Below are positions 1 to 64,000 of a stretch of 64,000 bases of DNA, one piece after another (position 1 is the first letter of the stretch; the number at the start of each line of letters is the position of its first letter). Origin of the DNA: Geoalkalibacter subterraneus (GTDB taxonomy: Bacteria > Desulfobacterota > Desulfuromonadia > Desulfuromonadales > Geoalkalibacteraceae). The stretch covers positions 3,183,001 to 3,247,000 of the forward strand of contig NZ_CP010311.1 of NCBI RefSeq assembly GCF_000827125.1. Reading direction: 5' to 3'. Made by a program: the position numbers and the translations under genes. The notes beneath the pieces were generated by a model. It did not search any database. It saw nothing but the letters and a program-made list of their open reading frames with translations, and was not told where the DNA came from.

Positions 1-253
1 GTCCCGGTTCGACCGCCACACCGAGACGCTCCAGCATATTGGCCAGCGACTGAATCGTGAACTCGGTGCTCTGGCTGTCACCGCTGCCGTTGAGCCCCAC
101 CACCAGCCCGTAGCCGACCAGCTGGTTGTTGCGCACCCCTTCGATCTTGGCGATGTCCTTGATCCGCGCCGCCTGAGCCGATGTCGCAAACAAGATAACA
201 AGAGCCACCAAAATCATTAGGGGTTTAAATATTTTATGCTTTGTGTTTTCCAT
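1..253 (-). CDS. flgI: Flagellar P-ring protein FlgI (N-terminal part)
   Basis: This is the first 84 codons of FlgI, the secreted protein that forms the P ring around the flagellar rod in the peptidoglycan; the remainder lies beyond the left edge. The translation begins with a signal peptide (KHKIFK, then a hydrophobic core, likely cleavage after SAQA). The conserved mature start [20 protein letters not shown] follows, and then GLNGSGDSQ, all hallmarks of the family. It is the last visible gene of the flgA-flgH-flgI series, but about 290 bp of hairpin repeats separate it from flgH. It may therefore depend on read-through or on its own promoter. Identity is secure; only the C-terminal part is unseen. 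Confidence 0.95.
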
Positions 254-264
254 TCATTTCACCC

Positions 265-543
265 GTAGCCCGTTCCAGGGAGCGTCGATTTTGTGCGAGA
301 TCAAGGAAGCCGAGAGCCGACAAGCGAGGCGTATTGCAATACGTCGAGCGCAGCCGGTACGAAGGCTGACGCGGAGCTCGTGCAAAAGCGGCGCTCCCCT
401 CATTATCCCAGTAGCCCGTTCCCAGGAGCGTCGATTTTGTGCAAGGTCAAGGAAACCGAGAAATCCCGCGGAGGCGTACTGAAAGTACGTCGCACAAGGG
501 ATTTCGAAGGTTGACGCGGAGATTGCGCAAAAGCGGCGCTCCT
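265..543. repeat. Two tandem ~133-bp hairpin-forming repeats between flgI and flgH
   Basis: Copy 1 spans about 265-399 and copy 2 about 411-543. Both begin GTAGCCCGTTCC and then GGAGCGTCGATTTTGTGC, and both end GCAAAAGCGGCGCTCC. The ends of each copy are near-complementary to one another, so each unit can fold into a long stem. The interior carries a second palindrome whose sequence differs between copies but stays paired: GTATTGCAATAC in copy 1 and GTACTGAAAGTAC in copy 2. Short reading frames here have no coding character. This fills the flgI-flgH gap. Confidence 0.8.
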
Positions 544-1239
544 CTAAAATGGCCAGACGTTGTCTAGTATTCTCACCAGCCAGCCCTGCTTCTGCTTGTC
601 GCTGATCACCCCTTTGCCGGTATAGACGATCTGCGCGTCAAGCACCTGGCTCGAATCGACCACGTTGTTGGACGACACATCGGTGGGACGCACGATGCCG
701 GAGAGGCGGATCAGCTGCTGCTCATTGTTGACGGTGACGCTTTTGTGTCCATCGATGCGCAGGTTGCCGTTGGGCAGCACATCCACAACGCGAGTCGTAA
801 TCGTGGCCACCAGATCCTCCCGGCGCGAGGTGCTGCCGGAACCGGAAAATTGGTTGTCATAGCGGGTTCCGATCAGGTTGCCGGGATCGATACTGCTGTT
901 GATGGTGGCGATCTGCTTTTCCAGGCCGAACAGGTTGTTGATTCCCGCCGAGGCCGAACTGCTGCGCCCAGTTGAGGTGCTGGCCTCCTTGCTTGCGCTG
1001 GCGCGCTCGAAGATGGCGACCGTCAAAATATCGCCGATGCGCTGCGCCTTACGGTCATTAAACAAAGATCCTCGGCTTTCGGTCCACAAGGAGCCGTTTG
1101 TCGCGGGCCTCTCTGCGACAATTTCAACCTCCTGAGGGGCAAAGGCCTCTTCCTGCATCTGGGGTCGGGTATGGCCCGCGCAGCCGACTGCAAACATCAG
1201 CAGCGCTGAAATCACTGTCCATCCAATCGTTTTCATCAT
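544..1239 (-). CDS. flgH: Flagellar L-ring lipoprotein FlgH
   Basis: FlgH forms the outer-membrane L ring of the flagellar basal body. The 231-residue protein has the usual length. It starts with a lipoprotein signal peptide ending in the lipobox-like AVGC. The middle shows the FlgH signatures SLFNDRKAQRIGDILTV and TTRVVDVLPNGNLRIDG, and the end reads SGIVRPTDV...VLDAQIVYTGKGVI. An upstream in-frame TTG at 1242 was not chosen. The ATG at 1239 overlaps the flgA stop (TGATG) and has GGAG a few bases upstream, so translation is probably coupled to flgA. Confidence 0.96.
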   Translation of the reverse strand: MMKTIGWTVISALLMFAVGCAGHTRPQMQEEAFAPQEVEIVAERPATNGSLWTESRGSLFNDRKAQRIGDILTVAIFERASASKEASTSTGRSSSASAGINNLFGLEKQIATINSSIDPGNLIGTRYDNQFSGSGSTSRREDLVATITTRVVDVLPNGNLRIDGHKSVTVNNEQQLIRLSGIVRPTDVSSNNVVDSSQVLDAQIVYTGKGVISDKQKQGWLVRILDNVWPF

Positions 1240-1961
1240 CAAAGCTCCACCTGCACGACGCCGGGAGCCGTGACCCGGCAGAGAATATCTTTCTGAGAGG
1301 AGGCGTTGCGGATTGTCACAACATCGTTCTTGGCACCGTCCTCACGGGCAACGCCGGTGGCAGTCAGTTCCATGGCCCCACTGCGCACCACAATGGAGAC
1401 ACGGTCCCCGCGATGGACCAGAGCCGGTTCTTCGACCCAACTGCGGTCGATTGTGCGCCCCATACGGATCGAGCGTTTGAGCTCCTTGCCGATCAATTCC
1501 TGCGAGTCGAGGCAGGGGTTGCGCTCCTGGGCCAGATCCATTTCAACCATATTGATATCATGCTCACCCAGCCTCACCCCCCGCCGCAGATCGCCCGCCG
1601 CAACGGCAACCGGGGCCAGGGCTTCGATTTCGGCGCGAAAGGAGCGGTTTTCCACCACCCGGTCGTCGACACGAAAGATGAACGTGAACCGGCGGCTGTT
1701 GAGAATGCCGGGATCGGAGGGAATGATCTCATGTGTCATCCGTCCGGCAGGCAACTCAAAAGACCGATGAACGTCCAGGGAGCGGATACGGATGTCGGCC
1801 TGCGGCAGCAGCCCGGCATTCTCAGCCAGATAATCCTCAAGCATGTCGTGAATTTCAGCACTGCCCACAGTCTGAAAATCCTCCGACGCGAACGCGGCGC
1901 CTGCCGTCAGGAGCAGGGCCGTCAGCAGCAAAAAAACGTATTTTCCAGTATTTGTCATCAT
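1239..1961 (-). CDS. flgA: Flagellar basal-body P-ring formation chaperone FlgA
   Basis: FlgA is the periplasmic chaperone needed to assemble FlgI into the P ring. The protein (about 240 residues) has a signal peptide (KYVFLLLTALLL, cleavage near AAFA). The C-terminal half is a SAF-like domain (VAAGDLRRGVRLGEHDI, then GKELKRSIRMGRTI and RGDRVSIVVRSGAMELTATGVA). A longer frame reaches 2027, but that extension reads into a dispersed G/C repeat and would bury the signal peptide. The start was therefore placed at 1961, where AGG precedes two adjacent ATG codons. It is followed by coupled flgH. Confidence 0.93.
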   Translation of the reverse strand: MMTNTGKYVFLLLTALLLTAGAAFASEDFQTVGSAEIHDMLEDYLAENAGLLPQADIRIRSLDVHRSFELPAGRMTHEIIPSDPGILNSRRFTFIFRVDDRVVENRSFRAEIEALAPVAVAAGDLRRGVRLGEHDINMVEMDLAQERNPCLDSQELIGKELKRSIRMGRTIDRSWVEEPALVHRGDRVSIVVRSGAMELTATGVAREDGAKNDVVTIRNASSQKDILCRVTAPGVVQVEL

Positions 1962-2017
1962 GTTGCCTGTATTTTGCAAATGTCGAGCCGAGTTGAGTTG
2001 GACATTATTTAAAATCT

Positions 2018-2116
2018 TCTCCCCCACCCCAACCCTCCCCCGCTGGGAGAGGGAGAAAAACGCTGGAACGGCTAGCCTTGCCCCTCCCCCCAGCGGGGGA
2101 GGCTGGGAGGGGGGAG
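2018..2116. repeat. BIME-like G/C palindromic repeat, copy A (inverted pair)
   Basis: Two inverted copies of a polypyrimidine/polypurine palindrome built around CCCCCGCTGGGAGAGGGAG face each other between flgA and flgG. Related copies lie at 21739-21848, 37511-37598 and 58959-58997. The pairwise inverted arrangement resembles REP/BIME elements. It lies just upstream of flgA and downstream of the flgG terminator. Confidence 0.75.
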
Positions 2117-2132
2117 CGATTAAAAACGAGAC

Positions 2133-2179
2133 AAAAAAACGGCGCGGGAATTCATCTGTTCAACAAATTCATCCGCGCC
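2133..2179 (-). terminator. Rho-independent terminator of flgF-flgG
   Basis: On the minus strand, about 30 bases after the flgG stop, GGCGCGG pairs with CCGCGCC. The stem is extended by a second short GAATT/AATTC pairing inside and is followed by a run of seven T. This ends the flgF-flgG transcript and implies that flgA-flgH-flgI start from their own promoter to the left. Confidence 0.75.
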
Positions 2180-2208
2180 ATTTTTATGACTTTCCCAGGA
2201 CTGGTCTC

Positions 2209-2994
2209 TTAAGCCAGGTTATTGACCATCTGCAGCATTTCATCCGATGTCTGAATGGCCTTGGAGTTGATCTCGTAGGCGCGCTGGGTCGTGATCATCC
2301 CCACCATCTCTTCCATGATGTTGACGTTGGACCCTTCCAGAAAACCCTGGGCAAGAGCGCCGAAGCCCTCCTGGCCGGGGATGCCGTCGACGGGCGCACC
2401 CGAGGCCGGGGTTTCCAGCAGCAGGTTGCGGCCGATGGCTTCAAGACCTGCCGGATTGCTGAAAGTGGTCAGCTCGATGGTGCCGATCTGATTGGGCTCG
2501 GCCTCGCCGTCCAGATAAACGTTGACCGCGCCGTCTTCGGTAATGGACAGCCGCGTTGCGTTTTCCGGGATCACGATCTGCGGCTCCAGAGGGTAACCGT
2601 CGGAGGTCACCATGCGGCCGGTGCCGTCCTTCTTGAAGGCGCCGCTGCGGGTGTACGATTCTTCGCCGTCGGGCATCATCACACGGAAAAAGCCGTTGCC
2701 TTCGATGGCGATATCGAGATCGTTGCCGGTCTGCTGCAGATCGCCGGTAGTAAAGATTTTCTGCACCGCTGCGGCGCGCGCGCCGAGGCCGACCTGGATG
2801 CCGGTGGGCACTTCGTCGCCGTTGACTGATTCGGTGCCGGCCGCACGGCTGACCTGATAGAGCAGGTCCTGAAAATCGGCGCGGCTTTTCTTGAAACCGG
2901 CCGTATTAACGTTGGCCAGGTTGTTGGAAATCACATCCATATTGAGTTGCTGGGCGGTCATGCCGGTTGCGGCGGTCCACAGTGATCTGATCAT
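2209..2994 (-). CDS. flgG: Flagellar distal rod protein FlgG
   Basis: FlgG builds the distal rod that crosses the periplasm. The 261-residue product has the usual length. The N-terminal rod motif is [20 protein letters not shown] followed by [21 protein letters not shown]. The central FlgE/F/G-like core includes [11 protein letters not shown]. The C-terminal motif [23 protein letters not shown] matches FlgG-type rod proteins. The N- and C-terminal heptad helices that pack in the rod are therefore both intact. It follows flgF by about 60 bp and is followed by a strong terminator. Confidence 0.97.
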
Positions 2995-3054
2995 ATCCTT
3001 GGTTCTCCTTGCATCATCCGGATGCGTCTCCCGCGAGCCGCTCCGGTGGTTGAA

Positions 3055-3774
3055 TTATCCTACGCGCCCCAGTTCCGCGGCCTTGCCCATCTCTTTGTAG
3101 GACTTGATGGCGCGGGTCAGGGCTTCAAAATTGCGCTGCGCATCGATCATCATCGCCATCTCCTCAAGGGGATTGACATTGGAGGATTCAAGCTGTCCCT
3201 GGGCGAGTTCGGGATTGGCAACGCGCGCTTCCCCGGCGGGTTCGGCGGCGGCGAACAACCCGTCGCCGCGCTTTTCAAGCTGTTGAGGATCAAGCACTTC
3301 AAAAACAGCGATTTCACCGACGATCGCCTCATCATCCCAGATCCGGCCGCTTTCATCGATGACCACATCGGCATCCGGCAGATTCACAGGGCCGTTGGCC
3401 CCCACCACCGGATAGCCTGCAGCAGTCACCAGGGTGCCGTCTGCATTGAGGCGGAAACTGCCCTGGCGGGTGTAGGCCTCCCCTTCGGGCGTTTGCACCT
3501 TGAAAAACCCGGGGCCGTTGATGGCCAGATCGAGATTGTTGCCGGTGGTCTGAAAGGTGCCGGTGCCGTGATCGGTATAGCGCATGCCGACACGGCTGTG
3601 ATTGACGCCGCGCGCCAGACTCTGCTGGCGGGCATCGCTGATGAGAGATTCAAAATTGAGGCGATCTTTCTTGAAACCGACGGTATGGACGTTGGCCAGA
3701 TTGTTGCTGACCACCTCAAGAAGCTGCATGCGACTGCGGGCCCCGGAGAGGGCGCTGTAGATTCCTGAACTCAT
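3055..3774 (-). CDS. flgF: Flagellar proximal rod protein FlgF
   Basis: FlgF is a rod protein of the FlgE/F/G family. The 239-residue protein starts MSSGIYSALSGARSRMQLLE, has VVSNNLANVHTVGFKKDR and the core LAINGPGFFKVQTPEGEAYT, and ends with the rod-type helix LESSNVNPLEEMAMMIDAQR. It is shorter and more divergent than the FlgG next to it, which fits FlgF. The pair flgF-flgG forms a small operon closed by a terminator. The FlgF rather than FlgG assignment rests on order and length. Confidence 0.92.
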   Translation of the reverse strand: MSSGIYSALSGARSRMQLLEVVSNNLANVHTVGFKKDRLNFESLISDARQQSLARGVNHSRVGMRYTDHGTGTFQTTGNNLDLAINGPGFFKVQTPEGEAYTRQGSFRLNADGTLVTAAGYPVVGANGPVNLPDADVVIDESGRIWDDEAIVGEIAVFEVLDPQQLEKRGDGLFAAAEPAGEARVANPELAQGQLESSNVNPLEEMAMMIDAQRNFEALTRAIKSYKEMGKAAELGRVG

Positions 3775-3824
3775 CCCTGCGGTGTCTCCCTTGAATTGTT
3801 TCTATCTTTTCTCGCTCGCCTTAC

Positions 3825-3852
3825 CTTTCGGATCAGGCAGCGGGAAACTTTA
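3825..3852 (-). promoter_or_regulatory. Possible sigma-28 (FliA) promoter before flgF
   Basis: On the minus strand a perfect -35 motif TAAAGTTT (overlapping the stop codon of the upstream gene) is followed 12 bases later by TCCGAAAG. That second motif only partly matches the flagellar -10 consensus GCCGATAA. The position, about 50 bp before flgF, is plausible. The weak -10 keeps this tentative. Confidence 0.3.
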
Positions 3853-4299
3853 GCTCTTTTTGCGCGCCACTTCCGCAAGTTTCACCAATTGCTGCGCCTC
3901 TGCGGGAGAGACCTGAAGGACTTCGGCGATCTCGTCGGCACCCAGCCCCTTGTCAGCCAGGGTCGCCACATGGCGATAGCGCTCCGGCGCCTTTCCATCC
4001 CCAAGACTGTTGCCGCCGTGCAGCCGCTCGCGCATGGCCTCGGCCTCCTCTGCGGAAACAGACGCTTCGGCATCAGCCACCTGTTCCGGGGAGGGGGCCT
4101 GCTGCCGAGAAGTCTCTTCCCCCTGATCTTTCAAAACAGGGGCTGCGGCTGCCATGCGGCGCCACAGGGAGAACTCTTCGCGCAGGGCGTCCAGTTCCCC
4201 TCTCACCTTGCGCAGGTTGAGGTAGACAACGATCAGCGTCACGCCGACGATCGCCGCCAGGGCCGCAACGGCAAAAAAATTGAAGGTGGAAATGGCCAT
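3850..4299 (-). CDS. Small membrane-anchored protein of the flagellar locus (DUF2802/DUF6115-like)
   Basis: The function is not established. The 149-residue product has one N-terminal transmembrane segment (about residues 6-27), a short coiled-coil-like stretch (LRKVRGELDALREEFSLWRR), an acidic low-complexity linker, and a compact C-terminal helical module (about 105-149). That module contains VATLADKGLGADEIAEVLQV followed by SPAEAQQLVKLAE, which resembles a helix-turn-helix. Proteins of this layout recur beside fliA and the chemotaxis genes in other flagellar clusters. Family naming is from memory of the pattern. It sits between fliA and flgF, about 20 bp after fliA. Confidence 0.75.
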   Translation of the reverse strand: MAISTFNFFAVAALAAIVGVTLIVVYLNLRKVRGELDALREEFSLWRRMAAAAPVLKDQGEETSRQQAPSPEQVADAEASVSAEEAEAMRERLHGGNSLGDGKAPERYRHVATLADKGLGADEIAEVLQVSPAEAQQLVKLAEVARKKS

Positions 4300-4319
4300 G
4301 GTTCGCCTTGGAATCAGGT

Positions 4320-5078
4320 TCAGGAGCGCGGCGACCGTGTCAGACGGCTGCTCATGCGGGATTTGAGCCGGGCCAGGGCCTGGCTGTGGAGTTGCGAAAC
4401 GCGCCCTTCGGTGACGCCGAGAACCTCTGCAATCTCTTTCTGGGTCAACTCCTCGTAATAGTAGAGGGCGATCACCAGCCGCTCCTTCTCGGAGAGCCTT
4501 TCGAGCAGACCCGCCAGTTCCTCGGTGAGCTGCAGTCGCTCGACATTTTCCTGCGGAGTCGGCATCTCAGGATCGCTGAGGTTGTCAAGAAAGCTGCGAC
4601 CCTCCTCGTGCTCGTCCAGGGTCTGATGCAGGCTGACGCAGCCGAGGTGACTGACCTCTGCCAGCAGGGCGCGGTATTCTTCGAGACCCAGCTCCATCTC
4701 TTCTGCGATCTCGAACTCTTCCGGCGGCCGCCCCAGTTGCTGCTCAAGGCGGTCGATCGCACGCGTCAGTCGGCTCTGCTTGTCGCGCAGAGTGCGGGAA
4801 AACCAGTCGGACTTGCGTGCTTCATCGAGCATGGCGCCGCGCATGCGGTGTTCGGCGAAAGTCTTGAACAAAATTCCGCGTCCGGCGTCGTAGCGGTTGG
4901 CGGCGTCGATCAGCCCCATCATGGCCGCGCTGGCGAGTTCGTCGCGGGTCATGGTCGACGGCACCTGAGTGATCATGCGCTCCACCAGGAAATTGACCAG
5001 CGGCAGATGATCCTGGATCAGCCGCTCCCGCAGATCGGGCGCGGACACATAATAGGTTTCGGGAGGGTTCATGGTCAC
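4320..5078 (-). CDS. fliA: RNA polymerase sigma factor FliA (sigma-28)
   Basis: FliA directs transcription of late flagellar and chemotaxis genes. The 252-residue protein shows sigma-70 region 2 (LASAAMMGLIDAANRYD, then FKTFAEHRMRGAMLDEAR, the -10 recognition helix). It also shows region 3 (EIAEEMELGLEEYRALL) and region 4 with its helix-turn-helix (LTQKEIAEVLGVTEGRVSQL). Its length and lack of region 1.1 fit sigma-28. The first codon could be the GTG at 5078, with AGAGGG close upstream, or the ATG two codons later. It is 9 bp after flhG, as in many polar flagellates. Confidence 0.95.
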   Translation of the reverse strand: MTMNPPETYYVSAPDLRERLIQDHLPLVNFLVERMITQVPSTMTRDELASAAMMGLIDAANRYDAGRGILFKTFAEHRMRGAMLDEARKSDWFSRTLRDKQSRLTRAIDRLEQQLGRPPEEFEIAEEMELGLEEYRALLAEVSHLGCVSLHQTLDEHEEGRSFLDNLSDPEMPTPQENVERLQLTEELAGLLERLSEKERLVIALYYYEELTQKEIAEVLGVTEGRVSQLHSQALARLKSRMSSRLTRSPRS

Positions 5079-5087
5079 CGTGCCCTC

Positions 5088-6008
5088 TCAGGCCCCCTGG
5101 CCGAATGACAGCAGACGCCGCCAGAAAAACTGCAGACTGCCCTTGGGGCCGACATTCTGCGGCGTGGTAATCAGGTTGCGGGCGATGGTTTCAAACGCGG
5201 CGCTGGCCTTGGTGCGGGGAAACAGGTCCACCATCACTCGCTGGCGGCGTACCGCTTCGCGCATGCGCTTATCCTGCGGTACGCAACCCAGATAATCGAT
5301 AGAGATATCGAGATAGCGGTTCGACACCATGGTCAGCTTGCGGTACACGTCGAGTGCTTCGCCGGCGTCGCGCACCGAATTGACGATGAGGTTGAAGCGC
5401 TTTTCGTGATACTGCACCGACAAGAGCTTCATCAGGGCATAGGCGTCGGTTATGGCGGTCGGTTCCGGGGTGGTCACCACCAGAATGTCCTGCGCCGCCA
5501 CGTTGAAATAGGTGACGTTCTCCGAGATGCCGGCCTCGGTGTCGATGATGACGACTTCGAAATCACCGTGCAGGCTGTCGAGATCGTCGAGAAATTTCAT
5601 CTTCTGTTCCGAACTCAGGCGCGTAACGGTCTGCATCCCCGAGCCGGCAGGCAGAATTTTGATGCCGCCCGGCCCCTCCACCATGATCTCGAGCAGCGAG
5701 CGGTCGCCGTTGAAGAAGTGATTGAGGTTGTACTGCGGTGTCAGGCCGAAAACCACATCGATATTGGCCAGGCCGAGATCGGCGTCGATGATGAGCACTT
5801 TTTTGTCCATCTGCGCCAGCGCCAGAGCGACGTTGGAGACCACCGCGGTCTTTCCGACTCCACCCTTGCCGCTGGTGACCGAGAGAACCCGCGCGGCCTG
5901 CCGATCAGCCTCAAGCGTGGCGGAAGCATCGGCGGCCGTACCGCTGAACCGATCGCTCATGGAGCGCAGGGTTCCTGCCTGATCCAATCGTTGCTGCAAC
6001 ATTTCCAT
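5088..6008 (-). CDS. flhG: Flagellar number regulator, MinD-like ATPase FlhG (FleN)
   Basis: FlhG is a ParA/MinD-type ATPase that limits flagellar number and stimulates the GTPase of FlhF. The N-terminal FlhF-activating motif DQAGTLR is visible at residues 9-15. The deviant Walker A reads SGKGGVGKTAVVSNVA, followed by VLIIDADLGLANIDVVFGL and the Walker B-like VVIIDTEAGIS. The C-terminal membrane-targeting helix is suggested by LQFFWRRLLSF. The 306-residue length is normal. AAAGGA precedes the ATG. It lies directly after flhF, a standard pairing. Confidence 0.95.
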   Translation of the reverse strand: MEMLQQRLDQAGTLRSMSDRFSGTAADASATLEADRQAARVLSVTSGKGGVGKTAVVSNVALALAQMDKKVLIIDADLGLANIDVVFGLTPQYNLNHFFNGDRSLLEIMVEGPGGIKILPAGSGMQTVTRLSSEQKMKFLDDLDSLHGDFEVVIIDTEAGISENVTYFNVAAQDILVVTTPEPTAITDAYALMKLLSVQYHEKRFNLIVNSVRDAGEALDVYRKLTMVSNRYLDISIDYLGCVPQDKRMREAVRRQRVMVDLFPRTKASAAFETIARNLITTPQNVGPKGSLQFFWRRLLSFGQGA

Positions 6009-6029
6009 AAATCCTTTCCCCTCGCCCTT

Positions 6030-7343
6030 TTATCCCATGATCATGCGGGCGATCTTCTTTGAATCCGCCACCAAAATGTCTTCCGGCACCCGTTGCCCGT
6101 TGGTCAGATAAGCAATCGGGAAGTTGTGCCGCAGATGCACGTTGAACAGCGCTCCGGCCTGCGAGCACTCATCGATCTTGGTGAAAATCAGGTTGTGGAT
6201 CGCCACCCGGCCGAAGCGCGTCACCGCACCGTAGAGATCTTCGTCACGGGTTGCGGCCGACAGCACCAGGTGGTTCTCCGTGCCCAGTTCCGGCGCCAGG
6301 ATATCCGCCAGCTCGTTCAGGCTGGTCTCGTCGCGCGGGCTGCGCCCGGCGGTGTCGATCAGAATCAGATCCTTGTCGCGGTGACGGTTGAGCACGCCGC
6401 GCATCTGCTTGGGTGAAACCACCACTTCCACCGGCACATTCATGATCTCGCCGTAAACCTTGAGTTGTTCCACCGCCGCGATACGGAAGGTGTCGATCGT
6501 CACCATGGCCACGCTTTTGCCGCCGTGCAGCAGATGGTCGGCCGCCAGCTTGGCGATGGTTGTCGTCTTACCGACTCCGGTGGGACCGATCAGCGCCAGT
6601 CGCCGCTGCTGTTTCTGCGCCGGGGGCTTGGCCTCGACCCGGATCAGGTCGCCGATCACGTCGGCAAAGATGGCGCGCATCACCTCTGGGTCGCGCCTCT
6701 GGGCATCGGACGCGCGCTGGCAGGCGAAACGTACGATGGTTTCAGCGGCCTCATGGTCGATGCCACGCTCGCGCAGCAACGCAACCAGCCCGTCAAGACC
6801 CTCCTCGTTCCCCTTTGTCCCGTTCGCGCCAGACCGTGCGCGGCGGCGAGACGGGGCTGCTGCAGCGAGTTCGTCTCCAGCGGTCCCCGGCGACCCGCTG
6901 ACGGGAGTCCGCGCCTCGTTGATGAAGCCGCGCATCATGCTTTTAAGTTCATCGATCTCACCGCGCAGCGTGTCAAATTCCCGCGGGTCACGCCGGGGCG
7001 TCGCTTCGGGCACCGCTCTCTGAGTTGCAGCGGCGCGGTTTTCAGCCCAGATCTCGTCGTAACTCAGTTCATCTTCGAAGGACGGGCGCCTGCGCCCGCC
7101 GCGGGAAGAAGCCAAAGCCTTCTTTTCGCGCATCGCCACCGGTGTCGTCGTCCCGACGCTTCTGGCCGCCTCGCCGGAGGGTTCAACGGCGGCCGTCACC
7201 TCGAGGATCGGCTTGCCCAGCACGCCAAGCCCTCCCTTGCGGATGGTGCGTGTCGACAGTATCAGCGCGTCGGGTCCCAGGGTTTCCTTGACCTTCTTCA
7301 GCGCCGAAGCCATATTTTCCGATTCAAAGACCTTAACCAGCAT
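6030..7343 (-). CDS. flhF: Flagellar placement GTPase FlhF
   Basis: FlhF is an SRP-type GTPase that marks the site of flagellar assembly. The 437-residue protein has the family N-terminus (MLVKVFESENMASALKKVKE, about residues 1-60), a variable basic linker (about 60-200), an N domain, and a G domain. The G domain carries the P loop GPTGVGKTTTIAKLA, DTFRIAAVEQLKVYGE, the DTAGR box (LILIDTAGRSPRDE), and TKIDE. Its ATG lies inside the end of flhA (11-bp overlap), so expression is likely coupled to the export-gate operon. Confidence 0.96.
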   Translation of the reverse strand: MLVKVFESENMASALKKVKETLGPDALILSTRTIRKGGLGVLGKPILEVTAAVEPSGEAARSVGTTTPVAMREKKALASSRGGRRRPSFEDELSYDEIWAENRAAATQRAVPEATPRRDPREFDTLRGEIDELKSMMRGFINEARTPVSGSPGTAGDELAAAAPSRRRARSGANGTKGNEEGLDGLVALLRERGIDHEAAETIVRFACQRASDAQRRDPEVMRAIFADVIGDLIRVEAKPPAQKQQRRLALIGPTGVGKTTTIAKLAADHLLHGGKSVAMVTIDTFRIAAVEQLKVYGEIMNVPVEVVVSPKQMRGVLNRHRDKDLILIDTAGRSPRDETSLNELADILAPELGTENHLVLSAATRDEDLYGAVTRFGRVAIHNLIFTKIDECSQAGALFNVHLRHNFPIAYLTNGQRVPEDILVADSKKIARMIMG

Positions 7344-9417
7344 TAGCCTTCACCGTTCCGACCGAGCGGATCTTGAGATCCGGGGCCACTTCGTTATGGG
7401 AGATCACCATGAGATTGGGCAGATAACGCTCGGTCAACCTTTTGACGTGAGCACGAATCGCAGGCGGACACAGCAACACCGGGTCTCCTCCAGCGTATTG
7501 CTGGATCGTCTCGCCCAGCGCACTCAGAATATTCTGGGCGCTGGGGGGATCAAGCGCCAGGTAGCTGCCCTGACCGCTTTGCTGAACGGCATCCTGAATG
7601 CGGGCTTCCACGTCGCGCGCGAAGGTCAGCACCGGCAGCACGCCGTCATCGGTCACGTAGTTGGCGCAGATGGCACGCGACAAGTTGCGGCGTACATGCT
7701 CTGTCAGCATCTCGGGGTCCTGTCCGGCCGGAGCCCAGTCGGCCAGGGTCTCGAGAATGGTCCGCATATCGCGGATCGAAACATTTTCACGCAGCAGATT
7801 CTGCAGCACGCGCATCACCGTTCCTAAGCTCAGCAAATCAGGGACCAGTTCCTCCACCAGCTTCGGGTGGCTCTTGGCGAAGTTATCCAGCAAATTCTGT
7901 ACCTCTTGCCGTCCCAAAAGCTCGTGAGCGTGTCTTTTTATGATTTCGCTGATGTGAGTGGCCATCACCGTCGTGCAATCGACCACCGTGTAGCCGGCGA
8001 TCTGGGCCCGGTCGCGCTTCTCGTCGGAGATCCACACTGCAGGCAGACCGAAGGCCGGTTCCGTCGTCTGCACTCCTTTGAGATTTTCGGTGGCGGTGCC
8101 CGGATTCATGGCCAGGAAGTGGCCGGGCAGCATTTCGCCGCTGGCGATGGTGACGCCTTTGAGAAGGATGTTGTATTCGTTCGGCTTGAGTTGCAGGTTG
8201 TCCTTGATGTGCACGGGGGGAACGATGAAGCCCATCTCCAGGGCAAACTGTTTGCGGATCGATTTGATGCGCGGCAGCAGATCGCCCTCCTGATTGGCAT
8301 CGACCAGCGGAATCAGGCCATAGCCCACTTCGAGTTCAAGCAGATCAATCGCCAGCATCTCTTCGTAGTTTTCCGGCTCGGCGGGCAGGGCCTCCATCTC
8401 CTCATGCTCTTCACGTTCACGCTCCTGCGTCTGGCTCTTCTGCACCCGGTAGGCCACAGCCCCAACCGCGACCGAGAGGATAAAGAACGGGATATGGGGC
8501 AGCCCTGGGATCAGGGCGAAGAGCAGCAGAATTCCCGACACGACCCACAGCGCTCGCGGATGCATACTGAACTGCCCCTTGAGTTCGCTGCCGAAATCGC
8601 CCAGCCCCGCCGTGCGGGTCACCAGGATGCCGGCGGCGGTGGAGATGACCAGGGCGGGGATCTGTCCCACCAGGCCGTCGCCGACAGTCAGGATGGTGTA
8701 GTTGGCCGCCGCTTCGGCCATGGGCATCCCCTTTTGGAGCACACCGATGACGAAACCCGCACCGATATTGATCAGGGTAATGATGATGCCGGCAATGGCG
8801 TCGCCGCGCACGAACTTGCTGGCACCGTCCATGGCACCGTAGAAATCGGCTTCCTGAGTGATTTCCTTGCGGCGGCTGCGGGCATCCTCTTCGCTGATGA
8901 GCCCGGAGTTGAGGTCGGCGTCGATGGCCATCTGCTTGCCCGGCATCGCATCGAGGGTAAAGCGCGCCGCGACCTCTGCCACACGCCCCGCGCCCTTGGT
9001 GATGACCATGAAGTTGATCACCACCAGGATGGCGAAGATGACAATCCCCACCACGTAATTGCCCCCCACTACGAACTGGCCGAAAGACTGAATCACGCTT
9101 CCCGCCGCCCCCGGTCCCTGGTCGCCGTTGAGCAGAATCAGACGGGTCGAGGCCACGTTGAGCGAAAGGCGGAACAGGGTGGTGGCCAGCAGAATCGCTG
9201 GAAATCCGGCAAAATCCAGGGGACGCACCGTGTAGAGGCCGATGATGAGGATCAGCAGCGCCACTGTGATGTTCATCGACAGAAAGATATCAAGCAGCAG
9301 CGGCGGCAGCGGAATGATCATCACCATCAGGATGGAGACCAGCCCGAGAGCCACGATCACGTCGCTGCGAATGACCGATTGTCTGAAATTGAAATTTTTC
9401 AGTGCATCCTGAATCAC
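7333..9417 (-). CDS. flhA: Flagellar type III export gate protein FlhA
   Basis: FlhA forms the nonameric ring of the export gate and docks chaperone-substrate complexes. At 694 residues it is full length. The first ~330 residues are membrane-embedded (eight predicted helices). They contain the conserved FHIPEP signatures RVAEVAARFTLDAMPGKQMA followed by IDADLNSGLI, and DGASKFVRGDAIAGI. The remainder is the cytoplasmic domain (IGLIPLVD-type segment GYGLIPLVD, ARTISEI-like THISEIIKRHAHELLGRQEV). The start is a GTG overlapping the flhB stop (GTGA), with AAGGA upstream. Confidence 0.97.
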   Translation of the reverse strand: MIQDALKNFNFRQSVIRSDVIVALGLVSILMVMIIPLPPLLLDIFLSMNITVALLILIIGLYTVRPLDFAGFPAILLATTLFRLSLNVASTRLILLNGDQGPGAAGSVIQSFGQFVVGGNYVVGIVIFAILVVINFMVITKGAGRVAEVAARFTLDAMPGKQMAIDADLNSGLISEEDARSRRKEITQEADFYGAMDGASKFVRGDAIAGIIITLINIGAGFVIGVLQKGMPMAEAAANYTILTVGDGLVGQIPALVISTAAGILVTRTAGLGDFGSELKGQFSMHPRALWVVSGILLLFALIPGLPHIPFFILSVAVGAVAYRVQKSQTQEREREEHEEMEALPAEPENYEEMLAIDLLELEVGYGLIPLVDANQEGDLLPRIKSIRKQFALEMGFIVPPVHIKDNLQLKPNEYNILLKGVTIASGEMLPGHFLAMNPGTATENLKGVQTTEPAFGLPAVWISDEKRDRAQIAGYTVVDCTTVMATHISEIIKRHAHELLGRQEVQNLLDNFAKSHPKLVEELVPDLLSLGTVMRVLQNLLRENVSIRDMRTILETLADWAPAGQDPEMLTEHVRRNLSRAICANYVTDDGVLPVLTFARDVEARIQDAVQQSGQGSYLALDPPSAQNILSALGETIQQYAGGDPVLLCPPAIRAHVKRLTERYLPNLMVISHNEVAPDLKIRSVGTVKANAG

Positions 9418-10481
9418 TGTTTGCGTCCTTTGAGGCTGTAGACATAAGCCAGAATTTCGGCAACCGCGCGGAACATCTCCTCGGGAATCGGCTGCCCTAG
9501 CTCCACCTCGTACAAGGCCCGTGCCACCGGCACGTTTTCCACCAGCGGAACATTATTTTCGGTGGCGATTTCCCGAATTTTCATGGCCACGGCATCCGCC
9601 CCCTTGGCCACCACAACCGGCGCGTCCATCTCGCCTCGCTTATAGGAGAGGGCCACCGAGAGGTGAGTCGGGTTGGTCACCACGACATCGGCCGTCGGGA
9701 CTTCGGCCATCATGCGCTTGCGCGCCATCTGCATCTGGATGGAACGGATTTTTGACTTGATGTGAGGATCGCCTTCCGTCTCCTTGTGCTCCTCCTTGGT
9801 TTCCTGCTTGGTCATCTTCATCTTCTCTTCCATCTCGTAGCGCGTGAAAGCGTAATCGATGACGGCCAGCAGAATAAGGATGAAGCAGGTTTTCACCAGG
9901 ATCCAGAACGCCACATAGGCGATGAAGTTGATGGTTTCCACCAGCTCCATGTCCATCAGGTACATGGAGTTTTCAAATTCACCGGCGACAGTGCGATAGG
10001 CCACAAAACCCACCAGAAGCACCTTGGCGAGCGACTTGAGAAGGTCGATGATCATGCGCTTGGAAACAAACTTCTTCATGCCGCTGATGGGATTGATCTT
10101 GCTGAGCTTGGGCTCCATCGGCTTGAGGGTAAACAACCACCCGATCTGCGCAATGGAAGCGACAAACCCCATCACCAGCGCCAGCAGAAAAAGCGGGGCC
10201 AGCATCAGGGCGATCTTCTGCATCAGCATGGTCATCAGCATCATCACCGAAGACGGTGTCACTTCGAACTCGGCCGAACGGCGCCAGATCGTCGCCAGAA
10301 TCTCGTTGAGACTGCGCCAGAAAGGCGGTGCATAGAAAAACCACAGAATCATGGCGGTGGTCATCAGCAGGGCGGTGTTGACCTCGCGACTCTGTGCCAC
10401 TTCGCCTTTTTTGCGGAAATCCTCCCGTCGTTTGGCTGTGGCTTTTTCTGTTTTTTCCTGTCCGCCCGCATCTTCCGCCAT
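9414..10481 (-). CDS. flhB: Flagellar export substrate-specificity switch FlhB
   Basis: FlhB belongs to the export gate and switches secretion from rod/hook to filament substrates after auto-cleavage. The 355-residue protein begins with the family motif GGQEKTEKATAKRREDFRKK. It has four membrane helices (about 30-210), then the cytoplasmic domain with the auto-cleavage tetrad NPTH (VVVTNPTHLSVALSY) and ENVPVARALYEVELGQPIPE. The cleavage site is intact, so hook-to-filament switching should be normal. It sits 8 bp after fliR. Confidence 0.97.
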   Translation of the reverse strand: MAEDAGGQEKTEKATAKRREDFRKKGEVAQSREVNTALLMTTAMILWFFYAPPFWRSLNEILATIWRRSAEFEVTPSSVMMLMTMLMQKIALMLAPLFLLALVMGFVASIAQIGWLFTLKPMEPKLSKINPISGMKKFVSKRMIIDLLKSLAKVLLVGFVAYRTVAGEFENSMYLMDMELVETINFIAYVAFWILVKTCFILILLAVIDYAFTRYEMEEKMKMTKQETKEEHKETEGDPHIKSKIRSIQMQMARKRMMAEVPTADVVVTNPTHLSVALSYKRGEMDAPVVVAKGADAVAMKIREIATENNVPLVENVPVARALYEVELGQPIPEEMFRAVAEILAYVYSLKGRKQ

Positions 10482-10489
10482 GGGTTCTC

Positions 10490-11266
10490 CTACAACAGCT
10501 CGAACAGCGTCATGAACTGTTCGGGAAGTTTTTGAAACTCACGTGCCAGAATCGTGGCGAACAGACTCATGGTCAGGCCGATGACGATGAAGGCAATGCC
10601 GATATTGAGGGGGAATGACAGAAAAAACACGTTGAGTTGCGGAAAAACACGCGCCATCACCCCCAGCACCAAGCTCGAGAGGATCAGGATCGCCAGAACC
10701 GGCGCACTGAGCTTGACCCCAAGCACGAAAATAGTGACCGACAGGTCAACGATATAGGTAATGGCATTACCGCTGACGTCTGCTGTACCGGGGGCCAGAA
10801 GTTCAAAGCTTTCGGCAATCGCGCGCAGGAAGAGGTGATGCATATCCAGCGAAAGAAAGATCAGGATCGCCACAACGTTCTGGAACTGAGGCACCACCGA
10901 GATCTGTCTCTGGGTCTGGGGATCGAAGATATTGGCCGCGGCGAAGCCCATTTTATAACTGACCACGGTTCCGCCGAGAATGACCGCGCTGAAGACAAAC
11001 TGCGCGACAAAGGCCAGCATCAACCCCACCAGCGCCTCGCGCGCCATGAGCAGTGCCAGTACAAAGGGATCAAAGGCGATGGCGGGAATCGTCGCTTCCA
11101 CGACGGGGAAGACCAGAATGGCAAGCATCACCGCCAGCCCGACCCGAATGCGAACCGGAACCTGCCCCCCGCTGAACACCGGCATGACGGCGATCAGAGA
11201 ACCGACACGCGCCAGGCAGATGAGGAATGCCTGGAATTTTTCCATGGAGAACAGGGTCAGATCCAC
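10490..11266 (-). CDS. fliR: Flagellar export gate protein FliR
   Basis: FliR is a polytopic inner-membrane component of the FliP-FliQ-FliR export channel. The 258-residue product is almost entirely hydrophobic, with FliR signatures such as FLICLARVGSLIAVMPVF and VPVRIRVGLAVMLAI near the N-terminus and LGVMARVFPQLNVFFLSFPL near the C-terminus. The first codon is GTG, about 11 bases after AAAGGA. It lies between fliQ and flhB in the conserved P-Q-R-flhB-flhA order. Confidence 0.95.
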   Translation of the reverse strand: MDLTLFSMEKFQAFLICLARVGSLIAVMPVFSGGQVPVRIRVGLAVMLAILVFPVVEATIPAIAFDPFVLALLMAREALVGLMLAFVAQFVFSAVILGGTVVSYKMGFAAANIFDPQTQRQISVVPQFQNVVAILIFLSLDMHHLFLRAIAESFELLAPGTADVSGNAITYIVDLSVTIFVLGVKLSAPVLAILILSSLVLGVMARVFPQLNVFFLSFPLNIGIAFIVIGLTMSLFATILAREFQKLPEQFMTLFELL

Positions 11267-11281
11267 AGGGGAGGTGTCCTT

Positions 11282-11551
11282 TTACCCGCCCAGAGTGGGA
11301 ATGGTGTCGTAGATCGACTGAGTGAAGGAGATCATGACCTTGATCATCCAGGGCGCGAAAATCAACAAAGTCACCAGCACCGCGACAATTTTGGGGATGA
11401 AGGTCATGGTCTGCTCATTAATCTGGGTGGCGGCCTGAAAAATGCTGATGGTCAAGCCGGTGACCAGCGCGACAATCAGCAGTGGCGCCGTCAGGGTCAG
11501 GACGGTTTCCACCGCGCGGCGGCCGATATCGACAACAAATTCGGGCGTCAT
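11282..11551 (-). CDS. fliQ: Flagellar export gate protein FliQ
   Basis: FliQ is the small two-helix subunit of the export channel. The 89-residue product begins MTPEFVVDIGRRAVETVLTL. It has two membrane segments separated by the conserved loop FQAATQINEQTMTFIPK, which is diagnostic of FliQ/EscS proteins. The length is normal. It lies 15 bp upstream of fliR and about 70 bp after fliP. Confidence 0.96.
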   Translation of the reverse strand: MTPEFVVDIGRRAVETVLTLTAPLLIVALVTGLTISIFQAATQINEQTMTFIPKIVAVLVTLLIFAPWMIKVMISFTQSIYDTIPTLGG

Positions 11552-11624
11552 GCACGTCTCCTTATTGAGTTTGTCTCATCTTAAAAAGGGACTGTCCCAG
11601 TCTTTCGGGGCCGGTGTACGCAGA

Positions 11625-12362
11625 TCAGCCGAAACTTCGGACCAGCGATCCGACAACCAGCTCCCAGCCGTCCACCAGCACAAAAAGCAGCAGTTTGAAC
11701 GGCAGAGAAATGATAATGGGCGGCAGCATCATCATCCCCATCCCCATGAGGACCGAGGCGATGACCATGTCGATCACCAGGAACGGGATATAGACCAGAA
11801 AACCGATTTGAAAGGCGCGTTTGAGTTCCGACAGCATAAACGCGGGGATCAGAGTCAGTGTCGGGATATCGTCACGGGTTTCGGGCTGATCATTGCCCGA
11901 GATGCTGACCAGCAGCGCCAGGTCGCTTTCGCCGACCTGTCTGAACATGAACTCGCGCATGGGCACAACTGCCCGCTCCACGGCGGAATTGAAGGCAATC
12001 TCTTCATTGAGGTAGGGCTGCAGCGCATCATTGTTGATCTGGTTGAAAACAGGCGCCATGATGAAGAACGTCAGAAACAGAGCCAGCCCCAGGATGACTT
12101 GGTTGGGCGGCGCCTGCTGAGTTCCCATGGCGTTGCGCACAAAGCCCAGCACGATGACGATGCGAGTGAAACTGGTGGTCATCAACAGGATCGCCGGTGC
12201 GACCGACAGAACTGTGAAAACGAACAGGATGCGCAGCGCAGTGGCCACCTCCTGAGGGCTGTCGGCCTCGGTCACTCCGAAGGTAATGCTCGGCATCCCC
12301 TGCGCCTGAGCCACCACCGGACAAAGCAGCAGCAGAGCCACAACGGCAAGAATGCGCTTCAT
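11625..12362 (-). CDS. fliP: Flagellar export gate protein FliP
   Basis: FliP forms the core of the export channel. From the chosen start it has about 245 residues: a cleavable signal sequence (MKRILAVVALLLLCPVVAQA), then LRILFVFTVLSVAPAILLMT, the hallmark TSFTRIVIVLGFVRNAMG, QQAPPNQVILGLALFLTFF and C-terminal FLVIDMVIASVLMGMGMMML. A longer frame starts at 12431, but it would place the signal peptide internally. The ATG at 12362 overlaps the fliO stop as ATGA, indicating coupling. Confidence 0.96.
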   Translation of the reverse strand: MKRILAVVALLLLCPVVAQAQGMPSITFGVTEADSPQEVATALRILFVFTVLSVAPAILLMTTSFTRIVIVLGFVRNAMGTQQAPPNQVILGLALFLTFFIMAPVFNQINNDALQPYLNEEIAFNSAVERAVVPMREFMFRQVGESDLALLVSISGNDQPETRDDIPTLTLIPAFMLSELKRAFQIGFLVYIPFLVIDMVIASVLMGMGMMMLPPIIISLPFKLLLFVLVDGWELVVGSLVRSFG

Positions 12363-12739
12363 TGCGGCGCCTCCATCTCGCTGCGCAGCGCTTTGTCGAA
12401 GTCCGGCTCCCGGCTTGCGCCCAGGTCGCACAACATCTCGATGCGATCAGCACTGACGCCGAGCAGTAACTCCCGTTCACGCACCCTCACCAGAAACAGC
12501 CCCTTACGGGGCCCGAGCCCGCGGGTTTCCACCACCTTGATGCGCCCTTCACGCTGACCGGGAATCATTTTCAGCCCCCGCCGCGACAAGGCATAGACGA
12601 GCAGCATCACCCCGATGACCAGCGCCAGCGCGGCCAGCACCTTGAAGCTGGCGGCCAGCATATCGCCGCCGCCCGCTTCAGTTGCGGCCTGTACCGAGGT
12701 CGGTATGCTGAGCATCAGGAGAAGGGAAGGTTTCTTCAT
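12359..12739 (-). CDS. fliO: Flagellar biosynthesis protein FliO
   Basis: FliO is the membrane scaffold that helps FliP assemble. The 126-residue protein has an N-terminal hydrophobic stretch, a transmembrane helix (FKVLAALALVIGVMLLVYAL) and a cytoplasmic FliO domain (IKVVETRGLGPRKGLFLVRV, then LLLGVSADRIEML). The sequence is weakly conserved in the family. The position between fliN and fliP and the VVE...G...LVxV pattern make the call safe. Confidence 0.88.
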   Translation of the reverse strand: MKKPSLLLMLSIPTSVQAATEAGGGDMLAASFKVLAALALVIGVMLLVYALSRRGLKMIPGQREGRIKVVETRGLGPRKGLFLVRVRERELLLGVSADRIEMLCDLGASREPDFDKALRSEMEAPQ

Positions 12740-12748
12740 GACGAGCGC

Positions 12749-13096
12749 CTATCCCAGCTTTTCCAGGCGTTCGGCGGGGCTGACCACGTCGGTCAAACGC
12801 AGACCGAACTTGTCGTTGACCATCACCGCTTCGCCCCGTGCAATCAGACGCTGGTTGACATAAACGTCGAGGGGTTCCCCCGCTAGTTTGTCCAACTCCA
12901 CCACAAACCCCTCACGCATCTGCAGCAGATCCTTGATCAGGATGCGCGAGCGGCCCACTTCCACCGACACCTGCAGGGGCACATCCAGCAGGAAATCGAG
13001 ATTTTTCATTTCTTCGCCTGCCGCGTTGGCACCGCCATTGGCATTGCCTGCGGGCTGACCGTTTTCGGCGACATTCCCGTTTTTACCGTTGCTCAT
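12749..13096 (-). CDS. fliN: Flagellar switch protein FliN
   Basis: FliN lies in the C ring and takes part in rotation switching and in docking the export ATPase. The 115-residue protein has a low-complexity Asn/Gly/Ala-rich N-terminus (about 1-30). A canonical SpoA domain follows: LDVPLQVSVEVGRSRILIKD, then GFVVELDKLAGEPLDVYVN and ARGEAVMVNDKFGLRLTDVV. There is no CheC-type phosphatase domain, so this is FliN rather than FliY. It is 12 bp after fliM. Confidence 0.95.
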   Translation of the reverse strand: MSNGKNGNVAENGQPAGNANGGANAAGEEMKNLDFLLDVPLQVSVEVGRSRILIKDLLQMREGFVVELDKLAGEPLDVYVNQRLIARGEAVMVNDKFGLRLTDVVSPAERLEKLG

Positions 13097-13108
13097 ATTT
13101 GATCTCCC

Positions 13109-14101
13109 TCAGACCTTGCCCGTAATGCGGACGGCCTTGTGACCGCTCTGCAATCCCGGCAGGGCTAAAAATTTGTGTTTGTCCTCGACAAAGATCTTAA
13201 GCGGCGAATTGGGATCACACCCCAGGTCAATAATGTCGCCGATCTCGAGATTGAGAATCTCCCGCACCATCAATTCGACGTCTCCCAGATGGGCCGACAC
13301 CGTCACGCCTGTCTCCCCCACTTCTTCCCCGATGCGCTGTGCCCACAGGGTTTCGCGGCGCCCCGGGGTGCCGATGGTGCGCTCCTTGAGCTTCTCCCGC
13401 AGCGGATCGAGGGTGGTGTGGGGGATGGCCAGAATCATCTTGCCCTTGAGATTATCCACCGTGACGGAAAATGTGGTGATGTGCAACGCGGCATCCGGTG
13501 GCACGATGGACACCATGCGAGGGTTGACTTCGACCCGCAGGAGGGAGCATTCAAGTTTTTCCACCGGCGCGAACGCTTTCTGCAGATCCGGGCAGGTATC
13601 GGCAATAATCCCCTTGACCACATTGATTTCAATGGCGGTCATCATCCGGTCAAAGATGGTGAACTTGCCGCCGGTGTTGCCGCCCAGCATCATCTCCAGC
13701 ATGGAATAGGACAGCTGCTCGTCGAACAGCACCAGGCCGCCGGCCTTGAGAGGATCCATGCGGATCACCCCGATCAGCCCGTTTTTCGGCAGCTTGTTGA
13801 GGAAAGGTTCGTATTCCTCTGTTTCCATGTCGGCCCGCTTGACCGACACCGAGGTCTGCAGCCGGTTGGTGAGGGACATGCCGTAATTGCGCGCGAACAT
13901 GTCGAGCAGAATGTCGATATTCTGAAAGCGGCCGCGCCCCGAATTCTGCATGCGCAGCAGATCCAGACGCGACACGGATTTCTCCGCAGGGGCGGCAACC
14001 TTCGCGGGCTGCTCGTCCCCTTCGGGATCGGTCTCGATCTCACCGTCCTGCACTGCGGCCAGCAGCTCGGCAATCTCTTCTTTTGACAGGATGCGTTCCA
14101 C
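13109..14101 (-). CDS. fliM: Flagellar switch protein FliM
   Basis: FliM binds phosphorylated CheY and sets rotation direction. The 330-residue protein has an N-terminal segment ERILSKEEIAELLAAV in place of the classical LSQxEIDALL peptide that binds CheY-P. The CheC-like middle domain contains GGNTGGKFTIFDRMMTAIE (GGxG and the D-R-M-T-x-IE motif). A C-terminal SpoA domain follows (LGDVELMVREILNLEIGDII). Translation starts at GTG with GAGG upstream. The divergent CheY-binding peptide is worth noting given the many phosphatases nearby. Confidence 0.95.
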   Translation of the reverse strand: MERILSKEEIAELLAAVQDGEIETDPEGDEQPAKVAAPAEKSVSRLDLLRMQNSGRGRFQNIDILLDMFARNYGMSLTNRLQTSVSVKRADMETEEYEPFLNKLPKNGLIGVIRMDPLKAGGLVLFDEQLSYSMLEMMLGGNTGGKFTIFDRMMTAIEINVVKGIIADTCPDLQKAFAPVEKLECSLLRVEVNPRMVSIVPPDAALHITTFSVTVDNLKGKMILAIPHTTLDPLREKLKERTIGTPGRRETLWAQRIGEEVGETGVTVSAHLGDVELMVREILNLEIGDIIDLGCDPNSPLKIFVEDKHKFLALPGLQSGHKAVRITGKV

Positions 14102-14160
14102 GCAATACCTCGTTGGTTCAACCGGCGTTATCCATGACAGACAGGGGCGGATCGAGCCTG

Positions 14161-14655
14161 CTATTGAACGACAAATTCAGTGAAATAGATTCTTTTGACC
14201 CGCGTGTTCTTGAGAATTTCGTTGATCCGCCCCAGCATTTCGGCGCGCAGCTGCAGCTTGCCCTGCAGGTCGCGCAGCTCGTCATAGGTCTTGTTGCCCG
14301 CCACCAGCAACACCGCATCGCGAAGCTGCGGCATGCGCTTGCTGATTTCCCCGGTATCCTCCCCCTCAACCTCCAGGGTCATGGCGGCCTTGAGGTAGCG
14401 CGTCCCGTCATCATCAAGGATATTGACGATAAACGGCTCGATATCCACCATGGGTCCGATAACTGCGCTTGTGCCTGTGCCTGCGGAGACCTCGCTGCCC
14501 ACCGGCGCCAGGGTCGCCCCTGACTGGCTGGTACCGAGAAAATAGGCTGCAGCGGCAATCCCTGCCGCCAGAATGATTGCGATGACAACCATCATCAGCA
14601 TCTTGTTATTGTTTTTTCCGGATTCCTGGGCTTCGCCCTTCTTCTTTTCCGCCAT
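14161..14655 (-). CDS. fliL: Flagellar basal-body-associated protein FliL
   Basis: FliL is a single-pass membrane protein around the stator that supports torque. The 164-residue product has a basic N-terminus, one transmembrane helix (MLMMVVIAIILAAGIAAAAY), a short Gly/Ser/Ala linker and the FliL periplasmic domain (IVNILDDDGTRYLKAAMTLE, then RMPQLRDAVLLVAGNKTYDE). It ends with RVKRIYFTEFVVQ, the conserved FliL C-terminus. It lies between motB and fliM. Confidence 0.95.
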   Translation of the reverse strand: MAEKKKGEAQESGKNNNKMLMMVVIAIILAAGIAAAAYFLGTSQSGATLAPVGSEVSAGTGTSAVIGPMVDIEPFIVNILDDDGTRYLKAAMTLEVEGEDTGEISKRMPQLRDAVLLVAGNKTYDELRDLQGKLQLRAEMLGRINEILKNTRVKRIYFTEFVVQ

Positions 14656-14678
14656 GATTTTTAATCTCCAGAATCTTT

Positions 14679-15443
14679 CTAAAAGGGGAGCTGTTCCCGC
14701 GCATCGATTAGATAGGGGAGTTCCTCGCGGGTCGAGCTGGTGCTTTCCAGTACAAATTCCACCCTGCGATTAAGACTGCGGCCTTCGTCCGTGTCGTTGG
14801 GGCCAAGGGGGCGCTGCGCGCCGTACCCCACCGCCGAAAGGCGCTCGATATCCACCAGTTCTTCCTGTATGAAAAATTTCAGGACACTTACGGCGCGCAT
14901 CACGGAGAGATCCCAGTTGGACATCCCCTCGCTGCGAACGGGAGTATCGTCGGTGTGTCCTTCGATGCGCAGATTAAAAGGCAGCGGTTCGACCATGGCC
15001 GCCACCTTGCGCAGCACGGGATAGGCTTCGGTTCGCACCGTGGTGCTGCCGGGGGCGAACAGCACCGCGTCATTGACCCGCAGCACCACCGCGCCGCGAT
15101 CTTTGACCAGGGTGATGTCGCGATCGAGCTTGAGACGCTGCAACTGCACAATAAGCCGCTTGTACACGCGTGAGGTGTAATCGTCCATAATGGGAAGAAA
15201 TTCCACCACCCGCGGCTGGTCCACCGAGGTTTCCGTCTGGCTGCTCAACACCCCGAACGCCCCCTTGAGGGAACCCATCACTTCCTTGAACTTCATCTTG
15301 TCGAGCTGAGCCATGGACAACAGCAGAACAAAAAATGTCAGCAGAAGGGTGACCATGTCGCTGTAGGTCACCATCCACAAAGGAGCGCCCGCCGCGGCTT
15401 TTTTCTTCTTTTTTTTCGGTCCGCCGTTGTTCTCTTCAGACAC
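14679..15443 (-). CDS. motB: Flagellar stator protein MotB
   Basis: MotB anchors the stator to peptidoglycan and carries the ion-binding aspartate. The 254-residue protein has a lysine-rich N-terminus and one membrane helix with the conserved Asp at about residue 29 (MVTYSDMVTLLLTFFVLLLS). A C-terminal OmpA-like domain follows (LRIEGHTDDTPVRSEGMSNW, then LSAVGYGAQRPLGPNDTDEG and NRRVEFVLE). The start is GTG with AAGGGG upstream, 3 bp after motA. The sequence alone does not tell proton from sodium use. Confidence 0.95.
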   Translation of the reverse strand: MSEENNGGPKKKKKKAAAGAPLWMVTYSDMVTLLLTFFVLLLSMAQLDKMKFKEVMGSLKGAFGVLSSQTETSVDQPRVVEFLPIMDDYTSRVYKRLIVQLQRLKLDRDITLVKDRGAVVLRVNDAVLFAPGSTTVRTEAYPVLRKVAAMVEPLPFNLRIEGHTDDTPVRSEGMSNWDLSVMRAVSVLKFFIQEELVDIERLSAVGYGAQRPLGPNDTDEGRSLNRRVEFVLESTSSTREELPYLIDAREQLPF

Positions 15444-15446
15444 GGT

Positions 15447-16223
15447 CTACCCCTTTTTCTTGTTGAAGAAACTGGCCCGATACTTGGGTGCGACAAAGGC
15501 GTGCAGCTTCTGCTCCATGATGCGTGGATTTTCCCCGGCGAGAATCGACTTCATCCCTTCGGAGATCAGAGTTTTCTTGAGAATCTCTGACTGGCTGCGA
15601 TTTCTGAGCTTTCCGGAAACCGGCAGAAAGAAGACGTTGGCCATCACCGCGCCATAGAAGGTCGTCAGCAAAGCCATAGCCATCGCGGGGCCGATGGTGG
15701 AGGGATCATTCATGGTCTGCAGCATCTGCACAAGACCGATCAGAGTCCCGATCATCCCCATGGCTGGAGCGTAAGTGCCCATGGCCACAAAAATGTCCGC
15801 TCCCTCCTCGTGGCGCTCCATGATGTATTCGATCTCCCGGTCGAGCATCTCCTTCATGGCCTCCGGCTCTTGTCCGTCAACCGCCATCTGCACCCCTTTG
15901 ATGAAAAAGGGATCCTTGATCTCAGAAATCACCGACTGCAGGGAGAGAATCCCCTCCTTGCGCGCCTTGTTGGAGTAACGGATCAAGGCGTCGATGGTGT
16001 CGGAGGGCTTCTCCTCTTTGTGGAAAAAAGCCTTTTTCAAGACCCCGAACGCCCGGGAGACCTCCTTGAAGGGATAGTGCACCAGCGTTGCGCCGAGGGT
16101 TCCACCGCTTACGACAATAAGGGCAGCAAAATCGATGAAAATCGTGATGCCGCTGCCGGACATGATCGCCATGATCATCAGTCCAAACGCAGCGATAATG
16201 CCGACAATGGTAGAAAGGTCCAT
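15447..16223 (-). CDS. motA: Flagellar stator protein MotA
   Basis: MotA is the pentameric stator channel subunit. From the ATG at 16223 the product has 258 residues and begins MDLSTIVGIIAAFGLMIMAI, the usual MotA/PomA start. The frame extends to 16253, but the extra ten residues lack a ribosome-binding site while GAGG precedes 16223. Four membrane segments are visible, with the cytoplasmic loop between them (residues near VISEIKDPFFIKGVQMAVDG). The pair GTYAPAMGMIGTLIGLVQML and GPAMAMALLTTFYGAVMAN is characteristic. It heads the motA-motB-fliL-fliM series behind a sigma-54 promoter. Confidence 0.96.
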   Translation of the reverse strand: MDLSTIVGIIAAFGLMIMAIMSGSGITIFIDFAALIVVSGGTLGATLVHYPFKEVSRAFGVLKKAFFHKEEKPSDTIDALIRYSNKARKEGILSLQSVISEIKDPFFIKGVQMAVDGQEPEAMKEMLDREIEYIMERHEEGADIFVAMGTYAPAMGMIGTLIGLVQMLQTMNDPSTIGPAMAMALLTTFYGAVMANVFFLPVSGKLRNRSQSEILKKTLISEGMKSILAGENPRIMEQKLHAFVAPKYRASFFNKKKG

Positions 16224-16293
16224 GTGGGAAAACCTCGAGTTGGTCGTTTTCACGCAGCGCCGGGCATCTCAGGCGCCCGGCAGTCATTGATTG

Positions 16294-16309
16294 AGCAAAT
16301 GCTGTGCCA
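16294..16309 (-). promoter_or_regulatory. Sigma-54 promoter upstream of motA
   Basis: On the minus strand the sequence reads TGGCACAGCATTTGCT, a full match to the -24/-12 consensus (TGGCAC, five bases, TTGC plus A/T). The GG and GC pairs have exact spacing. It lies about 70 bp upstream of the motA start, giving a leader of roughly 60 nt. It should drive motA-motB-fliL and the genes beyond. Confidence 0.85.
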
Positions 16310-16341
16310 TGAATGATTATTTTTTAAAGAGATCAAAAACA

Positions 16342-16491
16342 GAGGGCGGACGCAGTCCGCCCCTACAATCGCCGTCCCCCGTAGGGGCGCATTGCATGCG
16401 CCCAGACCCAGGCCAGAATAACCACCACCAGTAGGGGCGAGGCGCTGCCTCGCCCGGGCGACCCACCGGGTCGCCCCTACGGGAAAATATT
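16342..16491. repeat. GTAGGGGCG hairpin repeats between flgE and motA
   Basis: At least three, probably four, units share a GTAGGGGCG start and a CGCCC end around a short palindrome. They lie near 16343-16366 (reverse), 16381-16402 (forward) and 16431-16491 (a forward and a reverse unit joined). The stems differ (CATTGCATG, AGGCGCTGCCT) but stay paired. No coding frame is supported here. Together with the terminator and the sigma-54 site they account for the 350-bp gap 16254-16605. Confidence 0.7.
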
Positions 16492-16549
16492 TCCACAACC
16501 GAATGGACCCAGGGGCAACCATGCCGCCCCATCACCGCCCGCAGGTGTC

Positions 16550-16583
16550 AAAAAAAGGGCCGTCCCTTCGGGAACGGCCCTCT
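16550..16583 (-). terminator. Rho-independent terminator of flgE
   Basis: Read on the minus strand, 20-odd bases after the flgE stop, AGGGCCGTTCC and GGGACGGCCCT form an 11-bp stem with one mismatch. The loop is CGAA and a run of seven T follows. This closes the upstream hook/rod transcript before the motA operon. Confidence 0.85.
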
Positions 16584-16605
16584 ATGTCAACTCCTTGACT
16601 CCTGC

Positions 16606-17877
16606 TTAACGCTTGAGGTTTATCAGTTCGGCCAGCAGCTCGTCGGTCGTGGTAATAATCTTCGAGTTGGCCTGGAAGCCGCGCTGGGTGGTGATCATCT
16701 TGACGAACTCCTGCGCCAGGTCGACGTTGGACTGCTCCAGGGCATTGGTGAAGATCTTGCCCAGCTCAGAACCCGGTACGCCAGTGCGAATATCGCCCGA
16801 AGCGTCAGTCGCCTCATAAAGGTTGCTGCCCGCCTTAGCCAATCCACCGGGGTTAGGAAACTTGGCCAGGGCGATCTGGCTGACTTTCATCCGCTCACCG
16901 TTGGAATAGTTGGCGGTCACCACGCCATCGCCACCAATAGCAATTTTGACCAGCGAACCGGCCCCATAACCGTCCTGGCCCTGGGAGATGACGATAGAAT
17001 CACTGCTATATTGGGTCGTATTAAAAGAGAGGTCGATATTCTGAATATCTGCACCATTGTCCCATTCCAGGGCACCGGGGATAGTCGCGCCTGTTGCTCC
17101 CGCAAGCAGCTTCCCATTGATGTCAAACTGCAGAGTCCCGCTACCTACTAGCTCAAGAGCCCCTGGAGTCCCGCCAACAAGTTCGCCCCCATCGACTACC
17201 GTATTCCAATCCCACTCATTAGGGTTAGCATCAGACTTGGTAAAATAGGTCGTGACGAGATGAGTATTCCCTAACGAGTCATAAACCCGTGTGGAATTAG
17301 CATAATTTGAGCTTCCAACGGGGTCGGTCACATCAAATCCCCCCACAATGCCTTCAGCATTGGAGTCAAGATTTGTGGTCATGTTTATATTGGCGGTCTG
17401 CCGCGCCGGGATCAGAGTGCCAATATCTACCTGAATATCGGTGGGATCCCCCGCGGACAGGGTGCCATCATCCTGGAATGCCTTACCCTGTACGCGCAAC
17501 CCTTCCGGATTGACAAGGTAACCGTTTTCATTGAAACGGAAGGCCCCCGCACGGGTATAAAAGGTTTCCTGTGAATCATCTGGCTTTACAATGAAAAAAC
17601 CATCCCCCTCGATAGCCAGGTCGGTATTCGATTCAGTATTCTCAAAAGTTCCTTGACTGAAGATATTATCGACGATGGAAAGCTGAACACCGCGACCAAC
17701 CTGTGAGGAGCCGCCGGAGCCGGAAATACTGGCCGACAACAGGTCGGAAAAAACCGTACGGCTCGACTTGAAGCCGACGGTATTGGTGTTGGCGATATTG
17801 TTGCCGAGTACGCTCATGGCGTTGCCGTTGGTGTTGAGGCCGGATACGCCGGTGTAGAGTGCGCTGTTGATACCCAT
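16606..17877 (-). CDS. flgE: Flagellar hook protein FlgE
   Basis: FlgE polymerises into the hook. The 423-residue protein begins MGINSALYTGVSGLNTNGNA, followed by LGNNIANTNTVGFKSSRTVF (rod/hook N-terminal helix). It has the FlgE D1 core (LAIEGDGFFIVKPDDSQETF), hook-specific D2 inserts (about 160-320, including RVYDSLGNTHLVTTYFTKSD), and the C-terminal helix LEQSNVDLAQEFVKMITTQR. Length and order (after flgD) identify it as the hook and not a rod protein. It is followed by a strong terminator. Confidence 0.97.
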   Translation of the reverse strand: MGINSALYTGVSGLNTNGNAMSVLGNNIANTNTVGFKSSRTVFSDLLSASISGSGGSSQVGRGVQLSIVDNIFSQGTFENTESNTDLAIEGDGFFIVKPDDSQETFYTRAGAFRFNENGYLVNPEGLRVQGKAFQDDGTLSAGDPTDIQVDIGTLIPARQTANINMTTNLDSNAEGIVGGFDVTDPVGSSNYANSTRVYDSLGNTHLVTTYFTKSDANPNEWDWNTVVDGGELVGGTPGALELVGSGTLQFDINGKLLAGATGATIPGALEWDNGADIQNIDLSFNTTQYSSDSIVISQGQDGYGAGSLVKIAIGGDGVVTANYSNGERMKVSQIALAKFPNPGGLAKAGSNLYEATDASGDIRTGVPGSELGKIFTNALEQSNVDLAQEFVKMITTQRGFQANSKIITTTDELLAELINLKR

Positions 17878-17961
17878 GTGCTTTATCCTCCGTGGTGAGG
17901 GGCCGCCTCTGTCGGTCGGCGGCCCGCGAACCTCCTCGGTGAGGACCGGTTCGGTTGGTTA

Positions 17962-18016
17962 TTATCGGCTTTGGGCTTTGGGCTTTGGGCTTATGCCTTC
18001 AGCCTTATGCCTTCAG
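17962..18016. repeat. Short tandem repeats between flgE and the Flg_new gene
   Basis: The 146-bp gap contains a run of the heptamer GGGCTTT (about 17967-17991), then two copies of TTATGCCTTCAGCC. On the minus strand the heptamer run ends in GCCGATAA, which equals the sigma-28 -10 box, but no -35 box is found at the right distance. Slippage-prone repeats in the leader of the hook gene could vary between strains. Confidence 0.6.
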
Positions 18017-18023
18017 CCTGCTA

Positions 18024-18416
18024 TTATGCGATCACTGCGCTGTCGATGTTGGTGAAGACATTGCCGCGCAGGCTGTCCTGGTCGACGACGGTGACGACGG
18101 TGTTGTTCTTGACGCTGACCACCAGGGCGTTGTCGTCGAGCATGACCAGTGAATCGCGGCCGCCTTTGCTCTGCACCGTGTCGACGGCGGTCTGCAGCCG
18201 CACCATGTCGGCGTCGCTGAAGCTGATGCCGCGGCTTTCCATGCGGGCTTGGGCGTGGCGGGAGAACTGCAGTTCACCCTTGCCCTTGAGCTGCCCCTGG
18301 AAAACCTCGTCAAAGGACGGCCCGGATGGCCGCTTTGCGCCCTGCGCCCCCGGCGGCGGGGTCTGCCGCACCGGCGGAGCGACCGGGGGATTATAGATCC
18401 CGAATTTATCCGTCAT
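18024..18416 (-). CDS. Flagellar operon protein, Flg_new (TIGR02530) family
   Basis: A 130-residue protein of the family found between flgD and flgE in many Firmicutes and deltaproteobacterial flagellar operons; its exact role is not settled. A proline-rich N-terminus (about 1-35) is followed by the conserved block LQFSRHAQARMESRGISFSD and then VVSVKNNTVVTVVDQDSLRG, which ends in the NIDSAVI-type tail. The frame opens with a GTG at 18422, but GGGAG is optimally spaced for the ATG at 18416, within 3 bp of the flgD stop. Probably a hook-assembly accessory protein (inference from position). Confidence 0.88.
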   Translation of the reverse strand: MTDKFGIYNPPVAPPVRQTPPPGAQGAKRPSGPSFDEVFQGQLKGKGELQFSRHAQARMESRGISFSDADMVRLQTAVDTVQSKGGRDSLVMLDDNALVVSVKNNTVVTVVDQDSLRGNVFTNIDSAVIA

Positions 18417-18418
18417 CG

Positions 18419-19087
18419 TCACATCTCCCTGACGCTGGCGATGTGGCCGAGCTGAAATTCGCCCGCGTCGGATACCAGCCAGTGGCCGTCTCCGCGCATG
18501 TCCACGCCGCGAATGGTGCTTTTCACCAGCGCCTCGGACGACAGGGTTTCATCCTGAGCGTTGAGAGCCTTGACCACCAGCTGATAATCCCCTTCAGGCA
18601 GAAGCTTGTCGTCAAGACCGATACCGTCCCAGTCGATGAAATGCTCTCCTGCGGCAGTTTTCTGCACCGGGATTGACGCCTTGTTGACGCCGTTGCCGTC
18701 GATCACATGCAGGCTGACATCGGACGCTTCACTTTCAAGCCGATATCCCAATTTCATCGGATCACCGCTGAAGCGGAATTTTCCGTTGTCGGCGACGACT
18801 TCCTTGCCGATCAGGGAGAGCGCGGAGAGTCGCTCCATTTCTCCGGAGCTGGTCACGACTTCTCCCAGGTTTTTGTTGACTTCAAAAAGCTGCTCCAGCG
18901 AACTGAATTGGGCCAACTGCGCGGTGAACTCGGTGGGATCCTCAGGGTTCATCGGATCCTGATTCTGCAGCTGGGTCACGAGCAGAAGAAGGAAATCCTC
19001 CTTACCCATGGTGCCGGCGCCCATGGCCTGGGCAAAAGAGCCGGAAGCAGCGGCTGCTGCGTTGGTTGTATCGGTTATGGCGGACAT
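18419..19087 (-). CDS. flgD: Hook-capping protein FlgD
   Basis: FlgD caps the growing hook and guides FlgE assembly. The 222-residue product has the conserved N-terminal secretion/cap region (MGKEDFLLLLVTQLQNQDPM, then NPEDPTEFTAQLAQFSSLEQ). A C-terminal FLG_Ig-like/tudor region follows (LIGKEVVADNGKFRF, GEHFIDWDGIGLDDKLLPEG). It ends four bases into the next gene's region. It sits between fliK and the Flg_new protein, as in other clusters of this type. Confidence 0.95.
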   Translation of the reverse strand: MSAITDTTNAAAAASGSFAQAMGAGTMGKEDFLLLLVTQLQNQDPMNPEDPTEFTAQLAQFSSLEQLFEVNKNLGEVVTSSGEMERLSALSLIGKEVVADNGKFRFSGDPMKLGYRLESEASDVSLHVIDGNGVNKASIPVQKTAAGEHFIDWDGIGLDDKLLPEGDYQLVVKALNAQDETLSSEALVKSTIRGVDMRGDGHWLVSDAGEFQLGHIASVREM

Positions 19088-19107
19088 GAAGATGTCACCT
19101 CCCTTGC

Positions 19108-20634
19108 TTAAATGTGGACACTGATACCCTGGCCTGCGCTCCTGGCGGAGAGAGCCGCCTGCCGTTCGTGTTCAACCACCGCTTCAGAAACCACGGGGCC
19201 CTGACTGAAACGACGCCCGTGCTGTTGCTCCTGCGATCCCTGGCCAAACAGGGTGTCGCGCCCCCCCGACTGGCGGGAGTCGAGACTGACCTCCACATCG
19301 TCGAGCTGCAGCCCCTGCTGCGCAAAGGCTTCGCGCAGGCGCGGCATGTGACGTTCCAGAACTTCCTGCACCTGGGCCGTCTGGGCGTGGATATGGGCTT
19401 TGATGCCGCCCTTTTCCATCACCAGCTCCAGCCTGAGTTCACCAAGCTCTTCAGGGTGAAGGCGCAGTGTCATCTGGCTGCGGTCTCCGTTGGCCTGCAG
19501 GTTGATACTGCGGGCCACCTGATCGAGCAGTTGGTTTTCCTGCATCAGCAGCCCCGAAGGTGTCTGAAACATTCCCGGCGCGGCAGGCGTCGGACTGCTC
19601 ATGGTGGTGGACCGCGTACTGTCGAGGGTGAATTGCACGCTCGATTCATTGCCGGCAGAGGTTGCTGAAGGCAGCGCGGATTCCCGCGGGAAAAAACCTT
19701 CAAAATCCCGTTGACCGGCATCGCCCATACTGCCGCCGCCCAATGCGGCCGTCGGCATGGCGGAAGGTTGAGATGCAACCATCTGCACCCGGGGCTGATC
19801 CCCCTGGTTCTGGCCTTCTGCCCGAGGCTGAAAACCGAACAATTCACTGAAGCGGCTTTCCAGGTTTGCCGAACTGCGTCCTGTACTTACTGAGCGTAAT
19901 GAAGCCGCCTGGGAGTCATCCAGTACCTGCTGGGTGGTGCGCACCGATGCCAAAACGCTCTCATCGGCCTGGCCGCGCCCACGCCGTAAAGCCTGGGTCA
20001 GCAAAGCTTCGAGTTCTGTGCGGGCCGGCATTTCCCGCCGCGCAACAGCAGGTTCCGTTTCAACGGAACGTTTCTGCACCTCCACGTCAAGATCCTGGCC
20101 CTGTCCCTGTTGAGATTCCCTGAAAGCCTGTTGAGACTGTGCCTGCTGAGGTTGTACCTGCTGAGGCTGTACCTGCTGAGGCTGTACCTGCTGAGGCTGT
20201 ACCTGTTGAGGCTGTAGCTGTCCCTGCTGAGCCTGACCTTGCCGCTCTCCAGCCAGGAATTCGCCGGCTTTCTGCGAAATCGGGGCATTTTCCGCCTTCA
20301 CCTCCGCCGCTACAGCGAAGTTTTCCAGCAGCGCGATCAGTTCATCCGTGTCAAAACGCCTGTCACTCCAAGCGTTTTCGAGCTGCGCCGCGCCCTCTTC
20401 ACCCTGCAGCCACTGCAGAAACTGCTGCTGCTTTTGCGGTTGGTCCAGCCCCAGAGCGTCGAAGAGTGCCGCCAACAGATCTTCAGCGGCTTCTCCGGAA
20501 GGGGGTTCATTCCAGCCCAGTTGCTGCAGTGCGGCGAGAAAACCTTCTGCGCCCGAGCCGTCACCGATCACAGATCCCTGCCCCGCACTGCGGGGCGCAA
20601 ACATTTGCGCAAAGTCGATTCCAAGCATGTTCAT
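19108..20634 (-). CDS. fliK: Flagellar hook-length control protein FliK
   Basis: FliK measures hook length and triggers the FlhB switch. From the ATG at 20634 (GGAGG at 9-bp spacing; the frame reaches 20682) the product has about 508 residues. Its long N-terminal region is Gln-rich and low in complexity. It contains a tandem QPQQV pentapeptide array (near residues 140-165) that fits the extended ruler part. The conserved C-terminal switch domain contains LRLHPEELGELRLELVMEKG followed by GIKAHIHAQTAQVQEVLERH. A variable repeat in the ruler could alter hook length. Confidence 0.93.
   Translation of the reverse strand: MNMLGIDFAQMFAPRSAGQGSVIGDGSGAEGFLAALQQLGWNEPPSGEAAEDLLAALFDALGLDQPQKQQQFLQWLQGEEGAAQLENAWSDRRFDTDELIALLENFAVAAEVKAENAPISQKAGEFLAGERQGQAQQGQLQPQQVQPQQVQPQQVQPQQVQPQQAQSQQAFRESQQGQGQDLDVEVQKRSVETEPAVARREMPARTELEALLTQALRRGRGQADESVLASVRTTQQVLDDSQAASLRSVSTGRSSANLESRFSELFGFQPRAEGQNQGDQPRVQMVASQPSAMPTAALGGGSMGDAGQRDFEGFFPRESALPSATSAGNESSVQFTLDSTRSTTMSSPTPAAPGMFQTPSGLLMQENQLLDQVARSINLQANGDRSQMTLRLHPEELGELRLELVMEKGGIKAHIHAQTAQVQEVLERHMPRLREAFAQQGLQLDDVEVSLDSRQSGGRDTLFGQGSQEQQHGRRFSQGPVVSEAVVEHERQAALSARSAGQGISVHI
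20127..20216. repeat. 15-bp tandem repeat array inside fliK
   Basis: Six head-to-tail copies of a 15-bp unit (plus-strand form CCTGCTGAGGCTGTA) lie in frame in fliK. Copies 3-5 are identical, copies 2 and 6 differ at one position, and copy 1 is more diverged. Each encodes QPQQV or a near variant, so gain or loss of units keeps the frame and changes the FliK ruler by five residues. Confidence 0.9.
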
Positions 20635-20692
20635 CTCTTTTTCACCTCCTTTCGCTTTATTTTCGAGGGATTTACCCCTCACGCCCCACCAG

Positions 20693-21190
20693 CTATTCCG
20701 CCAGTGAGGAATAAGAAACTGTCAGATCTGCCGCCGTTTCACGCTCCATCTCTTGCAGGATCTTGCCGGCGGACTTGCCTCGCATCCCTTCGAGAATGGC
20801 CACCGCAAGATCCTTTTCCAGGGAGGCGATGACTTCAGCAGCTTTGAAGGGGTCCATCTTTTCGTACATTTTGCTCAGCTCTTTGGCTTTACGGACCTCA
20901 GTTTCGTCTTTTTCGGTCAGCATCTGCGCCAGTTCGGCGCGTCGCTGCTCCAGGTCAGCGAGTTTCTTATCGACCTCCTCGCGCAGAGTCTTTAGCTCCA
21001 TTTCACGTTGGGCAACTTTTTGCTCACGCTCCTGAAGAAGCTGCCGCGCCTCGCGCAACTCGGCAAGAATCCGGCGTTCTTCCACCGTCGCAGCACTGAC
21101 AGCCGTAGAGTTCTCGTCAGCCTGCCCGATACGGTCGGCGGAACCAACAAACAGGCACAAAAACAGCAGAAACAGAATTCGCTTGGTCAT
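20693..21190 (-). CDS. motE: MotE-family flagellar protein (MgtE N-like domain)
   Basis: A 165-residue exported protein. It has a signal peptide or membrane anchor (ILFLLFLCLFVGSADR) and a long coiled coil (about 35-100: REARQLLQEREQKVAQREME, then LREEVDKKLADLEQRRAELA). A C-terminal helical domain (about 105-160: MYEKMDPFKAAEVIASLEKD, then LAVAILEGMRGKSAGKILQE) resembles the MgtE N-terminal fold. This is the MotE layout; MotE was described as a periplasmic chaperone of the motor protein MotC in rhizobia. Between fliJ and fliK it is conserved in many clusters, but its role here is inferred. TGATG overlap with fliJ. Confidence 0.85.
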   Translation of the reverse strand: MTKRILFLLFLCLFVGSADRIGQADENSTAVSAATVEERRILAELREARQLLQEREQKVAQREMELKTLREEVDKKLADLEQRRAELAQMLTEKDETEVRKAKELSKMYEKMDPFKAAEVIASLEKDLAVAILEGMRGKSAGKILQEMERETAADLTVSYSSLAE

Positions 21191-21627
21191 CAGAATCTCC
21201 GGTGAAACTGAACCGCAATCTCGTCCAGCACCGCCGTTTCGCGACGCTTGAGTTCCTGTTGAAACTGCAGATTCTTTTTCTCTTTGAGTTTTTCGAGCAG
21301 CTTTTTGTCCCTTGCGGCGTCAGCCAGGGTTTCGCGCTTGCGCACGATCTGGTCCCGCAGCCGGTCCATACGATCTGCCAGGTGAGCCAGCTGCTCGATC
21401 TTGGAACTGATGCGGTGGTGATAGAGCAGCAGTTCGTCGGTACTCACCCCCTGCTGTTGCCGCGCTTCAAGGTCGCGATACAAGGCGCCGAGATCCTGTT
21501 CCTTCACCTGGATTTCCTCCATCAACTCGGCCTCTTTCTGCAGGCAGCGCCCGAGATCCTGTTTCGCCTGATCTTCCAGGGTCTGACGGTAGTTGAGAAC
21601 GGGCTGAAGCTTGAACTGGTTTTTCAT
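21190..21627 (-). CDS. fliJ: Flagellar export chaperone/stalk protein FliJ
   Basis: FliJ is the coiled-coil stalk that couples the FliI ATPase to the export gate. From the ATG at 21627 (GAGGT 9 bp upstream; the frame reaches 21657) the product has 145 residues. It begins MKNQFKLQPVLNYRQTLEDQ, the typical FliJ start, and is helical throughout, with VKEQDLGALYRDLEARQQQG and VRKRETLADAARDKKLLEKL. It is separated from fliI by a 313-bp gap holding dispersed repeats, which is unusual because fliI and fliJ normally abut. Confidence 0.92.
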   Translation of the reverse strand: MKNQFKLQPVLNYRQTLEDQAKQDLGRCLQKEAELMEEIQVKEQDLGALYRDLEARQQQGVSTDELLLYHHRISSKIEQLAHLADRMDRLRDQIVRKRETLADAARDKKLLEKLKEKKNLQFQQELKRRETAVLDEIAVQFHRRF

Positions 21628-21738
21628 CCTGCACCTCATCTGAAAGCAGATAGCCACGAAGGCTCTAAGATCTCTAAGAAAGTCGAAAAATCAGCGTACT
21701 CTTTGCTCCGCCGACAGCGGGGGAGCAATCTCGCTATG

Positions 21739-21848
21739 CTCCTCCCCCCAGCGGGGGGAGGTTGGGAGGGGGGGGAAGCCTGTCTCAAAGCACTCCGGAG
21801 CTGCTGCCCCTACAGCCCCCACCCTAGCCCTCCCCCGCTGGGAGGGGA
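21739..21848. repeat. BIME-like G/C palindromic repeat, copy B (inverted pair)
   Basis: A second inverted pair of the family at 2018-2116, with CCTCCCCCCAGCGGGGGGAG facing CCCTCCCCCGCTGGGAGGGG across about 60 bp. It occupies the gap between fliI and fliJ (21628-21940), where nothing else is recognisable. Confidence 0.75.
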
Positions 21849-21940
21849 TCAATCATTGGCTTTCTTGGCGCTCTTAGCGACTTTGTGGCGAATTAAAGAT
21901 TTTCCAATGCATTCACCGTTCCAAAATCCGCCGTTCTCTC

Positions 21941-23263
21941 TCAGCGCAGTTCTTTGCGGCGATCGAGGACCAGGCCGGCCATATCTTCCACCGCGTCTTC
22001 GAGGGCGACCTTTTCGTCCATGCCCTGGCGCAGAAAATCGGTGACGGCATCGATGCGGGTCAGGGTGTAGTCGATCTTGGGGTTGCTGCCCTTGGCGTAG
22101 GCTCCGATATTGATGAGGTCTTCGGCTTCCTTGTAGGTGGCGAGAATTTCGCGGATCTGGCCGGCGTACTTGGTATGCTCGGCAGAGACGATGTCACGCA
22201 TGACGCGGCTGGCCGAGGTGAGAATGTCAATGGCGGGGTAATGGTTTTTGGCGGCAAGATCGCGCGACAGCACAATGTGTCCATCGAGGATGGAGCGTAC
22301 CGAGTCGGCGATGGGTTCGTTCATATCATCGCCTTCCACCAACACGGTGTAGAGCCCGGTAATGCTGCCCTGGTTGCGGAATGAGCCGGCTCGTTCCAGA
22401 AGTTTGGGGAGGGTGGCGAATACCGACGGGGTGTATCCCTTGGTGGTGGGAGGTTCGCCGATGGCCAGCCCCACCTCGCGCATCGCCATGGCGAAGCGGG
22501 TGACCGAGTCCATCATCATCAGCACGTTGGCGCCACGGTTGCAGAAATACTCGGCGACAGTGGTGGCGACAAAAGCACCGCGCATGCGCAGCAGCGGCGA
22601 CTGGTCGGACGTTGCGACCACAACGACGGAGCGGGCCAGTCCCTCCGGTCCCAGGTCGCGCTCCATGAACTCCATCACCTCGCGACCGCGTTCACCGATC
22701 AGGGCGATCACGTTGACATCGGCGCGGGCGTGTTTGGCCATGGTGCCCAGCAGCACGCTTTTGCCGACACCGGACCCGGCCATGATTCCCATCCGCTGCC
22801 CCTTGCCGCAGGTCAGCAGGGCGTTGATGGCGCGCACGCCGAGATCGAGAGGTTCTTCGATCTTCTTGCGGTGCATGGGCCCGGGGGGAAGACTGTAGAG
22901 GGGCAGCTCGCGCTCGGCAGAGAGGGGCGGACCGTCATCGATGGGTTCGCCCATGGGACCGATGACGCGCCCGAGAAGTTCCTCGCCCACCGGCAGGGTG
23001 GCGCTCGGACGGCGCACCCGGATCAGGCTGCCGGGACCCAAGCCGCGAAGATCACCCAGCGGCATGAGCAGCGCCTGAGAATCCCTGAATCCGACGATTT
23101 CCGCCGGCACCGGCTCACCGCCTCCCAGAGGGGAGAGCTCGCACAGGGTACCCACTGAAGCTTCCGGGCAGTAACCTTCGACAACCAGCCCGACGATACG
23201 GGTGACCTTGCCGAGCACCCGCACCGACGGCACTTCGCGGATGGCATTGAGCAGCGCATCCAT
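21941..23263 (-). CDS. fliI: Flagellar export ATPase FliI
   Basis: FliI is the hexameric F1-beta-like ATPase that energises substrate unloading. From the ATG at 23263 it has 440 residues. The Walker A is GIMAGSGVGKSVLLGTMAKH, the Walker B region NVLMMMDSVTRFAMAMREVG, and the signature PSVFATLPKLLERAG is present. The open frame continues to 23362, but that part overlaps fliH and lacks conservation. The ATG at 23263 forms a TGATG overlap with the fliH stop. FliI regulators (FliH) precede it, but FliJ lies on the far side of a repeat pair. Confidence 0.96.
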   Translation of the reverse strand: MDALLNAIREVPSVRVLGKVTRIVGLVVEGYCPEASVGTLCELSPLGGGEPVPAEIVGFRDSQALLMPLGDLRGLGPGSLIRVRRPSATLPVGEELLGRVIGPMGEPIDDGPPLSAERELPLYSLPPGPMHRKKIEEPLDLGVRAINALLTCGKGQRMGIMAGSGVGKSVLLGTMAKHARADVNVIALIGERGREVMEFMERDLGPEGLARSVVVVATSDQSPLLRMRGAFVATTVAEYFCNRGANVLMMMDSVTRFAMAMREVGLAIGEPPTTKGYTPSVFATLPKLLERAGSFRNQGSITGLYTVLVEGDDMNEPIADSVRSILDGHIVLSRDLAAKNHYPAIDILTSASRVMRDIVSAEHTKYAGQIREILATYKEAEDLINIGAYAKGSNPKIDYTLTRIDAVTDFLRQGMDEKVALEDAVEDMAGLVLDRRKELR

Positions 23264-23961
23264 CAGCTCTCCTCGAGATGCGCCAGCAGACTGCGGCGGA
23301 TCTCTTCCAATCGACTGTCGAGGGTGGCGTCGACCTGGCCGAGCTGACTCTCCACCACGCACCCGCCGCGGGTAATGGCGGGGTCCGTTTCAAGGCGGAT
23401 ATTTTTCAGCCCGCTGATGGCCGCCATAAATAGCGGCTTATTGTCGGTGACCACCGCCAGATCGTCGGGATGCACCCTGACCTGGTATTCATCGGTCTTG
23501 AGTGCATGGTGCATGGCCTGCTTCAGTGTTTCGAGCACGAATTCGGGACGGGTCGCGATTTCCGCGCCGATGACCTGCTCGGCGATAGCCATCACCAGCC
23601 GCACCATATCTTCGGTGCTGCGCCGCAGAGTCCCTTCGCGCAGGCGGCTGATCTCCCGCAGGGCTTCGCCCAGGGCGTCGGCGGCACTGACCAGGTTGGC
23701 TCCAGCCTCGGCCAGCGCCTCTTCACGTCCACGCTGGTAGGCCTCGGCCAGCTGCTCCTCGCTGATGCCCTGCGCTGCGGCTGCGCCGCCGGAGTCTTCG
23801 CCGCGCGGCGTTTCCACCACCGGGGCCCGCGCCACCATGCTCTCCTGCACGAAAGGGGAACCCCCGTTTTCACCGCCGGCATCCTGTTCGGCAAAGTCGA
23901 CAAATCGCAGCGCCTTGAGCTGGCAGGTATCATCGATACGGAAGACCCTAGACAAGGGCAT
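23263..23961 (-). CDS. fliH: Flagellar export ATPase regulator FliH
   Basis: FliH is the stator of the export ATPase and binds FliI. The 232-residue protein has a variable N-terminus, a central coiled coil with Gly/Ala-spaced repeats (EEQLAEAYQRGREEALAEAG), and a V-ATPase-E-like C-terminal domain. That domain includes LVMAIAEQVIGAEIATRPEF and VHPDDLAVVTDN, ending in GGCVVESQLGQVDATLDSRL. The start overlaps the end of fliG by 14 bp and the stop overlaps fliI. Recognition rests on domain pattern plus position. Confidence 0.93.
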   Translation of the reverse strand: MPLSRVFRIDDTCQLKALRFVDFAEQDAGGENGGSPFVQESMVARAPVVETPRGEDSGGAAAAQGISEEQLAEAYQRGREEALAEAGANLVSAADALGEALREISRLREGTLRRSTEDMVRLVMAIAEQVIGAEIATRPEFVLETLKQAMHHALKTDEYQVRVHPDDLAVVTDNKPLFMAAISGLKNIRLETDPAITRGGCVVESQLGQVDATLDSRLEEIRRSLLAHLEES

Positions 23962-24955
23962 CCTCCCCGCCGCGGCCCGGGATGACCAGCTGGCCCTCCT
24001 CTTCGAGCTTGAGCGCGACCTGCAGGATGGCCTGCTGCATGGCCTCGACCTCGGAAACCCGCACCGGGCCCATGGCTTCGAGATCCTCCTGGATCATCTC
24101 GGCAGCGCGCTGGGAGATGTTGTTGAAAATCTTGTCCTTGACGTCGTCGGAAGCGGTTTTGAGTGCCATGGTGAGGGTATCGTTGTTGACCTCGCGCAGC
24201 ACCATCTGCAGGGAGCGATTGTCGAGCTGCACCAGGTCGTCGAAGGTGAACATCTTCTTGCGGATGGTTTCCGCCATCTCCGGGTCGGTCGCCTCGATGG
24301 AGGCGAGAATGGCCCGGTCGCCCCCCTTCTCCAGGCGCCCGAGCACCTCCACCACCTTGTCGATGCCGCCCACCTGCTTCTGCTCTTTGCTGACCACCAC
24401 GCCGATCTCGCGCTGAAGCGCATCCTCGATCTGAGCGATGACTTCCGGAGAGACCCGGTCGATACAGGCGATGCGGTACATGACATCGGCCTGCAGGTCT
24501 TCGGGAAGTTGAGACACGATCCGTCCGGCATGCTCCGACTTCTGGGTCGAGAGGATCAGGGCGATAGTCTGGGGGTGCTCGCTTTCCAGCAGGCTGGCCA
24601 CCATGCGCGGCTGCATCATGGAGATCGTCTCGAGCGGGCGCCCCTCGGTGCCGGCGTTGACCTGATCGAGCAGGCTCTCGGCCCTTTCGTCGTCGCCCGA
24701 ACCACTAATGGCGCGGCGCACGAAATCGTGGCCGTTGACAAACAGGCCGACGCTTTTGGCCTGCACACGGCGGCACTCTTCCATCACCTCGCGGGCGATA
24801 TCGGCCGGGACATGATCGATGGACATCATGGCGCGGCTGATCATGCGCACTTCGAGATCTTCGAGTTCGGCGAAAATAGCGGCGGTGGCTTCCTCGCCGA
24901 GGCACAGCAGCAGAATCGCTGCCTTTTCCACGCCGGATAATTTGGAATACTGCAT
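23948..24955 (-). CDS. fliG: Flagellar motor switch protein FliG
   Basis: FliG links the MS ring to the C ring and meets the stator. The protein (about 335 residues) shows the N-terminal domain (LSGVEKAAILLLCLGEEATA), the middle domain EHPQ motif (ESEHPQTIALILS), and the C-terminal torque helix region MFTFDDLVQLDNRSLQMVLR. SQRAAEMIQEDLEAMGPVRV follows that region. The ATG at 24955 was taken in place of the GTG one codon earlier; both are near AGG. It follows fliF by about 30 bp and overlaps fliH. Confidence 0.97.
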   Translation of the reverse strand: MQYSKLSGVEKAAILLLCLGEEATAAIFAELEDLEVRMISRAMMSIDHVPADIAREVMEECRRVQAKSVGLFVNGHDFVRRAISGSGDDERAESLLDQVNAGTEGRPLETISMMQPRMVASLLESEHPQTIALILSTQKSEHAGRIVSQLPEDLQADVMYRIACIDRVSPEVIAQIEDALQREIGVVVSKEQKQVGGIDKVVEVLGRLEKGGDRAILASIEATDPEMAETIRKKMFTFDDLVQLDNRSLQMVLREVNNDTLTMALKTASDDVKDKIFNNISQRAAEMIQEDLEAMGPVRVSEVEAMQQAILQVALKLEEEGQLVIPGRGGEDALV

Positions 24956-24986
24956 CACATCAACCTGCCGGAGGGTCTGTTTACAA

Positions 24987-26564
24987 TCAATTTTCCTTGA
25001 GCCAGGTCTTGATCACCTGCGCCGGGGTCGCCTTTCCGTTAAGCACTTCGCGGCGCATGGCCCGCATGGGATCCTTGCCTTTGGCTCCAGGCAGCATAGG
25101 AGTTTCATCCTCCATTTCCGACTCAAGCTCTTCGACGGTCTTGTAATGCTCGACCATCTGCGCCTCTTCCTTGATCGAGCGCACCATGGGGCGTATCAGC
25201 AGGAAGTAGAGCAGCGCTCCACCCAGAGCCAGCAGGGCGTATTTGATCAGCGGCCAGTACTGCCAGAGCAGATCGATGGGGCCGGTCTCCTCCACGGGGA
25301 CGTCGATCATGCCGTTCTCGAAGGGCATCGAAACCACCTCGATCTGGTCGCCGCGTTCCAGGTCAAGTCCCAGGGCGCTGGCCACCATGTTGCGGATCGA
25401 GTTGAGATCGTTGTCATTGCGGGGAACCGTGGCAGGCCCTTCGGCAGCCGGCGGGGCCGGTTTTTCACCGACCAGTACAGCGACAGACAAATTCTTGACA
25501 CCGCCGACGGCCCCGACCGTGCGACTGATGACCTTGCTGATTTCGTAATTGACGGTCTCTTCACTGCGGCTGGAGTTGTTGCCGCCGCCAAACCCCATCT
25601 CGCCGCCATCGAGGTTGGCTTTGACGCCGGGGACGCCGCCCACAGCCGCCGAATCACTCTGTTCTTCGGTCACCTGTTCACTGCGCACGGCGGAACGGTC
25701 GGGGTCAAAAATCTCTTCGGTCTTTTCCACCTGAGAAAAATCGAGCTCGGCGGTGATTTTCACCATGGAACCGCCGGGGCCCAGGGCACGGTCCAGCAGC
25801 GCCTGCGCGCGCTCTTCCAGGCGCCTTTCCACCTGTTGCTGATAATCGAGCATCCCCGGCGTCATGGGGCCGTTGAACCCTTCGTCGCGTCGCTGGGTCA
25901 GGGTGCGGCCGCTGGAATCGATGACGGTGACGTTTTCGGGATTCATCCCTTCAATACTGCTCGCCACCAGGTGCACAATCCCTTGAACCTGGTTGTCGCT
26001 GGGAGTACGCCCTGCTGCCAGCCTCAAAATGACTGAAGCGCTGGCTTCTTTCTGCTGTTCGCGAAACAGGCGCTTTTCCGGCAAAGCCAGGTGCACCCGC
26101 GCCCCTTCCACCAGGGAGAGGTTGGAAATGGTACGCGCCAGCTCGCCCTGCAGTGCACGCTGATAGTTAACCTTCTGGGCAAAGTCGGTCATGCCGAAGC
26201 TCTGCTTGTCGAAAAGCTCAAACCCGATGCCGCCGCCCTGGGGAATCCCTGAAGCGGCCAGCTCAAGACGGACTTCATACACCTTATCGGCGGGCATGTA
26301 GATGGATTTGCCGTTATCCTCAATACGGTAGGGCAGATTGTTCTCCTTGAGCCACCCCACCACCGCCCCTGCATCACTCGGATCGAGGTTGGAGTAAAGC
26401 AGGCGGTAATCGGCATCGCGCGCCGACCAGATCAGCACCCCGAACAGCACCAGGCTCAGCAGTCCCACGCCGAGAAAGCTCAGCTTGCGCTTGAGCGGCC
26501 ACTGCTGAATGACTTCAAGCAGGTTTTTCGGCGGTTGTGGTTTCTTTTTTTCTTCTTCGGCCAT
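24987..26564 (-). CDS. fliF: Flagellar MS-ring protein FliF
   Basis: FliF forms the MS ring and is the base of assembly. The 525-residue product has two membrane helices (about 32-52 and about 425-447). The first YscJ-like periplasmic domain carries YRLLYSNLDPSDAGAVVGWL, and later come ARTISNLSLVEGARVHLALP and SVILRLAAGRTPSDNQVQGI. The cytoplasmic FliG-binding tail is AMRREVLNGKATPAQVIKTW. All parts are present and the length is normal. Confidence 0.97.
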   Translation of the reverse strand: MAEEEKKKPQPPKNLLEVIQQWPLKRKLSFLGVGLLSLVLFGVLIWSARDADYRLLYSNLDPSDAGAVVGWLKENNLPYRIEDNGKSIYMPADKVYEVRLELAASGIPQGGGIGFELFDKQSFGMTDFAQKVNYQRALQGELARTISNLSLVEGARVHLALPEKRLFREQQKEASASVILRLAAGRTPSDNQVQGIVHLVASSIEGMNPENVTVIDSSGRTLTQRRDEGFNGPMTPGMLDYQQQVERRLEERAQALLDRALGPGGSMVKITAELDFSQVEKTEEIFDPDRSAVRSEQVTEEQSDSAAVGGVPGVKANLDGGEMGFGGGNNSSRSEETVNYEISKVISRTVGAVGGVKNLSVAVLVGEKPAPPAAEGPATVPRNDNDLNSIRNMVASALGLDLERGDQIEVVSMPFENGMIDVPVEETGPIDLLWQYWPLIKYALLALGGALLYFLLIRPMVRSIKEEAQMVEHYKTVEELESEMEDETPMLPGAKGKDPMRAMRREVLNGKATPAQVIKTWLKEN

Positions 26565-26632
26565 CGGCCAGATACCTCATGTCAAAAATGTGGGATCGCT
26601 TCGCGCGCTAGACTGTCGGACGGTGGTCCTCA

Positions 26633-26929
26633 TTACACCTGCATGCGCATGACTTCCTGGTAGGCGTCGGTGACCTTGTTGCGCATCTGCACCATCAACC
26701 GCAGGGAGATGTCGGCCTGCTCCATCGAGATCATCACCTCGTGAAGGTTCTTGGCCTGGCCGGTATGCAGACGCTCCACCTGCCGGTCCGCCTCGACCTG
26801 GGCGTTATTGACCTTCTGCATGGTGTCCTTGAGCATTTCGCCGAAGCCGGGGCCGCTGTTTTTCTGCGGCTCAAGGGCGGGCTGGTTGAGATTCCTGAGA
26901 TGGGTCAGCAGTGTGATGTCGTTGGGCAT
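26633..26929 (-). CDS. fliE: Flagellar hook-basal body adaptor FliE
   Basis: FliE joins the MS ring to the rod. The 98-residue protein has the family core FGEMLKDTMQKVNNAQVEAD, then LHTGQAKNLHEVMISMEQAD and SLRLMVQMRNKVTDAYQEVM, ending MRMQV. The length is normal. It follows flgC by 7 bp. Confidence 0.96.
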   Translation of the reverse strand: MPNDITLLTHLRNLNQPALEPQKNSGPGFGEMLKDTMQKVNNAQVEADRQVERLHTGQAKNLHEVMISMEQADISLRLMVQMRNKVTDAYQEVMRMQV

Positions 26930-26936
26930 AATGGGA

Positions 26937-27368
26937 TCACTTTCCTATTTCAAGGGCCTTGAGCGCCATGCGCTTGGCCGATTGCACCACGGTGACGTTG
27001 GCTTCGTAGGCACTGGTCGCCGACATCATATCGACGATCTCGTCCATCACGTTGATGTTGGGCATGGCCACATACCCCTGCGGATCGGCGTCGGGGTGGG
27101 CGGGGTCATAGACCATGCGGGGCGCCCGCTCGTCTGCGCTGATGCGCTGCACCTGCACCCCCTGAACCGCCCCCTTGAGGTTGCTGTCCAGTTGTTTTTC
27201 AAAAGCCGTGCCTACCGGACGGAAAACCACATTTTTCTTTTTATAGGGTCCGCCTTCCGGGGTGCTGGTCGTCTCCACATTGGCCAGGTTCGAGCTGATG
27301 GTATTGAGTCGCATCCGCTGTGCCTTGAGGGCGGAGGCGCCGACTTTCATGCTGGTAAAGATATCCAT
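26937..27368 (-). CDS. flgC: Flagellar proximal rod protein FlgC
   Basis: FlgC is a proximal rod subunit. The 143-residue product starts MDIFTSMKVGASALKAQRMR and has NTISSNLANVETTSTPEGGP with the typical YKKKNVVFRP. It ends with MPNINVMDEIVDMMSATSAY and the C-terminal rod helix. It is 13 bp after flgB and just upstream of fliE, the usual order. Confidence 0.97.
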   Translation of the reverse strand: MDIFTSMKVGASALKAQRMRLNTISSNLANVETTSTPEGGPYKKKNVVFRPVGTAFEKQLDSNLKGAVQGVQVQRISADERAPRMVYDPAHPDADPQGYVAMPNINVMDEIVDMMSATSAYEANVTVVQSAKRMALKALEIGK

Positions 27369-27381
27369 GGCCTGCTCCTCC

Positions 27382-27792
27382 TTAACGGCCGTCCTGGGCC
27401 GCGTACTTGAGAAGGCCCATCTTTTTGTTGAGCATCTGCGCTGCGGCCTCGAAGAGAATCTGGTTTTCCGCCAGTCCGATCATCTCCTGGTCGAGATTGA
27501 CATTGTTGCCGTCACCCAGACCCGAGCGGTCGGGGGTGCGCATCACTTTGCCCTGCACCTGGTCGAGGCCGCCGCCCACCGGCAGATGCTGCGGGTGCGT
27601 GGTGGCCATCCCCTGGCCATCGCGGCCCACCGCGCCGGCCAGCGCATCCTCGAACTGCAGACGCGCCGGTGCGTATCCCGGGGTCTGGGCATTGGCGATA
27701 TTGGAGGCAATGACATCCTGGTTCTGCTGGCGCAGATCCATGACCTTCTGCAGCAATTGACCCGTTTTGTCGAAAATTCCCAGTGTCGACAT
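27382..27792 (-). CDS. flgB: Flagellar proximal rod protein FlgB
   Basis: FlgB is the first rod subunit above FliE. From the ATG at 27792 (AAAGGAG 7 bp upstream; the frame reaches 27828) it has 136 residues. These include VMDLRQQNQDVIASNIANAQ, TPGYAPARLQFEDAL and the C-terminal NVNLDQEMIGLAENQILFEA. The length is normal. It is the first rod gene of the flgB-flgC-fliE-fliF series and lies about 70 bp after the TPR gene. Confidence 0.96.
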   Translation of the reverse strand: MSTLGIFDKTGQLLQKVMDLRQQNQDVIASNIANAQTPGYAPARLQFEDALAGAVGRDGQGMATTHPQHLPVGGGLDQVQGKVMRTPDRSGLGDGNNVNLDQEMIGLAENQILFEAAAQMLNKKMGLLKYAAQDGR

Positions 27793-27859
27793 ATAAAAAC
27801 TCCTTTGACCGGAAAAACCGACACGCATTTTGATCCCACCGTGTGTCGATATTTTGACT

Positions 27860-30292
27860 TTAAAGGGAGAGTGACATCAGTTCGAGCATCTCCCGTGCCA
27901 TCTTTTGCCACTGCTCACTATTGGCCTCATCGACCAGTCGCTGAAAAAGGTTAAGCGCCTGCTCTTTGCGTCCCTGCTGCTGCATGATCTGCCCGATTCG
28001 ATACAGGGCCTGGTCGGCGGTCTCCTCCACGGCAACAAGCTGTTGGAAATAGGGCAGCGCTTCCCCGGGACGGTTGGACCGCAGCAGCGATTCGGCCAGC
28101 AGCAGCAGATCCCCCGCATCATCTTCAAGATCGAGTTCCGGGGCCAGACGCATAAGAGCGCTGGCCGCATCCTCATAACGGTTGACCTCAAAGCAGAGGC
28201 GACCGGCCCACAGATCAAGTTCGGGAGAGGCGGGGCGACCGGTGGCAGAGAGGAGGTCGGCGGCCTGCTCCCGGCGATTCAGTTCCATCAGCGCCCGGGC
28301 TTCGAAAAGCAGAACCGAAGCGCGATCCTCTCCTTCGGGATATTCCCGGGCGTACTGCCGGGCGTATTCGACTGCCAGACCGTGCTGGCCGCTGAGAAAG
28401 AGAATTCGCACCAGCGGAAGATACAAACCCCGCTCGCGCCCCGGCACCCGGTTGTTGTCCAGCATGAAGAGGTAGACGCGAGAGGCGCGCTGCAAAAGAG
28501 CCATGTCGCCATAGGCGCCCGCCAACCGTTCCAGAAAATCCCAGCTGATGCGACGATCAAGCAGAATCCGCCGGTGGCGCTCCACCATCACCAGAGCCTG
28601 CAGATAGTCTTCGTCGGCAATCATGTCCTCAATGACCCCGGGCAGGATCTCGCCCAGCAGCGCTTCGGCATGGGGACGCAGATCTCCACTGAAATGGTTG
28701 CGGACAAAATCTTCCAGCACCGTCACGCAGCGCCTGTGATCGCGATTGAGGTACAGAGCCAGGGCCTGCTTAAAGCGCGCCTCTTCCCGCAGGGCCCGCT
28801 CGGAGAGATTCTCCGCATGGTGGCCGTAATCCATCACCGCCCAGGCCAGCACTTTTTCGCCGCCGTCGAGCACCGCCAGATCAATCTGGCGCACGGCAGC
28901 ACGCTGCCCGCCTCGACTTTCGGGAAAAGCCACCAGGATCCGGTCAAGCAGGCGGCGTGCCCCTTCGATATCGTCCCGCCGCAAAGCAGCCTGCACCTGG
29001 GCAAAATAAGCGAGCCCTTCATCCGGATGACCGCTGATCAGCTGCGCCAGTCGGGCGTAGGCCTCCTCGGCTTTCAGGTAAGCACCGCCGCGGTAAAGAG
29101 CCCGGGCGAAATGCTCCAGTGCATTCGGGTCACGCAAAGGGCCATACTGCTCCTCCATCTCCGCAAAAATTTCTGCAGCCTCTTTATTACGTTCCAATCC
29201 GGACAAACTGCAGGCATACCCGAGGCGCCGCAGAGCATCTGTCGTTCCGCTCAGATTGAACGAAGACAGGGTTTCATGGGCCTGATCATATTTACCCTGC
29301 GCCAGAAGCAATTCTCCCCGCAACAACAACAGGCGCGGGAGAAGAAAATCGTCTGTCTCGATCTGAGACAACGCCTGCTCCACCTCGTAAAGCCCCAGAT
29401 AGGGGTCGCCATTGACGGCATGGCAGTAGCCGGCAAGATAGCGCGCTCTCAGGCGTTGTGCGCTGTCCGGGTAGTTTTCCACGAAGCGGCGCAGGGTGGC
29501 GCCGGCTGCTTTGGGGCGACCATCGCGCAGCAGGGCCTCGGCATAAAACACCAGGAAAGCCTCGCGCACCGCACCTTCAAGAGGTTTATCCAGCAGCGTC
29601 GCGGCACTCTGGCGCGCCTTCGCCCAATCCCCTGCGTCCGCCTCTGCTCGCGCCTCATTTAATGCAGGCGGCAGAGCCTTGTCGTCCACCCCGGCGGGCA
29701 ACTGCACCAGGGGCATGGACGGCAAGGAAAATCGTGGCGCCAGCTCGAAGGAAAAAGGCGTCTCCCATTCCTTGAAAAACCTTCGCCAATCTTCACTGTA
29801 GGGCGAACCGGTCGATTTGGTCACCGTCGCGCCGTCCGCCCCAGCCTGAGAAAAGCCCGTAGTCTGGTCGACAATGGCAAGACGCTGCCCCCTCCCCCGT
29901 TCCGACCAGTCGACATGCAGCTGGACCTGCCCTTGGCCTGAATCATACCGGACCCGGGCATCGGTTGGCGGACGGCGAAACAGAAAGGACACCATCAGAC
30001 CTTCGCGCCGGCTGATCAGTAGAGTGCGAATGAGACTTTCATCTTCGGGCAACTGGCGGAAGCCAGCGGCCACTTCAGTGCCTGCAAGCATCACATCGAC
30101 TCGCTGCCCCGAAACAACAACCTCTGGTCGAACCGGCCCGGAAAGATCCATAAAGATGCGGGCCTGCTGGCGGCTCTGCTCTTTCTGCATCCCCCTCAGC
30201 ATGACCTCTTGCGCAGCTGCCGTGACAGGCAGCATAGTCAACCAGATCAACAGCCAGATCAGAACTCGAAATTGTTTTTTCAAAAAATCCAC
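27860..30292 (-). CDS. Exported TPR-repeat protein upstream of flgB
   Basis: A large (about 810 residues) exported protein with an N-terminal signal peptide (RVLIWLLIWLTMLPVTAAAQ). An AMIN-like beta domain follows (about 30-130: QQARIFMDLSGPVRPEVVVS, then GFRQLPEDESLIRTLLIS). From about residue 215 to the end there are many tetratricopeptide-type repeats, such as LRRFVENYPDSAQRLRARYL, AYARLAQLISGHPDEGLAYF and LPYFQQLVAVEETADQALYR. Function is unknown; a periplasmic scaffold for rod or motor assembly is plausible from its place at the head of the flgB operon. The frame opens at GTG 30328. The GTG at 30292 and the TTG at 30283 both give a better signal peptide and follow AAGG or GGGGGTGG. Confidence 0.82.
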   Translation of the reverse strand: MDFLKKQFRVLIWLLIWLTMLPVTAAAQEVMLRGMQKEQSRQQARIFMDLSGPVRPEVVVSGQRVDVMLAGTEVAAGFRQLPEDESLIRTLLISRREGLMVSFLFRRPPTDARVRYDSGQGQVQLHVDWSERGRGQRLAIVDQTTGFSQAGADGATVTKSTGSPYSEDWRRFFKEWETPFSFELAPRFSLPSMPLVQLPAGVDDKALPPALNEARAEADAGDWAKARQSAATLLDKPLEGAVREAFLVFYAEALLRDGRPKAAGATLRRFVENYPDSAQRLRARYLAGYCHAVNGDPYLGLYEVEQALSQIETDDFLLPRLLLLRGELLLAQGKYDQAHETLSSFNLSGTTDALRRLGYACSLSGLERNKEAAEIFAEMEEQYGPLRDPNALEHFARALYRGGAYLKAEEAYARLAQLISGHPDEGLAYFAQVQAALRRDDIEGARRLLDRILVAFPESRGGQRAAVRQIDLAVLDGGEKVLAWAVMDYGHHAENLSERALREEARFKQALALYLNRDHRRCVTVLEDFVRNHFSGDLRPHAEALLGEILPGVIEDMIADEDYLQALVMVERHRRILLDRRISWDFLERLAGAYGDMALLQRASRVYLFMLDNNRVPGRERGLYLPLVRILFLSGQHGLAVEYARQYAREYPEGEDRASVLLFEARALMELNRREQAADLLSATGRPASPELDLWAGRLCFEVNRYEDAASALMRLAPELDLEDDAGDLLLLAESLLRSNRPGEALPYFQQLVAVEETADQALYRIGQIMQQQGRKEQALNLFQRLVDEANSEQWQKMAREMLELMSLSL

Positions 30293-30399
30293 CCCCGAAC
30301 ACCTTCTCGCTAAAGAAATCCTTTTCACTTTTCATGATGCAGTGATCGCCAACCCGCCCTCAGAATCGACGGAAGCGAGTCAGCTGGGAAAGAATTAAA

Positions 30400-30415
30400 A
30401 GCGAATTCCATGCCA
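30400..30415 (-). promoter_or_regulatory. Sigma-54 promoter upstream of the TPR-flgB operon
   Basis: The minus strand reads TGGCATGGAATTCGCT: GG and GC have the exact -24/-12 spacing, with TGGCAT and TCGCT as near-consensus blocks. It lies about 110 bp upstream of the TPR gene start. A second, weaker candidate (TGGCTGTCAAAATGCC) is at 30448-30463. No other gene lies between it and the flgB operon. Confidence 0.65.
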
Positions 30416-30520
30416 ACCCATAATCAAGAAAAAAACCGCCACCTGTCGGCATTTTGACAGCCACCAGGATCGGAATTTTGAATCCGTGTGGAGTGACGGG
30501 TGAAGAGAAAGGGCAGGTTT

Positions 30521-30569
30521 TCACTGGCAGATCTGCTCCTCACGCCTCACACCTCACACCTCACCTCCC
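30521..30569. other. CTCACAC-type short repeat in the flagellar/chemotaxis divergent gap
   Basis: The 465-bp divergent region 30293-30757 holds, from left to right, the sigma-54 candidates, a short CTCAC-rich run (CCTCACACCTCACACCTCAC near 30545-30565), an AT-rich inverted repeat and a GC-hairpin leader of cheA. Nothing coding is visible. Confidence 0.4.
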
Positions 30570-30631
30570 CTATTGGCCCGTTTTCTGCTTTCATCGACGT
30601 GCATAGCACATGACAGCATTGTAAAAAATAG

Positions 30632-30651
30632 TAATTAGGTATTGCTAATTA
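30632..30651. promoter_or_regulatory. AT-rich inverted repeat before cheA (possible operator)
   Basis: TAATTAG and CTAATTA form a perfect 7-bp inverted repeat around a six-base spacer. They sit in a locally AT-rich stretch of an otherwise GC-rich genome, about 110 bp upstream of cheA. This could be a regulator site or promoter region for the chemotaxis operon; the binding protein is unknown. Confidence 0.4.
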
Positions 30652-30697
30652 TAAAAAATTTTATTAACCTGAAGCCGCAACCTTTCGAATCTCTGCC

Positions 30698-30739
30698 GGG
30701 GCAAGGCCCCTTCAACCCGTCGGCGCCTGCGCGCCGACG
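30698..30739 (+). promoter_or_regulatory. Two GC hairpins in the cheA leader
   Basis: GGGGC/GCCCC (30698-30710, 3-nt loop) and a perfect 9-bp stem CGTCGGCGC/GCGCCGACG with loop CTGC (30718-30739) lie directly before the AAGGAAG ribosome-binding site (30745-30751) and the ATG of cheA. No T run follows, so this is not a terminator. A role in translation or mRNA stability is inference. Confidence 0.5.
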
Positions 30740-30757
30740 TATGCAAGGAAGCCGCAC

Positions 30758-33217
30758 ATGAGCAACATAAGCGACGATCAGATTGAAATTCTCCAGGAGT
30801 TTGTCACCGAAAGCCGGGACATGATCGAACAGCTCGAACCGACCATTATCGAGTTGGGGCAGAGCTGCCACGACGCCCAGTGCTGGGAAACCCTTGGATG
30901 CCCGCAAACCGACTGCGCGCGCCATGGAAAGCAGATGCAATACCCTTGCTGGCTGCAGATGGGGAATATCGGCGATGGCAACGGCAGCTGCATCTACACC
31001 GAATCGAAACAGGACTGTCTGCAGTGCCGGGTGTTCCAGATGATCAACGGCGACGGCCCCACCATGAACGCCATCTTCCGCCTGTTTCATTCCATGAAGG
31101 GCAGCGCCGGGTTTCTGGAACTCAACCACATTACCCGCGCGGCTCATACGGCGGAAAATCTGCTGGACCTGATCCGCAACGGCGGCGTGCGCATGGAAGC
31201 AGAGCATGTCAACCTGCTGTGCTCCGCCTGCGATTTCGCCAAGGACGCTCTCGACTTCGTCGATGCCAATTTCTCCGACGAGGGGATGGCCGAAGACGCC
31301 GAGAAAATCTCGTCGCGCCTTGAAGCCGCAATCAGCGAAGCGAAACAAAGCGCCGCCGAACAACCAGGTGCCTGTCCCCCGGCTCCTCAACAGGAAGCGC
31401 CCCCCGCTGATACGCAGGAGGCGCAAGACGAGGAAGTCCTCGATTTCGAACTCAACATCACCCCCGAAATGCTGGAGAAGTTCGTCCAGGAAGCGGATGA
31501 ACTGCTGCAGAACGCCGAGCAGGATCTGCTCAAATGGGAGGAGATCCGCGACAATCCTGATATCATCGGCGCCCTGTTCCGCAACATTCACAGCTTCAAG
31601 GGCAACTGCGGCTTTTTCGGCTTCGCCGAGATGGAGCGACTCTCGCACCAGATGGAGACCATTCTCGATGCGGTCAAATCCGGCCGGGATTTCGGCTCCA
31701 AGCCCGGCGATCTGATGCTCAACCTGATCGACGTGCTGCGCGACGCCATCGACGATCTGCAGAAAGGGGGCGCAGGCAGCGTTGCCGACCTCGAGCGCCA
31801 CCTGGAGGAGCTGGGCGCCATTCTGGAAAGCGGCATCGACCTGGAAACACCCGAGCGCAAAGAGGAACCTGCCGAAGAAACCCCACCGGCGCCGCCCGAG
31901 CCGAGCGGCACAGCACCGCCGGCGGAGGAGAAAAAAACGCCCGAAGCAGCAAAACCTGCGGCAAAGCCCGCCCCGGAAGCGAAAGCCCAGCCCCAGCAGG
32001 CCAAGCCGCCGGCCAAGGCCCAGGCGCCGGCGCGGCGCCAGGACATCCGCGTCGACCTGGAAAAGCTCGACAACCTGATCAACCTCATCGGCGAGATCGT
32101 CATCGCCGAGAACATGCTGATCCGCAATCCCGATCTCGACGGGCTTGAGCTGGAGAACTTCCAGAAAGCCGGCCAGCACATGAGCAAGCTGGTGCGCGAG
32201 CTTCAGGAGATGGCGATGGTGCTGCGCATGATCCCGGTTTCGGGCCTGTTCCGGCGCATGATTCGCCTGGTGCACGACATCTCGCTCAAAGCCGGCAAGA
32301 AAGTGGAACTCAAACTCTCCGGCGAAGAGACCGAGATGGACAAGACGGTCATCGAGACCATCACCGATCCGCTGGTGCACATCCTGCGCAATTCCTGCGA
32401 TCACGGTATTGAGCCGCCGGAAGAACGCCTCAAGCTGGGCAAGCCGGAAAAAGGCGTGGTGCGCCTGTCAGCCTGCCATGAAGAGGGCGAGGTGTGGATC
32501 ACCATCGAGGACGACGGACGCGGACTCGATCGGGACAAACTTCTGGCCAAGGCGATCAGTAAAGGCCTGGTGGAGGGCGACGGCTCCGACATGTCGGACA
32601 GGGCGATCTACAACCTGATTTTCGCCCCCGGCTTTTCTACCGCCGACAAGATCACCGACATCTCCGGCCGCGGCGTCGGCATGGACGTGGTGCGCCAGAA
32701 CCTGGACAAAATCAAGGGACGGGTCGAGGTCAACAGCAAGCCCGGCAAAGGCACGCGCATCAATCTGCGCATCCCGCTGACGCTGGCCATCATCGACGGC
32801 ATGCTGGTGCGCACCGGACAGACCAAGGCGATTCTGCCGACGCTGGCGATCTGCGAAGCGTTCAGGCCACGGGGAGATGCCCTGACCATTACCCCGGATG
32901 GCGACACCCTGATCCGGGTGAGGGAGAGCTTCTACCCCGTACTTCGCCTTTACGAAGTTCTGGGCAAGCAGCCCGATTCGGAACAGATCACAGATGGCAT
33001 CCTGATCACCCTGGAGAACCAGGACAACCGCCTGTGCCTGCTGGTGGATGAAATTCTCGGCCAGCAGCAGACGGTCATCAAGGGTCTTTCCGACTACATC
33101 GGCTCGGTACGCGCCGTTTCGGGCTGCACCATCATGGGCAACGGCGAAGTCTGCCTGATTCTCGATGTAGGCAGTCTTATGGAGATCAGTCACGGCGAAA
33201 GTCTGGCCGGGGCCTGA
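30758..33217 (+). CDS. cheA: Chemotaxis histidine kinase CheA with cysteine-rich insert and two HPt domains
   Basis: CheA phosphorylates CheY and CheB on cue from chemoreceptors. The 819-residue protein has a first HPt domain (phospho-site His at about 111, FHSMKGSAGFL). Its helices are interrupted at residues 37-90 by eight cysteines, including two CW pairs (C42-W43, C64-W65) and a final CxxC (87-90). A second HPt follows (His about 277, NIHSFKGNCGFFGF), then a Pro/Ala/Glu linker (about 365-425) and a dimerisation domain. Next come the ATPase (N box ILRNSCDHGIEPPEERL, G boxes DDGRGLD and SGRGVGMDVV) and a CheW-like C-terminus. It is first in a che operon on the plus strand. The insert may bind metal or sense redox state; that is inference. 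Confidence 0.95.
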   Translation: MSNISDDQIEILQEFVTESRDMIEQLEPTIIELGQSCHDAQCWETLGCPQTDCARHGKQMQYPCWLQMGNIGDGNGSCIYTESKQDCLQCRVFQMINGDGPTMNAIFRLFHSMKGSAGFLELNHITRAAHTAENLLDLIRNGGVRMEAEHVNLLCSACDFAKDALDFVDANFSDEGMAEDAEKISSRLEAAISEAKQSAAEQPGACPPAPQQEAPPADTQEAQDEEVLDFELNITPEMLEKFVQEADELLQNAEQDLLKWEEIRDNPDIIGALFRNIHSFKGNCGFFGFAEMERLSHQMETILDAVKSGRDFGSKPGDLMLNLIDVLRDAIDDLQKGGAGSVADLERHLEELGAILESGIDLETPERKEEPAEETPPAPPEPSGTAPPAEEKKTPEAAKPAAKPAPEAKAQPQQAKPPAKAQAPARRQDIRVDLEKLDNLINLIGEIVIAENMLIRNPDLDGLELENFQKAGQHMSKLVRELQEMAMVLRMIPVSGLFRRMIRLVHDISLKAGKKVELKLSGEETEMDKTVIETITDPLVHILRNSCDHGIEPPEERLKLGKPEKGVVRLSACHEEGEVWITIEDDGRGLDRDKLLAKAISKGLVEGDGSDMSDRAIYNLIFAPGFSTADKITDISGRGVGMDVVRQNLDKIKGRVEVNSKPGKGTRINLRIPLTLAIIDGMLVRTGQTKAILPTLAICEAFRPRGDALTITPDGDTLIRVRESFYPVLRLYEVLGKQPDSEQITDGILITLENQDNRLCLLVDEILGQQQTVIKGLSDYIGSVRAVSGCTIMGNGEVCLILDVGSLMEISHGESLAGA

Positions 33218-33286
33218 AAGCAGACGTCGGACATGTAGCTGCGGCAACTTGAGGTTCTCCTCTTTATCAATAAAGTCCGGAAATCA

Positions 33287-34177
33287 ATGAGCGATCACTC
33301 TCCCTGCGCCCCGGTACGGTCGAAAGACGCCGCCCCTGCCACGGGCGGCGCCATGACCATCGGCGACGAAGAATTCAATCTGCTGCGCCGGCTGATCAAA
33401 AGCCGCTTCGGCATCAACCTCACTGACCAGAAGCGCTCGCTGGTGGTGGGGCGGCTGCAGAAGCTGCTGCGCGGCGAGGGGTTCGTTAATTTCAAGCAGT
33501 ACTACGAATACCTGGTCAACGATAAAAGCGAACGGGGTCTGAGCGAGCTGATCAATCGCATCTCGACCAACCACACGTATTTCAACCGGGAAAAGGCTCA
33601 TTTCGATTTTTTTCAGCAGACCGCCCTGCCGGCGGTGGTCGAGATGATGCGCCGCCAGAACAACCGCGACCTGCGCATCTGGTGCGCGGGCTGCTCGTCG
33701 GGAGAAGAGCCCTACACCCTGCAGATGCTGATGATGGAACATTTCGGCAGCGAGTATTCGAAATGGGACGCCGGCATCCTGGCGACCGACATCTCCGAGC
33801 GGGTGCTCTCCATCGCCCGCGCCGGCATCTACCCGCAGGAGCGGGTGGCGCAGCTGCCGCAGCCGCTGCAGAATAAATATTTCCGCAAGCTGCCCGACGG
33901 CAATTGCCAGGTCACTGAAGCGGTGCGCAAAGAGATCGTTTACCGGCGCTTCAACCTGATGAACGAGAAATTCCCGTTCAAGAAACCGTTTCACATGGTC
34001 TTCTGTCGTAACGTCATGATTTACTTCGATCAGCAGACACGCGAGGGGCTGGTGCAGAGATTCAATCAATCCACTGTCAACGGGGGGTATCTGTTCATCG
34101 GGCATTCGGAAACCCTCGGCCGCAATCACGCACTGTACCGCTATGTGATGCCCGCCGTTTTCCAGAAAGGGGCCTGA
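33287..34177 (+). CDS. cheR: Chemotaxis methyltransferase CheR
   Basis: CheR methylates receptor glutamates using S-adenosylmethionine. The 296-residue protein has the N-terminal helical domain (FNLLRRLIKSRFGINLTDQK), then ISTNHTYFNREKAHFDFF (conserved T-x-F-x-R-E region). The SAM site is RIWCAGCSSGEEPYTLQML, with LATDISERVLSIARAGIYP and FHMVFCRNVMIYFD. The start may be the ATG at 33287 or an internal ATG at 33353; neither has a strong ribosome-binding site. Confidence 0.95.
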   Translation: MSDHSPCAPVRSKDAAPATGGAMTIGDEEFNLLRRLIKSRFGINLTDQKRSLVVGRLQKLLRGEGFVNFKQYYEYLVNDKSERGLSELINRISTNHTYFNREKAHFDFFQQTALPAVVEMMRRQNNRDLRIWCAGCSSGEEPYTLQMLMMEHFGSEYSKWDAGILATDISERVLSIARAGIYPQERVAQLPQPLQNKYFRKLPDGNCQVTEAVRKEIVYRRFNLMNEKFPFKKPFHMVFCRNVMIYFDQQTREGLVQRFNQSTVNGGYLFIGHSETLGRNHALYRYVMPAVFQKGA

Positions 34178-34183
34178 GAACCC

Positions 34184-35248
34184 ATGGCGATAAGAAAAGT
34201 CCGTGTTCTGATCGTCGATGACTCCGCTCTGGTGCGCCAGATCCTGACCCAGGGTCTGTCCGGCGATCCCAACATCGAAGTCGTCGGCTCCGCAGCCGAT
34301 CCCTACCAGGCGCGCGACAAGATCGTCGCCCTCAAGCCCGACGTCCTCACCCTCGATGTCGAGATGCCGCGCATGGACGGGGTGGAGTTTCTGCGCCGCC
34401 TGATGCCGCAGCACCCCATGCCGGTAGTGATGGTCAGCTCGCTGACCCAGAAGGGCAAGCAGATCACCATCGACGCGCTGGAAGCCGGCGCGGTGGATTT
34501 CGTCGCCAAGCCGACCTCCGACGTGGCGCGCGGGCTGCAGGCAATGATGCTGGAGTTGCGGGTCAAGGTCAAAATCGCCTCGACCGCCAACGTCGAGCAC
34601 TGGAAAAACCGCCCGCCCGCAGGCGCTCCCCGCCCCGCCGTGGTTTCCAGCGGCGCGCTGGCTGAATCGACCGACAAGGTTATCGCCATCGGAGCCTCAA
34701 CAGGCGGCACCGAAGCGATCAAGAAAGTGATCACCCGTTTTCCCGCCACCTCACCCGGAGTCGTGATCGTACAGCACATGCCGGCCGGCTTTACCCGCAT
34801 GTTCAGCGAACGCCTCAACCAGCTGTGCGCCATGGAGGTCAAGGAGGCCGAACACGGCGACCGCGTCATGTCGGGACGGATTCTGGTCGCACCCGGGGAA
34901 AAACAGATGCGGGTGATTCGCTCTGGCGGATTCTACCAGGTGCTGTGCGAGCCGGGGGAAAAGGTCAGCGGCCACTGCCCGTCGGTGGACGTGATGATGC
35001 ACTCGGTGGCCAAGCATGTCGGCCGCAACGCCGTTGCCGCCATGCTCACCGGCATGGGCGCCGATGGTGCCGACGGCATGAGCGCCATGCGCAAGGCAGG
35101 CGCGCGCTGCATCGCACAGGACGAAGCCACCTCGGTGGTCTTCGGCATGCCCAAAGTGGCCTTTGAACGCGGCGGAGCCGAACGACTGCTGCCCATTGAC
35201 GACATCGGGCCGGCCCTGCTGCGGCTGGTAACAGAGAAGCGCGCATGA
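34184..35248 (+). CDS. cheB: Chemotaxis methylesterase/response regulator CheB
   Basis: CheB removes receptor methyl groups and deamidates receptors when phosphorylated by CheA. The 354-residue product has a receiver (VLIVDDSALVRQIL, phospho-Asp in LTLDVEMPRMDGVEFL, Lys in FVAKPTSD). A short linker leads to the methylesterase domain with the catalytic triad region: Ser in IGASTGGTEAIK, His in VIVQHMPAGFT, Asp in LTGMGADGADGM. It is coupled to cheD by a 4-bp ATGA overlap. Confidence 0.97.
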   Translation: MAIRKVRVLIVDDSALVRQILTQGLSGDPNIEVVGSAADPYQARDKIVALKPDVLTLDVEMPRMDGVEFLRRLMPQHPMPVVMVSSLTQKGKQITIDALEAGAVDFVAKPTSDVARGLQAMMLELRVKVKIASTANVEHWKNRPPAGAPRPAVVSSGALAESTDKVIAIGASTGGTEAIKKVITRFPATSPGVVIVQHMPAGFTRMFSERLNQLCAMEVKEAEHGDRVMSGRILVAPGEKQMRVIRSGGFYQVLCEPGEKVSGHCPSVDVMMHSVAKHVGRNAVAAMLTGMGADGADGMSAMRKAGARCIAQDEATSVVFGMPKVAFERGGAERLLPIDDIGPALLRLVTEKRA

Positions 35249-35733
35249 GTCTACTTGTTCTCGGCATCGGCGACCTGGGCGCCACTAAAAACCGCGACGA
35301 CCTGGTGAAGACCTACGCCCTAGGTTCCTGCGTGGCGGTCGTCATGCTCGACCCCAAAACGCGCACCGTCGGCATGGTGCACTGCGCCCTGCCCGAGGCT
35401 CGCATCAATCCGGACAAGGCCAAGGAGCGGCCCGGCTATTTCGCCGACACCGGCATCCCCATGCTGCTGCGCGAGATGGCCAAGCACGGCTGCGACCCCT
35501 CAGGGCGCGGCTTTATCGTGAAAATGGCGGGCGGCGCGCGGGTCATGGACCCCAACGACACCTTCAACATCGGCAAGCGCAACCATCTTGCGGCGCGCAA
35601 GGCTCTCTGGGCGCTCGGCCTGGGCGCAGTAGCCGAGGATGTGGGCGGCAATTTCAGCCGCACTGTCACCGTTACGGTGCGCAACGGCGAGGTGATGCTC
35701 TCCTCGCCGGGCCGCCCGAACTGGAAATTGTAA
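35245..35733 (+). CDS. cheD: Chemoreceptor glutamine deamidase CheD
   Basis: CheD deamidates receptor glutamines and, in other bacteria, binds CheC. The 162-residue protein carries the family's catalytic pattern: Cys in YALGSCVAVVMLDPKTRTVG, His in GMVHCALPEA and the GGARVMD block, with NIGKRNHLAARKALW. It is in the same operon as several CheC/CheX-type phosphatases, which fits CheD-CheC cooperation. Start codon overlaps the cheB stop. Confidence 0.96.
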   Translation: MSLLVLGIGDLGATKNRDDLVKTYALGSCVAVVMLDPKTRTVGMVHCALPEARINPDKAKERPGYFADTGIPMLLREMAKHGCDPSGRGFIVKMAGGARVMDPNDTFNIGKRNHLAARKALWALGLGAVAEDVGGNFSRTVTVTVRNGEVMLSSPGRPNWKL

Positions 35734-35743
35734 AGGGACGCTT

Positions 35744-36616
35744 ATGGAACCGACTACGGACCGCAAAGCGATCATCGAAGCCATCCAGAAAGCGCCCATG
35801 CTCTCGCCCAACGCATCGCGGCTGCTGCAGGTCACCTCGACCAAAGATCACGAGATGGCCGAAGTGATCGAGATCGTCAAAACGGATGCCCACCTCACCG
35901 CGCGGGTGCTCAAGATCGTCAACTCGGCGGCGTTTGGGCTGCTTTACGAGATCACCTCCATCGAGCGCGCCGTCAATTACCTGGGCGAACGCATGGTGGT
36001 GGGGCTGGCCATCGGCGATTGCGCCTCGCAGCTTTTTCAAAAGCCCATGGAGGGCTACGACGGTGCCAGGGGCAGCCTGTGGCAGCATGATCTGCTCACG
36101 GCCATCGCCTCACGCGAGGTGGCAGCTTACTGTACCGTACCCCTCAACCGCGATTTGGCCTTTACTGCAGGGCTGCTGCACGACATCGGCAAAGCGCTGA
36201 TCTCCGATTTTCTCAAGGGCACCGCGCCGGACATGCTGCGTGAAATCGAGGAATCGCTGCTCAACGACTATGTGGAAGGGGAACGCGAAACCCTCGGCAT
36301 CGATCATCCCGAAGCCGGCGCGGTGCTGGCCGATGCATGGAAACTGCCGCCGGCGCTGATTTCAGCGATCCGCCACCATCATGCTCCACGTGAAGCCGCT
36401 GCTGAACACCAGGCGCTGACTTATGCCGTGCATCTCGGCGATATTGTCGCCATGATGGCCGGCTGCGGCACCGGCGCCGATACGCTGCGCTATCACATGG
36501 ATGAGTCCTATACCAGGCTGTTCAAACTCGATCAGGACAGTCTGTACGGCATCATCCTGACCGCTAACGAAGAATTCGAAAAGATCACCACCTCAATGGC
36601 CGAACTCAAGGAGTAA
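35744..36616 (+). CDS. HDOD-domain signalling protein
   Basis: HDOD proteins resemble HD phosphohydrolases but usually act as signalling or scaffold modules. The 290-residue product is one long HDOD domain. It contains APMLSPNASRLLQVTSTKDH, then LTARVLKIVNSAAFGLLYEI, the HD-like LLHDIGKALISDFLKGTA and LIDHPEAGAVLADAWKLPPA-type motif (read as GIDHPEAGAVLADAWKLPPA). The LLHDIGK pair is retained, so catalysis cannot be ruled out. It sits between cheD and a receiver gene, so a link to chemotaxis is likely by context. ATG follows AAAGGGA. Confidence 0.9.
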   Translation: MEPTTDRKAIIEAIQKAPMLSPNASRLLQVTSTKDHEMAEVIEIVKTDAHLTARVLKIVNSAAFGLLYEITSIERAVNYLGERMVVGLAIGDCASQLFQKPMEGYDGARGSLWQHDLLTAIASREVAAYCTVPLNRDLAFTAGLLHDIGKALISDFLKGTAPDMLREIEESLLNDYVEGERETLGIDHPEAGAVLADAWKLPPALISAIRHHHAPREAAAEHQALTYAVHLGDIVAMMAGCGTGADTLRYHMDESYTRLFKLDQDSLYGIILTANEEFEKITTSMAELKE

Positions 36617-36621
36617 ATGGC

Positions 36622-37026
36622 GTGGATAGAATTATTATCGCCGACGACTCGGAAACAGCGCGCATGTTCATCAAACGCTGCCTGGAAATCATCGGCCTGC
36701 GCGATGCGCAGTTTCTCGAGGCCGCCAACGGACGCGACGCCCTGCAGCTGGCCAAGGAGCAGTTCGCGAAAGGAGAGCCGGTCGACCTGCTGGTCTCCGA
36801 TCTCAACATGCCGGTCATGGACGGCGTGACCCTGCTCAAATGGGTCAAAACCAGCCCCAGGCTGGTGCAGCTGCCGGTGCTGATCATCACCAGCGCAGGT
36901 AACCCGGCCAAGGAGCAGGAGCTTATGGAGCAGGGCGCACTCGCCGTTCTCAACAAGCCGGTATCGCCCGCCAACCTGCTCAAGGCTCTCGGCTCCATGA
37001 TCGACACGGAGGATGGCTATGCCTGA
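36622..37026 (+). CDS. Stand-alone receiver (CheY-like) protein
   Basis: A 134-residue single receiver domain. The acidic pair and phospho-Asp are intact (IIADDSETARMFI; LLVSDLNMPVMDGVTLL), with Ser in LIITSAGNPAKEQ and the Lys in VLNKPVSPANLL. Translation starts at GTG, 8 bp after AAGGAG. It overlaps the next gene, a CheX-like phosphatase, so the pair may form a receiver-phosphatase couple. It is distinct from the cheY at 37635. Confidence 0.92.
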   Translation: MDRIIIADDSETARMFIKRCLEIIGLRDAQFLEAANGRDALQLAKEQFAKGEPVDLLVSDLNMPVMDGVTLLKWVKTSPRLVQLPVLIITSAGNPAKEQELMEQGALAVLNKPVSPANLLKALGSMIDTEDGYA

Positions 37027-37501
37027 GGCTGCACCAAAACTGCAAAAGGCCATGGAGCAGGCGGTCACCACCACCCTGGAAAACATGGCGTTCATGGAAG
37101 CGCGCGCGCTGCATAAGGACCACGACTGCCTCGGCTCTTCCCCGGTTTACTGCGCCAACCTGCTGGTGCATGACCCCATTCAGGGGGAGCTGGTGATGAT
37201 CATGTCTGAAGAGCTGCTTAAACAGATCGCCGGCAATATCTACGCCCTGCCGGAGGAAGAGCTAAACGACCGGATGCTCGCCGACCTTATGAGCGAGCTG
37301 CTCAATACCATCGCCGGCATTTTTCTGACCGAGTTGCTGCCGAGCGACCAGACCTTCGGTATAGGCCTGCCCTCCATCAGCCGCGACGAGTGCCATGAAC
37401 TCGAACCACCGGTGGAGCGCTGGCATTTCCAGATCGACGGCCGACATTTCTGTTTCAGCGCCGGGGGCAGCGCCTGGCGGAAGTTTGAGGAAGAGAACTG
37501 A
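37019..37501 (+). CDS. CheX/CheC-type phosphatase-like protein (1)
   Basis: CheC/CheX/FliY proteins dephosphorylate CheY-P through a D/S-x3-E-x2-N active site. Here the motif is D89-L-M-S-E93-L-L-N96 with a downstream Pro 22 residues after the Asn (GIGLPSI). The 160-residue protein is otherwise divergent (N-terminus PEAAPKLQKAMEQAVTTTLE). The ATG at 37019 was chosen because GGAGG (37008-37012) is too close to the first in-frame ATG at 37013. It overlaps the end of the receiver gene. Substrate preference is unknown. Confidence 0.78.
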   Translation: MPEAAPKLQKAMEQAVTTTLENMAFMEARALHKDHDCLGSSPVYCANLLVHDPIQGELVMIMSEELLKQIAGNIYALPEEELNDRMLADLMSELLNTIAGIFLTELLPSDQTFGIGLPSISRDECHELEPPVERWHFQIDGRHFCFSAGGSAWRKFEEEN

Positions 37502-37510
37502 ATCTATAAA

Positions 37511-37598
37511 CTCTCCTCCCACCAGCGGGGAGGCTGGGAGGGGGTGAGCTTTCACAACAACCCCCACCCCGGCCCTCCCCCGCTGGGAGAGGGAGAAA
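37511..37598. repeat. BIME-like G/C palindromic repeat, copy C (inverted pair)
   Basis: Third inverted pair of the family (CCACCAGCGGGGAGGCTGGG facing CCGGCCCTCCCCCGCTGGGA). It splits the operon between the CheX-like gene and cheY. Confidence 0.75.
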
Positions 37599-37634
37599 AT
37601 CAAAAACATAACTCACTGCAAGGAGGATAAAACC

Positions 37635-38006
37635 ATGGCAGCTAAAGTACTGATTATCGACGATTCCAACACCATGCGTAAAATCGTGCAGCGCTCTCTG
37701 CGCCAGGCAGGCTTCGAATTCGAAAAGATCCTCGAAGCCGGTGACGGCCAGGAAGCTCTCGGCCTGCTTGAAAATGAAGAAGTCGATTTCATTCTCTCCG
37801 ACATCAACATGCCCAACATGGACGGCATCGAGTTCCTGCGGCAGAAAAAGGACAACGCCGCCATCAAGGATATTCCGGTGGTCATGATCACCACCGAGGC
37901 GGGCAACGACATCCTGGGCGAAGCCAAGTCTCTTGGCGCCAAGGGCAGCATCAAAAAGCCCTTCACTGCGGACCAGGTTCAGGACGTTCTTGGCGAATTC
38001 CTCTGA
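37635..38006 (+). CDS. cheY: Chemotaxis response regulator CheY
   Basis: CheY-P binds the flagellar switch. The 123-residue receiver has all key residues: VLIIDDSNTMRKIVQ (acidic pair), phospho-Asp in FILSDINMPNMDGIEFL, Thr in VVMITTEAG, and Lys in GSIKKPFTADQV. A strong AAGGAGGA ribosome-binding site precedes the ATG. Two CheX genes and the tandem phosphatase follow directly, so this is the likely target of those phosphatases. Confidence 0.95.
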   Translation: MAAKVLIIDDSNTMRKIVQRSLRQAGFEFEKILEAGDGQEALGLLENEEVDFILSDINMPNMDGIEFLRQKKDNAAIKDIPVVMITTEAGNDILGEAKSLGAKGSIKKPFTADQVQDVLGEFL

Positions 38007-38068
38007 TACTGCGGGCGGCTGCCACTGCGGCGCCGTCTCTCATACCTCTCTAACAACAGGAGTCGACC

Positions 38069-38530
38069 TTGGATCTGGCAAAAATCATTACGGATGCCAC
38101 CCAGGAAATTTTCGAGACCATGATCATGGTGGAGGTCACCCCCGGTGAGCCCAGCAGGGAAAACGGGCAGACGCACTACTGCACCGTGTCGGGCATGATC
38201 GGGCTGGCAGGGCTTTTCAAAGGGATGATCGCCATCCACGCCCCGGATGAAGTGGCCAAATCGATCACCTCGAATTTTCTCGGGATGGATGTGGACGAAG
38301 TCAACGAAGACGTCACCGACGCCATCGGCGAGCTGGCCAACATGCTGGCGGGCAACGCCAAAATGGCCCTCAGCCAGAACGGCAAGGACATCACCCTTTC
38401 GATCCCCTCCACCATCTCCGGTGAGGAATACACTATTAGCTGCGCCATCGACACCGATCGTGTCGTGATGCCGTTTACCATGGAGCAGGGCAAATTCGTG
38501 GTGGAACTGCAGGTCGAAAAGCAGGAGTAA
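38069..38530 (+). CDS. CheX family CheY-P phosphatase-like protein (2)
   Basis: A 153-residue CheX-type protein. The active-site motif is D84-A-I-G-E88-L-A-N91, with the downstream Pro in LSIPSTISGEEY. CheX enzymes are dimeric CheY-P phosphatases lacking a receptor partner. The start is TTG at 38069 with AGGAG 7 bp upstream. It is about 60 bp after cheY and shares the same residue numbering of the active site with the next gene, so the two look like a tandem duplication. Confidence 0.9.
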   Translation: MDLAKIITDATQEIFETMIMVEVTPGEPSRENGQTHYCTVSGMIGLAGLFKGMIAIHAPDEVAKSITSNFLGMDVDEVNEDVTDAIGELANMLAGNAKMALSQNGKDITLSIPSTISGEEYTISCAIDTDRVVMPFTMEQGKFVVELQVEKQE

Positions 38531-38593
38531 GGCGGTGAACTCGACGCATCAGACAACCACTGAGCCGAACGCCGACAAGAGGATTGACAGAAC

Positions 38594-39046
38594 GTGAACT
38601 ATGGTCAGATAATCGCCGATGCTGTCACGGATGTTTTCTCCACCATGCTGATGATAGAGGTCAGCCCGCAGGACGCCTGTGATCAGTCCATGCTCTTCAT
38701 CCCCGCCGGCGCCTCGGGAATGCTCGGTTTTTCCGGGGATGTGGCCGGGATGCTCACCATCCACTGTCCTGAGGCGGTGGCGCTGAGCATCACCTGCGGT
38801 TTTCTCGGCATGGAGGTAAGCGAGATCGGCGAAGAGGTCAAGGATGCCATCGGAGAACTGGTCAATATGGTGGCGGGCGGCCTCAAAGACGGCCTGGCCG
38901 GGCAGGAGCGCGACATCAAGCTCGCCATTCCCACCACCATCGCCGGCCGCTCCTTTCGCATCTCCTCGAAGAGCGACGTGGGGCATCTGTGCCTGCCTTT
39001 CGACATGGAAGCCGGGCGTTTTTACGTGGAATTGAAATATAAATAA
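38594..39046 (+). CDS. CheX family CheY-P phosphatase-like protein (3)
   Basis: A 150-residue CheX paralogue with the motif D84-A-I-G-E88-L-V-N91 and Pro in LAIPTTIAGRSF. N-terminal NYGQIIADAVTDVFSTMLMI parallels DLAKIITDATQEIFETMIMV of the neighbour. The start is GTG. The two proteins may form homo- or heterodimers (inference). Confidence 0.9.
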   Translation: MNYGQIIADAVTDVFSTMLMIEVSPQDACDQSMLFIPAGASGMLGFSGDVAGMLTIHCPEAVALSITCGFLGMEVSEIGEEVKDAIGELVNMVAGGLKDGLAGQERDIKLAIPTTIAGRSFRISSKSDVGHLCLPFDMEAGRFYVELKYK

Positions 39047-39083
39047 TCAGTGAAGATCCCGCCAGAGGGATCGGGAAAGTTGC

Positions 39084-41069
39084 GTGAAAAAAGCCGTCGT
39101 TGACAGCGTTCTCAAATCCGCGATCGGCAAGCTCGCCGAGGAGATTGCCGCCCTGCTCGGCGAGGAGTTCAAACTCTCCGAACCGAACATGGCCGCGCTT
39201 TCCAAGGAAGAGTTTTTTGAAACTCCGCGGGAGAAGTGCGCCCTCACCCGGCTGAAAACCAGCGGCGATGCTGAAGGCGAGGCGGCGGTCGTCCTGCCCC
39301 TCAAAGACGCCATTCTGCTGGGCGGCACTCTGATCATGCTGCCCGATGACGAGCTGGCGGAAAAAGTCAAAAATCCCGACCTCGCCGGTGAAGAGGGCGA
39401 CGCCTTCGGCGAGATCGCCAACATCCTCGCCGGCTCTATCACCTCGACCTTCGAGGAGATGTTCCCCAAAAAACTTCACTTCGTTAAAAGCGCCTGCGAA
39501 AACCTGGTTCCCACCAAGGTCGACATGGACTCCGACCAGCCCTTTGCGCCAGGGCACTACCACGTCACCGCCAGCGGAATGACCCTGGCCGGCAAAAAGC
39601 TCGGCAATATTGAAATTGTGCTCCCTTTTGCCCTGCTCGGCATGGAGCCGCCGCAAGGGGAACAGACCAAAGCGAAAACTGAATCAGGGGATAAGGCGCC
39701 GGAGAAGAAAACGGCCGCAAGCACCAGCGAGGAATCAAGCGCCGAAGAGCGGCAGGCTGCCGCCCGGGTCACCTCAGAGGCGCTGTCGGAAGACCCCGGC
39801 GCGGACGAGGAGAAATCCGACGTAGCCGCAAAAGAGCAGAACGAGCCGGAGGAGGTCGCGAAGGAGGAAAAGGAGGAGACGGCAGAGAAGCCGCAGCCTT
39901 CAGCTGAAAAGCCCGAGGCGGAGAAGAAAAAAGGGGTGCCGCGCAAGGTCGTCGACAATGTCCTCGACAGCGTTTTCAAAGAGATCGCCAAAGATCTCAG
40001 CGACCTGATCGGCAAGACCCTCAAGTGTGCCGGCCCCTCTTATCAACCGCTGAGCAAAGAGGATTATCTCGCCCTGCCGCGCGACAAGGGCGCGATTTCA
40101 TTTCTTGAAACCAGCGGCGACGCAAAGGGCAATGCCTTTCTCATCGTGCGACAGAAGGACGCCATTCTGTTTGGCGGCACCCTGGTCATGCTGCCGGAGG
40201 AGGAGCTGCGCGCCAAGGTCAAAGCCTGCGATTTCGACGGCGAGGAAGGCGATGCCTACGGTGAGGTGGCCAACATCATCGCCGGGTCTCTCGCCAAAGT
40301 CATCGGCGAGCAATATCCGCGCAAGCTGCACTTCAAGCGCACCAAGGTCGAACCTTTCATCCCCACCAAGATCGACCCCGGTGGCAACGAACCCTTCGCT
40401 CCCGGGGAATACTATCTCGGCACCTGCCAGATGGCCCTCGACGGCAAAGCCCTGGGGGAACTCGATCTGCTGTTTCCACTGGGGATCCTCGACGTTCACA
40501 TCGAGCAAGAAAAGCCGGCAGAGGCAGCTGAAGACCAGGGAGAAGGGGCTGCCGCTAAATCGGTCGCCGGCGATGGCGGGAAGAAAGCCCGCCCCGCATC
40601 CACCAGTTCATCATCCATCAGCGCCGACGACCTGGCCGCCCTGCAGGCGGCCGCCACCACAGACGAAGATGACGACAACCGGCCTGCCACCGTTCTGGTT
40701 CTGGCCGATAACAATGAAGCGGCCGCCCCCTTCAATGACGTACTGGCAGAGCATGGAATCACGCACCAGAGCCTGAGCTTCAAGGACAATATCAAGCAGT
40801 CGGTGCAGGGCAGAAATGTGACGGGGATTTTCCTGGTGATGGAAGAAGTCGGTGAACAGGGGATGGCCACGGCCATCAAAATAAAATCGGCTTTAAAAAC
40901 CGGCACTCCGCTGATCATGGCCGGCCCCGCCTGGACCCGCAGCGCGGTTCTGCAGGCGGTTCGCTACGGCGCCTGCGACATCCTGGTCACACCGGCCAAC
41001 TCCGAAGAAATCAGCGAAAAAGTCAGCCGCCATTTCGGCACGGTAACAGCCACAGCGGCGGCTCTGTAG
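39084..41069 (+). CDS. Tandem CheC/CheX-like phosphatase with C-terminal degenerate receiver
   Basis: A 661-residue protein of unusual build. Residues about 1-190 and 291-475 are two homologous domains (LSKEEFFETPREKCALTRLK vs LSKEDYLALPRDKGAISFLE). Each has a D-x3-E-x2-N phosphatase motif: D106-A-F-G-E110-I-A-N113 and D390-A-Y-G-E394-V-A-N397. A Lys/Glu-rich linker (about 192-290) separates them. Residues about 535-655 resemble a CheY fold (TVLVLADNNEAAAPFNDVLA, ACDILVTPANSEEISEK). The usual phospho-Asp is lacking there (GIFLVMEEVGEQG instead). The start is GTG. Function in CheY-P removal or as a sink is inference; no close named family is recalled. Confidence 0.82.
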   Translation: MKKAVVDSVLKSAIGKLAEEIAALLGEEFKLSEPNMAALSKEEFFETPREKCALTRLKTSGDAEGEAAVVLPLKDAILLGGTLIMLPDDELAEKVKNPDLAGEEGDAFGEIANILAGSITSTFEEMFPKKLHFVKSACENLVPTKVDMDSDQPFAPGHYHVTASGMTLAGKKLGNIEIVLPFALLGMEPPQGEQTKAKTESGDKAPEKKTAASTSEESSAEERQAAARVTSEALSEDPGADEEKSDVAAKEQNEPEEVAKEEKEETAEKPQPSAEKPEAEKKKGVPRKVVDNVLDSVFKEIAKDLSDLIGKTLKCAGPSYQPLSKEDYLALPRDKGAISFLETSGDAKGNAFLIVRQKDAILFGGTLVMLPEEELRAKVKACDFDGEEGDAYGEVANIIAGSLAKVIGEQYPRKLHFKRTKVEPFIPTKIDPGGNEPFAPGEYYLGTCQMALDGKALGELDLLFPLGILDVHIEQEKPAEAAEDQGEGAAAKSVAGDGGKKARPASTSSSSISADDLAALQAAATTDEDDDNRPATVLVLADNNEAAAPFNDVLAEHGITHQSLSFKDNIKQSVQGRNVTGIFLVMEEVGEQGMATAIKIKSALKTGTPLIMAGPAWTRSAVLQAVRYGACDILVTPANSEEISEKVSRHFGTVTATAAAL

Positions 41070-41096
41070 ATCATCCGGAACTCGCCGTGCAGGGCA

Positions 41097-42572
41097 CTAT
41101 TCACTTTTGCGGCCGAGGCTTCTGAACAGGCTGTCGAGCTGCTTTTTTTTGATTTTTTCCAGCAGGGTGGTGCGCTTGAGGTTGAGCAGCGCCGCCGCTT
41201 CCTTCTTGTTGCCGCCGGTACGGCTGAGCGCCTGCAGGATCAGCCGATCCTCAAAATCACTCACCAGCGCGTTAAAGTCGGCTTGATCCTCCAGCGGTTC
41301 CGGAATCGGGACTCCTTCACCGCGCCCGCTCAGGGCGACAGCCTCCGAAGTCGTCACCGCTTCTGCGGCCTGCTCCTCGGCCAGAGCCTCAAGGTTGAGC
41401 CCTTCCCGGTATTTCTCAGGCAGGTCGGCGGCCCGCACCAATCCATCGGCATGCAGGATCGCCAGGCGCTGCACCAGGTTTTCCAGCTCGCGCACGTTTC
41501 CGGGCCAGGCATAATTTTTCAATGCCGCCATGGCATCGGCGGCAAACCCGGTCAGCCCGCGCTTGCGCCCCCGGTTGTATACCTGCATGAATTTTTCAAT
41601 CAATAACGGGATGTCGTCCTTGCGGTCGCGCAGCGGCGGAATCTGCAGCGGCACCACGCTCAGACGATAATAAAGATCCTCGCGAAAGGAGCCGGTCCGC
41701 ACCGCCTCTTCAAGGTTGCGATGGGTGGCGGCCACAATGCGGACATCGGCTTTAATCGGTTTCAGCCCGCCCACCGGTTCGAACTCTTTCTCCTGCAGCA
41801 CACGCAGTAGCTTGGCCTGCAAAGCCGGCTTCATATCGCCGATTTCGTCGAGAAACAGTGTGCCGCCCTCGGCATACTGGATGCGCCCCTGCTTCGATTG
41901 GGCCGCACCTGTAAAGGCGCCCTTGATGTAGCCGAACAGTTCACTTTCCAGCAACTCATCGGGGATCGCCGCACAGTTGAGGGGCACGAAGTTCTTGCCG
42001 CTGCGGGGGCTGTAGGCATGAATCGCCTTGGCCACCATCTCCTTGCCGGTGCCGCTGTCGCCCTGGATCAGGACTGTGCTTTCGCCATCCTCCGCCACCC
42101 GCTCGACGATCTCGAACAACGACTGCATCTGTGAAGAGGCGCCGATGATGCCGTGGAATCCTTCAGTTTTGCGAATTTTGGGACCGCGTTTTTCCTTATG
42201 AATGGCCAGGTCGTGATGCTCGATACTGCGGGCCGCAACAATCACCGCCTCGTCATAATGGTAGGGTTTGTTGAGATAGAAAAGGGCGCCGGCCTGCAGC
42301 GCCTTGACCGCCGACTCACGATCGCCGACAGGCAAAGCGATCACCGAAACCACCTCGGGGTTGCGGCGCAGCACCTCCTTGATCAATACGATGCCACGTC
42401 CTTCGGGAAACAGGTCGGTCAGAAGAAGGGAAATATCCTGGCTGTCCAGCATAGAGAGCGCATCTTCCGGAGAGTCTGCCTCCAGAACGAGGCAGTCGAT
42501 CTCCTTGCGCAACATAACCGCGAGTGCTTCGCGGTTACGGCAATCACCGTCGACGAGCAGAATGGAACGCAA
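41097..42572 (-). CDS. Sigma-54-dependent response regulator (FlgR/FlrC/FleQ type)
   Basis: Activates sigma-54 promoters after phosphorylation. The product (about 491 residues) has a receiver (ILLVDGDCRNREALAVML, phospho-Asp in SLLLTDLFPEGRGIV, Lys in YLNKPYHYDEAV). The AAA+ domain contains GDSGTGKEMVAKAIH, the sigma-54-contact loop GAFTGA, GGTLFLDEIGDMKPALQAKL and the arginine-finger region. The C-terminal Fis-type helix-turn-helix is NKKEAAALLNLKRTTLLEKI. The frame reaches 42710, but the extension has no homology. TTG at 42572 follows AGGGAG. It lies opposite the che operon and is the natural activator of the sigma-54 promoters at 16.3 and 30.4 kb (inference). Confidence 0.93.
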   Translation of the reverse strand: MRSILLVDGDCRNREALAVMLRKEIDCLVLEADSPEDALSMLDSQDISLLLTDLFPEGRGIVLIKEVLRRNPEVVSVIALPVGDRESAVKALQAGALFYLNKPYHYDEAVIVAARSIEHHDLAIHKEKRGPKIRKTEGFHGIIGASSQMQSLFEIVERVAEDGESTVLIQGDSGTGKEMVAKAIHAYSPRSGKNFVPLNCAAIPDELLESELFGYIKGAFTGAAQSKQGRIQYAEGGTLFLDEIGDMKPALQAKLLRVLQEKEFEPVGGLKPIKADVRIVAATHRNLEEAVRTGSFREDLYYRLSVVPLQIPPLRDRKDDIPLLIEKFMQVYNRGRKRGLTGFAADAMAALKNYAWPGNVRELENLVQRLAILHADGLVRAADLPEKYREGLNLEALAEEQAAEAVTTSEAVALSGRGEGVPIPEPLEDQADFNALVSDFEDRLILQALSRTGGNKKEAAALLNLKRTTLLEKIKKKQLDSLFRSLGRKSE

Positions 42573-42661
42573 TGCTCTCTCCCTGTTTACATAAATGACA
42601 GGGCCGCGACCATCGAAAAACAGACGGGCGAACCCCACCCCTGCCCAAATAAAAGCAATCA

Positions 42662-42680
42662 TTGCCGCCCTAAAAAGGCG
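42662..42680. other. Small GC hairpin upstream of the sigma-54 regulator
   Basis: GCCGCC and GGCGGC form a 6-bp stem with an A-rich loop, about 90 bp upstream of the regulator start. It may sit in the leader of that gene. No further signal is seen. Confidence 0.3.
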
Positions 42681-42707
42681 GCCTGCCAACCCCTTTGGGG
42701 GCACTCG

Positions 42708-42850
42708 CAAAAACTCAGCGGATGGCTAAGCAAAAATTTCGTCCGACAAGGCTTGGTGGTTTTTCAAGGGCGAAGGCATACATCAGCGATGTCGAGGTCC
42801 TGAAAAAAACGCAGTAACGCCGTAGGGCGAACTTTTTCCGACGCCATCAA
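42708..42850. repeat. Structured dispersed repeat (about 143 bp) upstream of the sigma-54 regulator
   Basis: The stretch from CTCGCAAAAACTCAGCGGAT to GACGCCATCAA is palindromic around GGCATACAT...ATGTCGAGG, with flanking arms TTTTTCA and CCTGAAAAA. Its design (ends of fixed sequence, internal palindrome) parallels the tandem units at 265-543. I recall similar sequences scattered in Geobacter/Desulfuromonas genomes, but cannot verify that here. With the regulator leader it accounts for the 368-bp gap 42573-42940. Confidence 0.6.
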
Positions 42851-42940
42851 CCCCTTGAAGACCGGGGGAAAACACCACGGCGCGAGAATAGCATGAAGTC
42901 ATTCTCTATTTCAACGAAAGGTGTCGGGAAAATGACTTTT

Positions 42941-43738
42941 TCAGCCCCTGCCGCCGGTAAATACCGCCTGGTCCAGAGTGCCCCGTGCAGTGATATTGCG
43001 AAAAGCCGTCAAACGGATGGCCAGGATCACCGTCAACGCCGTGCCGGCAAAGATCGCGATCATAATGGCAATCTGGTACTTGATGGCGGTCATGGGATTG
43101 CCTCCGCCGAGAATCACGCCGGTCATCATCCCCGGCAGGGAAACCAGGCCGACCGTGGAAATGGTCGCCACCGTCGGCGCCAGCGCGGCCTGGCAGGCAT
43201 CGCGCACAAAGGGCAGCAGCGCTTCCCTGAGATTGGCGCCCTGGGAAAGGCTGAGCAGGTAGGCTTTTTCCTCTTTTTTCAGCGACTCGTAGAAGGTCCT
43301 GATGCCGATGATATCTGCGCGCAGGCAGTTGCCGAGAATCATGCCACTGATCGGGATAAGATACTGGGCATCAAGGGCGGAAGGCCCTTTCAGCACCACG
43401 AAGGCAAAGACCAGCAGCGGCACAATCGTACCCGCCACCAGTGCGATGAACAGACCGAGCCCCAGTCGCCGGAAACGTAGCCGACAGCCATTGACGATGG
43501 AGACATCGGCCACCCCGATCATGATCAGAACCCAGGCGCCGGTCAGCCAGAGATTGTTCAGATCGAAGATGAACTGCAGGTAAAAACCGACGAACAGCAG
43601 CTGCACCGTCATGCGCACCACCGCGACAAGAGTCTGCCCCATCATCGGCATGCGCAGCCATAACATGATTCCCAGTGGAATCGCCAGCATCAGGTAAGCT
43701 GACATCAGTCGCAGGGGGGTGATATCGATAATGCTCAT
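42941..43738 (-). CDS. fetB: FetB-type (UPF0014) ABC transporter permease
   Basis: FetAB exports iron and supports oxidative-stress resistance in enterobacteria; homologues are often annotated only as UPF0014. From the ATG at 43738 (ATGA overlap with the ATPase gene) the permease has about 265 residues. It has six to seven membrane segments and the family motifs QLLFVGFYLQFIFDLNNLWL, LIPISGMILGNCLRADIIGI (read around SGMILGN) and LVSLPGMMTGVILGGGNPMT. A longer frame to 43807 lacks a ribosome-binding site. Iron as substrate is inferred from the family. Confidence 0.88.
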   Translation of the reverse strand: MSIIDITPLRLMSAYLMLAIPLGIMLWLRMPMMGQTLVAVVRMTVQLLFVGFYLQFIFDLNNLWLTGAWVLIMIGVADVSIVNGCRLRFRRLGLGLFIALVAGTIVPLLVFAFVVLKGPSALDAQYLIPISGMILGNCLRADIIGIRTFYESLKKEEKAYLLSLSQGANLREALLPFVRDACQAALAPTVATISTVGLVSLPGMMTGVILGGGNPMTAIKYQIAIMIAIFAGTALTVILAIRLTAFRNITARGTLDQAVFTGGRG

Positions 43739-44397
43739 GACGCGTCCCCTGTCAGGTTCTGCTGCATCCCGGACAATTCGATCAGGTCGTCGGCCGCCTC
43801 GATCCATTCCCGGTCGTGGGTTACGGACAACAGGGTCAGATTCTCCCTTGAAGAGAGAAGATCGATGACCGCCTGCTTGGCACCCTGGTCCAGCGCTGAG
43901 GACGCTTCATCCAAAAGAAGGATCTCGCGCTCAAGCAGCAGCGCACTGATCAGGGCGACGCGCTGCTTCTCGCCGCCGGAAAGCGAGGTGATGTCCTTGT
44001 CCAGCAGATGCCCGGGCAGATAGAGCTTCTCCATCAACTCAGGGGCACGCTCCATGTTGTCCTTCAGATGGCGGTTGTTCTTGAAAGTGAAAGGGTGGTT
44101 CAGGATCTGGCGCACCGTGCCTTCCCCCAGTTCCGGTTCCTGCGACACATAGGCCATGCGGGTGCGAAGTCGCCACACTGAGGAGGCGGTAAGCTCCTCT
44201 CCGAAAATACGGATGCTCCCTTCAGTCGGCGCGACAAATCCCAGCAGCGCCAGCAGCAGCGTTGATTTGCCGCTGCCCGACGGACCCACCAGGGTCGCTT
44301 TGCGCCCCCTTGCAAGACGCAGGCTGAGGTCTGAAAGAATCGTCTGGCCGCCCACCTGCACGCTCAGACGATCAATGTCGATCGCGATTTGTTCCAC
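43735..44397 (-). CDS. fetA: FetA-type ABC transporter ATP-binding protein
   Basis: ATPase partner of the permease that follows. From GTG 44397 (AGGGAG upstream; the frame reaches 44463) the product has about 220 residues. It has Walker A (LVGPSGSGKSTLLLALLG), Q loop (AYVSQEPELGEGTVRQIL), ABC signature (DITSLSGGEKQRVALISALL) and Walker B (ILLLDEASSALDQGAKQAV), with the switch His in LLSVTHDREW. Its stop overlaps the fetB start. Confidence 0.9.
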   Translation of the reverse strand: MEQIAIDIDRLSVQVGGQTILSDLSLRLARGRKATLVGPSGSGKSTLLLALLGFVAPTEGSIRIFGEELTASSVWRLRTRMAYVSQEPELGEGTVRQILNHPFTFKNNRHLKDNMERAPELMEKLYLPGHLLDKDITSLSGGEKQRVALISALLLEREILLLDEASSALDQGAKQAVIDLLSSRENLTLLSVTHDREWIEAADDLIELSGMQQNLTGDAS

Positions 44398-44571
44398 ACG
44401 AGTCTCCCTGACAGCGGCTTTGCGGCGACCATCCCAACGCTCGCTTCCTTTCTCACAACACATTTCGTGATACCATAAGAACTTGAAAAATGCTAATTTC
44501 TTAAACTTCGATTTTGTATCGCCAGGAAGGAGTCAAAGCACGCGCCAAGGCTCAACAAAGGAGACCTCAGG

Positions 44572-45000
44572 ATGACGGGCAGCAAAGCATTTAAATTCGA
44601 ATCAATTGCTCTAGGTTTAATTTTCTTTCTCACCATCTCCCTCGCCGGATGCGGCACCCTCATCTATCCCGAACGCCGCGGGCAGAGCGGCGGACGCATC
44701 GACCCGGCAATCGCCATCCTCGATGGAGTCGGCCTGCTGGTGTTCCTGATCCCCGGCATGATCGCTTTTGCCGTCGATTTCGCTACCGGCGCCATCTACC
44801 TGCCCGGCTCATCCCACGCTGCGCTGGACGGCGACAAGATGACCATTATCGAACTTCCGGACTCGGACATGTCGCCTGAAGCCCTGCGGGAGATTATTGA
44901 AGAGCGAACCGGGTATCCCATCTCCTTTCACCATCCGCAACTAGAAGCGTACCGTGTCGAGAATGCGGAGGATATCAGGGTGCGGCTCGGGGTGAACTGA
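44572..45000 (+). CDS. Small lipoprotein of unknown function
   Basis: A 142-residue exported lipoprotein. The signal peptide ends in lipobox LAGC (about residue 27), followed by GTLIYPERRGQ. Then come a second hydrophobic segment (about 48-70: DPAIAILDGVGLLVFLIPGM) and a soluble tail (DSDMSPEALREIIEERTGYP). I recall unnamed homologues in other proteobacteria, but no function. ATG follows AAAGGAG at 8 bp. It stands alone, next to FetAB on the opposite strand. Confidence 0.82.
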   Translation: MTGSKAFKFESIALGLIFFLTISLAGCGTLIYPERRGQSGGRIDPAIAILDGVGLLVFLIPGMIAFAVDFATGAIYLPGSSHAALDGDKMTIIELPDSDMSPEALREIIEERTGYPISFHHPQLEAYRVENAEDIRVRLGVN

Positions 45001-45002
45001 AA

Positions 45003-45090
45003 AAACCTGAACCGCAGAGACCGCGGAGGGCGCGGAGAAAAGCTTTTCAACACCAAGTCACCAAGAATGGCACTAAGACACCAAGAAAAT
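45003..45090. repeat. Dispersed repeat with CGCGGAG and CACCAAG runs
   Basis: The sequence after the lipoprotein gene (ACCGCAGAGACCGCGGAGGG, then CACCAAGTCACCAAG and ACTAAGACACCAAG) has the look of a dispersed intergenic repeat built of short direct repeats. No coding frame is supported. Confidence 0.4.
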
Positions 45091-45194
45091 CTTTTTTTTG
45101 CTATGAAAGCGCTAAAATTTAGGGGCGTGGAGGAAATCATGGGAAGGAAAAATCATACCAGGTTCTGCTTGCTGCTGCAGGCTTTCTCCTTTAG

Positions 45195-45206
45195 TATACA
45201 TGTATA
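45195..45206. promoter_or_regulatory. Palindromic operator of the relBE-type module
   Basis: TATACATGTATA, a perfect 12-bp palindrome, lies 15 bp upstream of the antitoxin ATG, just before AAAGGAGG. RHH antitoxins bind such palindromes to repress their own operon. The assignment is by position and symmetry. Confidence 0.6.
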
Positions 45207-45221
45207 GCAAAGGAGGATACA

Positions 45222-45446
45222 ATGCTTGCACTACGCCTTCCTGAAGACATTGAACGCCGCCTGGAGGCGCTGGCAAAACGCTCAGGCCGCTCCAAATCCT
45301 TTTACGCCCGCGAGGCCATCCTCGAACATCTCGATGACCTCGAGGCCGCCTATCTTTCCGACGAAATTCTCCAGCGCGTCGAAAACGGCACGGAACCAAC
45401 CTACACCCTCGACGAACTGGAGCGTCAACTTGGCCTGGCGGATTGA
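45222..45446 (+). CDS. relB: Type II antitoxin, RelB/RHH family
   Basis: A 74-residue ribbon-helix-helix antitoxin. The N-terminal DNA-binding part reads LALRLPEDIERRLEALAKRS followed by SKSFYAREAILEHLDDLEAA. The C-terminal part is the toxin-neutralising tail (SDEILQRVENGTEPTYTLDE, then LERQLGLAD). Strong AAAGGAGG ribosome-binding site. It overlaps the toxin gene. Confidence 0.9.
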   Translation: MLALRLPEDIERRLEALAKRSGRSKSFYAREAILEHLDDLEAAYLSDEILQRVENGTEPTYTLDELERQLGLAD

Positions 45447-45702
45447 AATTACGCGCACCGCCCGCAAACAGCTGACCAAACTCGATCGCCAGATCCAGGT
45501 CGATATTCTACGCTATCTGCGGGAGAAGATCGCAACCGATGATGATCCGCGCCGCTATGGCGGGCCTTTGAGAAGAGACCTCGCCGGGCGGTGGAAATAC
45601 CGCGTCGGGAGCTATCGGCTGATCTGCGAAATTCAGGATGAAAAAATTCTGGTCCTTGTACTGATGGTCGGACACCGTGGGAAAATTTATGAAAGAACCT
45701 GA
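45430..45702 (+). CDS. relE: Type II toxin, RelE/ParE family
   Basis: A 90-residue RelE-type mRNA interferase. The frame stays open across the antitoxin gene, but the real start is most likely TTG at 45430 (GGAG at 7-bp spacing), giving (M)AWRIEITRTARKQLTKLD, the family start. It has RYLREKIATDDDPRRYGGPL, LAGRWKYRVGSYRLICEIQD and LVLMVGHRGKIYER, the RelE core and C-terminal basic/aromatic residues. The overlap with relB (17 bp) couples the two. The TTG start would lower toxin output. Confidence 0.88.
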   Translation: MAWRIEITRTARKQLTKLDRQIQVDILRYLREKIATDDDPRRYGGPLRRDLAGRWKYRVGSYRLICEIQDEKILVLVLMVGHRGKIYERT

Positions 45703-45742
45703 CCCGCGGATTATACGACCTTGCCGAAGAAGGGAAACCCGC

Positions 45743-46936
45743 ATGTTCAACAAAGTCCCCCGTGCAGAACTCGATGACCGCATGCAGCGCCTGCGCGCCC
45801 GCCTCGACCGTGACAGCCCCGACTGGCGTCTGCTGATCGTTGTCAGCAAGATCAACCAGTTCTACCTCACGGGGACCATGCAGGACGGCATGGTGATCAT
45901 TCCCCGCGACGGTGAAGCGACTTATTGGGTGCGGCGCAGCCTGCAGCGGGCGCAGGACGAGTCGGAATTCGGTGATATCCGCCCGATGGGCAGCTTCCGC
46001 GACGCGGCCGCCGCTCTTTCACGATCGCCAGAGACGGTTCATCTCGAAACCGAGCGGGTACCGCTTGCGGCCTGGCAGCGCATCAATAAACACTTCCAAT
46101 TCAAGCAGGTTGCAAACGCCGACCTTTCCCTGTCCGCCACCCGCGCGGTAAAAAGCCTTTATGAGCTGGAAAGAATGGAGGAAGCGGGACGCATCCACCA
46201 ACGGGTTTTGGAAGAACGGGTCCCCGAGCTGCTACAGGAGGGGATCAGCGAAGCCGAATTCGGCGCGCGCCTCTTCCCGGTGCTGGTCGAGGAAGGACAC
46301 CACGGCATCGCCCGCTTCGGCATGTTCGAGACGGAGATTCTGCTCGGCCACATCTGCTTCGGCGAAAGCTCCATCTACCCCACCTCTTTCGATGGCCCCG
46401 GCGGCAACTACGGCATGAGTCCGGCAGTGCCGCTGCTCGGCAGCCGGCAGCGCACCCTGAAACCGGGCGACCTTGTGTTTGTCGACATCGGCTGCGGCGT
46501 CGACGGTTACCATACTGATAAAACTCTAACCTATATCTTCAAAGGCGACCTGCCGCCGAATGCCGTTGCCGCCCATCAGCGCTGCGTCGCCATCCAGAAC
46601 GGCACCGCCGCCCTGCTCAAGCCCGGCGCGGTGCCGGAGGAGATCTACGACACCATCACCCGTGACCTGGACGCAGACTTTCTCGACAACTTCATGGGCT
46701 TCGGCGACCGCCAGGCGCGCTTTCTAGGTCACGGCATCGGCCTGCACATCGATGAATGGCCGGTGATCGCCAAAAGCTTCGACGAACCGCTGCAGGAGAA
46801 CATGGTGCTGGCCATCGAGCCGAAAAAAGGGATTGCCGGCATCGGCATGGTCGGCACGGAAAATACCTTTGTCGTCACACCGCGGGGCGGACGCTGCCTG
46901 ACCGGCAATCACCCGGGACTGCTGGCGGTGGGATAA
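45743..46936 (+). CDS. Aminopeptidase P-like M24 metallopeptidase
   Basis: A Xaa-Pro aminopeptidase-type protein of about 397 residues. The N-terminal creatinase-like domain (about 1-165) is followed by the pita-bread catalytic domain with metal ligands visible: Asp in FVDIGCGVDGYHTDKTLTYI, His in GHGIGLHIDEWPV, Glu in LAIEPKKGIAG and Glu in MVGTENTFVVT. The frame begins at 45677, but GAAGGG precedes the ATG at 45743. The substrate is unknown. Confidence 0.88.
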   Translation: MFNKVPRAELDDRMQRLRARLDRDSPDWRLLIVVSKINQFYLTGTMQDGMVIIPRDGEATYWVRRSLQRAQDESEFGDIRPMGSFRDAAAALSRSPETVHLETERVPLAAWQRINKHFQFKQVANADLSLSATRAVKSLYELERMEEAGRIHQRVLEERVPELLQEGISEAEFGARLFPVLVEEGHHGIARFGMFETEILLGHICFGESSIYPTSFDGPGGNYGMSPAVPLLGSRQRTLKPGDLVFVDIGCGVDGYHTDKTLTYIFKGDLPPNAVAAHQRCVAIQNGTAALLKPGAVPEEIYDTITRDLDADFLDNFMGFGDRQARFLGHGIGLHIDEWPVIAKSFDEPLQENMVLAIEPKKGIAGIGMVGTENTFVVTPRGGRCLTGNHPGLLAVG

Positions 46937-46950
46937 AAAAGGGATATAAA

Positions 46951-47000
46951 AAAGGGGACAGGCTGATATTCCGAAATAAAAATCAGCCTGTACCCTTTTT
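46951..47000. terminator. Bidirectional hairpin terminator
   Basis: AAAGGGGACAGGCTGAT pairs with ATCAGCCTGTACCCTTT around an A-rich loop, one base unpaired. An A run precedes it and a T run follows, so it can terminate both the M24 peptidase gene (plus) and the zinc-ribbon gene (minus). Confidence 0.75.
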
Positions 47001-47014
47001 CTCTTTTGCTTCTG

Positions 47015-47419
47015 CTATCCACACCGCATCGTCTTCTTGCCTTCCTCGAAAAGTACTTCCACCTTGCGCGCACCCACGACCCGCTGAACCAGCCCCAGCC
47101 CGAAAACGGGATGATTGATCAGGGATTTGACCTTGTAGGCGCCCGTCATCGAATAATCGCGCGCCGCATCGCTGTTCATCGCCGGCCGCAGAGTTTCCCA
47201 TTCCTTGCGCTCGGCCACTCTCGGATCGGCTTTTTTGCGTACTGACGGCTTCTTGGGCACACTGGGCGGACGATACTTGTGCTGACGCTCGCATTGGCCG
47301 CACTGCACCTTAAGAGGAGCCTCCTCCAGCAGAGTCACGATAACGTGCTCGGTATTTGCACGGCACTTGGTACAGCGCGCTTCGATGGGTTGACCAACAG
47401 CAATCTTTTTGTTCGGCAT
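47015..47419 (-). CDS. Zinc-ribbon protein with KOW/CarD-like C-terminus
   Basis: A 134-residue protein with two CxxC pairs in the N-terminal half (ARCTKCRANTEHVIV and VQCGQCERQHKYR), a likely zinc ribbon. A basic linker (PKKPSVRKKADPR) follows. The C-terminal segment INHPVFGLGLVQRVVGARKV plus EVLFEEGKKTMRC resembles the CarD/KOW type that binds RNA polymerase or nucleic acid. Function is unknown. ATG follows AAGGGAGAAG. The gap 47420-47685 to the next gene holds nothing clear except one REP-like repeat at its right end. Confidence 0.75.
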   Translation of the reverse strand: MPNKKIAVGQPIEARCTKCRANTEHVIVTLLEEAPLKVQCGQCERQHKYRPPSVPKKPSVRKKADPRVAERKEWETLRPAMNSDAARDYSMTGAYKVKSLINHPVFGLGLVQRVVGARKVEVLFEEGKKTMRCG

Positions 47420-47670
47420 GGTACTTCTCCCTTGCTTTAAAAACTGGCCGGAAATTGTCCGGAAAACCAGGGAGATCGCTGGAATGCTCGGGCAAAATCG
47501 ACGGTAAGCAGGCCGGGTTAAACCGATCTGCGGCGAGATATTCTTCCCAGTGCGAAAACGGCATCTCCACGAGGGAAGATCTCAACGGTGGCTGGGGGCG
47601 GGGTAACGGCAGGTGAATGCAATATTTTCTTATTATACACGAGGCGGGAGATAAAAGATAGCTCGCATAA

Positions 47671-47703
47671 GGGGACGCTGGTAACTTATGTAACTTTTGT
47701 CCC
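47671..47703 (-). repeat. REP-like repeat at the 3' end of the RAYT gene
   Basis: Reverse-complemented, this reads ACAAAAGTTACATAAGTTAC followed by CAGCGTCCCC. It matches, with a few changes, the repeat on the other side of the transposase (48651-48688). The two are therefore inverted relative to each other and bracket the gene. Confidence 0.7.
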
Positions 47704-48624
47704 ATCCCCTATTGCCCGCCTCTTGCGGATCGCTTTGATGACCGCAACGTGCGTGCGGCCGCTCATCCTTCCCAACTCCGTCAACGTAGCCCCGGCTTCT
47801 TTTTGCGCACGATCGAAAAATTGCGCTCGAGCGGCGCTTGCCCGTCTGCTGCGACCCGCGCCAAGGATTTCAGCCACCGCAACCCCTGTGCAGACCGACA
47901 CTTGCGTCAAAATATCCTCAACCGTAATTTTCCCCTCGCTCTTTTCCAGCTTCTGACGCGCAAGAACCGCAGCCGTGAAGGCTTTGCCGCCCAGGATTCT
48001 GGCATCTCCACCGCCACCCGTCTGATTGACTCCGTGGGCGTGACCTAATTCCGACCGCTGTCCCTGCCCGATTCCGTCGGCGATAAAATCGCGGTAGGCA
48101 GCTACAGCCCGGCCAGGTTTCACAGAAAAACGTGACAGAACCTCCTCGACCTCCTGCCTCACCCGCATTCTCTGCCCAACCAAAGCGCCATGCCCGGCAT
48201 AGGGGTAGCGCTCCAATTCCTCAAGACTTTCGACAGCACCTGCGCGGACCGGGTTAAGGTGAATGTACCGGACAAGTTCCAGAAAATACGTCTCTTCGTC
48301 AACGACGAGGCTTTTGTACCGGTTCTGAAAAAGATGGCCCTGCCGGTTGTGCCGAAGGTTGAACCGAACCGCATGGCCAGTCAGCAGACAGCGCATCATC
48401 GTGGACAAAGCCGTATCGGTCGGCTGAAGGAGCAGATGGAGGTGATTGGACAGAAGTGCCCAGGCATAAAGACGTGGCGCGTTAGGTTGGGCAAGAAGGT
48501 CGCTGAGTCGATCGAGGAAATTCTCGCGATCGGTTTTATCACGAAAGATCTCGCACCCCTCAATGCCTCGAGCCATGACGTGATGGAATAAGCCTGGGGC
48601 ATGGATTCTCGGTTGTCGTGGCAT
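47686..48624 (-). CDS. REP-associated tyrosine transposase (Y1/HUH) with DnaA-like C-terminal domain
   Basis: A 312-residue protein. Residues about 1-165 are the IS200-like Y1 transposase fold: HHVMARGIEGCEIFRDKTDR, HUH motif in WALLSNHLHLLLQP, and the catalytic Tyr near ETYFLELVRYIHLNPVRAG. Residues about 215-310 are extra: AVAEILGAGRSRRASAARAQ followed by LTELGRMSGRTHVAVIKAIR. This resembles the helix-turn-helix of DnaA domain IV. The gene is bracketed by inverted copies of a REP-like repeat, one of which also occurs alone at 53451. Such RAYTs are thought to mobilise REPs. Function of the fused domain is inference. Confidence 0.87.
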   Translation of the reverse strand: MPRQPRIHAPGLFHHVMARGIEGCEIFRDKTDRENFLDRLSDLLAQPNAPRLYAWALLSNHLHLLLQPTDTALSTMMRCLLTGHAVRFNLRHNRQGHLFQNRYKSLVVDEETYFLELVRYIHLNPVRAGAVESLEELERYPYAGHGALVGQRMRVRQEVEEVLSRFSVKPGRAVAAYRDFIADGIGQGQRSELGHAHGVNQTGGGGDARILGGKAFTAAVLARQKLEKSEGKITVEDILTQVSVCTGVAVAEILGAGRSRRASAARAQFFDRAQKEAGATLTELGRMSGRTHVAVIKAIRKRRAIGDGTKVT

Positions 48625-48650
48625 GATTTCCCTCTAATTGCATAAAAATA

Positions 48651-48688
48651 CAAAAAGTTACAAAAGTTACCTGCGTCCCGGGTGGTTC
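48651..48688 (+). repeat. REP-like repeat upstream of the RAYT gene
   Basis: Contains AAAAGTTACAAAAGTTACCT, then GCGTCCCGGGTGGTTC. Over 36 bases it differs from the copy at 53451-53487 at only one position. Confidence 0.75.
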
Positions 48689-48698
48689 TGGTGGCTCA

Positions 48699-49883
48699 TT
48701 ATTCGGCCACCCACACCCGTTCCAGTTTCTGCTTCTCGGAGTCGTATCTGTAGACAAGGATCCCGTCACCGTATTGCTGCCCCATCACGAGGATGCCGGC
48801 CTCGGGGGCGGTGTCCATGGCGGCGTTGCGCACATAATCGCGCACCGCAGGCAGAGGGTTGCGGCCCAAATAGAGGTATTTCAGGGGCAGGGGGTTGTCG
48901 ACGTGAAAAAGAACGGCGTAGGGGGAATTGGTGAGGAAGCGGAGATAGTGGTGCTGGTCGATGAATTTGATGGCGAGAGTGGCTTCGTTTCTGCCACCCA
49001 AATCTTCAGGGGTGGGAATAAGGCCACGCTTGTCACGTGTCCATTTTTCATAGTCCTCGGTGTTGTTTCTATTGAGGATTCCATGGTATAGGCTTGCGAC
49101 TTGGTGAAGGAGTTTACCGGATTCGGCACTCCAGACAAATGACGAACCGCCCTCACATCCACTGACGACATATTGTCCATCGGGGCTCATGGTCGCGTTG
49201 GTTTTGGCAGAGTTGCCAGGCAACTTAAACAGCGGTTGGCCGGACGGCATTTCCCACACAACCACACCGGCATAATTGGAAAAGATCTGTTCGGGCTCAA
49301 TTGGCGGTGTCTTTTGGATTGACTTATTATCTCGGGTGTCAAGGCCGCTTCCTGAAGACAACAGAAATTCCGCATCAGGTGACATGGTGAGGTTGAGAAG
49401 CTTGCCAGTGCCATAAAAGCTCGGTGAAGTGCCATCTTGCTTGATGGGCTGTAAATTTTCGCCATTGCCTGAAAAGACATTCCAATTGGCATCGCTGGCA
49501 ACATACCTTTTGAGATCGGCACTCAATACATGGCCGTAAGTAGAAAAGTTCTCGAAAGATTTTAGAATTTCCCTGCCAAGGTTTTGGACATAAATCACAT
49601 CATCGAGATCCTGCCAGATAAAAACATCTCGACCTTTCACGAAATAAGCGCTGTAGATATTGGAGTTTTCCGCGATCACTTCTTTGGTGCGGTTTTCAAT
49701 ATCCCAAAGGATCAAGCGGTTATCCTGATGAGAACTCACGGCATATCTGCCGTCCGCCGAAACACTCACCACCATGGGGATTGAAGGTGTTTCTTTAGAC
49801 GCCAGAGTGTCCGGTTCACCTGGGCGACAACCTGTCAATTGCAAAAGCAGATAGATTGCAATCCAAACGCAGAAACGAATCAT
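48699..49883 (-). CDS. WD40-like beta-propeller lipoprotein (putative immunity protein)
   Basis: A 394-residue outer-surface or periplasmic lipoprotein: signal MIRFCVWIAIYLLLQ, lipobox LTGC (about residue 18). The remainder looks like a WD40/YVTN-type propeller, with repeats such as SVSADGRYAVSSHQDNRLIL, LTMSPDAEFLLSSGSGLDTR and TMSPDGQYVVSGCEGGSSFV. It starts at ATG 49883 overlapping the hydrolase stop (TGATG), so it is coupled. A lipoprotein next to an exported hydrolase suggests an immunity protein, but this is inference. A TTG one codon upstream was not chosen. Confidence 0.78.
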   Translation of the reverse strand: MIRFCVWIAIYLLLQLTGCRPGEPDTLASKETPSIPMVVSVSADGRYAVSSHQDNRLILWDIENRTKEVIAENSNIYSAYFVKGRDVFIWQDLDDVIYVQNLGREILKSFENFSTYGHVLSADLKRYVASDANWNVFSGNGENLQPIKQDGTSPSFYGTGKLLNLTMSPDAEFLLSSGSGLDTRDNKSIQKTPPIEPEQIFSNYAGVVVWEMPSGQPLFKLPGNSAKTNATMSPDGQYVVSGCEGGSSFVWSAESGKLLHQVASLYHGILNRNNTEDYEKWTRDKRGLIPTPEDLGGRNEATLAIKFIDQHHYLRFLTNSPYAVLFHVDNPLPLKYLYLGRNPLPAVRDYVRNAAMDTAPEAGILVMGQQYGDGILVYRYDSEKQKLERVWVAE

Positions 49884-51397
49884 CAATACACTCCAAAACC
49901 TGTTGAATCGAGCAACAGAGTCATAATCCGGTCCTTGTAGACCTTCTCAAGCAGCAACTCACTCGGGACCTTCATCCCGGAATGATCGAACAACCAACGA
50001 CTTTGGTTTACCGGGATCAGCTTGCCTTTGTCTCTCATATCCCTGACAAACAAATCCTTATCCATCTCAGGCCCCCCATACCCCATGGCCGGGCGCGGCA
50101 GCTTGATTTCATAATCAACGTGGGCCAGCGCCCGGAAGGTTTTCATGGCATCATCGGCGATTTCGCGGGTGATGCGGCGCAGGTAAAGCAGCGGCCCCAG
50201 AGCCGGCAGCAGATATTCATGGCGCTTGGGCACCAGGTGATCGGTAAAGAGGCCGTTGGTATCCTGGGCGATCTGCTCGTGCAGGGCTTGCTCGATTTTA
50301 GGCAGGTTATCCACAGTCAGGTTGTGCAAATAATGGGCGGGAACGCACCATGGCGCAAACATCATTTGCGTGACCGGCACGCCCGCCTGAGTCGCAACGC
50401 GATAAATCCCGCCGACCAAGCCGCTTGCCGCCTCGATCCCCTGATCCGCCGAGCGATTCTGATGCAGAGAGCCATCATCACGGTAGGGTCCCAGGATATT
50501 GTCCTGGTCGGAATAGAGCACCACGATCTTGCGCGCGGCGCGATGGGCGTGGATGAAGTTCCAGTTGCGCAGTACGCTGGTATCCCCGCCTGGGTCGTTG
50601 GACAGGGCCGTATCGGGCACAGCGGGTTGCCACATGAAGGCATGGGCGATGCACTCCCGGCGTCCGGGCATCTGCCCGAGGAGGTTCATGGCGACCAGCA
50701 GCACGCGATTGCCGAGGCTGTGCGCAATGACATTAACTGCGATACCTTCGCCAACCAGTTGATCGATCAGCCCGGCCAGGGCAAAGCCGGCCTGGTTGGC
50801 GTTGGTTTCGGCGGCCATGTAATCGAGATCGAAAACATCGCCGGACCAGGCCAGGTGAATCATTCGCGTGTATTTTTGATAATCGCTGCGGTCGAACTGC
50901 CCGGTGGCGCGGTTGAGGTTGTCTTCCATGTGAAGAAACCAGCTGTGGGCGCCGCCTCCATTGAGGCGCTTCAGGTCGATATCCGCATACAGATCGGGAT
51001 GCCGTTCATGCCAGCGGCGATATTGGCCGTCGAGCAGTTTCTGATCACGGTAGGTGGTGGCGCACGTTTCGCCGTAGGCAAGGCGCACCGGCTTGGTCTG
51101 GTCGCGCAGGATGTCGTGATGCCAATCCCTGATTTCGACATTCCGGGCAAAAGTACCATAGGGCACGCTGAAGCCGTGAACGAAGAGGGTCGCGTTGTTG
51201 CCGTTCTGTCGGAAATAACGGATCTCATCTTCACTGAGCAGGTCTCGGGCATTGGGATCGGCTGCCGTCGAGCGGTCTTCGCGCACATTGACGACAACCG
51301 GCGGGGCAAGCTGTCGGGATTCAAGGTGATACTCGTTCAGAAGGCGCCCGGAGCGCCACAGCAGGTCGGAGCTTGGAGACATGCAGTGAAGAGACAT
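49883..51397 (-). CDS. Alpha/beta hydrolase (DUF900-like), putative T6SS-associated lipase/esterase
   Basis: A 504-residue protein with an alpha/beta hydrolase core: oxyanion-region motif LFVHGFSVPYG, nucleophile elbow VIAHSLGNRVLLVAMNLLG (Ser in A-H-S-L-G), and a candidate Asp in VVLYSDQDNILGPYR. The catalytic His is not certain. No signal peptide is seen, so secretion would need the VgrG-like partner. It starts 2 bp after the VgrG gene stop, with GGAG inside that gene, and overlaps a lipoprotein. A phospholipase-type effector role is inferred from this three-gene layout. Confidence 0.75.
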   Translation of the reverse strand: MSLHCMSPSSDLLWRSGRLLNEYHLESRQLAPPVVVNVREDRSTAADPNARDLLSEDEIRYFRQNGNNATLFVHGFSVPYGTFARNVEIRDWHHDILRDQTKPVRLAYGETCATTYRDQKLLDGQYRRWHERHPDLYADIDLKRLNGGGAHSWFLHMEDNLNRATGQFDRSDYQKYTRMIHLAWSGDVFDLDYMAAETNANQAGFALAGLIDQLVGEGIAVNVIAHSLGNRVLLVAMNLLGQMPGRRECIAHAFMWQPAVPDTALSNDPGGDTSVLRNWNFIHAHRAARKIVVLYSDQDNILGPYRDDGSLHQNRSADQGIEAASGLVGGIYRVATQAGVPVTQMMFAPWCVPAHYLHNLTVDNLPKIEQALHEQIAQDTNGLFTDHLVPKRHEYLLPALGPLLYLRRITREIADDAMKTFRALAHVDYEIKLPRPAMGYGGPEMDKDLFVRDMRDKGKLIPVNQSRWLFDHSGMKVPSELLLEKVYKDRIMTLLLDSTGFGVY

Positions 51398-51399
51398 GT

Positions 51400-53139
51400 T
51401 TACTCCTGTGCCTCGAAAAGGATCGCATCGCTTGCGCCGAGCAGCTGCCAGGGCCCGACAACAGCCTCATCAAAGCAGAGTTCACCCTGATGAATCTGCG
51501 TGGTCTGGCGCTGCCCGAAGCCATCGACAAGATGGTACTCGCGGCCCTCGGCAAGAGGCCGCCCTTGCCAATCCCTGGGGGTGAAATGGAGTCTTGTCGT
51601 CAGATGCAGGCTTGGGGAATTTTCGGAATGAATGTCGCCCACCCTGACATCGAAGAGATAGGTCAGGGGGCTGGGATCAAGGGCATTGGCGTCATGAATC
51701 AGATCGTCCTGCACCTGCGCCCCTGAACGACTCCAGGACAGGCGGTAGTGACCGAATCCATCGTCAAGCAGACAGTGCAACGCATCAATCTGCCGAAGCG
51801 AACCCTCTGCATCGCGTTCAAAAACGCGAACCTGGGCCGTTTCGCCACCCTGGAAGTTCTTGACTGTGAAGAAAAGATCAATCTCGCCGTCGCGCACGCT
51901 GAAGGTCGCTTCGGGTCCGTTGACGGCGAGCTTCTGGCCGCGCTGCATGTCGAAACACAGACGCCCTGCGCTGGTCATCTCCAGATTGCGTCCGGCATCA
52001 AGCTGCAGATTTTGCGTGGCTCTGTGCTGGTGATCGGTGTGAGCCTGATGGTGGATCTCGGGGCGCGGCGGCTGAGGCGGGCGCCATTGCGTTTCACGGG
52101 GGATCAGGGTGGTTTCGCATTGCAGGGCCAGATCGCCACCGGCAGCCTGCTCCCCAGCGCGCTGACTCATCCGCAGACTCAAGGCGCTGACCAGGTAATC
52201 GCCGCTGTACTGGGATGAGAGCCGCGCGGCATCCAGGCATAACACCTGTCCCGCACTTAAGTCTGCCACTTCCGCCTGGGCATGCAGTTCAAAGGAGTGC
52301 GCTCTCGATTCTTCAGCCGCGATACGCGCCAAATGCTGCGCTTCATCGAGATGATCGGCACCTGCGGCATAGCGGTAATGACGCAAGCGAGCGTTTTTGC
52401 CGCCTCCCGCCTGGGCATGCAGCGCCTGGGAGGGCTGCTGTCGGCTTTTTTCCTGCACTTCAAACTGATCGGCCACAAGCCTTCGGCGCACCTGCAGCGC
52501 ACGGATGCCGCAGCTCTCGGGTTCCATCCCCCCGCCGGGCCGATATTGCAGCGGCGCACCGCAGCGCTCGGGAAGCTGCGCATTATGGTCACTGAAAAAG
52601 AGCTGCTCGCCATCGGCATCCGCCTCACTCCAGAAGAAGATCCCTTCCCTGGCCAGCAGGCGGGAGAGAAACTCAAAATCGCTTTCATTGACCTGCAGGC
52701 TCCAGGGGCGCACCGGATAATGGCGACTCAAACGCAGGCACAGGCGATCCTCTGCAATGCCGTGCCCCACCAGAACCGTCTCAATGATCTGCGGCACGCT
52801 CTGGTGCAGAAAGATGCGTGTATCGTGCTGCAGCCGCAGCCGCGCAAGAGCCGATTCCACGGTGAGTCTGAAGCAGCCACGGCCATCCGGGTGGGGATTT
52901 TGCTGTTCGAGGGCGGTGACAATACCGGCGATGGTGCGCGAGCATCCGTCGCAGCCGGTGAGGATGATTCGTGCCGGCAAGTCGAGAAGTTCGGTAGAGT
53001 GAAAACCGGGCGGGGCAAGAATATCGAGTATGTAGCGAAAAGGCTGGGATAGCCCCTCTGTACCCGACAGGGACAGAGCAGGCAGTTCAAGACCGCCCAC
53101 CTCGACCGACAGGCGGGCGGCGTTAAAGATCGGTGACAT
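51400..53139 (-). CDS. VgrG-like protein lacking the OB/needle region
   Basis: A 579-residue protein whose N-terminal ~370 residues match the gp27-like part of VgrG (FRYILDILAPPGFHSTELLD, ESDFEFLSRLLAREGIFFWS, HTF-like linker). VgrG proteins normally continue with a conserved gp5 OB-fold block (containing DEYGRVKVQFHWD-type sequence) and a beta needle. Here the sequence goes from PRETQWRPPQPPRPEIHHQA directly to a different beta-rich C-terminus (about 400-579) ending YHLVDGFGQRQTTQIHQGEL, possibly transthyretin-like. Good ribosome-binding site GGAGGGGG. It may be an adaptor for the hydrolase. No other T6SS gene is in the window. Confidence 0.8.
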   Translation of the reverse strand: MSPIFNAARLSVEVGGLELPALSLSGTEGLSQPFRYILDILAPPGFHSTELLDLPARIILTGCDGCSRTIAGIVTALEQQNPHPDGRGCFRLTVESALARLRLQHDTRIFLHQSVPQIIETVLVGHGIAEDRLCLRLSRHYPVRPWSLQVNESDFEFLSRLLAREGIFFWSEADADGEQLFFSDHNAQLPERCGAPLQYRPGGGMEPESCGIRALQVRRRLVADQFEVQEKSRQQPSQALHAQAGGGKNARLRHYRYAAGADHLDEAQHLARIAAEESRAHSFELHAQAEVADLSAGQVLCLDAARLSSQYSGDYLVSALSLRMSQRAGEQAAGGDLALQCETTLIPRETQWRPPQPPRPEIHHQAHTDHQHRATQNLQLDAGRNLEMTSAGRLCFDMQRGQKLAVNGPEATFSVRDGEIDLFFTVKNFQGGETAQVRVFERDAEGSLRQIDALHCLLDDGFGHYRLSWSRSGAQVQDDLIHDANALDPSPLTYLFDVRVGDIHSENSPSLHLTTRLHFTPRDWQGRPLAEGREYHLVDGFGQRQTTQIHQGELCFDEAVVGPWQLLGASDAILFEAQE

Positions 53140-53518
53140 GCGGTTCCCCCTCCAGGGATCAAACCATTTCAGTAAAAATCAGAGCAATCAGCGCACAAGG
53201 CCTCATTAATACCTTTGCAACGCGATAAAATCAAGAATTTTACTTATAAAGAGGGGAAAACAAGGTGCAACTGGCAAAGGGTTCAAGCAACGAGTAAACA
53301 ACGTCATGCCCTTGCATGCCCTTGGGTAAAAATTCAAAGAGGCTCTGCAATAGCATAAAAAACCAAAAAATTCAGCTAATTATCAAAGATCGAACAACAA
53401 ATTGCGATTGTAAACTCACGGATTCAGGGATAAGTGTCCTATAACCGGCGAAAAGTTACAAAAGTTACCTGCGTCCCTGGTGGTTCCTTGGGCTTTGGGC
53501 GTCCCGCGTCCCGTGTTT
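53140..53518. other. Gap between the VgrG operon and the dehydratase gene
   Basis: This 379-bp stretch is AT-rich compared with its neighbours. It holds the VgrG promoter region (not identified), the 17-bp sequence AACGAGTAAACAACGTC (53289-53305) that recurs at 62399-62415, the REP-like copy at 53451-53487, and a GGGCGTCCCGCGTCCCGTG fragment of the composite element at the 3' end of the next gene. No gene is seen. Confidence 0.5.
53451..53487 (+). repeat. Solitary REP-like repeat
   Basis: The AAAAGTTACAAAAGTTACCT motif followed by GCGTCCCTGGTGGTTC is a one-mismatch copy of the repeat at 48653-48688, 4.8 kb away and not linked to a transposase gene. It is a candidate non-autonomous copy mobilised by the RAYT. 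Confidence 0.75.
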
Positions 53519-55477
53519 TTACCCCACTTTCTTGTTGGGCGGAGGTTCACTTCTGCGACTGCGGTCGCCGAGCACAACCACCGACGAGCTGCCTTGCTGG
53601 CGGCGGTCAGCCTCGACCAGAAAGTTCTGGTAGTTGGGATCCTTGAGATCTGGAGGGAGGTACTCAGGAACAATCTTGCGGAGCAGAGAACGGACGCGGG
53701 TCAGATCCAGCGCGCGTTCGGCCTGGTAAAGCTCCTCAATGAGGGCGGCCAACCTTTCCGAATTGCAGAAAGCGGCGCGGGCGACGCGGATCTTCTCATG
53801 GGCGGTCTGCGTGATGCCTTCGCCCGACAGCAGCAGTTCCTCGAAAAGCTTCTCCCCAGGGCGCAGACCGGTAAATTCGATGTCGATGTCTTCGTAGGGC
53901 GTCAACCCTGACAGGCGAATCAGCTGCTCTGCCAGATGCAGAATCTTCACCGGCTCTCCCATATCGAGCAGGAAAATTTCGCCGCCCTTGCCCATACTGC
54001 CGGCCTGCAGTACCAACTGAGTCGCCTCGGGAATAGTCATAAAAAAACGCGTCACTTCAGGATGCGTGACCTTGACCGGCCCGCCGGCGGCAATCTGAGC
54101 CTTGAAGATAGGGACCACGCTACCGGCGCTGGCCAGCACATTGCCGAAACGCACCGTCACGAAATTTGTCTTGCTGCGCCGGCTGAGGTCCTGAACATAC
54201 AACTCGGCCGCGCGCTTAGTCGCCCCCATGATATTGGTCGGATTAACCGCTTTATCCGTGGACACCATCACAAAATTTTCCGCCTTGAACGCATGGGCGG
54301 CATCAGCCACGACCTTGGTGCCGCGCACATTGTTGTTGGCGGCTTCCGCCGGGTTGTGCTCCATCATCGGCACATGCTTATAGGCCGCAGCGTGAAAAAC
54401 AACCTGCGGCTGAAACTCGTCAAAGATCGCCTCAACCCGGGCCCGGTAACGCACATCGCCGATAATGGCCACGATAGGGACATCAGGAAACTTTTCCGCC
54501 AGTTCCTTTTCGATGAAAAACAAGGGCGATTCGGCATTGTCGAACAGAATCAACTTCGATGGCTGAAAGCGCGCAACCTGCCGGCAGAGTTCACTGCCAA
54601 TGCTGCCCGCACCCCCAGTCACCAGCACATGCTTGCCTTTAAGGAAACTTCTGACCCGCTCGACCTCGATCTGCACGGGTTCTCGCCCCAGAAGGTCTTC
54701 CACATCCACCGGACGAACCTGCTGTATCGTTACCCGCCCCTCTATCAGGTCTCCCACGCCAGGCAGGGTTTTAACAGTAACACCCGCTCCCTGGCACTGC
54801 TCGAGGATAGGCCGCAACTGCCGCCTGGTTGCCGAAGGGATCGCAATAATGACTTCTTTGACCTGGTGCATACGGCACAGGGTCTTTAAATCCTCCTGGC
54901 CGCCTAGAACGGGTATCCCTTGAAACCGCCTGCTCCTTTTTTCGGGATCATCATCAATAAGACCGACCACCGTTTTGCTGATATTGGGATTGTTGCGAAA
55001 CTCACGCACCAGCATCTGACCGGCATTCCCGGCGCCGACAATCAGCACGCGATCACGATCTTTCAAATGGCGGTTCAGGGAGGGGAAATAATTCTCGCGG
55101 AACGCGCGCGTCAAAAACCGCACGCCACAGGACAGCAGAAAACAGAAGACCCCGTCCAGAATCAGAACCGACCGCGGCACTCCGGGCAAACCCTGGACAA
55201 AGACGACATAGAGCATAAAGGCCAGAGACGCCACGGCATTGGCTTTGAATACATCGATCACATCAGACAGAGAGACATAGCGCCACCAGCCGTGGCTTAA
55301 GCCGAAGCGCCAGAAGACAATGGTCTTGATGATCAGAAGCGGGACAAGAAGCTCAGAGAAAACGCGCCACTGTTCTGGTGGTATTCTGAAGTCGAAACGC
55401 AGCAGGAAAGCGAAGAGAAAAGAAGTGAAAATAATAGCGGCCTTAAGGCCGAGGATGATCAAACGACGCTTCTGCAA
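53519..55477 (-). CDS. Polysaccharide nucleotide-sugar 4,6-dehydratase, FlaA1/PglF/WbpM type
   Basis: A 652-residue membrane protein. There are four N-terminal membrane helices (about 1-120). A Rossmann-like domain follows (VLIVGAGNAGQMLVREFR). The C-terminal SDR domain carries VLVTGGAGSIGSELCRQVAR, HAAAYKHVPMMEHNPAEAAN and the catalytic segment STDKAVNPTNIMGATKRAAE, where M replaces the usual Tyr as in UDP-GlcNAc dehydratases of this family. FTGLRPGEKLFEELL ends the domain. It makes UDP-4-keto-6-deoxy sugars for O-antigen or protein glycans. The start is TTG, with GAGG well upstream. Confidence 0.9.
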   Translation of the reverse strand: MQKRRLIILGLKAAIIFTSFLFAFLLRFDFRIPPEQWRVFSELLVPLLIIKTIVFWRFGLSHGWWRYVSLSDVIDVFKANAVASLAFMLYVVFVQGLPGVPRSVLILDGVFCFLLSCGVRFLTRAFRENYFPSLNRHLKDRDRVLIVGAGNAGQMLVREFRNNPNISKTVVGLIDDDPEKRSRRFQGIPVLGGQEDLKTLCRMHQVKEVIIAIPSATRRQLRPILEQCQGAGVTVKTLPGVGDLIEGRVTIQQVRPVDVEDLLGREPVQIEVERVRSFLKGKHVLVTGGAGSIGSELCRQVARFQPSKLILFDNAESPLFFIEKELAEKFPDVPIVAIIGDVRYRARVEAIFDEFQPQVVFHAAAYKHVPMMEHNPAEAANNNVRGTKVVADAAHAFKAENFVMVSTDKAVNPTNIMGATKRAAELYVQDLSRRSKTNFVTVRFGNVLASAGSVVPIFKAQIAAGGPVKVTHPEVTRFFMTIPEATQLVLQAGSMGKGGEIFLLDMGEPVKILHLAEQLIRLSGLTPYEDIDIEFTGLRPGEKLFEELLLSGEGITQTAHEKIRVARAAFCNSERLAALIEELYQAERALDLTRVRSLLRKIVPEYLPPDLKDPNYQNFLVEADRRQQGSSSVVVLGDRSRRSEPPPNKKVG

Positions 55478-55641
55478 AACCCAACACCCCTCTTTAACAT
55501 CAATCCAAAAAAGCTCGCGCCCCTGTGCTCACAGGGAAAAATACATGAAATATTATATTTTCTGCAGGATCTGTGAAGGAAAAACCTTCAGGAATCCAAC
55601 GCTTAGAATAAACACAAAAAAGAAATCTGTCCACCGTTAAA

Positions 55642-56436
55642 TTAGGGGGCGGATGAGGTCGCGATCGACGCGGCAACCCGCGCTTCGCCTCGCAGGCGGG
55701 CCCACAAAAGCCCAAGCCTCTCCCAAACAGCATGCTCGCTCATCTGCACATATCGCGACTGCGGCAGCCGAGCCCCCACATGGCTTTCGGAACGCCCGGC
55801 ATCCACCAGAAAATCAGCAGGTCCCGGCAGCACATGAATTCCTTGCGATTGCAGTAAATTGACTGCACGCTGCAGATGAAAAGCAGAAGAGACCAGCAGC
55901 ACAGTCTCGCCCTGCGGTATCAACTCCCCAAGGGCTTGCGCCTCCTCTGCCGTCGTTCGAGGCTTGGGCAGTATCACCATACGTTCCTCCGCCACCCCCC
56001 ACTGCCGCGCCTGCCGAGCCATCAATTCGGCCATGGAGCAGCCTTTCGAGCCGCCGCTCATGACCAGTCGCGCTTCCGGCAAAGACTGCAACCAGTCGAC
56101 ACCAGCAGCCAGACGCGCCAGCGATGCCCGGGAAAGTACCGGAGTCGCCCCGGAAGGGGACGGCTGCAGACACCCGCCGCCCAGCACGGCCACCCATTGC
56201 GCCGAGGCCACGGCATCCTGCGTCGGCGGCTCAAAGGCAACCTCCAACGGTAACAGCAGCCGTTCGGGCAGCCAGGGCGTAGAGACCAGCAAAAGCAGCA
56301 CAATCCCCACGGCCAGAACGCCCCGTCCCACAGCGAGCCAACGGCGCCTCATGGTCAACAGTAAGCCCATAAAGAGGATAAGGATGACGATGGAAAGGGG
56401 CATGAGCAGCCCACCGATCAACTTAGTTAAAAACAT
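55642..56436 (-). CDS. YdcF/ElyC-family (DUF218) membrane protein
   Basis: A 264-residue protein with two N-terminal membrane helices (about 8-50) and a DUF218 domain: VAVLGGG, LPEARLVMSGGSKGCSMAEL, PKPRTTAEEAQALGELI and ETVLLVSSAFHLQRAVNLLQ. In E. coli ElyC affects envelope polysaccharide metabolism; the same link would fit the neighbouring sugar genes. The exact reaction is not known. Confidence 0.85.
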   Translation of the reverse strand: MFLTKLIGGLLMPLSIVILILFMGLLLTMRRRWLAVGRGVLAVGIVLLLLVSTPWLPERLLLPLEVAFEPPTQDAVASAQWVAVLGGGCLQPSPSGATPVLSRASLARLAAGVDWLQSLPEARLVMSGGSKGCSMAELMARQARQWGVAEERMVILPKPRTTAEEAQALGELIPQGETVLLVSSAFHLQRAVNLLQSQGIHVLPGPADFLVDAGRSESHVGARLPQSRYVQMSEHAVWERLGLLWARLRGEARVAASIATSSAP

Positions 56437-56452
56437 GGGGAAGTCTCAGGAA

Positions 56453-56753
56453 GGGACGCGGAACGCGGAACGCGAGACGAGGGACGAGGAATTCAAAGGC
56501 ATTAAAATTCTCAGAAAAGCTTTTTGATTTTCCATCTGCGTAAATCAGCCTTTATCTGCGTTCAATAAAAAAGTTCTTAAAAATCCTGGTGAACGCAGAT
56601 AAGAGCGGATGAACGCGGATAAAATCATAAGTCTGAATCCTCCGCTACCGCCGAAACCATAAACAACACACGAAAATGTGAGTCGCGCCTTTGACCTTCG
56701 CGTCCCGCAACCCTCGTCCCGCGTCCCTCGGTTATAAGATCTTCGCGTCCCTC
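56453..56753. repeat. Composite MITE-like element, copy A (about 300 bp)
   Basis: Ends in inverted GGGACGCG-type repeats (GAAGGGACGCGGAACGCGG at the left, CTCGTCCCGCGTCCCTCGG near the right). It contains the palindrome ATCTGCGTTCA...TGAACGCAGAT. Copy B at 58160-58396 follows the same order over most of its length. It abuts the stop of the sugar transferase gene and fills the 315-bp gap. Confidence 0.75.
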
Positions 56754-57318
56754 ATCTTTTCACCACTCGATCGCCAGCCCCCTTGCCGGTGACGGTCTGT
56801 ATGATATACGCGAAATACTTGCCGACAGTCAGATCTTTAATCATTCTCGCATCGGTTTCCGCCAGCAGTTCCGGCGTCGACATGTCGATCCCGTTGACCT
56901 GCGCCAGCCCGGTGATTCCCGGGCGTACGTCGAACACCCCACGACGGGCGCGCTCTTCGATCAGCTCTTGCTGATTGAACAGGCAGGGCCGCGGGCCGAC
57001 CAGGCTCATCTCCCCTTTAAGGACATTCCACAACTGTGGCAGCTCATCGAGTTTGGTGCGCCGCAGAAAATGCCCAAGCGGGGTAATCGCCGAAGCGCTG
57101 GCCAGATGGCTGGCAACGGAAGCCGTATCGGGTTTCATGGTGCGAAATTTAACCAGCACAAAAGGCTTCTGATCCCGTCCGACGCGCTCCTGGCGAAAGA
57201 CAGGTGAGCCTGTGTCGAAAAAACCGATCAGGGTGATGAAAGCCAGGACGGGAAAGCCAACGATCAGACCAAAAGCCGAGAACATAACGTCAAATAAACG
57301 TAAAAGAAAATTCTGCAT
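56752..57318 (-). CDS. Phosphoglycosyl-transferase, PglC/WcaJ C-terminal type
   Basis: A monotopic polyprenyl-phosphate sugar transferase of about 188 residues. It has the N-terminal re-entrant membrane helix (LLRLFDVMFSAFGLIVGFPV), VFRQERVGRDQKPFVLVKFR, the LRRTKLDELPQLWNVLKGEM block (Asp-Glu pair) and LVGPRPCLFNQQELIEERAR. GVFDVRPGITGLAQVNGIDM then follows. It starts lipid-linked glycan assembly. The ATG at 57318 has GAGGGG upstream and is preferred to the one at 57330. Confidence 0.9.
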   Translation of the reverse strand: MQNFLLRLFDVMFSAFGLIVGFPVLAFITLIGFFDTGSPVFRQERVGRDQKPFVLVKFRTMKPDTASVASHLASASAITPLGHFLRRTKLDELPQLWNVLKGEMSLVGPRPCLFNQQELIEERARRGVFDVRPGITGLAQVNGIDMSTPELLAETDARMIKDLTVGKYFAYIIQTVTGKGAGDRVVKR

Positions 57319-57430
57319 CAAACCCCTCACTTGGGAATAAATCTTGTCTCATATAAAAGCGCATAGTTAAGAAGAAATTAAAAATCCGCATTCTATTCCG
57401 AATTACAGTTTGATTCAATGGAAAAATGTT

Positions 57431-57531
57431 GAGGGGCGCGGGGCGAGGAACGAGGAATTCAAAATCATCAAGGTTTTCGCGTCCCGCAAACTGCGTCCCG
57501 CGTCCCTGGTTTTTAAGATCTTCGCGTTCCT
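57431..57531. repeat. Composite MITE-like element, copy C (short)
   Basis: GAGGGGCGCGGGGCGAGG to GCGTCCCGCGTCCCTGG with only the outer parts of the composite element; the middle palindrome is missing. It abuts the stop of the ParE gene. Confidence 0.7.
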
Positions 57532-57823
57532 ATCCAAGTCGTTTAGCGATCCAGCCAGGGTTACGCCGGCAGTCAAGGACTGCACGCACACGAATGACGT
57601 CATCCTGGTCGATCCGATAATATACGGCGTAGGGGAATCTTTTTGCCAGCAGCCGATAATAGCCCTGATAAACAGTATGCACACCACCGTACAAACGAAG
57701 AGATTGAATATCTGACCACAAAGAGTCCAGGAAATACTCTCCCAAACCCGTTGACTGCCGCTCATAGAAGCGGTATCCGTCAACCAGATCTCCGATGGCT
57801 TCTGAAAGGACTTGCAATTTCAC
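57530..57823 (-). CDS. Type II toxin, ParE/RelE superfamily
   Basis: A 97-residue toxin: KLQVLSEAIGDLVDGYRFYE, then SLWSDIQSLRLYGGVHTVYQ and RLLAKRFPYAVYYRIDQDDV, ending VLDCRRNPGWIAKRL, the ParE-like C-terminus. The start is GTG overlapping the antitoxin stop (GTGA). It forms a pair with the TIGR02574-type antitoxin. Confidence 0.87.
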   Translation of the reverse strand: MKLQVLSEAIGDLVDGYRFYERQSTGLGEYFLDSLWSDIQSLRLYGGVHTVYQGYYRLLAKRFPYAVYYRIDQDDVIRVRAVLDCRRNPGWIAKRLG

Positions 57824-58038
57824 TTGAGCAGGTCACGCACGGCTTGCTTGGCATCCGCTATATCAAGAAATTGCGCTTTTCCTTCAGCAACCCGCTGCTC
57901 CCGCTCCCGCAAAACATCTCCATGCCAATCCGGCGAAGGAACGCTCTCCGGTTCCCTGGTAAGATCATTCCAGATTGTTTCTATCAACTGGAGTTTCTCT
58001 GATGCGGTCATCCGATCCAACGGAAGTGCAACATTCAT
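57820..58038 (-). CDS. Addiction-module antitoxin (TIGR02574-type)
   Basis: A 72-residue antitoxin: MTASEKLQLIETIWNDLTRE, then PSPDWHGDVLREREQRVAEG and FLDIADAKQAVRDLLK, the common layout of addiction-module components. ATG after GGAG. It heads the two-gene TA operon next to the sugar genes. Confidence 0.88.
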   Translation of the reverse strand: MNVALPLDRMTASEKLQLIETIWNDLTREPESVPSPDWHGDVLREREQRVAEGKAQFLDIADAKQAVRDLLK

Positions 58039-58159
58039 CGCGCATTCTCCTGTTTTTAGTTGGCATACCTATCAATGGCAGAATATCACCCTATAACATT
58101 TCGGACAACTCAGGCGGGCAGCATCACGCCAAGAATCGCCAACAGGGGGGAAAGAAAAG

Positions 58160-58396
58160 AGGCGAGGAACGCGGAAGTCAAAGGCTTTAGAAATCCTCGG
58201 GGGTATTTTGATTTTCCATCTGCGTAAATCCGCCGTTATCTGCGTTCAACAGGATTTTTCGGTTTTTTTGTGATGAACGCAGTAGAGTCATAAATCCGGA
58301 TTTTTGCGACCACATCCCCAAAGACAACGCAAGAAAATGCAAATCAAGCCTTTGACCTTCGCGTTCCGCAACCCTCGTCCCTGGTTCCACGTCCCT
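58160..58396. repeat. Composite MITE-like element, copy B
   Basis: GAGGCGAGGAACGCGGAAG to CCCTCGTCCCTGGTTCC. It shares order and content with copy A, including TTTTGATTTTCCATCTGCGT and ATCTGCGTTCA. It abuts the stop of the epimerase gene. The same GTCCCGCGTCCC motif also precedes the dehydratase stop at 53492-53518. Together with the 58039-58159 spacer it fills the gap 58039-58394. Confidence 0.75.
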
Positions 58397-59354
58397 ATTC
58401 CACAGCCCTCCGCAATCCCTCCTCCACACTCACCGGCGGCGTCCACCCCAACACCTTACGCGCTTTGGAAATATCCACCTGCAGGTTTCCACACAGACGC
58501 TGCGCCATGGCCTCCTTGCCGAAAAGGCGGGCACCGACCTTGAGAACCGACATGGGAACCGGAATCAGGCGCGCTGGTTTGTTCATGGCCTGCCCGACGC
58601 GACGCAGCAGTTCGGTGGTGGAGAGGTCTTCGCCGTCGGCAACGAGGAAGGTCTGGTTGGCGGCGGCGGGGTGGTCGATGCAGGTGATGATGAAGTCAAC
58701 GAGGTTGTCGAGGGCGACCAGGCTGCGCTGGTTGTGGATGGAGCCGAGGGGCAGGGGGATGCCTTTGTTGACCCAACGAACCATGCTTGCAAAATTGCCT
58801 TTGACGCCAGGTCCGTACACCAGAGGGGGGCGGATGATGACAACCTCCAGCCCGGTTTCTTCCGCCACACTGCGCAGGCCTTCTTCCGCTTCATGTTTAG
58901 AGATGCCGTAGGGATCCTGAGGATGGGGTGTATCCTGTTCGGTGAAACAATGGGCCATCCCCTCTCCCAGCGGGAGAGGGTTAGGGTGAGGGAGAGTTTC
59001 TTCGCCGTTGACCTTGACGGTGCTGATAAAGACGAAGCGCTTGACGCCGGCTGAAGCAGCTTGCCGGGCGAAGTTAAGGGTACCATCAACATTGACGCGA
59101 CGGAATTCAGCTAGAGGGTCACTGGCGGTGTCTTCCATGATATGAACACGGGCAGCTAAATGGACAACGGTGTCAACACCGTTCAGCGCCTGCCCCCAAT
59201 CTGTGTCGGGCCCGATATCGCCAACCACAACTGAATTTGCCGTGGATGACGGCTGGCGAACCGCACAGCGCACATCACGCCCTTCTGCCAGCAACCGAGA
59301 GCAAAGTCCACGACCGACAAAGCCTGTAGCACCGGTGATTAAAATAACAGACAT
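58395..59354 (-). CDS. NAD-dependent epimerase/dehydratase (SDR, UDP-sugar type) with in-frame repeat insertion
   Basis: A nucleotide-sugar SDR of about 319 residues: ILITGATGFVGRGLCSRLLA (NAD-binding GxxGxxG), VVHLAARVHIMED, FISTVKVNGEETL, and the active-site Tyr-Lys in DPYGISKHEAEEG. RPPLVYGPGVKGNFASMVRW comes later. Between VNGEE and CFTEQDTPHPQDPYG the protein has an extra PHPNPLPLGEG stretch encoded by a copy of the BIME-like palindrome. ATG at 59354 has GGATGGAG upstream; the frame reaches 59414. Likely works with the PglF-like dehydratase. Confidence 0.9.
   Translation of the reverse strand: MSVILITGATGFVGRGLCSRLLAEGRDVRCAVRQPSSTANSVVVGDIGPDTDWGQALNGVDTVVHLAARVHIMEDTASDPLAEFRRVNVDGTLNFARQAASAGVKRFVFISTVKVNGEETLPHPNPLPLGEGMAHCFTEQDTPHPQDPYGISKHEAEEGLRSVAEETGLEVVIIRPPLVYGPGVKGNFASMVRWVNKGIPLPLGSIHNQRSLVALDNLVDFIITCIDHPAAANQTFLVADGEDLSTTELLRRVGQAMNKPARLIPVPMSVLKVGARLFGKEAMAQRLCGNLQVDISKARKVLGWTPPVSVEEGLRRAVE
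58959..58997. repeat. BIME-like palindromic repeat, copy D, inside the epimerase gene
   Basis: CCCTCTCCCAGCGGGAGAGGG is the palindromic core. The minus-strand reading matches the other copies (CCCTAACCCTCTCCCGCTGG). It lies in frame in the SDR gene, where it adds about 13 residues before the active-site loop. Confidence 0.8.
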
Positions 59355-59548
59355 AACTCCATCCTTATTGCGTTGTGACAGCAGGCAGCAGAGCCTCACG
59401 CCCATTCGCTTCACTCACTCAAGCTGCGAAGGCGCAGAGAAAGCAAAGATTAAGTGGTGCCCTTTAGAATTGCGAGATTTGTTACCGATTGACATCGGAA
59501 AACACTATTTGTAAAATCAACTTATCACTCACACAAGGAAAATACCTA

Positions 59549-60769
59549 ATGGACCTTACACTTTTCTTCCAGGAACAACAAAAGCTCCTCAAACAGGTCA
59601 CTCTTGAGCCTAAGCGCTATCTCTATTCTCTCATTGATTGGAACCAGCGCCTCATCGGTATCATCGGCCAGCGCGGGGTCGGCAAAACAACCCTGATGCT
59701 GCAAGCCCTCAAAGAACAATACGGATCAAGTGATCAGGCCCTCTATATTAGTGTTGATAACCCGTTTTTCAAAACTATTTCGTTGTACGAATTTGCCATC
59801 CACTTCGAGCAGCTAGGCGGGGAAACTCTTTTTATTGATGAGGTTCATAAGTATTCGGAATGGTCCAGTCATTTAAAAGCCATTTATGACGGTACCCAGC
59901 TCAACGTTATTTTTTCCGGCTCATCCATGCTGCAAATTCACGCACAAGAAGCAGATCTTTCACGGCGTGCCATCATCTATCACCTCGCCAACCTCTCGTT
60001 TCGTGAATACCTTTGGCTCTCCGGAAACGGCCAATTTGCGGCAACAACACTGTCAGAACTCCTACATAACCACGTTGCTATTGCCAGCAACATCGCCGAT
60101 CAGATCAAACCCCTCAAACACTTTCAGGACTATCTCGTGTGCGGCTGTTACCCGTTTATTAGCGAAGGGGCAGATACCTATCACATCAAACTGATCAGCA
60201 TCGTCAACCAGATCCTTGAAAGCGACCTCCCTTACGTGACCCAGGTTCCCATAACACAAATAGACAAATTAAAGAAATTGCTCTACCTGCTCTCCGAATC
60301 AGCCCCCTTTGAACCCAATATCAGCAAACTCTCTGCCATGACGGACATTTCCCGAGTAACAATGGGAGACTACCTGCGCTATCTGGAGCATGCATCATTG
60401 CTTATCCGTATTCCCGGCAGCAACAAAGGTACCGGCAGAATCAGAAAGCCCGAAAAAATTTATCTTTACAACACCAACCTAGCCAATGCCATCAACAAAA
60501 CACCCCACACCGGCACCAGCAGGGAAACTTTTTTTGTCAACCAGATCAGAAGCAGCTATTACAACAGCAGAAAACTCGTTGACAATTCCATCGTCCTTGG
60601 CCTGACAGGTGACTTTCTGGTAGACGGGACTTATACCATCGAGGTAGGAGGAAAAAATAAGGGGTTTGAGCAGATAAAAGGTATTGATAACGCTTATCTT
60701 GCCGTTGACAATATGGAGATAGGATTCAAAAACAAAATCCCTCTTTGGCTTTTCGGATTCTTATATTGA
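59549..60769 (+). CDS. AAA ATPase with DUF4143 domain
   Basis: A 406-residue protein of the AAA_14/DUF4143 family, of unknown role. Walker A is GIIGQRGVGKTTLMLQALKE, Walker B is ETLFIDEVHKYSEW, and the sensor is NVIFSGSSML. The DUF4143 part includes LSAMTDISRVTMGDYLRYLE and LLIRIPGSNKGTGRIRKPEK. The frame opens at 59489, but the ATG at 59549 has AAGGAAA upstream. Codon use is more AT-rich than in the flagellar region, suggesting transfer. The 185 bp downstream hold only the next promoter region. Confidence 0.86.
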   Translation: MDLTLFFQEQQKLLKQVTLEPKRYLYSLIDWNQRLIGIIGQRGVGKTTLMLQALKEQYGSSDQALYISVDNPFFKTISLYEFAIHFEQLGGETLFIDEVHKYSEWSSHLKAIYDGTQLNVIFSGSSMLQIHAQEADLSRRAIIYHLANLSFREYLWLSGNGQFAATTLSELLHNHVAIASNIADQIKPLKHFQDYLVCGCYPFISEGADTYHIKLISIVNQILESDLPYVTQVPITQIDKLKKLLYLLSESAPFEPNISKLSAMTDISRVTMGDYLRYLEHASLLIRIPGSNKGTGRIRKPEKIYLYNTNLANAINKTPHTGTSRETFFVNQIRSSYYNSRKLVDNSIVLGLTGDFLVDGTYTIEVGGKNKGFEQIKGIDNAYLAVDNMEIGFKNKIPLWLFGFLY

Positions 60770-60954
60770 TGATGCAGTCCATAGCAATCCTTAAGCAGGT
60801 GCCCTGAAGCACGATCAAACATCTATGCAACGCAATCTTTAAGTGGGTGTCCAATAGATCGCTATAGATCCGCTGGTGCAGATTGAAAATTTCTTTTCTT
60901 CCCCCCTTCAGCCTTGTGTTATTCTGTCTCTGTGGCTCAAATAAGGAGAAAACG

Positions 60955-61239
60955 ATGGACCCACTCATCGAAGCCCACAGGCAAGAGATTCTCCGCCTGG
61001 CCAGAAAGCGAGGCGCAGAGCGTATCCGTGTTTTCGGCTCTATGGCAGCGGATCGCGCGACGGAGACCAGCGACATCGATTTTCTGGTCGAAATGCAAAA
61101 GGGAAAATCAGCTTTCGCACTTGGCGGTCTTCTTAAAGATCTCGAAGATGTCCTGGGCAGACCGGTCGACATGACAACTCCGAACGCCCTGCATCCCGCG
61201 ATCCGCGACAAAATACTTCGAGAAGCTGTCGAGTTATGA
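60955..61239 (+). CDS. mntA: MntA-type minimal nucleotidyltransferase (antitoxin)
   Basis: A 94-residue polymerase-beta-like nucleotidyltransferase. The catalytic motif GSx10DxD is intact (FGS, ten residues, DID), with a later Asp in GRPVDMTT. In MntA/HepT systems this enzyme neutralises the HEPN partner by adding nucleotides to it. ATG with AAGGAG; the frame opens upstream at 60883. Coupled to the next gene by ATGA. Confidence 0.9.
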   Translation: MDPLIEAHRQEILRLARKRGAERIRVFGSMAADRATETSDIDFLVEMQKGKSAFALGGLLKDLEDVLGRPVDMTTPNALHPAIRDKILREAVEL

Positions 61240-61574
61240 CCGACGCGGAACGCGATCAAGTCTACATTACGCACATGCTCGAATGTATAGAGCGCATCGA
61301 GCAGTACGCAACAGACACTGACAAAGAACGATTTCTCAAAGACACCCTGGTTCAGGATGCCACCCTGCGCGTCCTGCAGGTCATGGCTGAATCAAGTCAG
61401 CGGCTATCGGCCGAGGCAAAAGATTCTCATCCAGAGATTGACTGGCGCGGCATTTCCGGTTTCCGCGATATCCTTGTCCATGATTACCTTGGCGGAATCG
61501 ACCTGGATCTGATATGGGCGGTCATCGAGACCGAACTGCCACAACTCAAAAAAACTCTCCTACAAATGCGTTGA
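61236..61574 (+). CDS. hepT: HepT-like HEPN toxin (DUF86)
   Basis: A 112-residue HEPN ribonuclease-type toxin. The HEPN motif R-x4-H is present as RDILVHDYLGG. Other family parts are LRVLQVMAESSQRLSAEAKD and WRGISGFRDILVH. It is the toxin partner of MntA in this two-gene operon. Confidence 0.9.
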   Translation: MTDAERDQVYITHMLECIERIEQYATDTDKERFLKDTLVQDATLRVLQVMAESSQRLSAEAKDSHPEIDWRGISGFRDILVHDYLGGIDLDLIWAVIETELPQLKKTLLQMR

Positions 61575-61599
61575 AAATGATTCCACAACATCGTAAAGA

Positions 61600-62270
61600 A
61601 TCCACGCCCACAGGACGTGGCTTTGTAGTTCGCCCCCCATAGGGGGGCTGGCCCTGCCCCCAAGGGGGCGGGCTGAAGTTGTGCCGCGGTCCTGTCCTCA
61701 ATCTCCCAACTGAAGTTGCTCCATTTGCCGCTCTTGCTTGTCCTGATAGCGGACATACTTGCGTATCATGTCCGCATCCATGCCGACGGTATCAACGCAA
61801 TAGCCCTTGGCCCAAAAGTGGTTGCCCCAATAGGGTTTCTTCCGCAAATGCCGAAACTGCTGAAACAGTTTCATCGACGTCTGCCCTTTTAACCGCCCCA
61901 GAAAGTTCGAGATCGACACCTTGGGCGGGATCATCACAACCAGATGGACATGATCGGGCTGAACATTCAACTCCACGACTTCACAACCGGAATAGCCACA
62001 TATCGCATGAATACCTGATTCAACGGCCTCTTTCACTTTTCCCTGCAAAATCCGAAACCGGTACTTTGGGACCCAAACGATGTGATACTGGCAGTGCCAT
62101 ATCGAGTGTGATAACTTACGAAATCGGCTGCTCACTGTTTTCTCCTTTCTTTTCGATGTTGCGGCACAACTCGAAAGAAAGAATAACAGTGAGCGGCTTT
62201 CAGCCATACCCATTCGGGACCGGCGTAGCCAGTCCACATCACCACACCCACAGGGTGTGGGTTTCTACTT
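61600..62270. mobile_element. IS200/IS605-type insertion sequence (about 0.67 kb)
   Basis: A single tnpA gene is bracketed by similar hairpins in the same orientation: CCACGCCCACAGGACGTGG (61602-61620) and CCACACCCACAGGGTGTGG (62242-62260). The stem bases differ but stay paired (CCACG/CGTGG and CCACA/TGTGG). A TTTGTAGTT or TTTCTACTT tail follows each. Two additional GC hairpins lie at about 61631-61675. No tnpB is present, as in IS200. Exact ends are uncertain. Confidence 0.78.
61698..62135 (-). CDS. tnpA: IS200-family transposase TnpA
   Basis: A 145-residue single-strand transposase. The HUH motif is QPDHVHLVVMIPPKVSISNF, preceded by YHIVWVPKYRFRILQGKVKE. The catalytic Tyr region is YCVDTVGMDADMIRKYVRYQ. 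Frame reaches 62237, but the GTG at 62135 has GGAG upstream and gives the usual N-terminus SSRFRKLSHSIWHCQYHIVW. Looks intact. Confidence 0.93.
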   Translation of the reverse strand: MSSRFRKLSHSIWHCQYHIVWVPKYRFRILQGKVKEAVESGIHAICGYSGCEVVELNVQPDHVHLVVMIPPKVSISNFLGRLKGQTSMKLFQQFRHLRKKPYWGNHFWAKGYCVDTVGMDADMIRKYVRYQDKQERQMEQLQLGD

Positions 62271-62442
62271 CAAACTAAAAGTAACATTATTGGGCACGTT
62301 GTAGAATTCCCTGAATAACACTGGCCAGACAGTGGACCGAAGATTTGGACAACTTGTTTAATGCCTTAAAGGGTGAGCCTCATTCACCCCGTGAAGTAAA
62401 CGAGTAAACAACGTCCCCTGGGTCTTCCCCGGCTTTGTGTTA

Positions 62443-63831
62443 TCATTCCTGTTGTTCCTTGACATGGTAACCACCAGTTTTCGGCGCACCCACAAATTCA
62501 ATCAAACCCGCGTCGCGCAGTTCCTTGATCCAGCGTTCAAGCGTCCTCTGCGCCAGGTTCAAAGAAACGGCAATGTCATTGGCTTTGGCCCCCGGGTTAC
62601 GCCTGATATATTCAAGCACATCTCTTACTCCGCCACTTACTCCGCCACTTACTCCGCCACTTACTCCGCCACTTACTCCGCCACTTACTCCGCCACTTAC
62701 TCCCTCAACCTGCCGAAAGGTAACCAAAACGCCGCCGCCAACCTCCTCAACATTAAAATCCAACTCAGGATATTCCCGCAATTCCTTACGGATACGGATA
62801 AATCCACTTCCGTATTTCTCAATATTATTGGTGAGGTAGAAGGCTTCGGCGATCAGTTTGTTCCGGGTGCGTGACTGGTAGGAGTCGGTTTGCAGATCTT
62901 CAATGGTCAAGCCACCATAGAGCGTACCCGGACTGAAGAGGGTGATTCGATCGTCAAAAATTTTGATTTGGATATCGGAAGAATTACCGTAATCGCGATG
63001 CACTACGGCATTCAGAAGCGCTTCGCGCAGGGCCGGAAGCGGATAGGCGAAACGTTCCTTGCGCTGAAGGCCGCCATCGAAGGAGAACGCCACGCTGATG
63101 TGCGAAACGATGAATTTCATCGCCTGCTCGACCGCCTCGAACAGAGTATCGGTGATCTGGCGGTCGTCAATGATCATGCTCGGCGTCTTAAAGCGACCAA
63201 TGTGGATATGGTGACGCAAAGGATTTTCAGCGAACAGCAGGAGGGCACCCCAGGTCGGCCGATTGTTCACGATAAATTTGAGCTTTTCCAGCGCCAGAAA
63301 CGGAGAGCTATCCAGCATGAAGCGACCGGATTGATTGACCTTTTCGATAAAGGATTCAATCTTGCCAAGGGAAAGTTCATCCAGGCAAGCCTTAGGCGCT
63401 TCGTGGGCATCCCAGGATAGCTGCAACGACTGCATGTACAGGTCGGTAATTTCTGAAAGAGACAGTTGATGATTGGACGAGGCGATGCGTTTGAAATATT
63501 TTCCCCGGGTATTGACCGGCTTGACCGGATACTCACCCACGGTAATCATCACAATCGCTTTCCCCTCAAGGTCAATGGCCTCCAAATCTGGAATCACCAT
63601 AGGGCTGGTCGCCGATTTGATCTGGCCCAGCCAATGGTTGAGCGTTTCCTTGCCCAGGGTTACACCACGCACCGCACCGTTATCCGCAACCCCGACAAAA
63701 ACGCTCCCACCTCGTGAATTGGCGAAGGCAACGACCGTTTCGATGGTTTCGCGATCAAAGGACGCCTTGAATTCAAGGGCTGTAGATTCACCCTTTTTCA
63801 GCAAAGCAGCAATATCTTCAAGCTTTTTCAT
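62443..63831 (-). CDS. AlbA_2 (Schlafen-like) ATP-binding regulator with GVSG repeat tract
   Basis: A 462-residue protein. The N-terminal AlbA_2/Slfn-like domain contains ESTALEFKASF and VVAFANSRGGSVFVGVADNG. The middle ATPase-like region (LREALLNAVVHRDYGNSSDI) is of the RecG-associated type. The C-terminal winged helix contains DIAVSLNLAQRTLERWIKEL. Between them is a Gly/Val/Ser tract of seven GVSG-type units encoded by 12-bp repeats. ATG at 63831; a TTG at 63846 is the frame start. Function unknown; some members act as transcription regulators or defence components. Confidence 0.82.
   Translation of the reverse strand: MKKLEDIAALLKKGESTALEFKASFDRETIETVVAFANSRGGSVFVGVADNGAVRGVTLGKETLNHWLGQIKSATSPMVIPDLEAIDLEGKAIVMITVGEYPVKPVNTRGKYFKRIASSNHQLSLSEITDLYMQSLQLSWDAHEAPKACLDELSLGKIESFIEKVNQSGRFMLDSSPFLALEKLKFIVNNRPTWGALLLFAENPLRHHIHIGRFKTPSMIIDDRQITDTLFEAVEQAMKFIVSHISVAFSFDGGLQRKERFAYPLPALREALLNAVVHRDYGNSSDIQIKIFDDRITLFSPGTLYGGLTIEDLQTDSYQSRTRNKLIAEAFYLTNNIEKYGSGFIRIRKELREYPELDFNVEEVGGGVLVTFRQVEGVSGGVSGGVSGGVSGGVSGGVSGGVRDVLEYIRRNPGAKANDIAVSLNLAQRTLERWIKELRDAGLIEFVGAPKTGGYHVKEQQE
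62624..62707. repeat. 12-bp tandem repeat array within the AlbA_2 gene
   Basis: Six perfect copies of CTTACTCCGCCA plus one degenerate copy (CTTACTCCCTCA) lie in frame. They code for a flexible Gly-Gly-Val-Ser linker between two domains. Copy number changes keep the frame. Confidence 0.93.
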
Positions 63832-63846
63832 CGGGAAGCTCGCCAA

Positions 63847-64000
63847 TCACCAGCCAAAAATCGTTACGAAAAACCAATTTCCATCCGCCCTTCAATCCAA
63901 AATCCAAAATGCCCCGTCCGCTTTCTCTTTTCGCCTTTGCGGCTTTGCGTGACAACGTTTTTCCTGGCTCAGCCCTCATCACCGCACCACAATTTGCTGA
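63847..64000. other. Right-edge region without a recognised gene
   Basis: The last 154 bases contain a dispersed-repeat-like run (CGCCTTTGCGGCTTTGCGTG) and no supported coding start. A gene beyond the edge is possible. Confidence 0.4.

Follow-up and report, generated by a model that had tools for sequence, protein, structure and literature searches.

A conserved unnamed family joining one to three CheC/CheX-type domains to a pseudo-receiver, from a che operon of Geoalkalibacter subterraneus

The che operon and its neighbours

The window analyzed here, a stretch of 64,000 nucleotides from Geoalkalibacter subterraneus, contains a che operon that adjoins a flagellar cluster. The features on which the analysis is based are listed below; the 661-residue protein is referred to as BIG.

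13109..14101, minus strand: FliM, N-terminus with LSKEEIAELLAAV
27860..30328, minus strand: TPR protein, divergent, a conserved neighbour that separates the che operon from the flagellar cluster
30758..33217, plus strand: CheA (Pfam), with two Hpt stretches
33287..34177, plus strand: CheR, conserved in the loci
34184..35248, plus strand: CheB, conserved in the loci
35245..35733, plus strand: CheD (Pfam)
35744..36616, plus strand: HDOD protein (Pfam)
36622..37026, plus strand: CheY1, intact receiver (Pfam, 78 bits; alignment)
37013..37501, plus strand: CheXa, CheX-type protein a (Pfam, 44.7 bits), motif DLMSELLN at 37283-37306
37635..38006, plus strand: CheY2, intact receiver (Pfam, 92.1 bits), conserved neighbour of the CheX and BIG genes
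38069..38530, plus strand: CheXb, CheX-type protein b (Pfam, 96.8 bits), motif DAIGELAN at 38318-38341
38594..39046, plus strand: CheXc, CheX-type protein c (Pfam, 80.7 bits), motif DAIGELVN at 38843-38866
39084..41069, plus strand: BIG, a predicted tandem CheX-like phosphatase with a pseudo-receiver (reading frame, Pfam, AF2)
41097..42710, minus strand: sigma-54 activator, convergent, a conserved neighbour (Pfam, comparison of loci)

The names CheR and CheB were given by eye and from gene order, without a Pfam run, and no P2 domain was matched in CheA by Pfam at an E-value of 1 or better. FliM and FliN are both encoded in the window, its che operon has no separate cheW, and no CheZ match was obtained in the G. 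subterraneus genome. A scan with the strict sigma-54 consensus returned two minus-strand sites only (16309 and 20623), neither of them adjoining the che operon. In textbook cases, phosphate is removed from CheY by CheZ or FliY, and the place where this happens shapes the response of the cell.

Five CheC/CheX-type sites in one operon

Five D-x3-E-x2-N sites were identified in the operon, one each in CheXa, CheXb, and CheXc and two in BIG. This number had been proposed in the initial annotation and was borne out by the reading frames, Pfam, the motif positions, and conservation, as was the reading of the genes at 36622 and 37635 as two receivers, both intact CheYs by Pfam and residue alignment. 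For the small protein that the initial annotation had started at 37019, the frame stood while the start did not, the ATG being at 37013 and 37019 being the third codon, also a Met. All three small CheX proteins passed the Pfam cut-off for CheX (PF13690, 27 bits), and CheX relatives of CheXb were found in the PDB. BIG scored 26.0 bits against this model, just below the cut-off, and 24.7 bits against CheC (PF04509), above the cut-off of 22 bits. Among the relatives, assigned by best match to the three CheX proteins of the window, the alignment count showed the Asp, Glu, and Asn unchanged in 46/46 for CheXa, 120/120 for CheXb, and 47/47 for CheXc, while the repeats of the BIG family had the catalytic Glu in 191/191 and the Asn in 189/191. 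This conservation of the motif in both groups takes the five-site observation beyond chance.

Domain layout and fold of BIG

The AF2 model of BIG has three confident domains, two of them FliM/FliY/CheC-like and one with a receiver fold. The initial annotation had read two CheC/CheX-type domains and a CheY-like fold; this reading, open to refutation had the folds been otherwise, survived both the model and the fold matches. The parts of the protein (all on the plus strand) are as follows.

39084..39647: repeat 1, residues 1-188, CheC/FliY/FliM-middle-like domain (AF2)
39399..39422: active-site motif 1, DAFGEIAN, residues 106-113
39660..39893: low-confidence linker, residues 193-270, mostly pLDDT below 50, probably disordered
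39936..40499: repeat 2, residues 285-472, fold as in repeat 1 (AF2)
40251..40274: active-site motif 2, DAYGEVAN, residues 390-397
40518..40673: second low-confidence linker, residues 479-530 (AF2)
40683..41051: pseudo-receiver domain, residues 534-656 (AF2, fold match)
40920..40994: conserved pseudo-receiver stretch AGPxWTRxxVxxAVxYGxxDIxxTP, residues 613-637

The two repeats, 45% identical at the protein level, were modeled with pLDDT values mostly above 90. By VIA, repeat 1 matched the FliM middle domain best (Z 20.0), followed by FliY (Z 19.3, T. maritima 4hyn) and CheC (Z 17.5), and repeat 2 reached Z 15.9 with the CheC-like 3qta. Foldseek placed FliY, CheC, and FliM ahead of CheX. CheX was not among the VIA matches listed for BIG, which is no sign of a difference. 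By profile, T. maritima CheC (1xkr) was reached at an E-value of 5.8e-5, with the site aligned to CheC residues 103-129. The repeats are thus predicted to adopt a CheC-type fold, as expected of the CheC/CheX/FliY phosphatase family, and at the sequence level their conserved Glu and Asn in (D/S)-x3-E-x2-N likewise mark them as putative members.

BIG nevertheless differs from each of the known types. It shares with CheX one D-x3-E-x2-N per domain and is encoded beside true CheX genes, but it falls below the PF13690 cut-off, is in tandem, and is fused to a pseudo-receiver. With CheC it shares the Pfam assignment and the profile and structural matches; however, CheC has two sites per domain, whereas BIG has one per repeat (two motifs in 661 residues). 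FliY, a CheC-FliN fusion acting as switch phosphatase, resembles BIG in its CheC-family domain, its Glu/Asn motif, and its flagellar gene context, yet BIG has one site per domain and one to three domains followed by a pseudo-receiver, and no FliN-type domain (FliMN_C) was matched in it by Pfam at an E-value of 1 or better.

Since the best structural matches are FliM middle domains, the tandem domains could be a structural part of the switch that joins the C-ring or binds FliG, with phosphatase activity being secondary. The stretch GGTLIMLP, among the best conserved of BIG outside the active site, sits, by eye, where FliM has its GG loop, which binds FliG. We consider this quite improbable, given that BIG lacks a FliN-type domain, that the catalytic residues are retained in nearly all repeats, and that the window already has FliM and FliN.

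The pseudo-receiver

The C-terminal domain was modeled as a (beta-alpha)5 receiver fold (pLDDT 91.6, pTM 0.85) and matched 2qxy with Z 16.4. At the sequence level, full-length BIG had no Pfam receiver match at an E-value of 1 or better, the C-terminal 130 residues alone scored 15.8 bits against PF00072 without passing the cut-off of 30.2, and the NCBIfam PleD model covered residues 520-647 at an E-value of 0.048. The receiver of one relative (L160) passes the PF00072 cut-off with 40.1 bits.

The residues of phosphorylation were counted in 106 pseudo-receivers. At the first acid position none had Asp and five had Glu, and at the second 62 had Asp and 18 Glu. As MAFFT set the phospho-Asp column two residues past the strand end, three registers were counted: Asp was found in 0/106 at the end of beta3 (586), in 9 at the neighbouring 587, and in 15 at 588. 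The Ser/Thr position was kept in two (in eight one column earlier) and the active-site Lys in six. In all 106, the beta3-alpha3 loop lacks five residues that every CheY row (155/155) has. Five pseudo-receivers from the same class retain three or four of the five phosphorylation positions by a generous count. The C-terminal domain of BIG is, as modeled, a receiver fold without the phosphorylation residues. Receiver folds without phosphorylation are also found in the N-terminal domains of FleQ, KaiA, and TadZ and in iREC; to these, 7, 5, 3, and 1 of 53 members, respectively, gave weak matches only (E-values up to 1), and the domain of BIG differs in being fused to phosphatase domains.

The part of the pseudo-receiver that runs from beta4 through the beta5-alpha5 loop has kept its conservation (3.2-3.7 bits), with W617, T618, V622, A625, G629, and P637 present in 106/106. 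Elsewhere, in alpha1, beta2, and alpha2, conservation is lost, at 1.5-1.6 bits against 2.9-3.9 in CheY2. On the beta4-beta5 side, CheY2 is as conserved as the pseudo-receiver, with 3.1-4.3 bits, so that conservation there does not by itself set the pseudo-receiver apart.

The domain might fold onto BIG's own sites or those of CheXb and CheXc, blocking them until displaced. The tethering of the BIG domains by flexible linkers in the AF2 model is consistent with such self-regulation, and the conserved stretch takes in two loops, beta4-alpha4 and beta5-alpha5, that lie close to the former active site. However, in CheC/CheX/FliY phosphatases an acidic residue forms a salt bridge with the active-site Lys of the receiver (PMC3035606), and with this Lys replaced in 100/106 and the loop residues missing throughout, docking in the manner of CheY is disfavoured. 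Docking or competition at the phosphatase sites, which the initial annotation had suggested, is thus improbable in this form. One genome (G109) also keeps the pseudo-receiver signature though both catalytic Asn are lost, and we regard self-regulation as unlikely.

Another explanation is that the C-terminal module senses a ligand or other signal and adjusts the phosphatase accordingly. A CBS pair occupies the place of the module in certain other genomes: one protein (L150) has a CheX-like domain followed by a CBS pair (PF00571, 65.7 bits), three more (L151-L153), encoded between cheY and cheA, have C-termini that look CBS-like by eye, and another three (L147-L149) combine a CheX-like domain with a degenerate receiver. 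The invariant W-T and Y/F-G are candidate pocket-lining residues, but no ligand site was predicted. Moreover, the CBS proteins are only distantly related in their CheX part (E-values of 5e-14 to 2e-19 with the A1 profile), L150 scoring 13.6 bits for Pfam CheX, below the cut-off. We therefore take sensing to be rather unlikely.

Family spread and association with flagella

BIG is a member of a conserved unnamed family in which one, two, or three phosphatase-type domains are followed by one pseudo-receiver. A scan of genome contigs with the single BIG protein gave no relative. A one-off fusion was rejected, as 37/58 genomes (its own included) had a match, 33 of them a strong one. The set comprises 184 confirmed loci, 80 of which were returned by the named scan, and the lineages include Desulfuromonadales-type and Desulfobulbaceae/Desulfocapsaceae-type bacteria.

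Within the order, BIG was found in 84/136 genomes (its own included), and its presence almost exactly matches that of flagellar genes: 78 genomes had both BIG and FliG_C, 6 BIG only, 2 FliG only, and 50 neither, these being raw genome counts that ignore kinship. This co-occurrence could, however, be no more than a by-product of the gene's position next to the flagellar genes. In the phylum sample of 395 genomes, up to five candidates were scored per genome and a strong match was defined by an E-value of at most 1e-40. Matches were obtained in 144 genomes, most of them only weak and, as read, mostly general receivers, which were dropped before the strong count. All 20 genomes with a strong match have FliG_C, and 223/243 FliG-positive genomes have no strong match, so that BIG is a lineage feature. 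In two loci from the same class, inspected ORF by ORF, BIG lies just ahead of basal-body-like ORFs and a FliG match.

The locus table required at least 2.5 kb upstream, for which 22/108 non-window proteins were dropped. Of the 86 loci tabulated, 84 carry CheY2 and CheXb/c next to BIG and keep every site unchanged. In the two without these neighbours, the site motif is changed and the pseudo-receiver signature kept, a pattern that amounts to two genomes in a table compiled after one case (L163) had been noticed. G109, with both Asn lost, has no CheXb match and no close CheY2 genome-wide; in the other (L084, genome G041), only the motif Asp is changed, with Glu and Asn kept, and the absence of CheY2 applies to the locus.

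History of the repeats

In a careful tree, built from 53 hand-chosen repeats of 184 usable and omitting L109 and two Desulfohalobiaceae drafts, repeats 1 and 2 pair by lineage with starred support in 5/6 two-repeat lineages, f18 being the exception. A quick tree paired fewer lineages with stars, carried a long-branch warning, and left the two Desulfohalobiaceae drafts unpaired. A single ancient doubling was thus rejected as a simple history, since the pairs group by lineage. The AU test rejected trees in which all repeats 1, or all repeats 2, form a single clade; it presumes groups set before the tree is seen, whereas the quick tree had been seen first. This clustering by lineage means that the doubling recurred or that the repeats were homogenized by gene conversion. 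Repeats 1 and 2 of L116 share 81.6% DNA identity, a recent-looking duplication, and those of the window's BIG share 59.1%, with the longest identical run not over 13 bases.

Proposed role

About evenly balanced, in our judgement, is the proposal that BIG is a multivalent phosphatase for CheY-P, devoted to the flagellum, and that its pseudo-receiver docks or regulates with no need of being phosphorylated; its activity, its substrate, its docking, and the motor switch as the docking place are what we infer. The CheY-P formed when CheA phosphorylates CheY1 and CheY2 would act on the flagellar switch and would have its phosphate removed by CheXa, CheXb, CheXc, and BIG. The two CheC/FliY-type domains of BIG, with one presumed catalytic Glu/Asn site each, would be carried on flexible linkers, and the conserved beta4-alpha4-beta5 side of the pseudo-receiver may serve, independently of phosphorylation, as a handle for docking or regulation. 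This handle would keep the domains at a single location, for which the motor switch is the likeliest candidate. Elsewhere, FliY is held there by its FliN part. The pseudo-receiver might also have another partner, such as CheA, CheD, the receptor arrays, or some small ligand.

More tentatively, and with the chances against it as a whole, BIG might fill the place of FliY as a new flagellar switch phosphatase in Desulfuromonadales-type and Desulfobulbaceae/Desulfocapsaceae-type bacteria, an unphosphorylatable CheY mimic anchoring its one to three phosphatase domains to the motor, with repeated domain doubling tuning switch reset and the mimic keeping a role of its own after catalysis decays. For bacteria that cycle metals and sulfur and dwell in sediments, the family would represent a conserved unnamed alternative with a built-in dead CheY and phosphatase domains that vary in number. 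Lineages with one, two, or three domains and the two changed-site cases are natural variants for asking whether the number or placement of sites tunes switching.

A literature search returned no account of BIG and no paper pairing a pseudo-receiver with CheX; reviews could mention such fusions. In Desulfuromonas, a che cluster of eleven locus numbers by the flagellar cluster (AOP6_0888-0878/BQ4888_RS06735-06680) was likened to the cheA, cheW, cheB, cheR type without mcp, plus cheC, cheD, and cheX. The authors regard it as a type of its own, and the che section of their account makes no mention of a tandem protein or pseudo-receiver (PMC8235581). From this description, we infer that it is of the same operon type as that of the window.

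A che operon with five predicted phosphatase sites and a tandem fusion protein

An 11-gene operon (30758-41069; cheA-cheR-cheB-cheD-HDOD-cheY1-cheXa-cheY2-cheXb-cheXc-BIG, with cheR and cheB identified by eye and by gene order) is transcribed away from both a TPR gene and a flagellar cluster encoding FliF, FliG, a FliI-type ATPase, FliK, FlgE, FlhA, FlhB, FliM, FliN, FliO, FliL, MotA and MotB, and toward a convergent sigma-54 activator gene. The assembly comprises 3,717,645 bases, of which the chromosome accounts for 3,475,523. The features considered are the following.

27860-30328 (-), TPR protein of 822 aa, between the flagellar cluster and the che operon; a recurrent neighbor of the BIG module, for which a periplasmic motor role would be our guess
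36622-37026, CheY1, intact receiver
37013-37501, CheXa, small CheX protein
37635-38006, CheY2, intact receiver
38069-38530, CheXb, small CheX protein
38594-39046, CheXc, small CheX protein
39084-41069 (+), BIG, 661 aa: repeats 1 and 2, then a pseudo-receiver
41097-42710 (-), sigma-54 activator; in many loci its gene and BIG converge, and in f18-type loci both lie on one strand
51400-53139 (-), Phage_GPD tail-hub-like protein, away from the che operon; the adjoining ORF is hydrolase-like by eye
2722800-2723087 (chromosome), fourth CheX reading frame, outside the operon
3360044-3360439 (chromosome), two-stretch CheC frame, outside the operon

CheXa, CheXb and CheXc all score above the Pfam CheX cut-off and contain one D-x3-E-x2-N motif each, while BIG has two, which confirms the five sites counted in the initial annotation. 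BIG itself falls one bit short of the CheX cut-off and exceeds that of CheC. An AF2 model of BIG (57 sequences; pLDDT 82.4, pTM 0.60) contains confident domains at residues 1-188, about 285-472 and 534-656, with linkers of low confidence between them. Repeat 1 matches the FliM middle domain (Z 20.0), FliY (19.3) and CheC (17.5), repeat 2 matches the CheC-like structure 3qta (Z 15.9), and a profile built on the repeats retrieves CheC (E 5.8e-5), with the motif aligned to CheC 103-129. Folded alone, the C-terminal domain (pLDDT 91.6, pTM 0.85) matches receivers, the best being 2qxy (Z 16.4). Since the repeats resemble FliM, FliY and CheC and the C-terminus has a receiver fold, the fusion proposed initially withstands this comparison.

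According to passages of PMC3035606, the phosphatase Asn positions water and an acidic residue bridges the receiver Lys. The 109 distinct BIG sequences contain 192 repeats, one ending before the site; in the 191 scored, Glu is present in 191, Asn in 189 and Asp in 190. All three residues are retained in the relatives, assigned by best match, of CheXa (46/46), CheXb (120/120) and CheXc (47/47). Judging from this retention, the sites in the BIG repeats and in the three small proteins are under constraint. A phosphatase function is likely for the BIG family.

Repeat number varies within the family: 75 sequences have two repeats and a receiver, 29 have one (6 of them interrupted at a contig edge), 4 have three, and one is a fragment. 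A tree of 53 repeats pairs repeat 1 with repeat 2 of the same lineage, at starred support, in five lineages (the window's family, f5, f19, a Geopsychrobacteraceae-type group and Desulfobulbaceae/Desulfocapsaceae), f18 being the exception. Single clades of all repeats 1 (AU p 5.2e-8) or all repeats 2 (AU p 1.1e-73) were rejected, the groups having been named after a tree had been seen. From this lineage-wise pairing and the rejected clades we infer that doubling was recurrent or that repeats were homogenized. Three-repeat versions occur in L116 (labeled Desulfocapsa) and L130 (labeled Proteobacteria), where repeats 1 and 2 are 81.6% and 69.7% identical in DNA, and these duplications look recent.

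A dead receiver with a retained face

Among 106 pseudo-receivers, Asp is absent from the first-acid position (Glu in 5) and from the end of beta3 (9 and 15 in the two following columns), in agreement with the initial reading of a receiver lacking the phospho-Asp. The Thr/Ser column holds Ser in 2 and the column before it Ser or Thr in 8, the Lys position holds Lys in 6, and five residues of the beta3-alpha3 loop, found in 155/155 CheY rows, are missing in all 106. By these residues the BIG-family receiver is dead. The six Lys-bearing cases come from same-class loci (L156-L161), in which the TPR gene is also present; by a generous count, three or four of the five phosphorylation positions are retained in five of them, and the loss is therefore less complete there. 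The operon's CheY families have intact phosphorylation residues (CheY1 55/55; CheY2 98-100 of 100).

W617, T618, V622, A625, G629 and P637 are invariant in 106/106 pseudo-receivers. Across the stretch from beta4 to the beta5-alpha5 loop, information reaches 3.2-3.7 bits, against 1.5-1.6 in alpha1, beta2 and alpha2; since CheY2 is high in both matching parts (3.1-4.3 and 2.9-3.9 bits, respectively), the contrast reflects lost constraint on the opposite side rather than added constraint on the beta4-beta5 side. CheY binds FliM through its alpha4-beta5-alpha5 face. The N-terminal stretch of the window's FliM includes LSKEEIAELLAAV, which we take to resemble the CheY-binding peptide, and a Pfam search gave no P2 match in the operon's CheA. 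A docking or regulatory role of the pseudo-receiver is likely.

Sites were tabulated against neighbors for the 86 loci whose upstream sequence extends 2.5 kb or more, a table compiled after the first exception had been noticed. In 84, CheY2 and CheXb or CheXc adjoin BIG and all sites are D/E/N; the two loci without these adjoining genes both have altered motifs. In L163 (genome G109), Lys replaces Asn in one repeat and Asp replaces it in the other; L084 (genome G041; also L053) has Asp to Ala in its single repeat, with Glu and Asn intact. Genome-wide, CheXb has no match in G109, where the best match to CheY2 reaches 35% identity, versus 66-71% in three other genomes; G041 has a single CheX match (E 1.4e-7). 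Both genomes retain FliG_C, and both pseudo-receivers retain the W-T-R..V..A..YG..DIL signature. These cases (n=2) are as expected if the sites serve CheY2 and the pseudo-receiver has an added role.

Family distribution and link to flagella

BIG represents a real, conserved, unnamed family linked to flagella. Strong matches were obtained in 33 of 58 genomes, the window's own included: 31 have both BIG and FliG_C over cut-off, 2 BIG only (both drafts, with completeness of 78 and 81%), none FliG only and 25 neither. Across 136 genomes of the order, 84 have a strong BIG match (E at most 1e-40) and 80 FliG_C over cut-off: 78 both, 6 BIG only (76-93% complete), 2 FliG only (96 and 80%) and 50 neither (Fisher p 7.5e-28, a statistic that ignores relatedness). 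In 395 phylum genomes, all 20 with a strong BIG match carry FliG_C, as do 223 others without one. Labels for 80 of 184 confirmed loci are mostly Desulfuromonadales or Deltaproteobacteria, or Desulfobulbaceae/Desulfocapsaceae; two drafts are labeled Desulfohalobiaceae and one Chloroflexi.

In many loci the core cheY2-cheXb-(cheXc)-BIG, with the flanking TPR gene and sigma-54 activator, occurs without the remaining operon genes. Six same-class loci (f22 and f24, at a guess Geobacter-type) have the order cheY2-cheXb-BIG-TPR gene; in two of these, listed by ORF, basal-body-like ORFs come next by eye and a FliG_C match stands at the far end.

PMC8235581 describes a che cluster, probably of the same kind and called a unique type, in two flagellated Desulfuromonas strains, the only two of five strains with cheX. 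For Geobacter, excerpts of PMC2577667 count one cheX per genome and place no major che clusters close to the flagellar genes, and part of PMC10542144 reports CheA-CheC/CheX fusions in Leptospirae. No description of a BIG-type tandem protein or pseudo-receiver was found in the passages of open-licence papers that were searched, among them PMC9321776, PMC2829493 and PMC10579534.

More distant relatives in the phylum carry other C-terminal modules. L147-L149 combine a related CheX-like domain with a degenerate receiver by eye (in L147, Pfam 16.0 bits, below cut-off); L150 has a CBS pair (65.7 bits) after its CheX-like domain, as do L151-L153 by eye. All seven adjoin cheY and most also cheX and cheA, and the C-terminal position appears to accept interchangeable regulatory or targeting modules.
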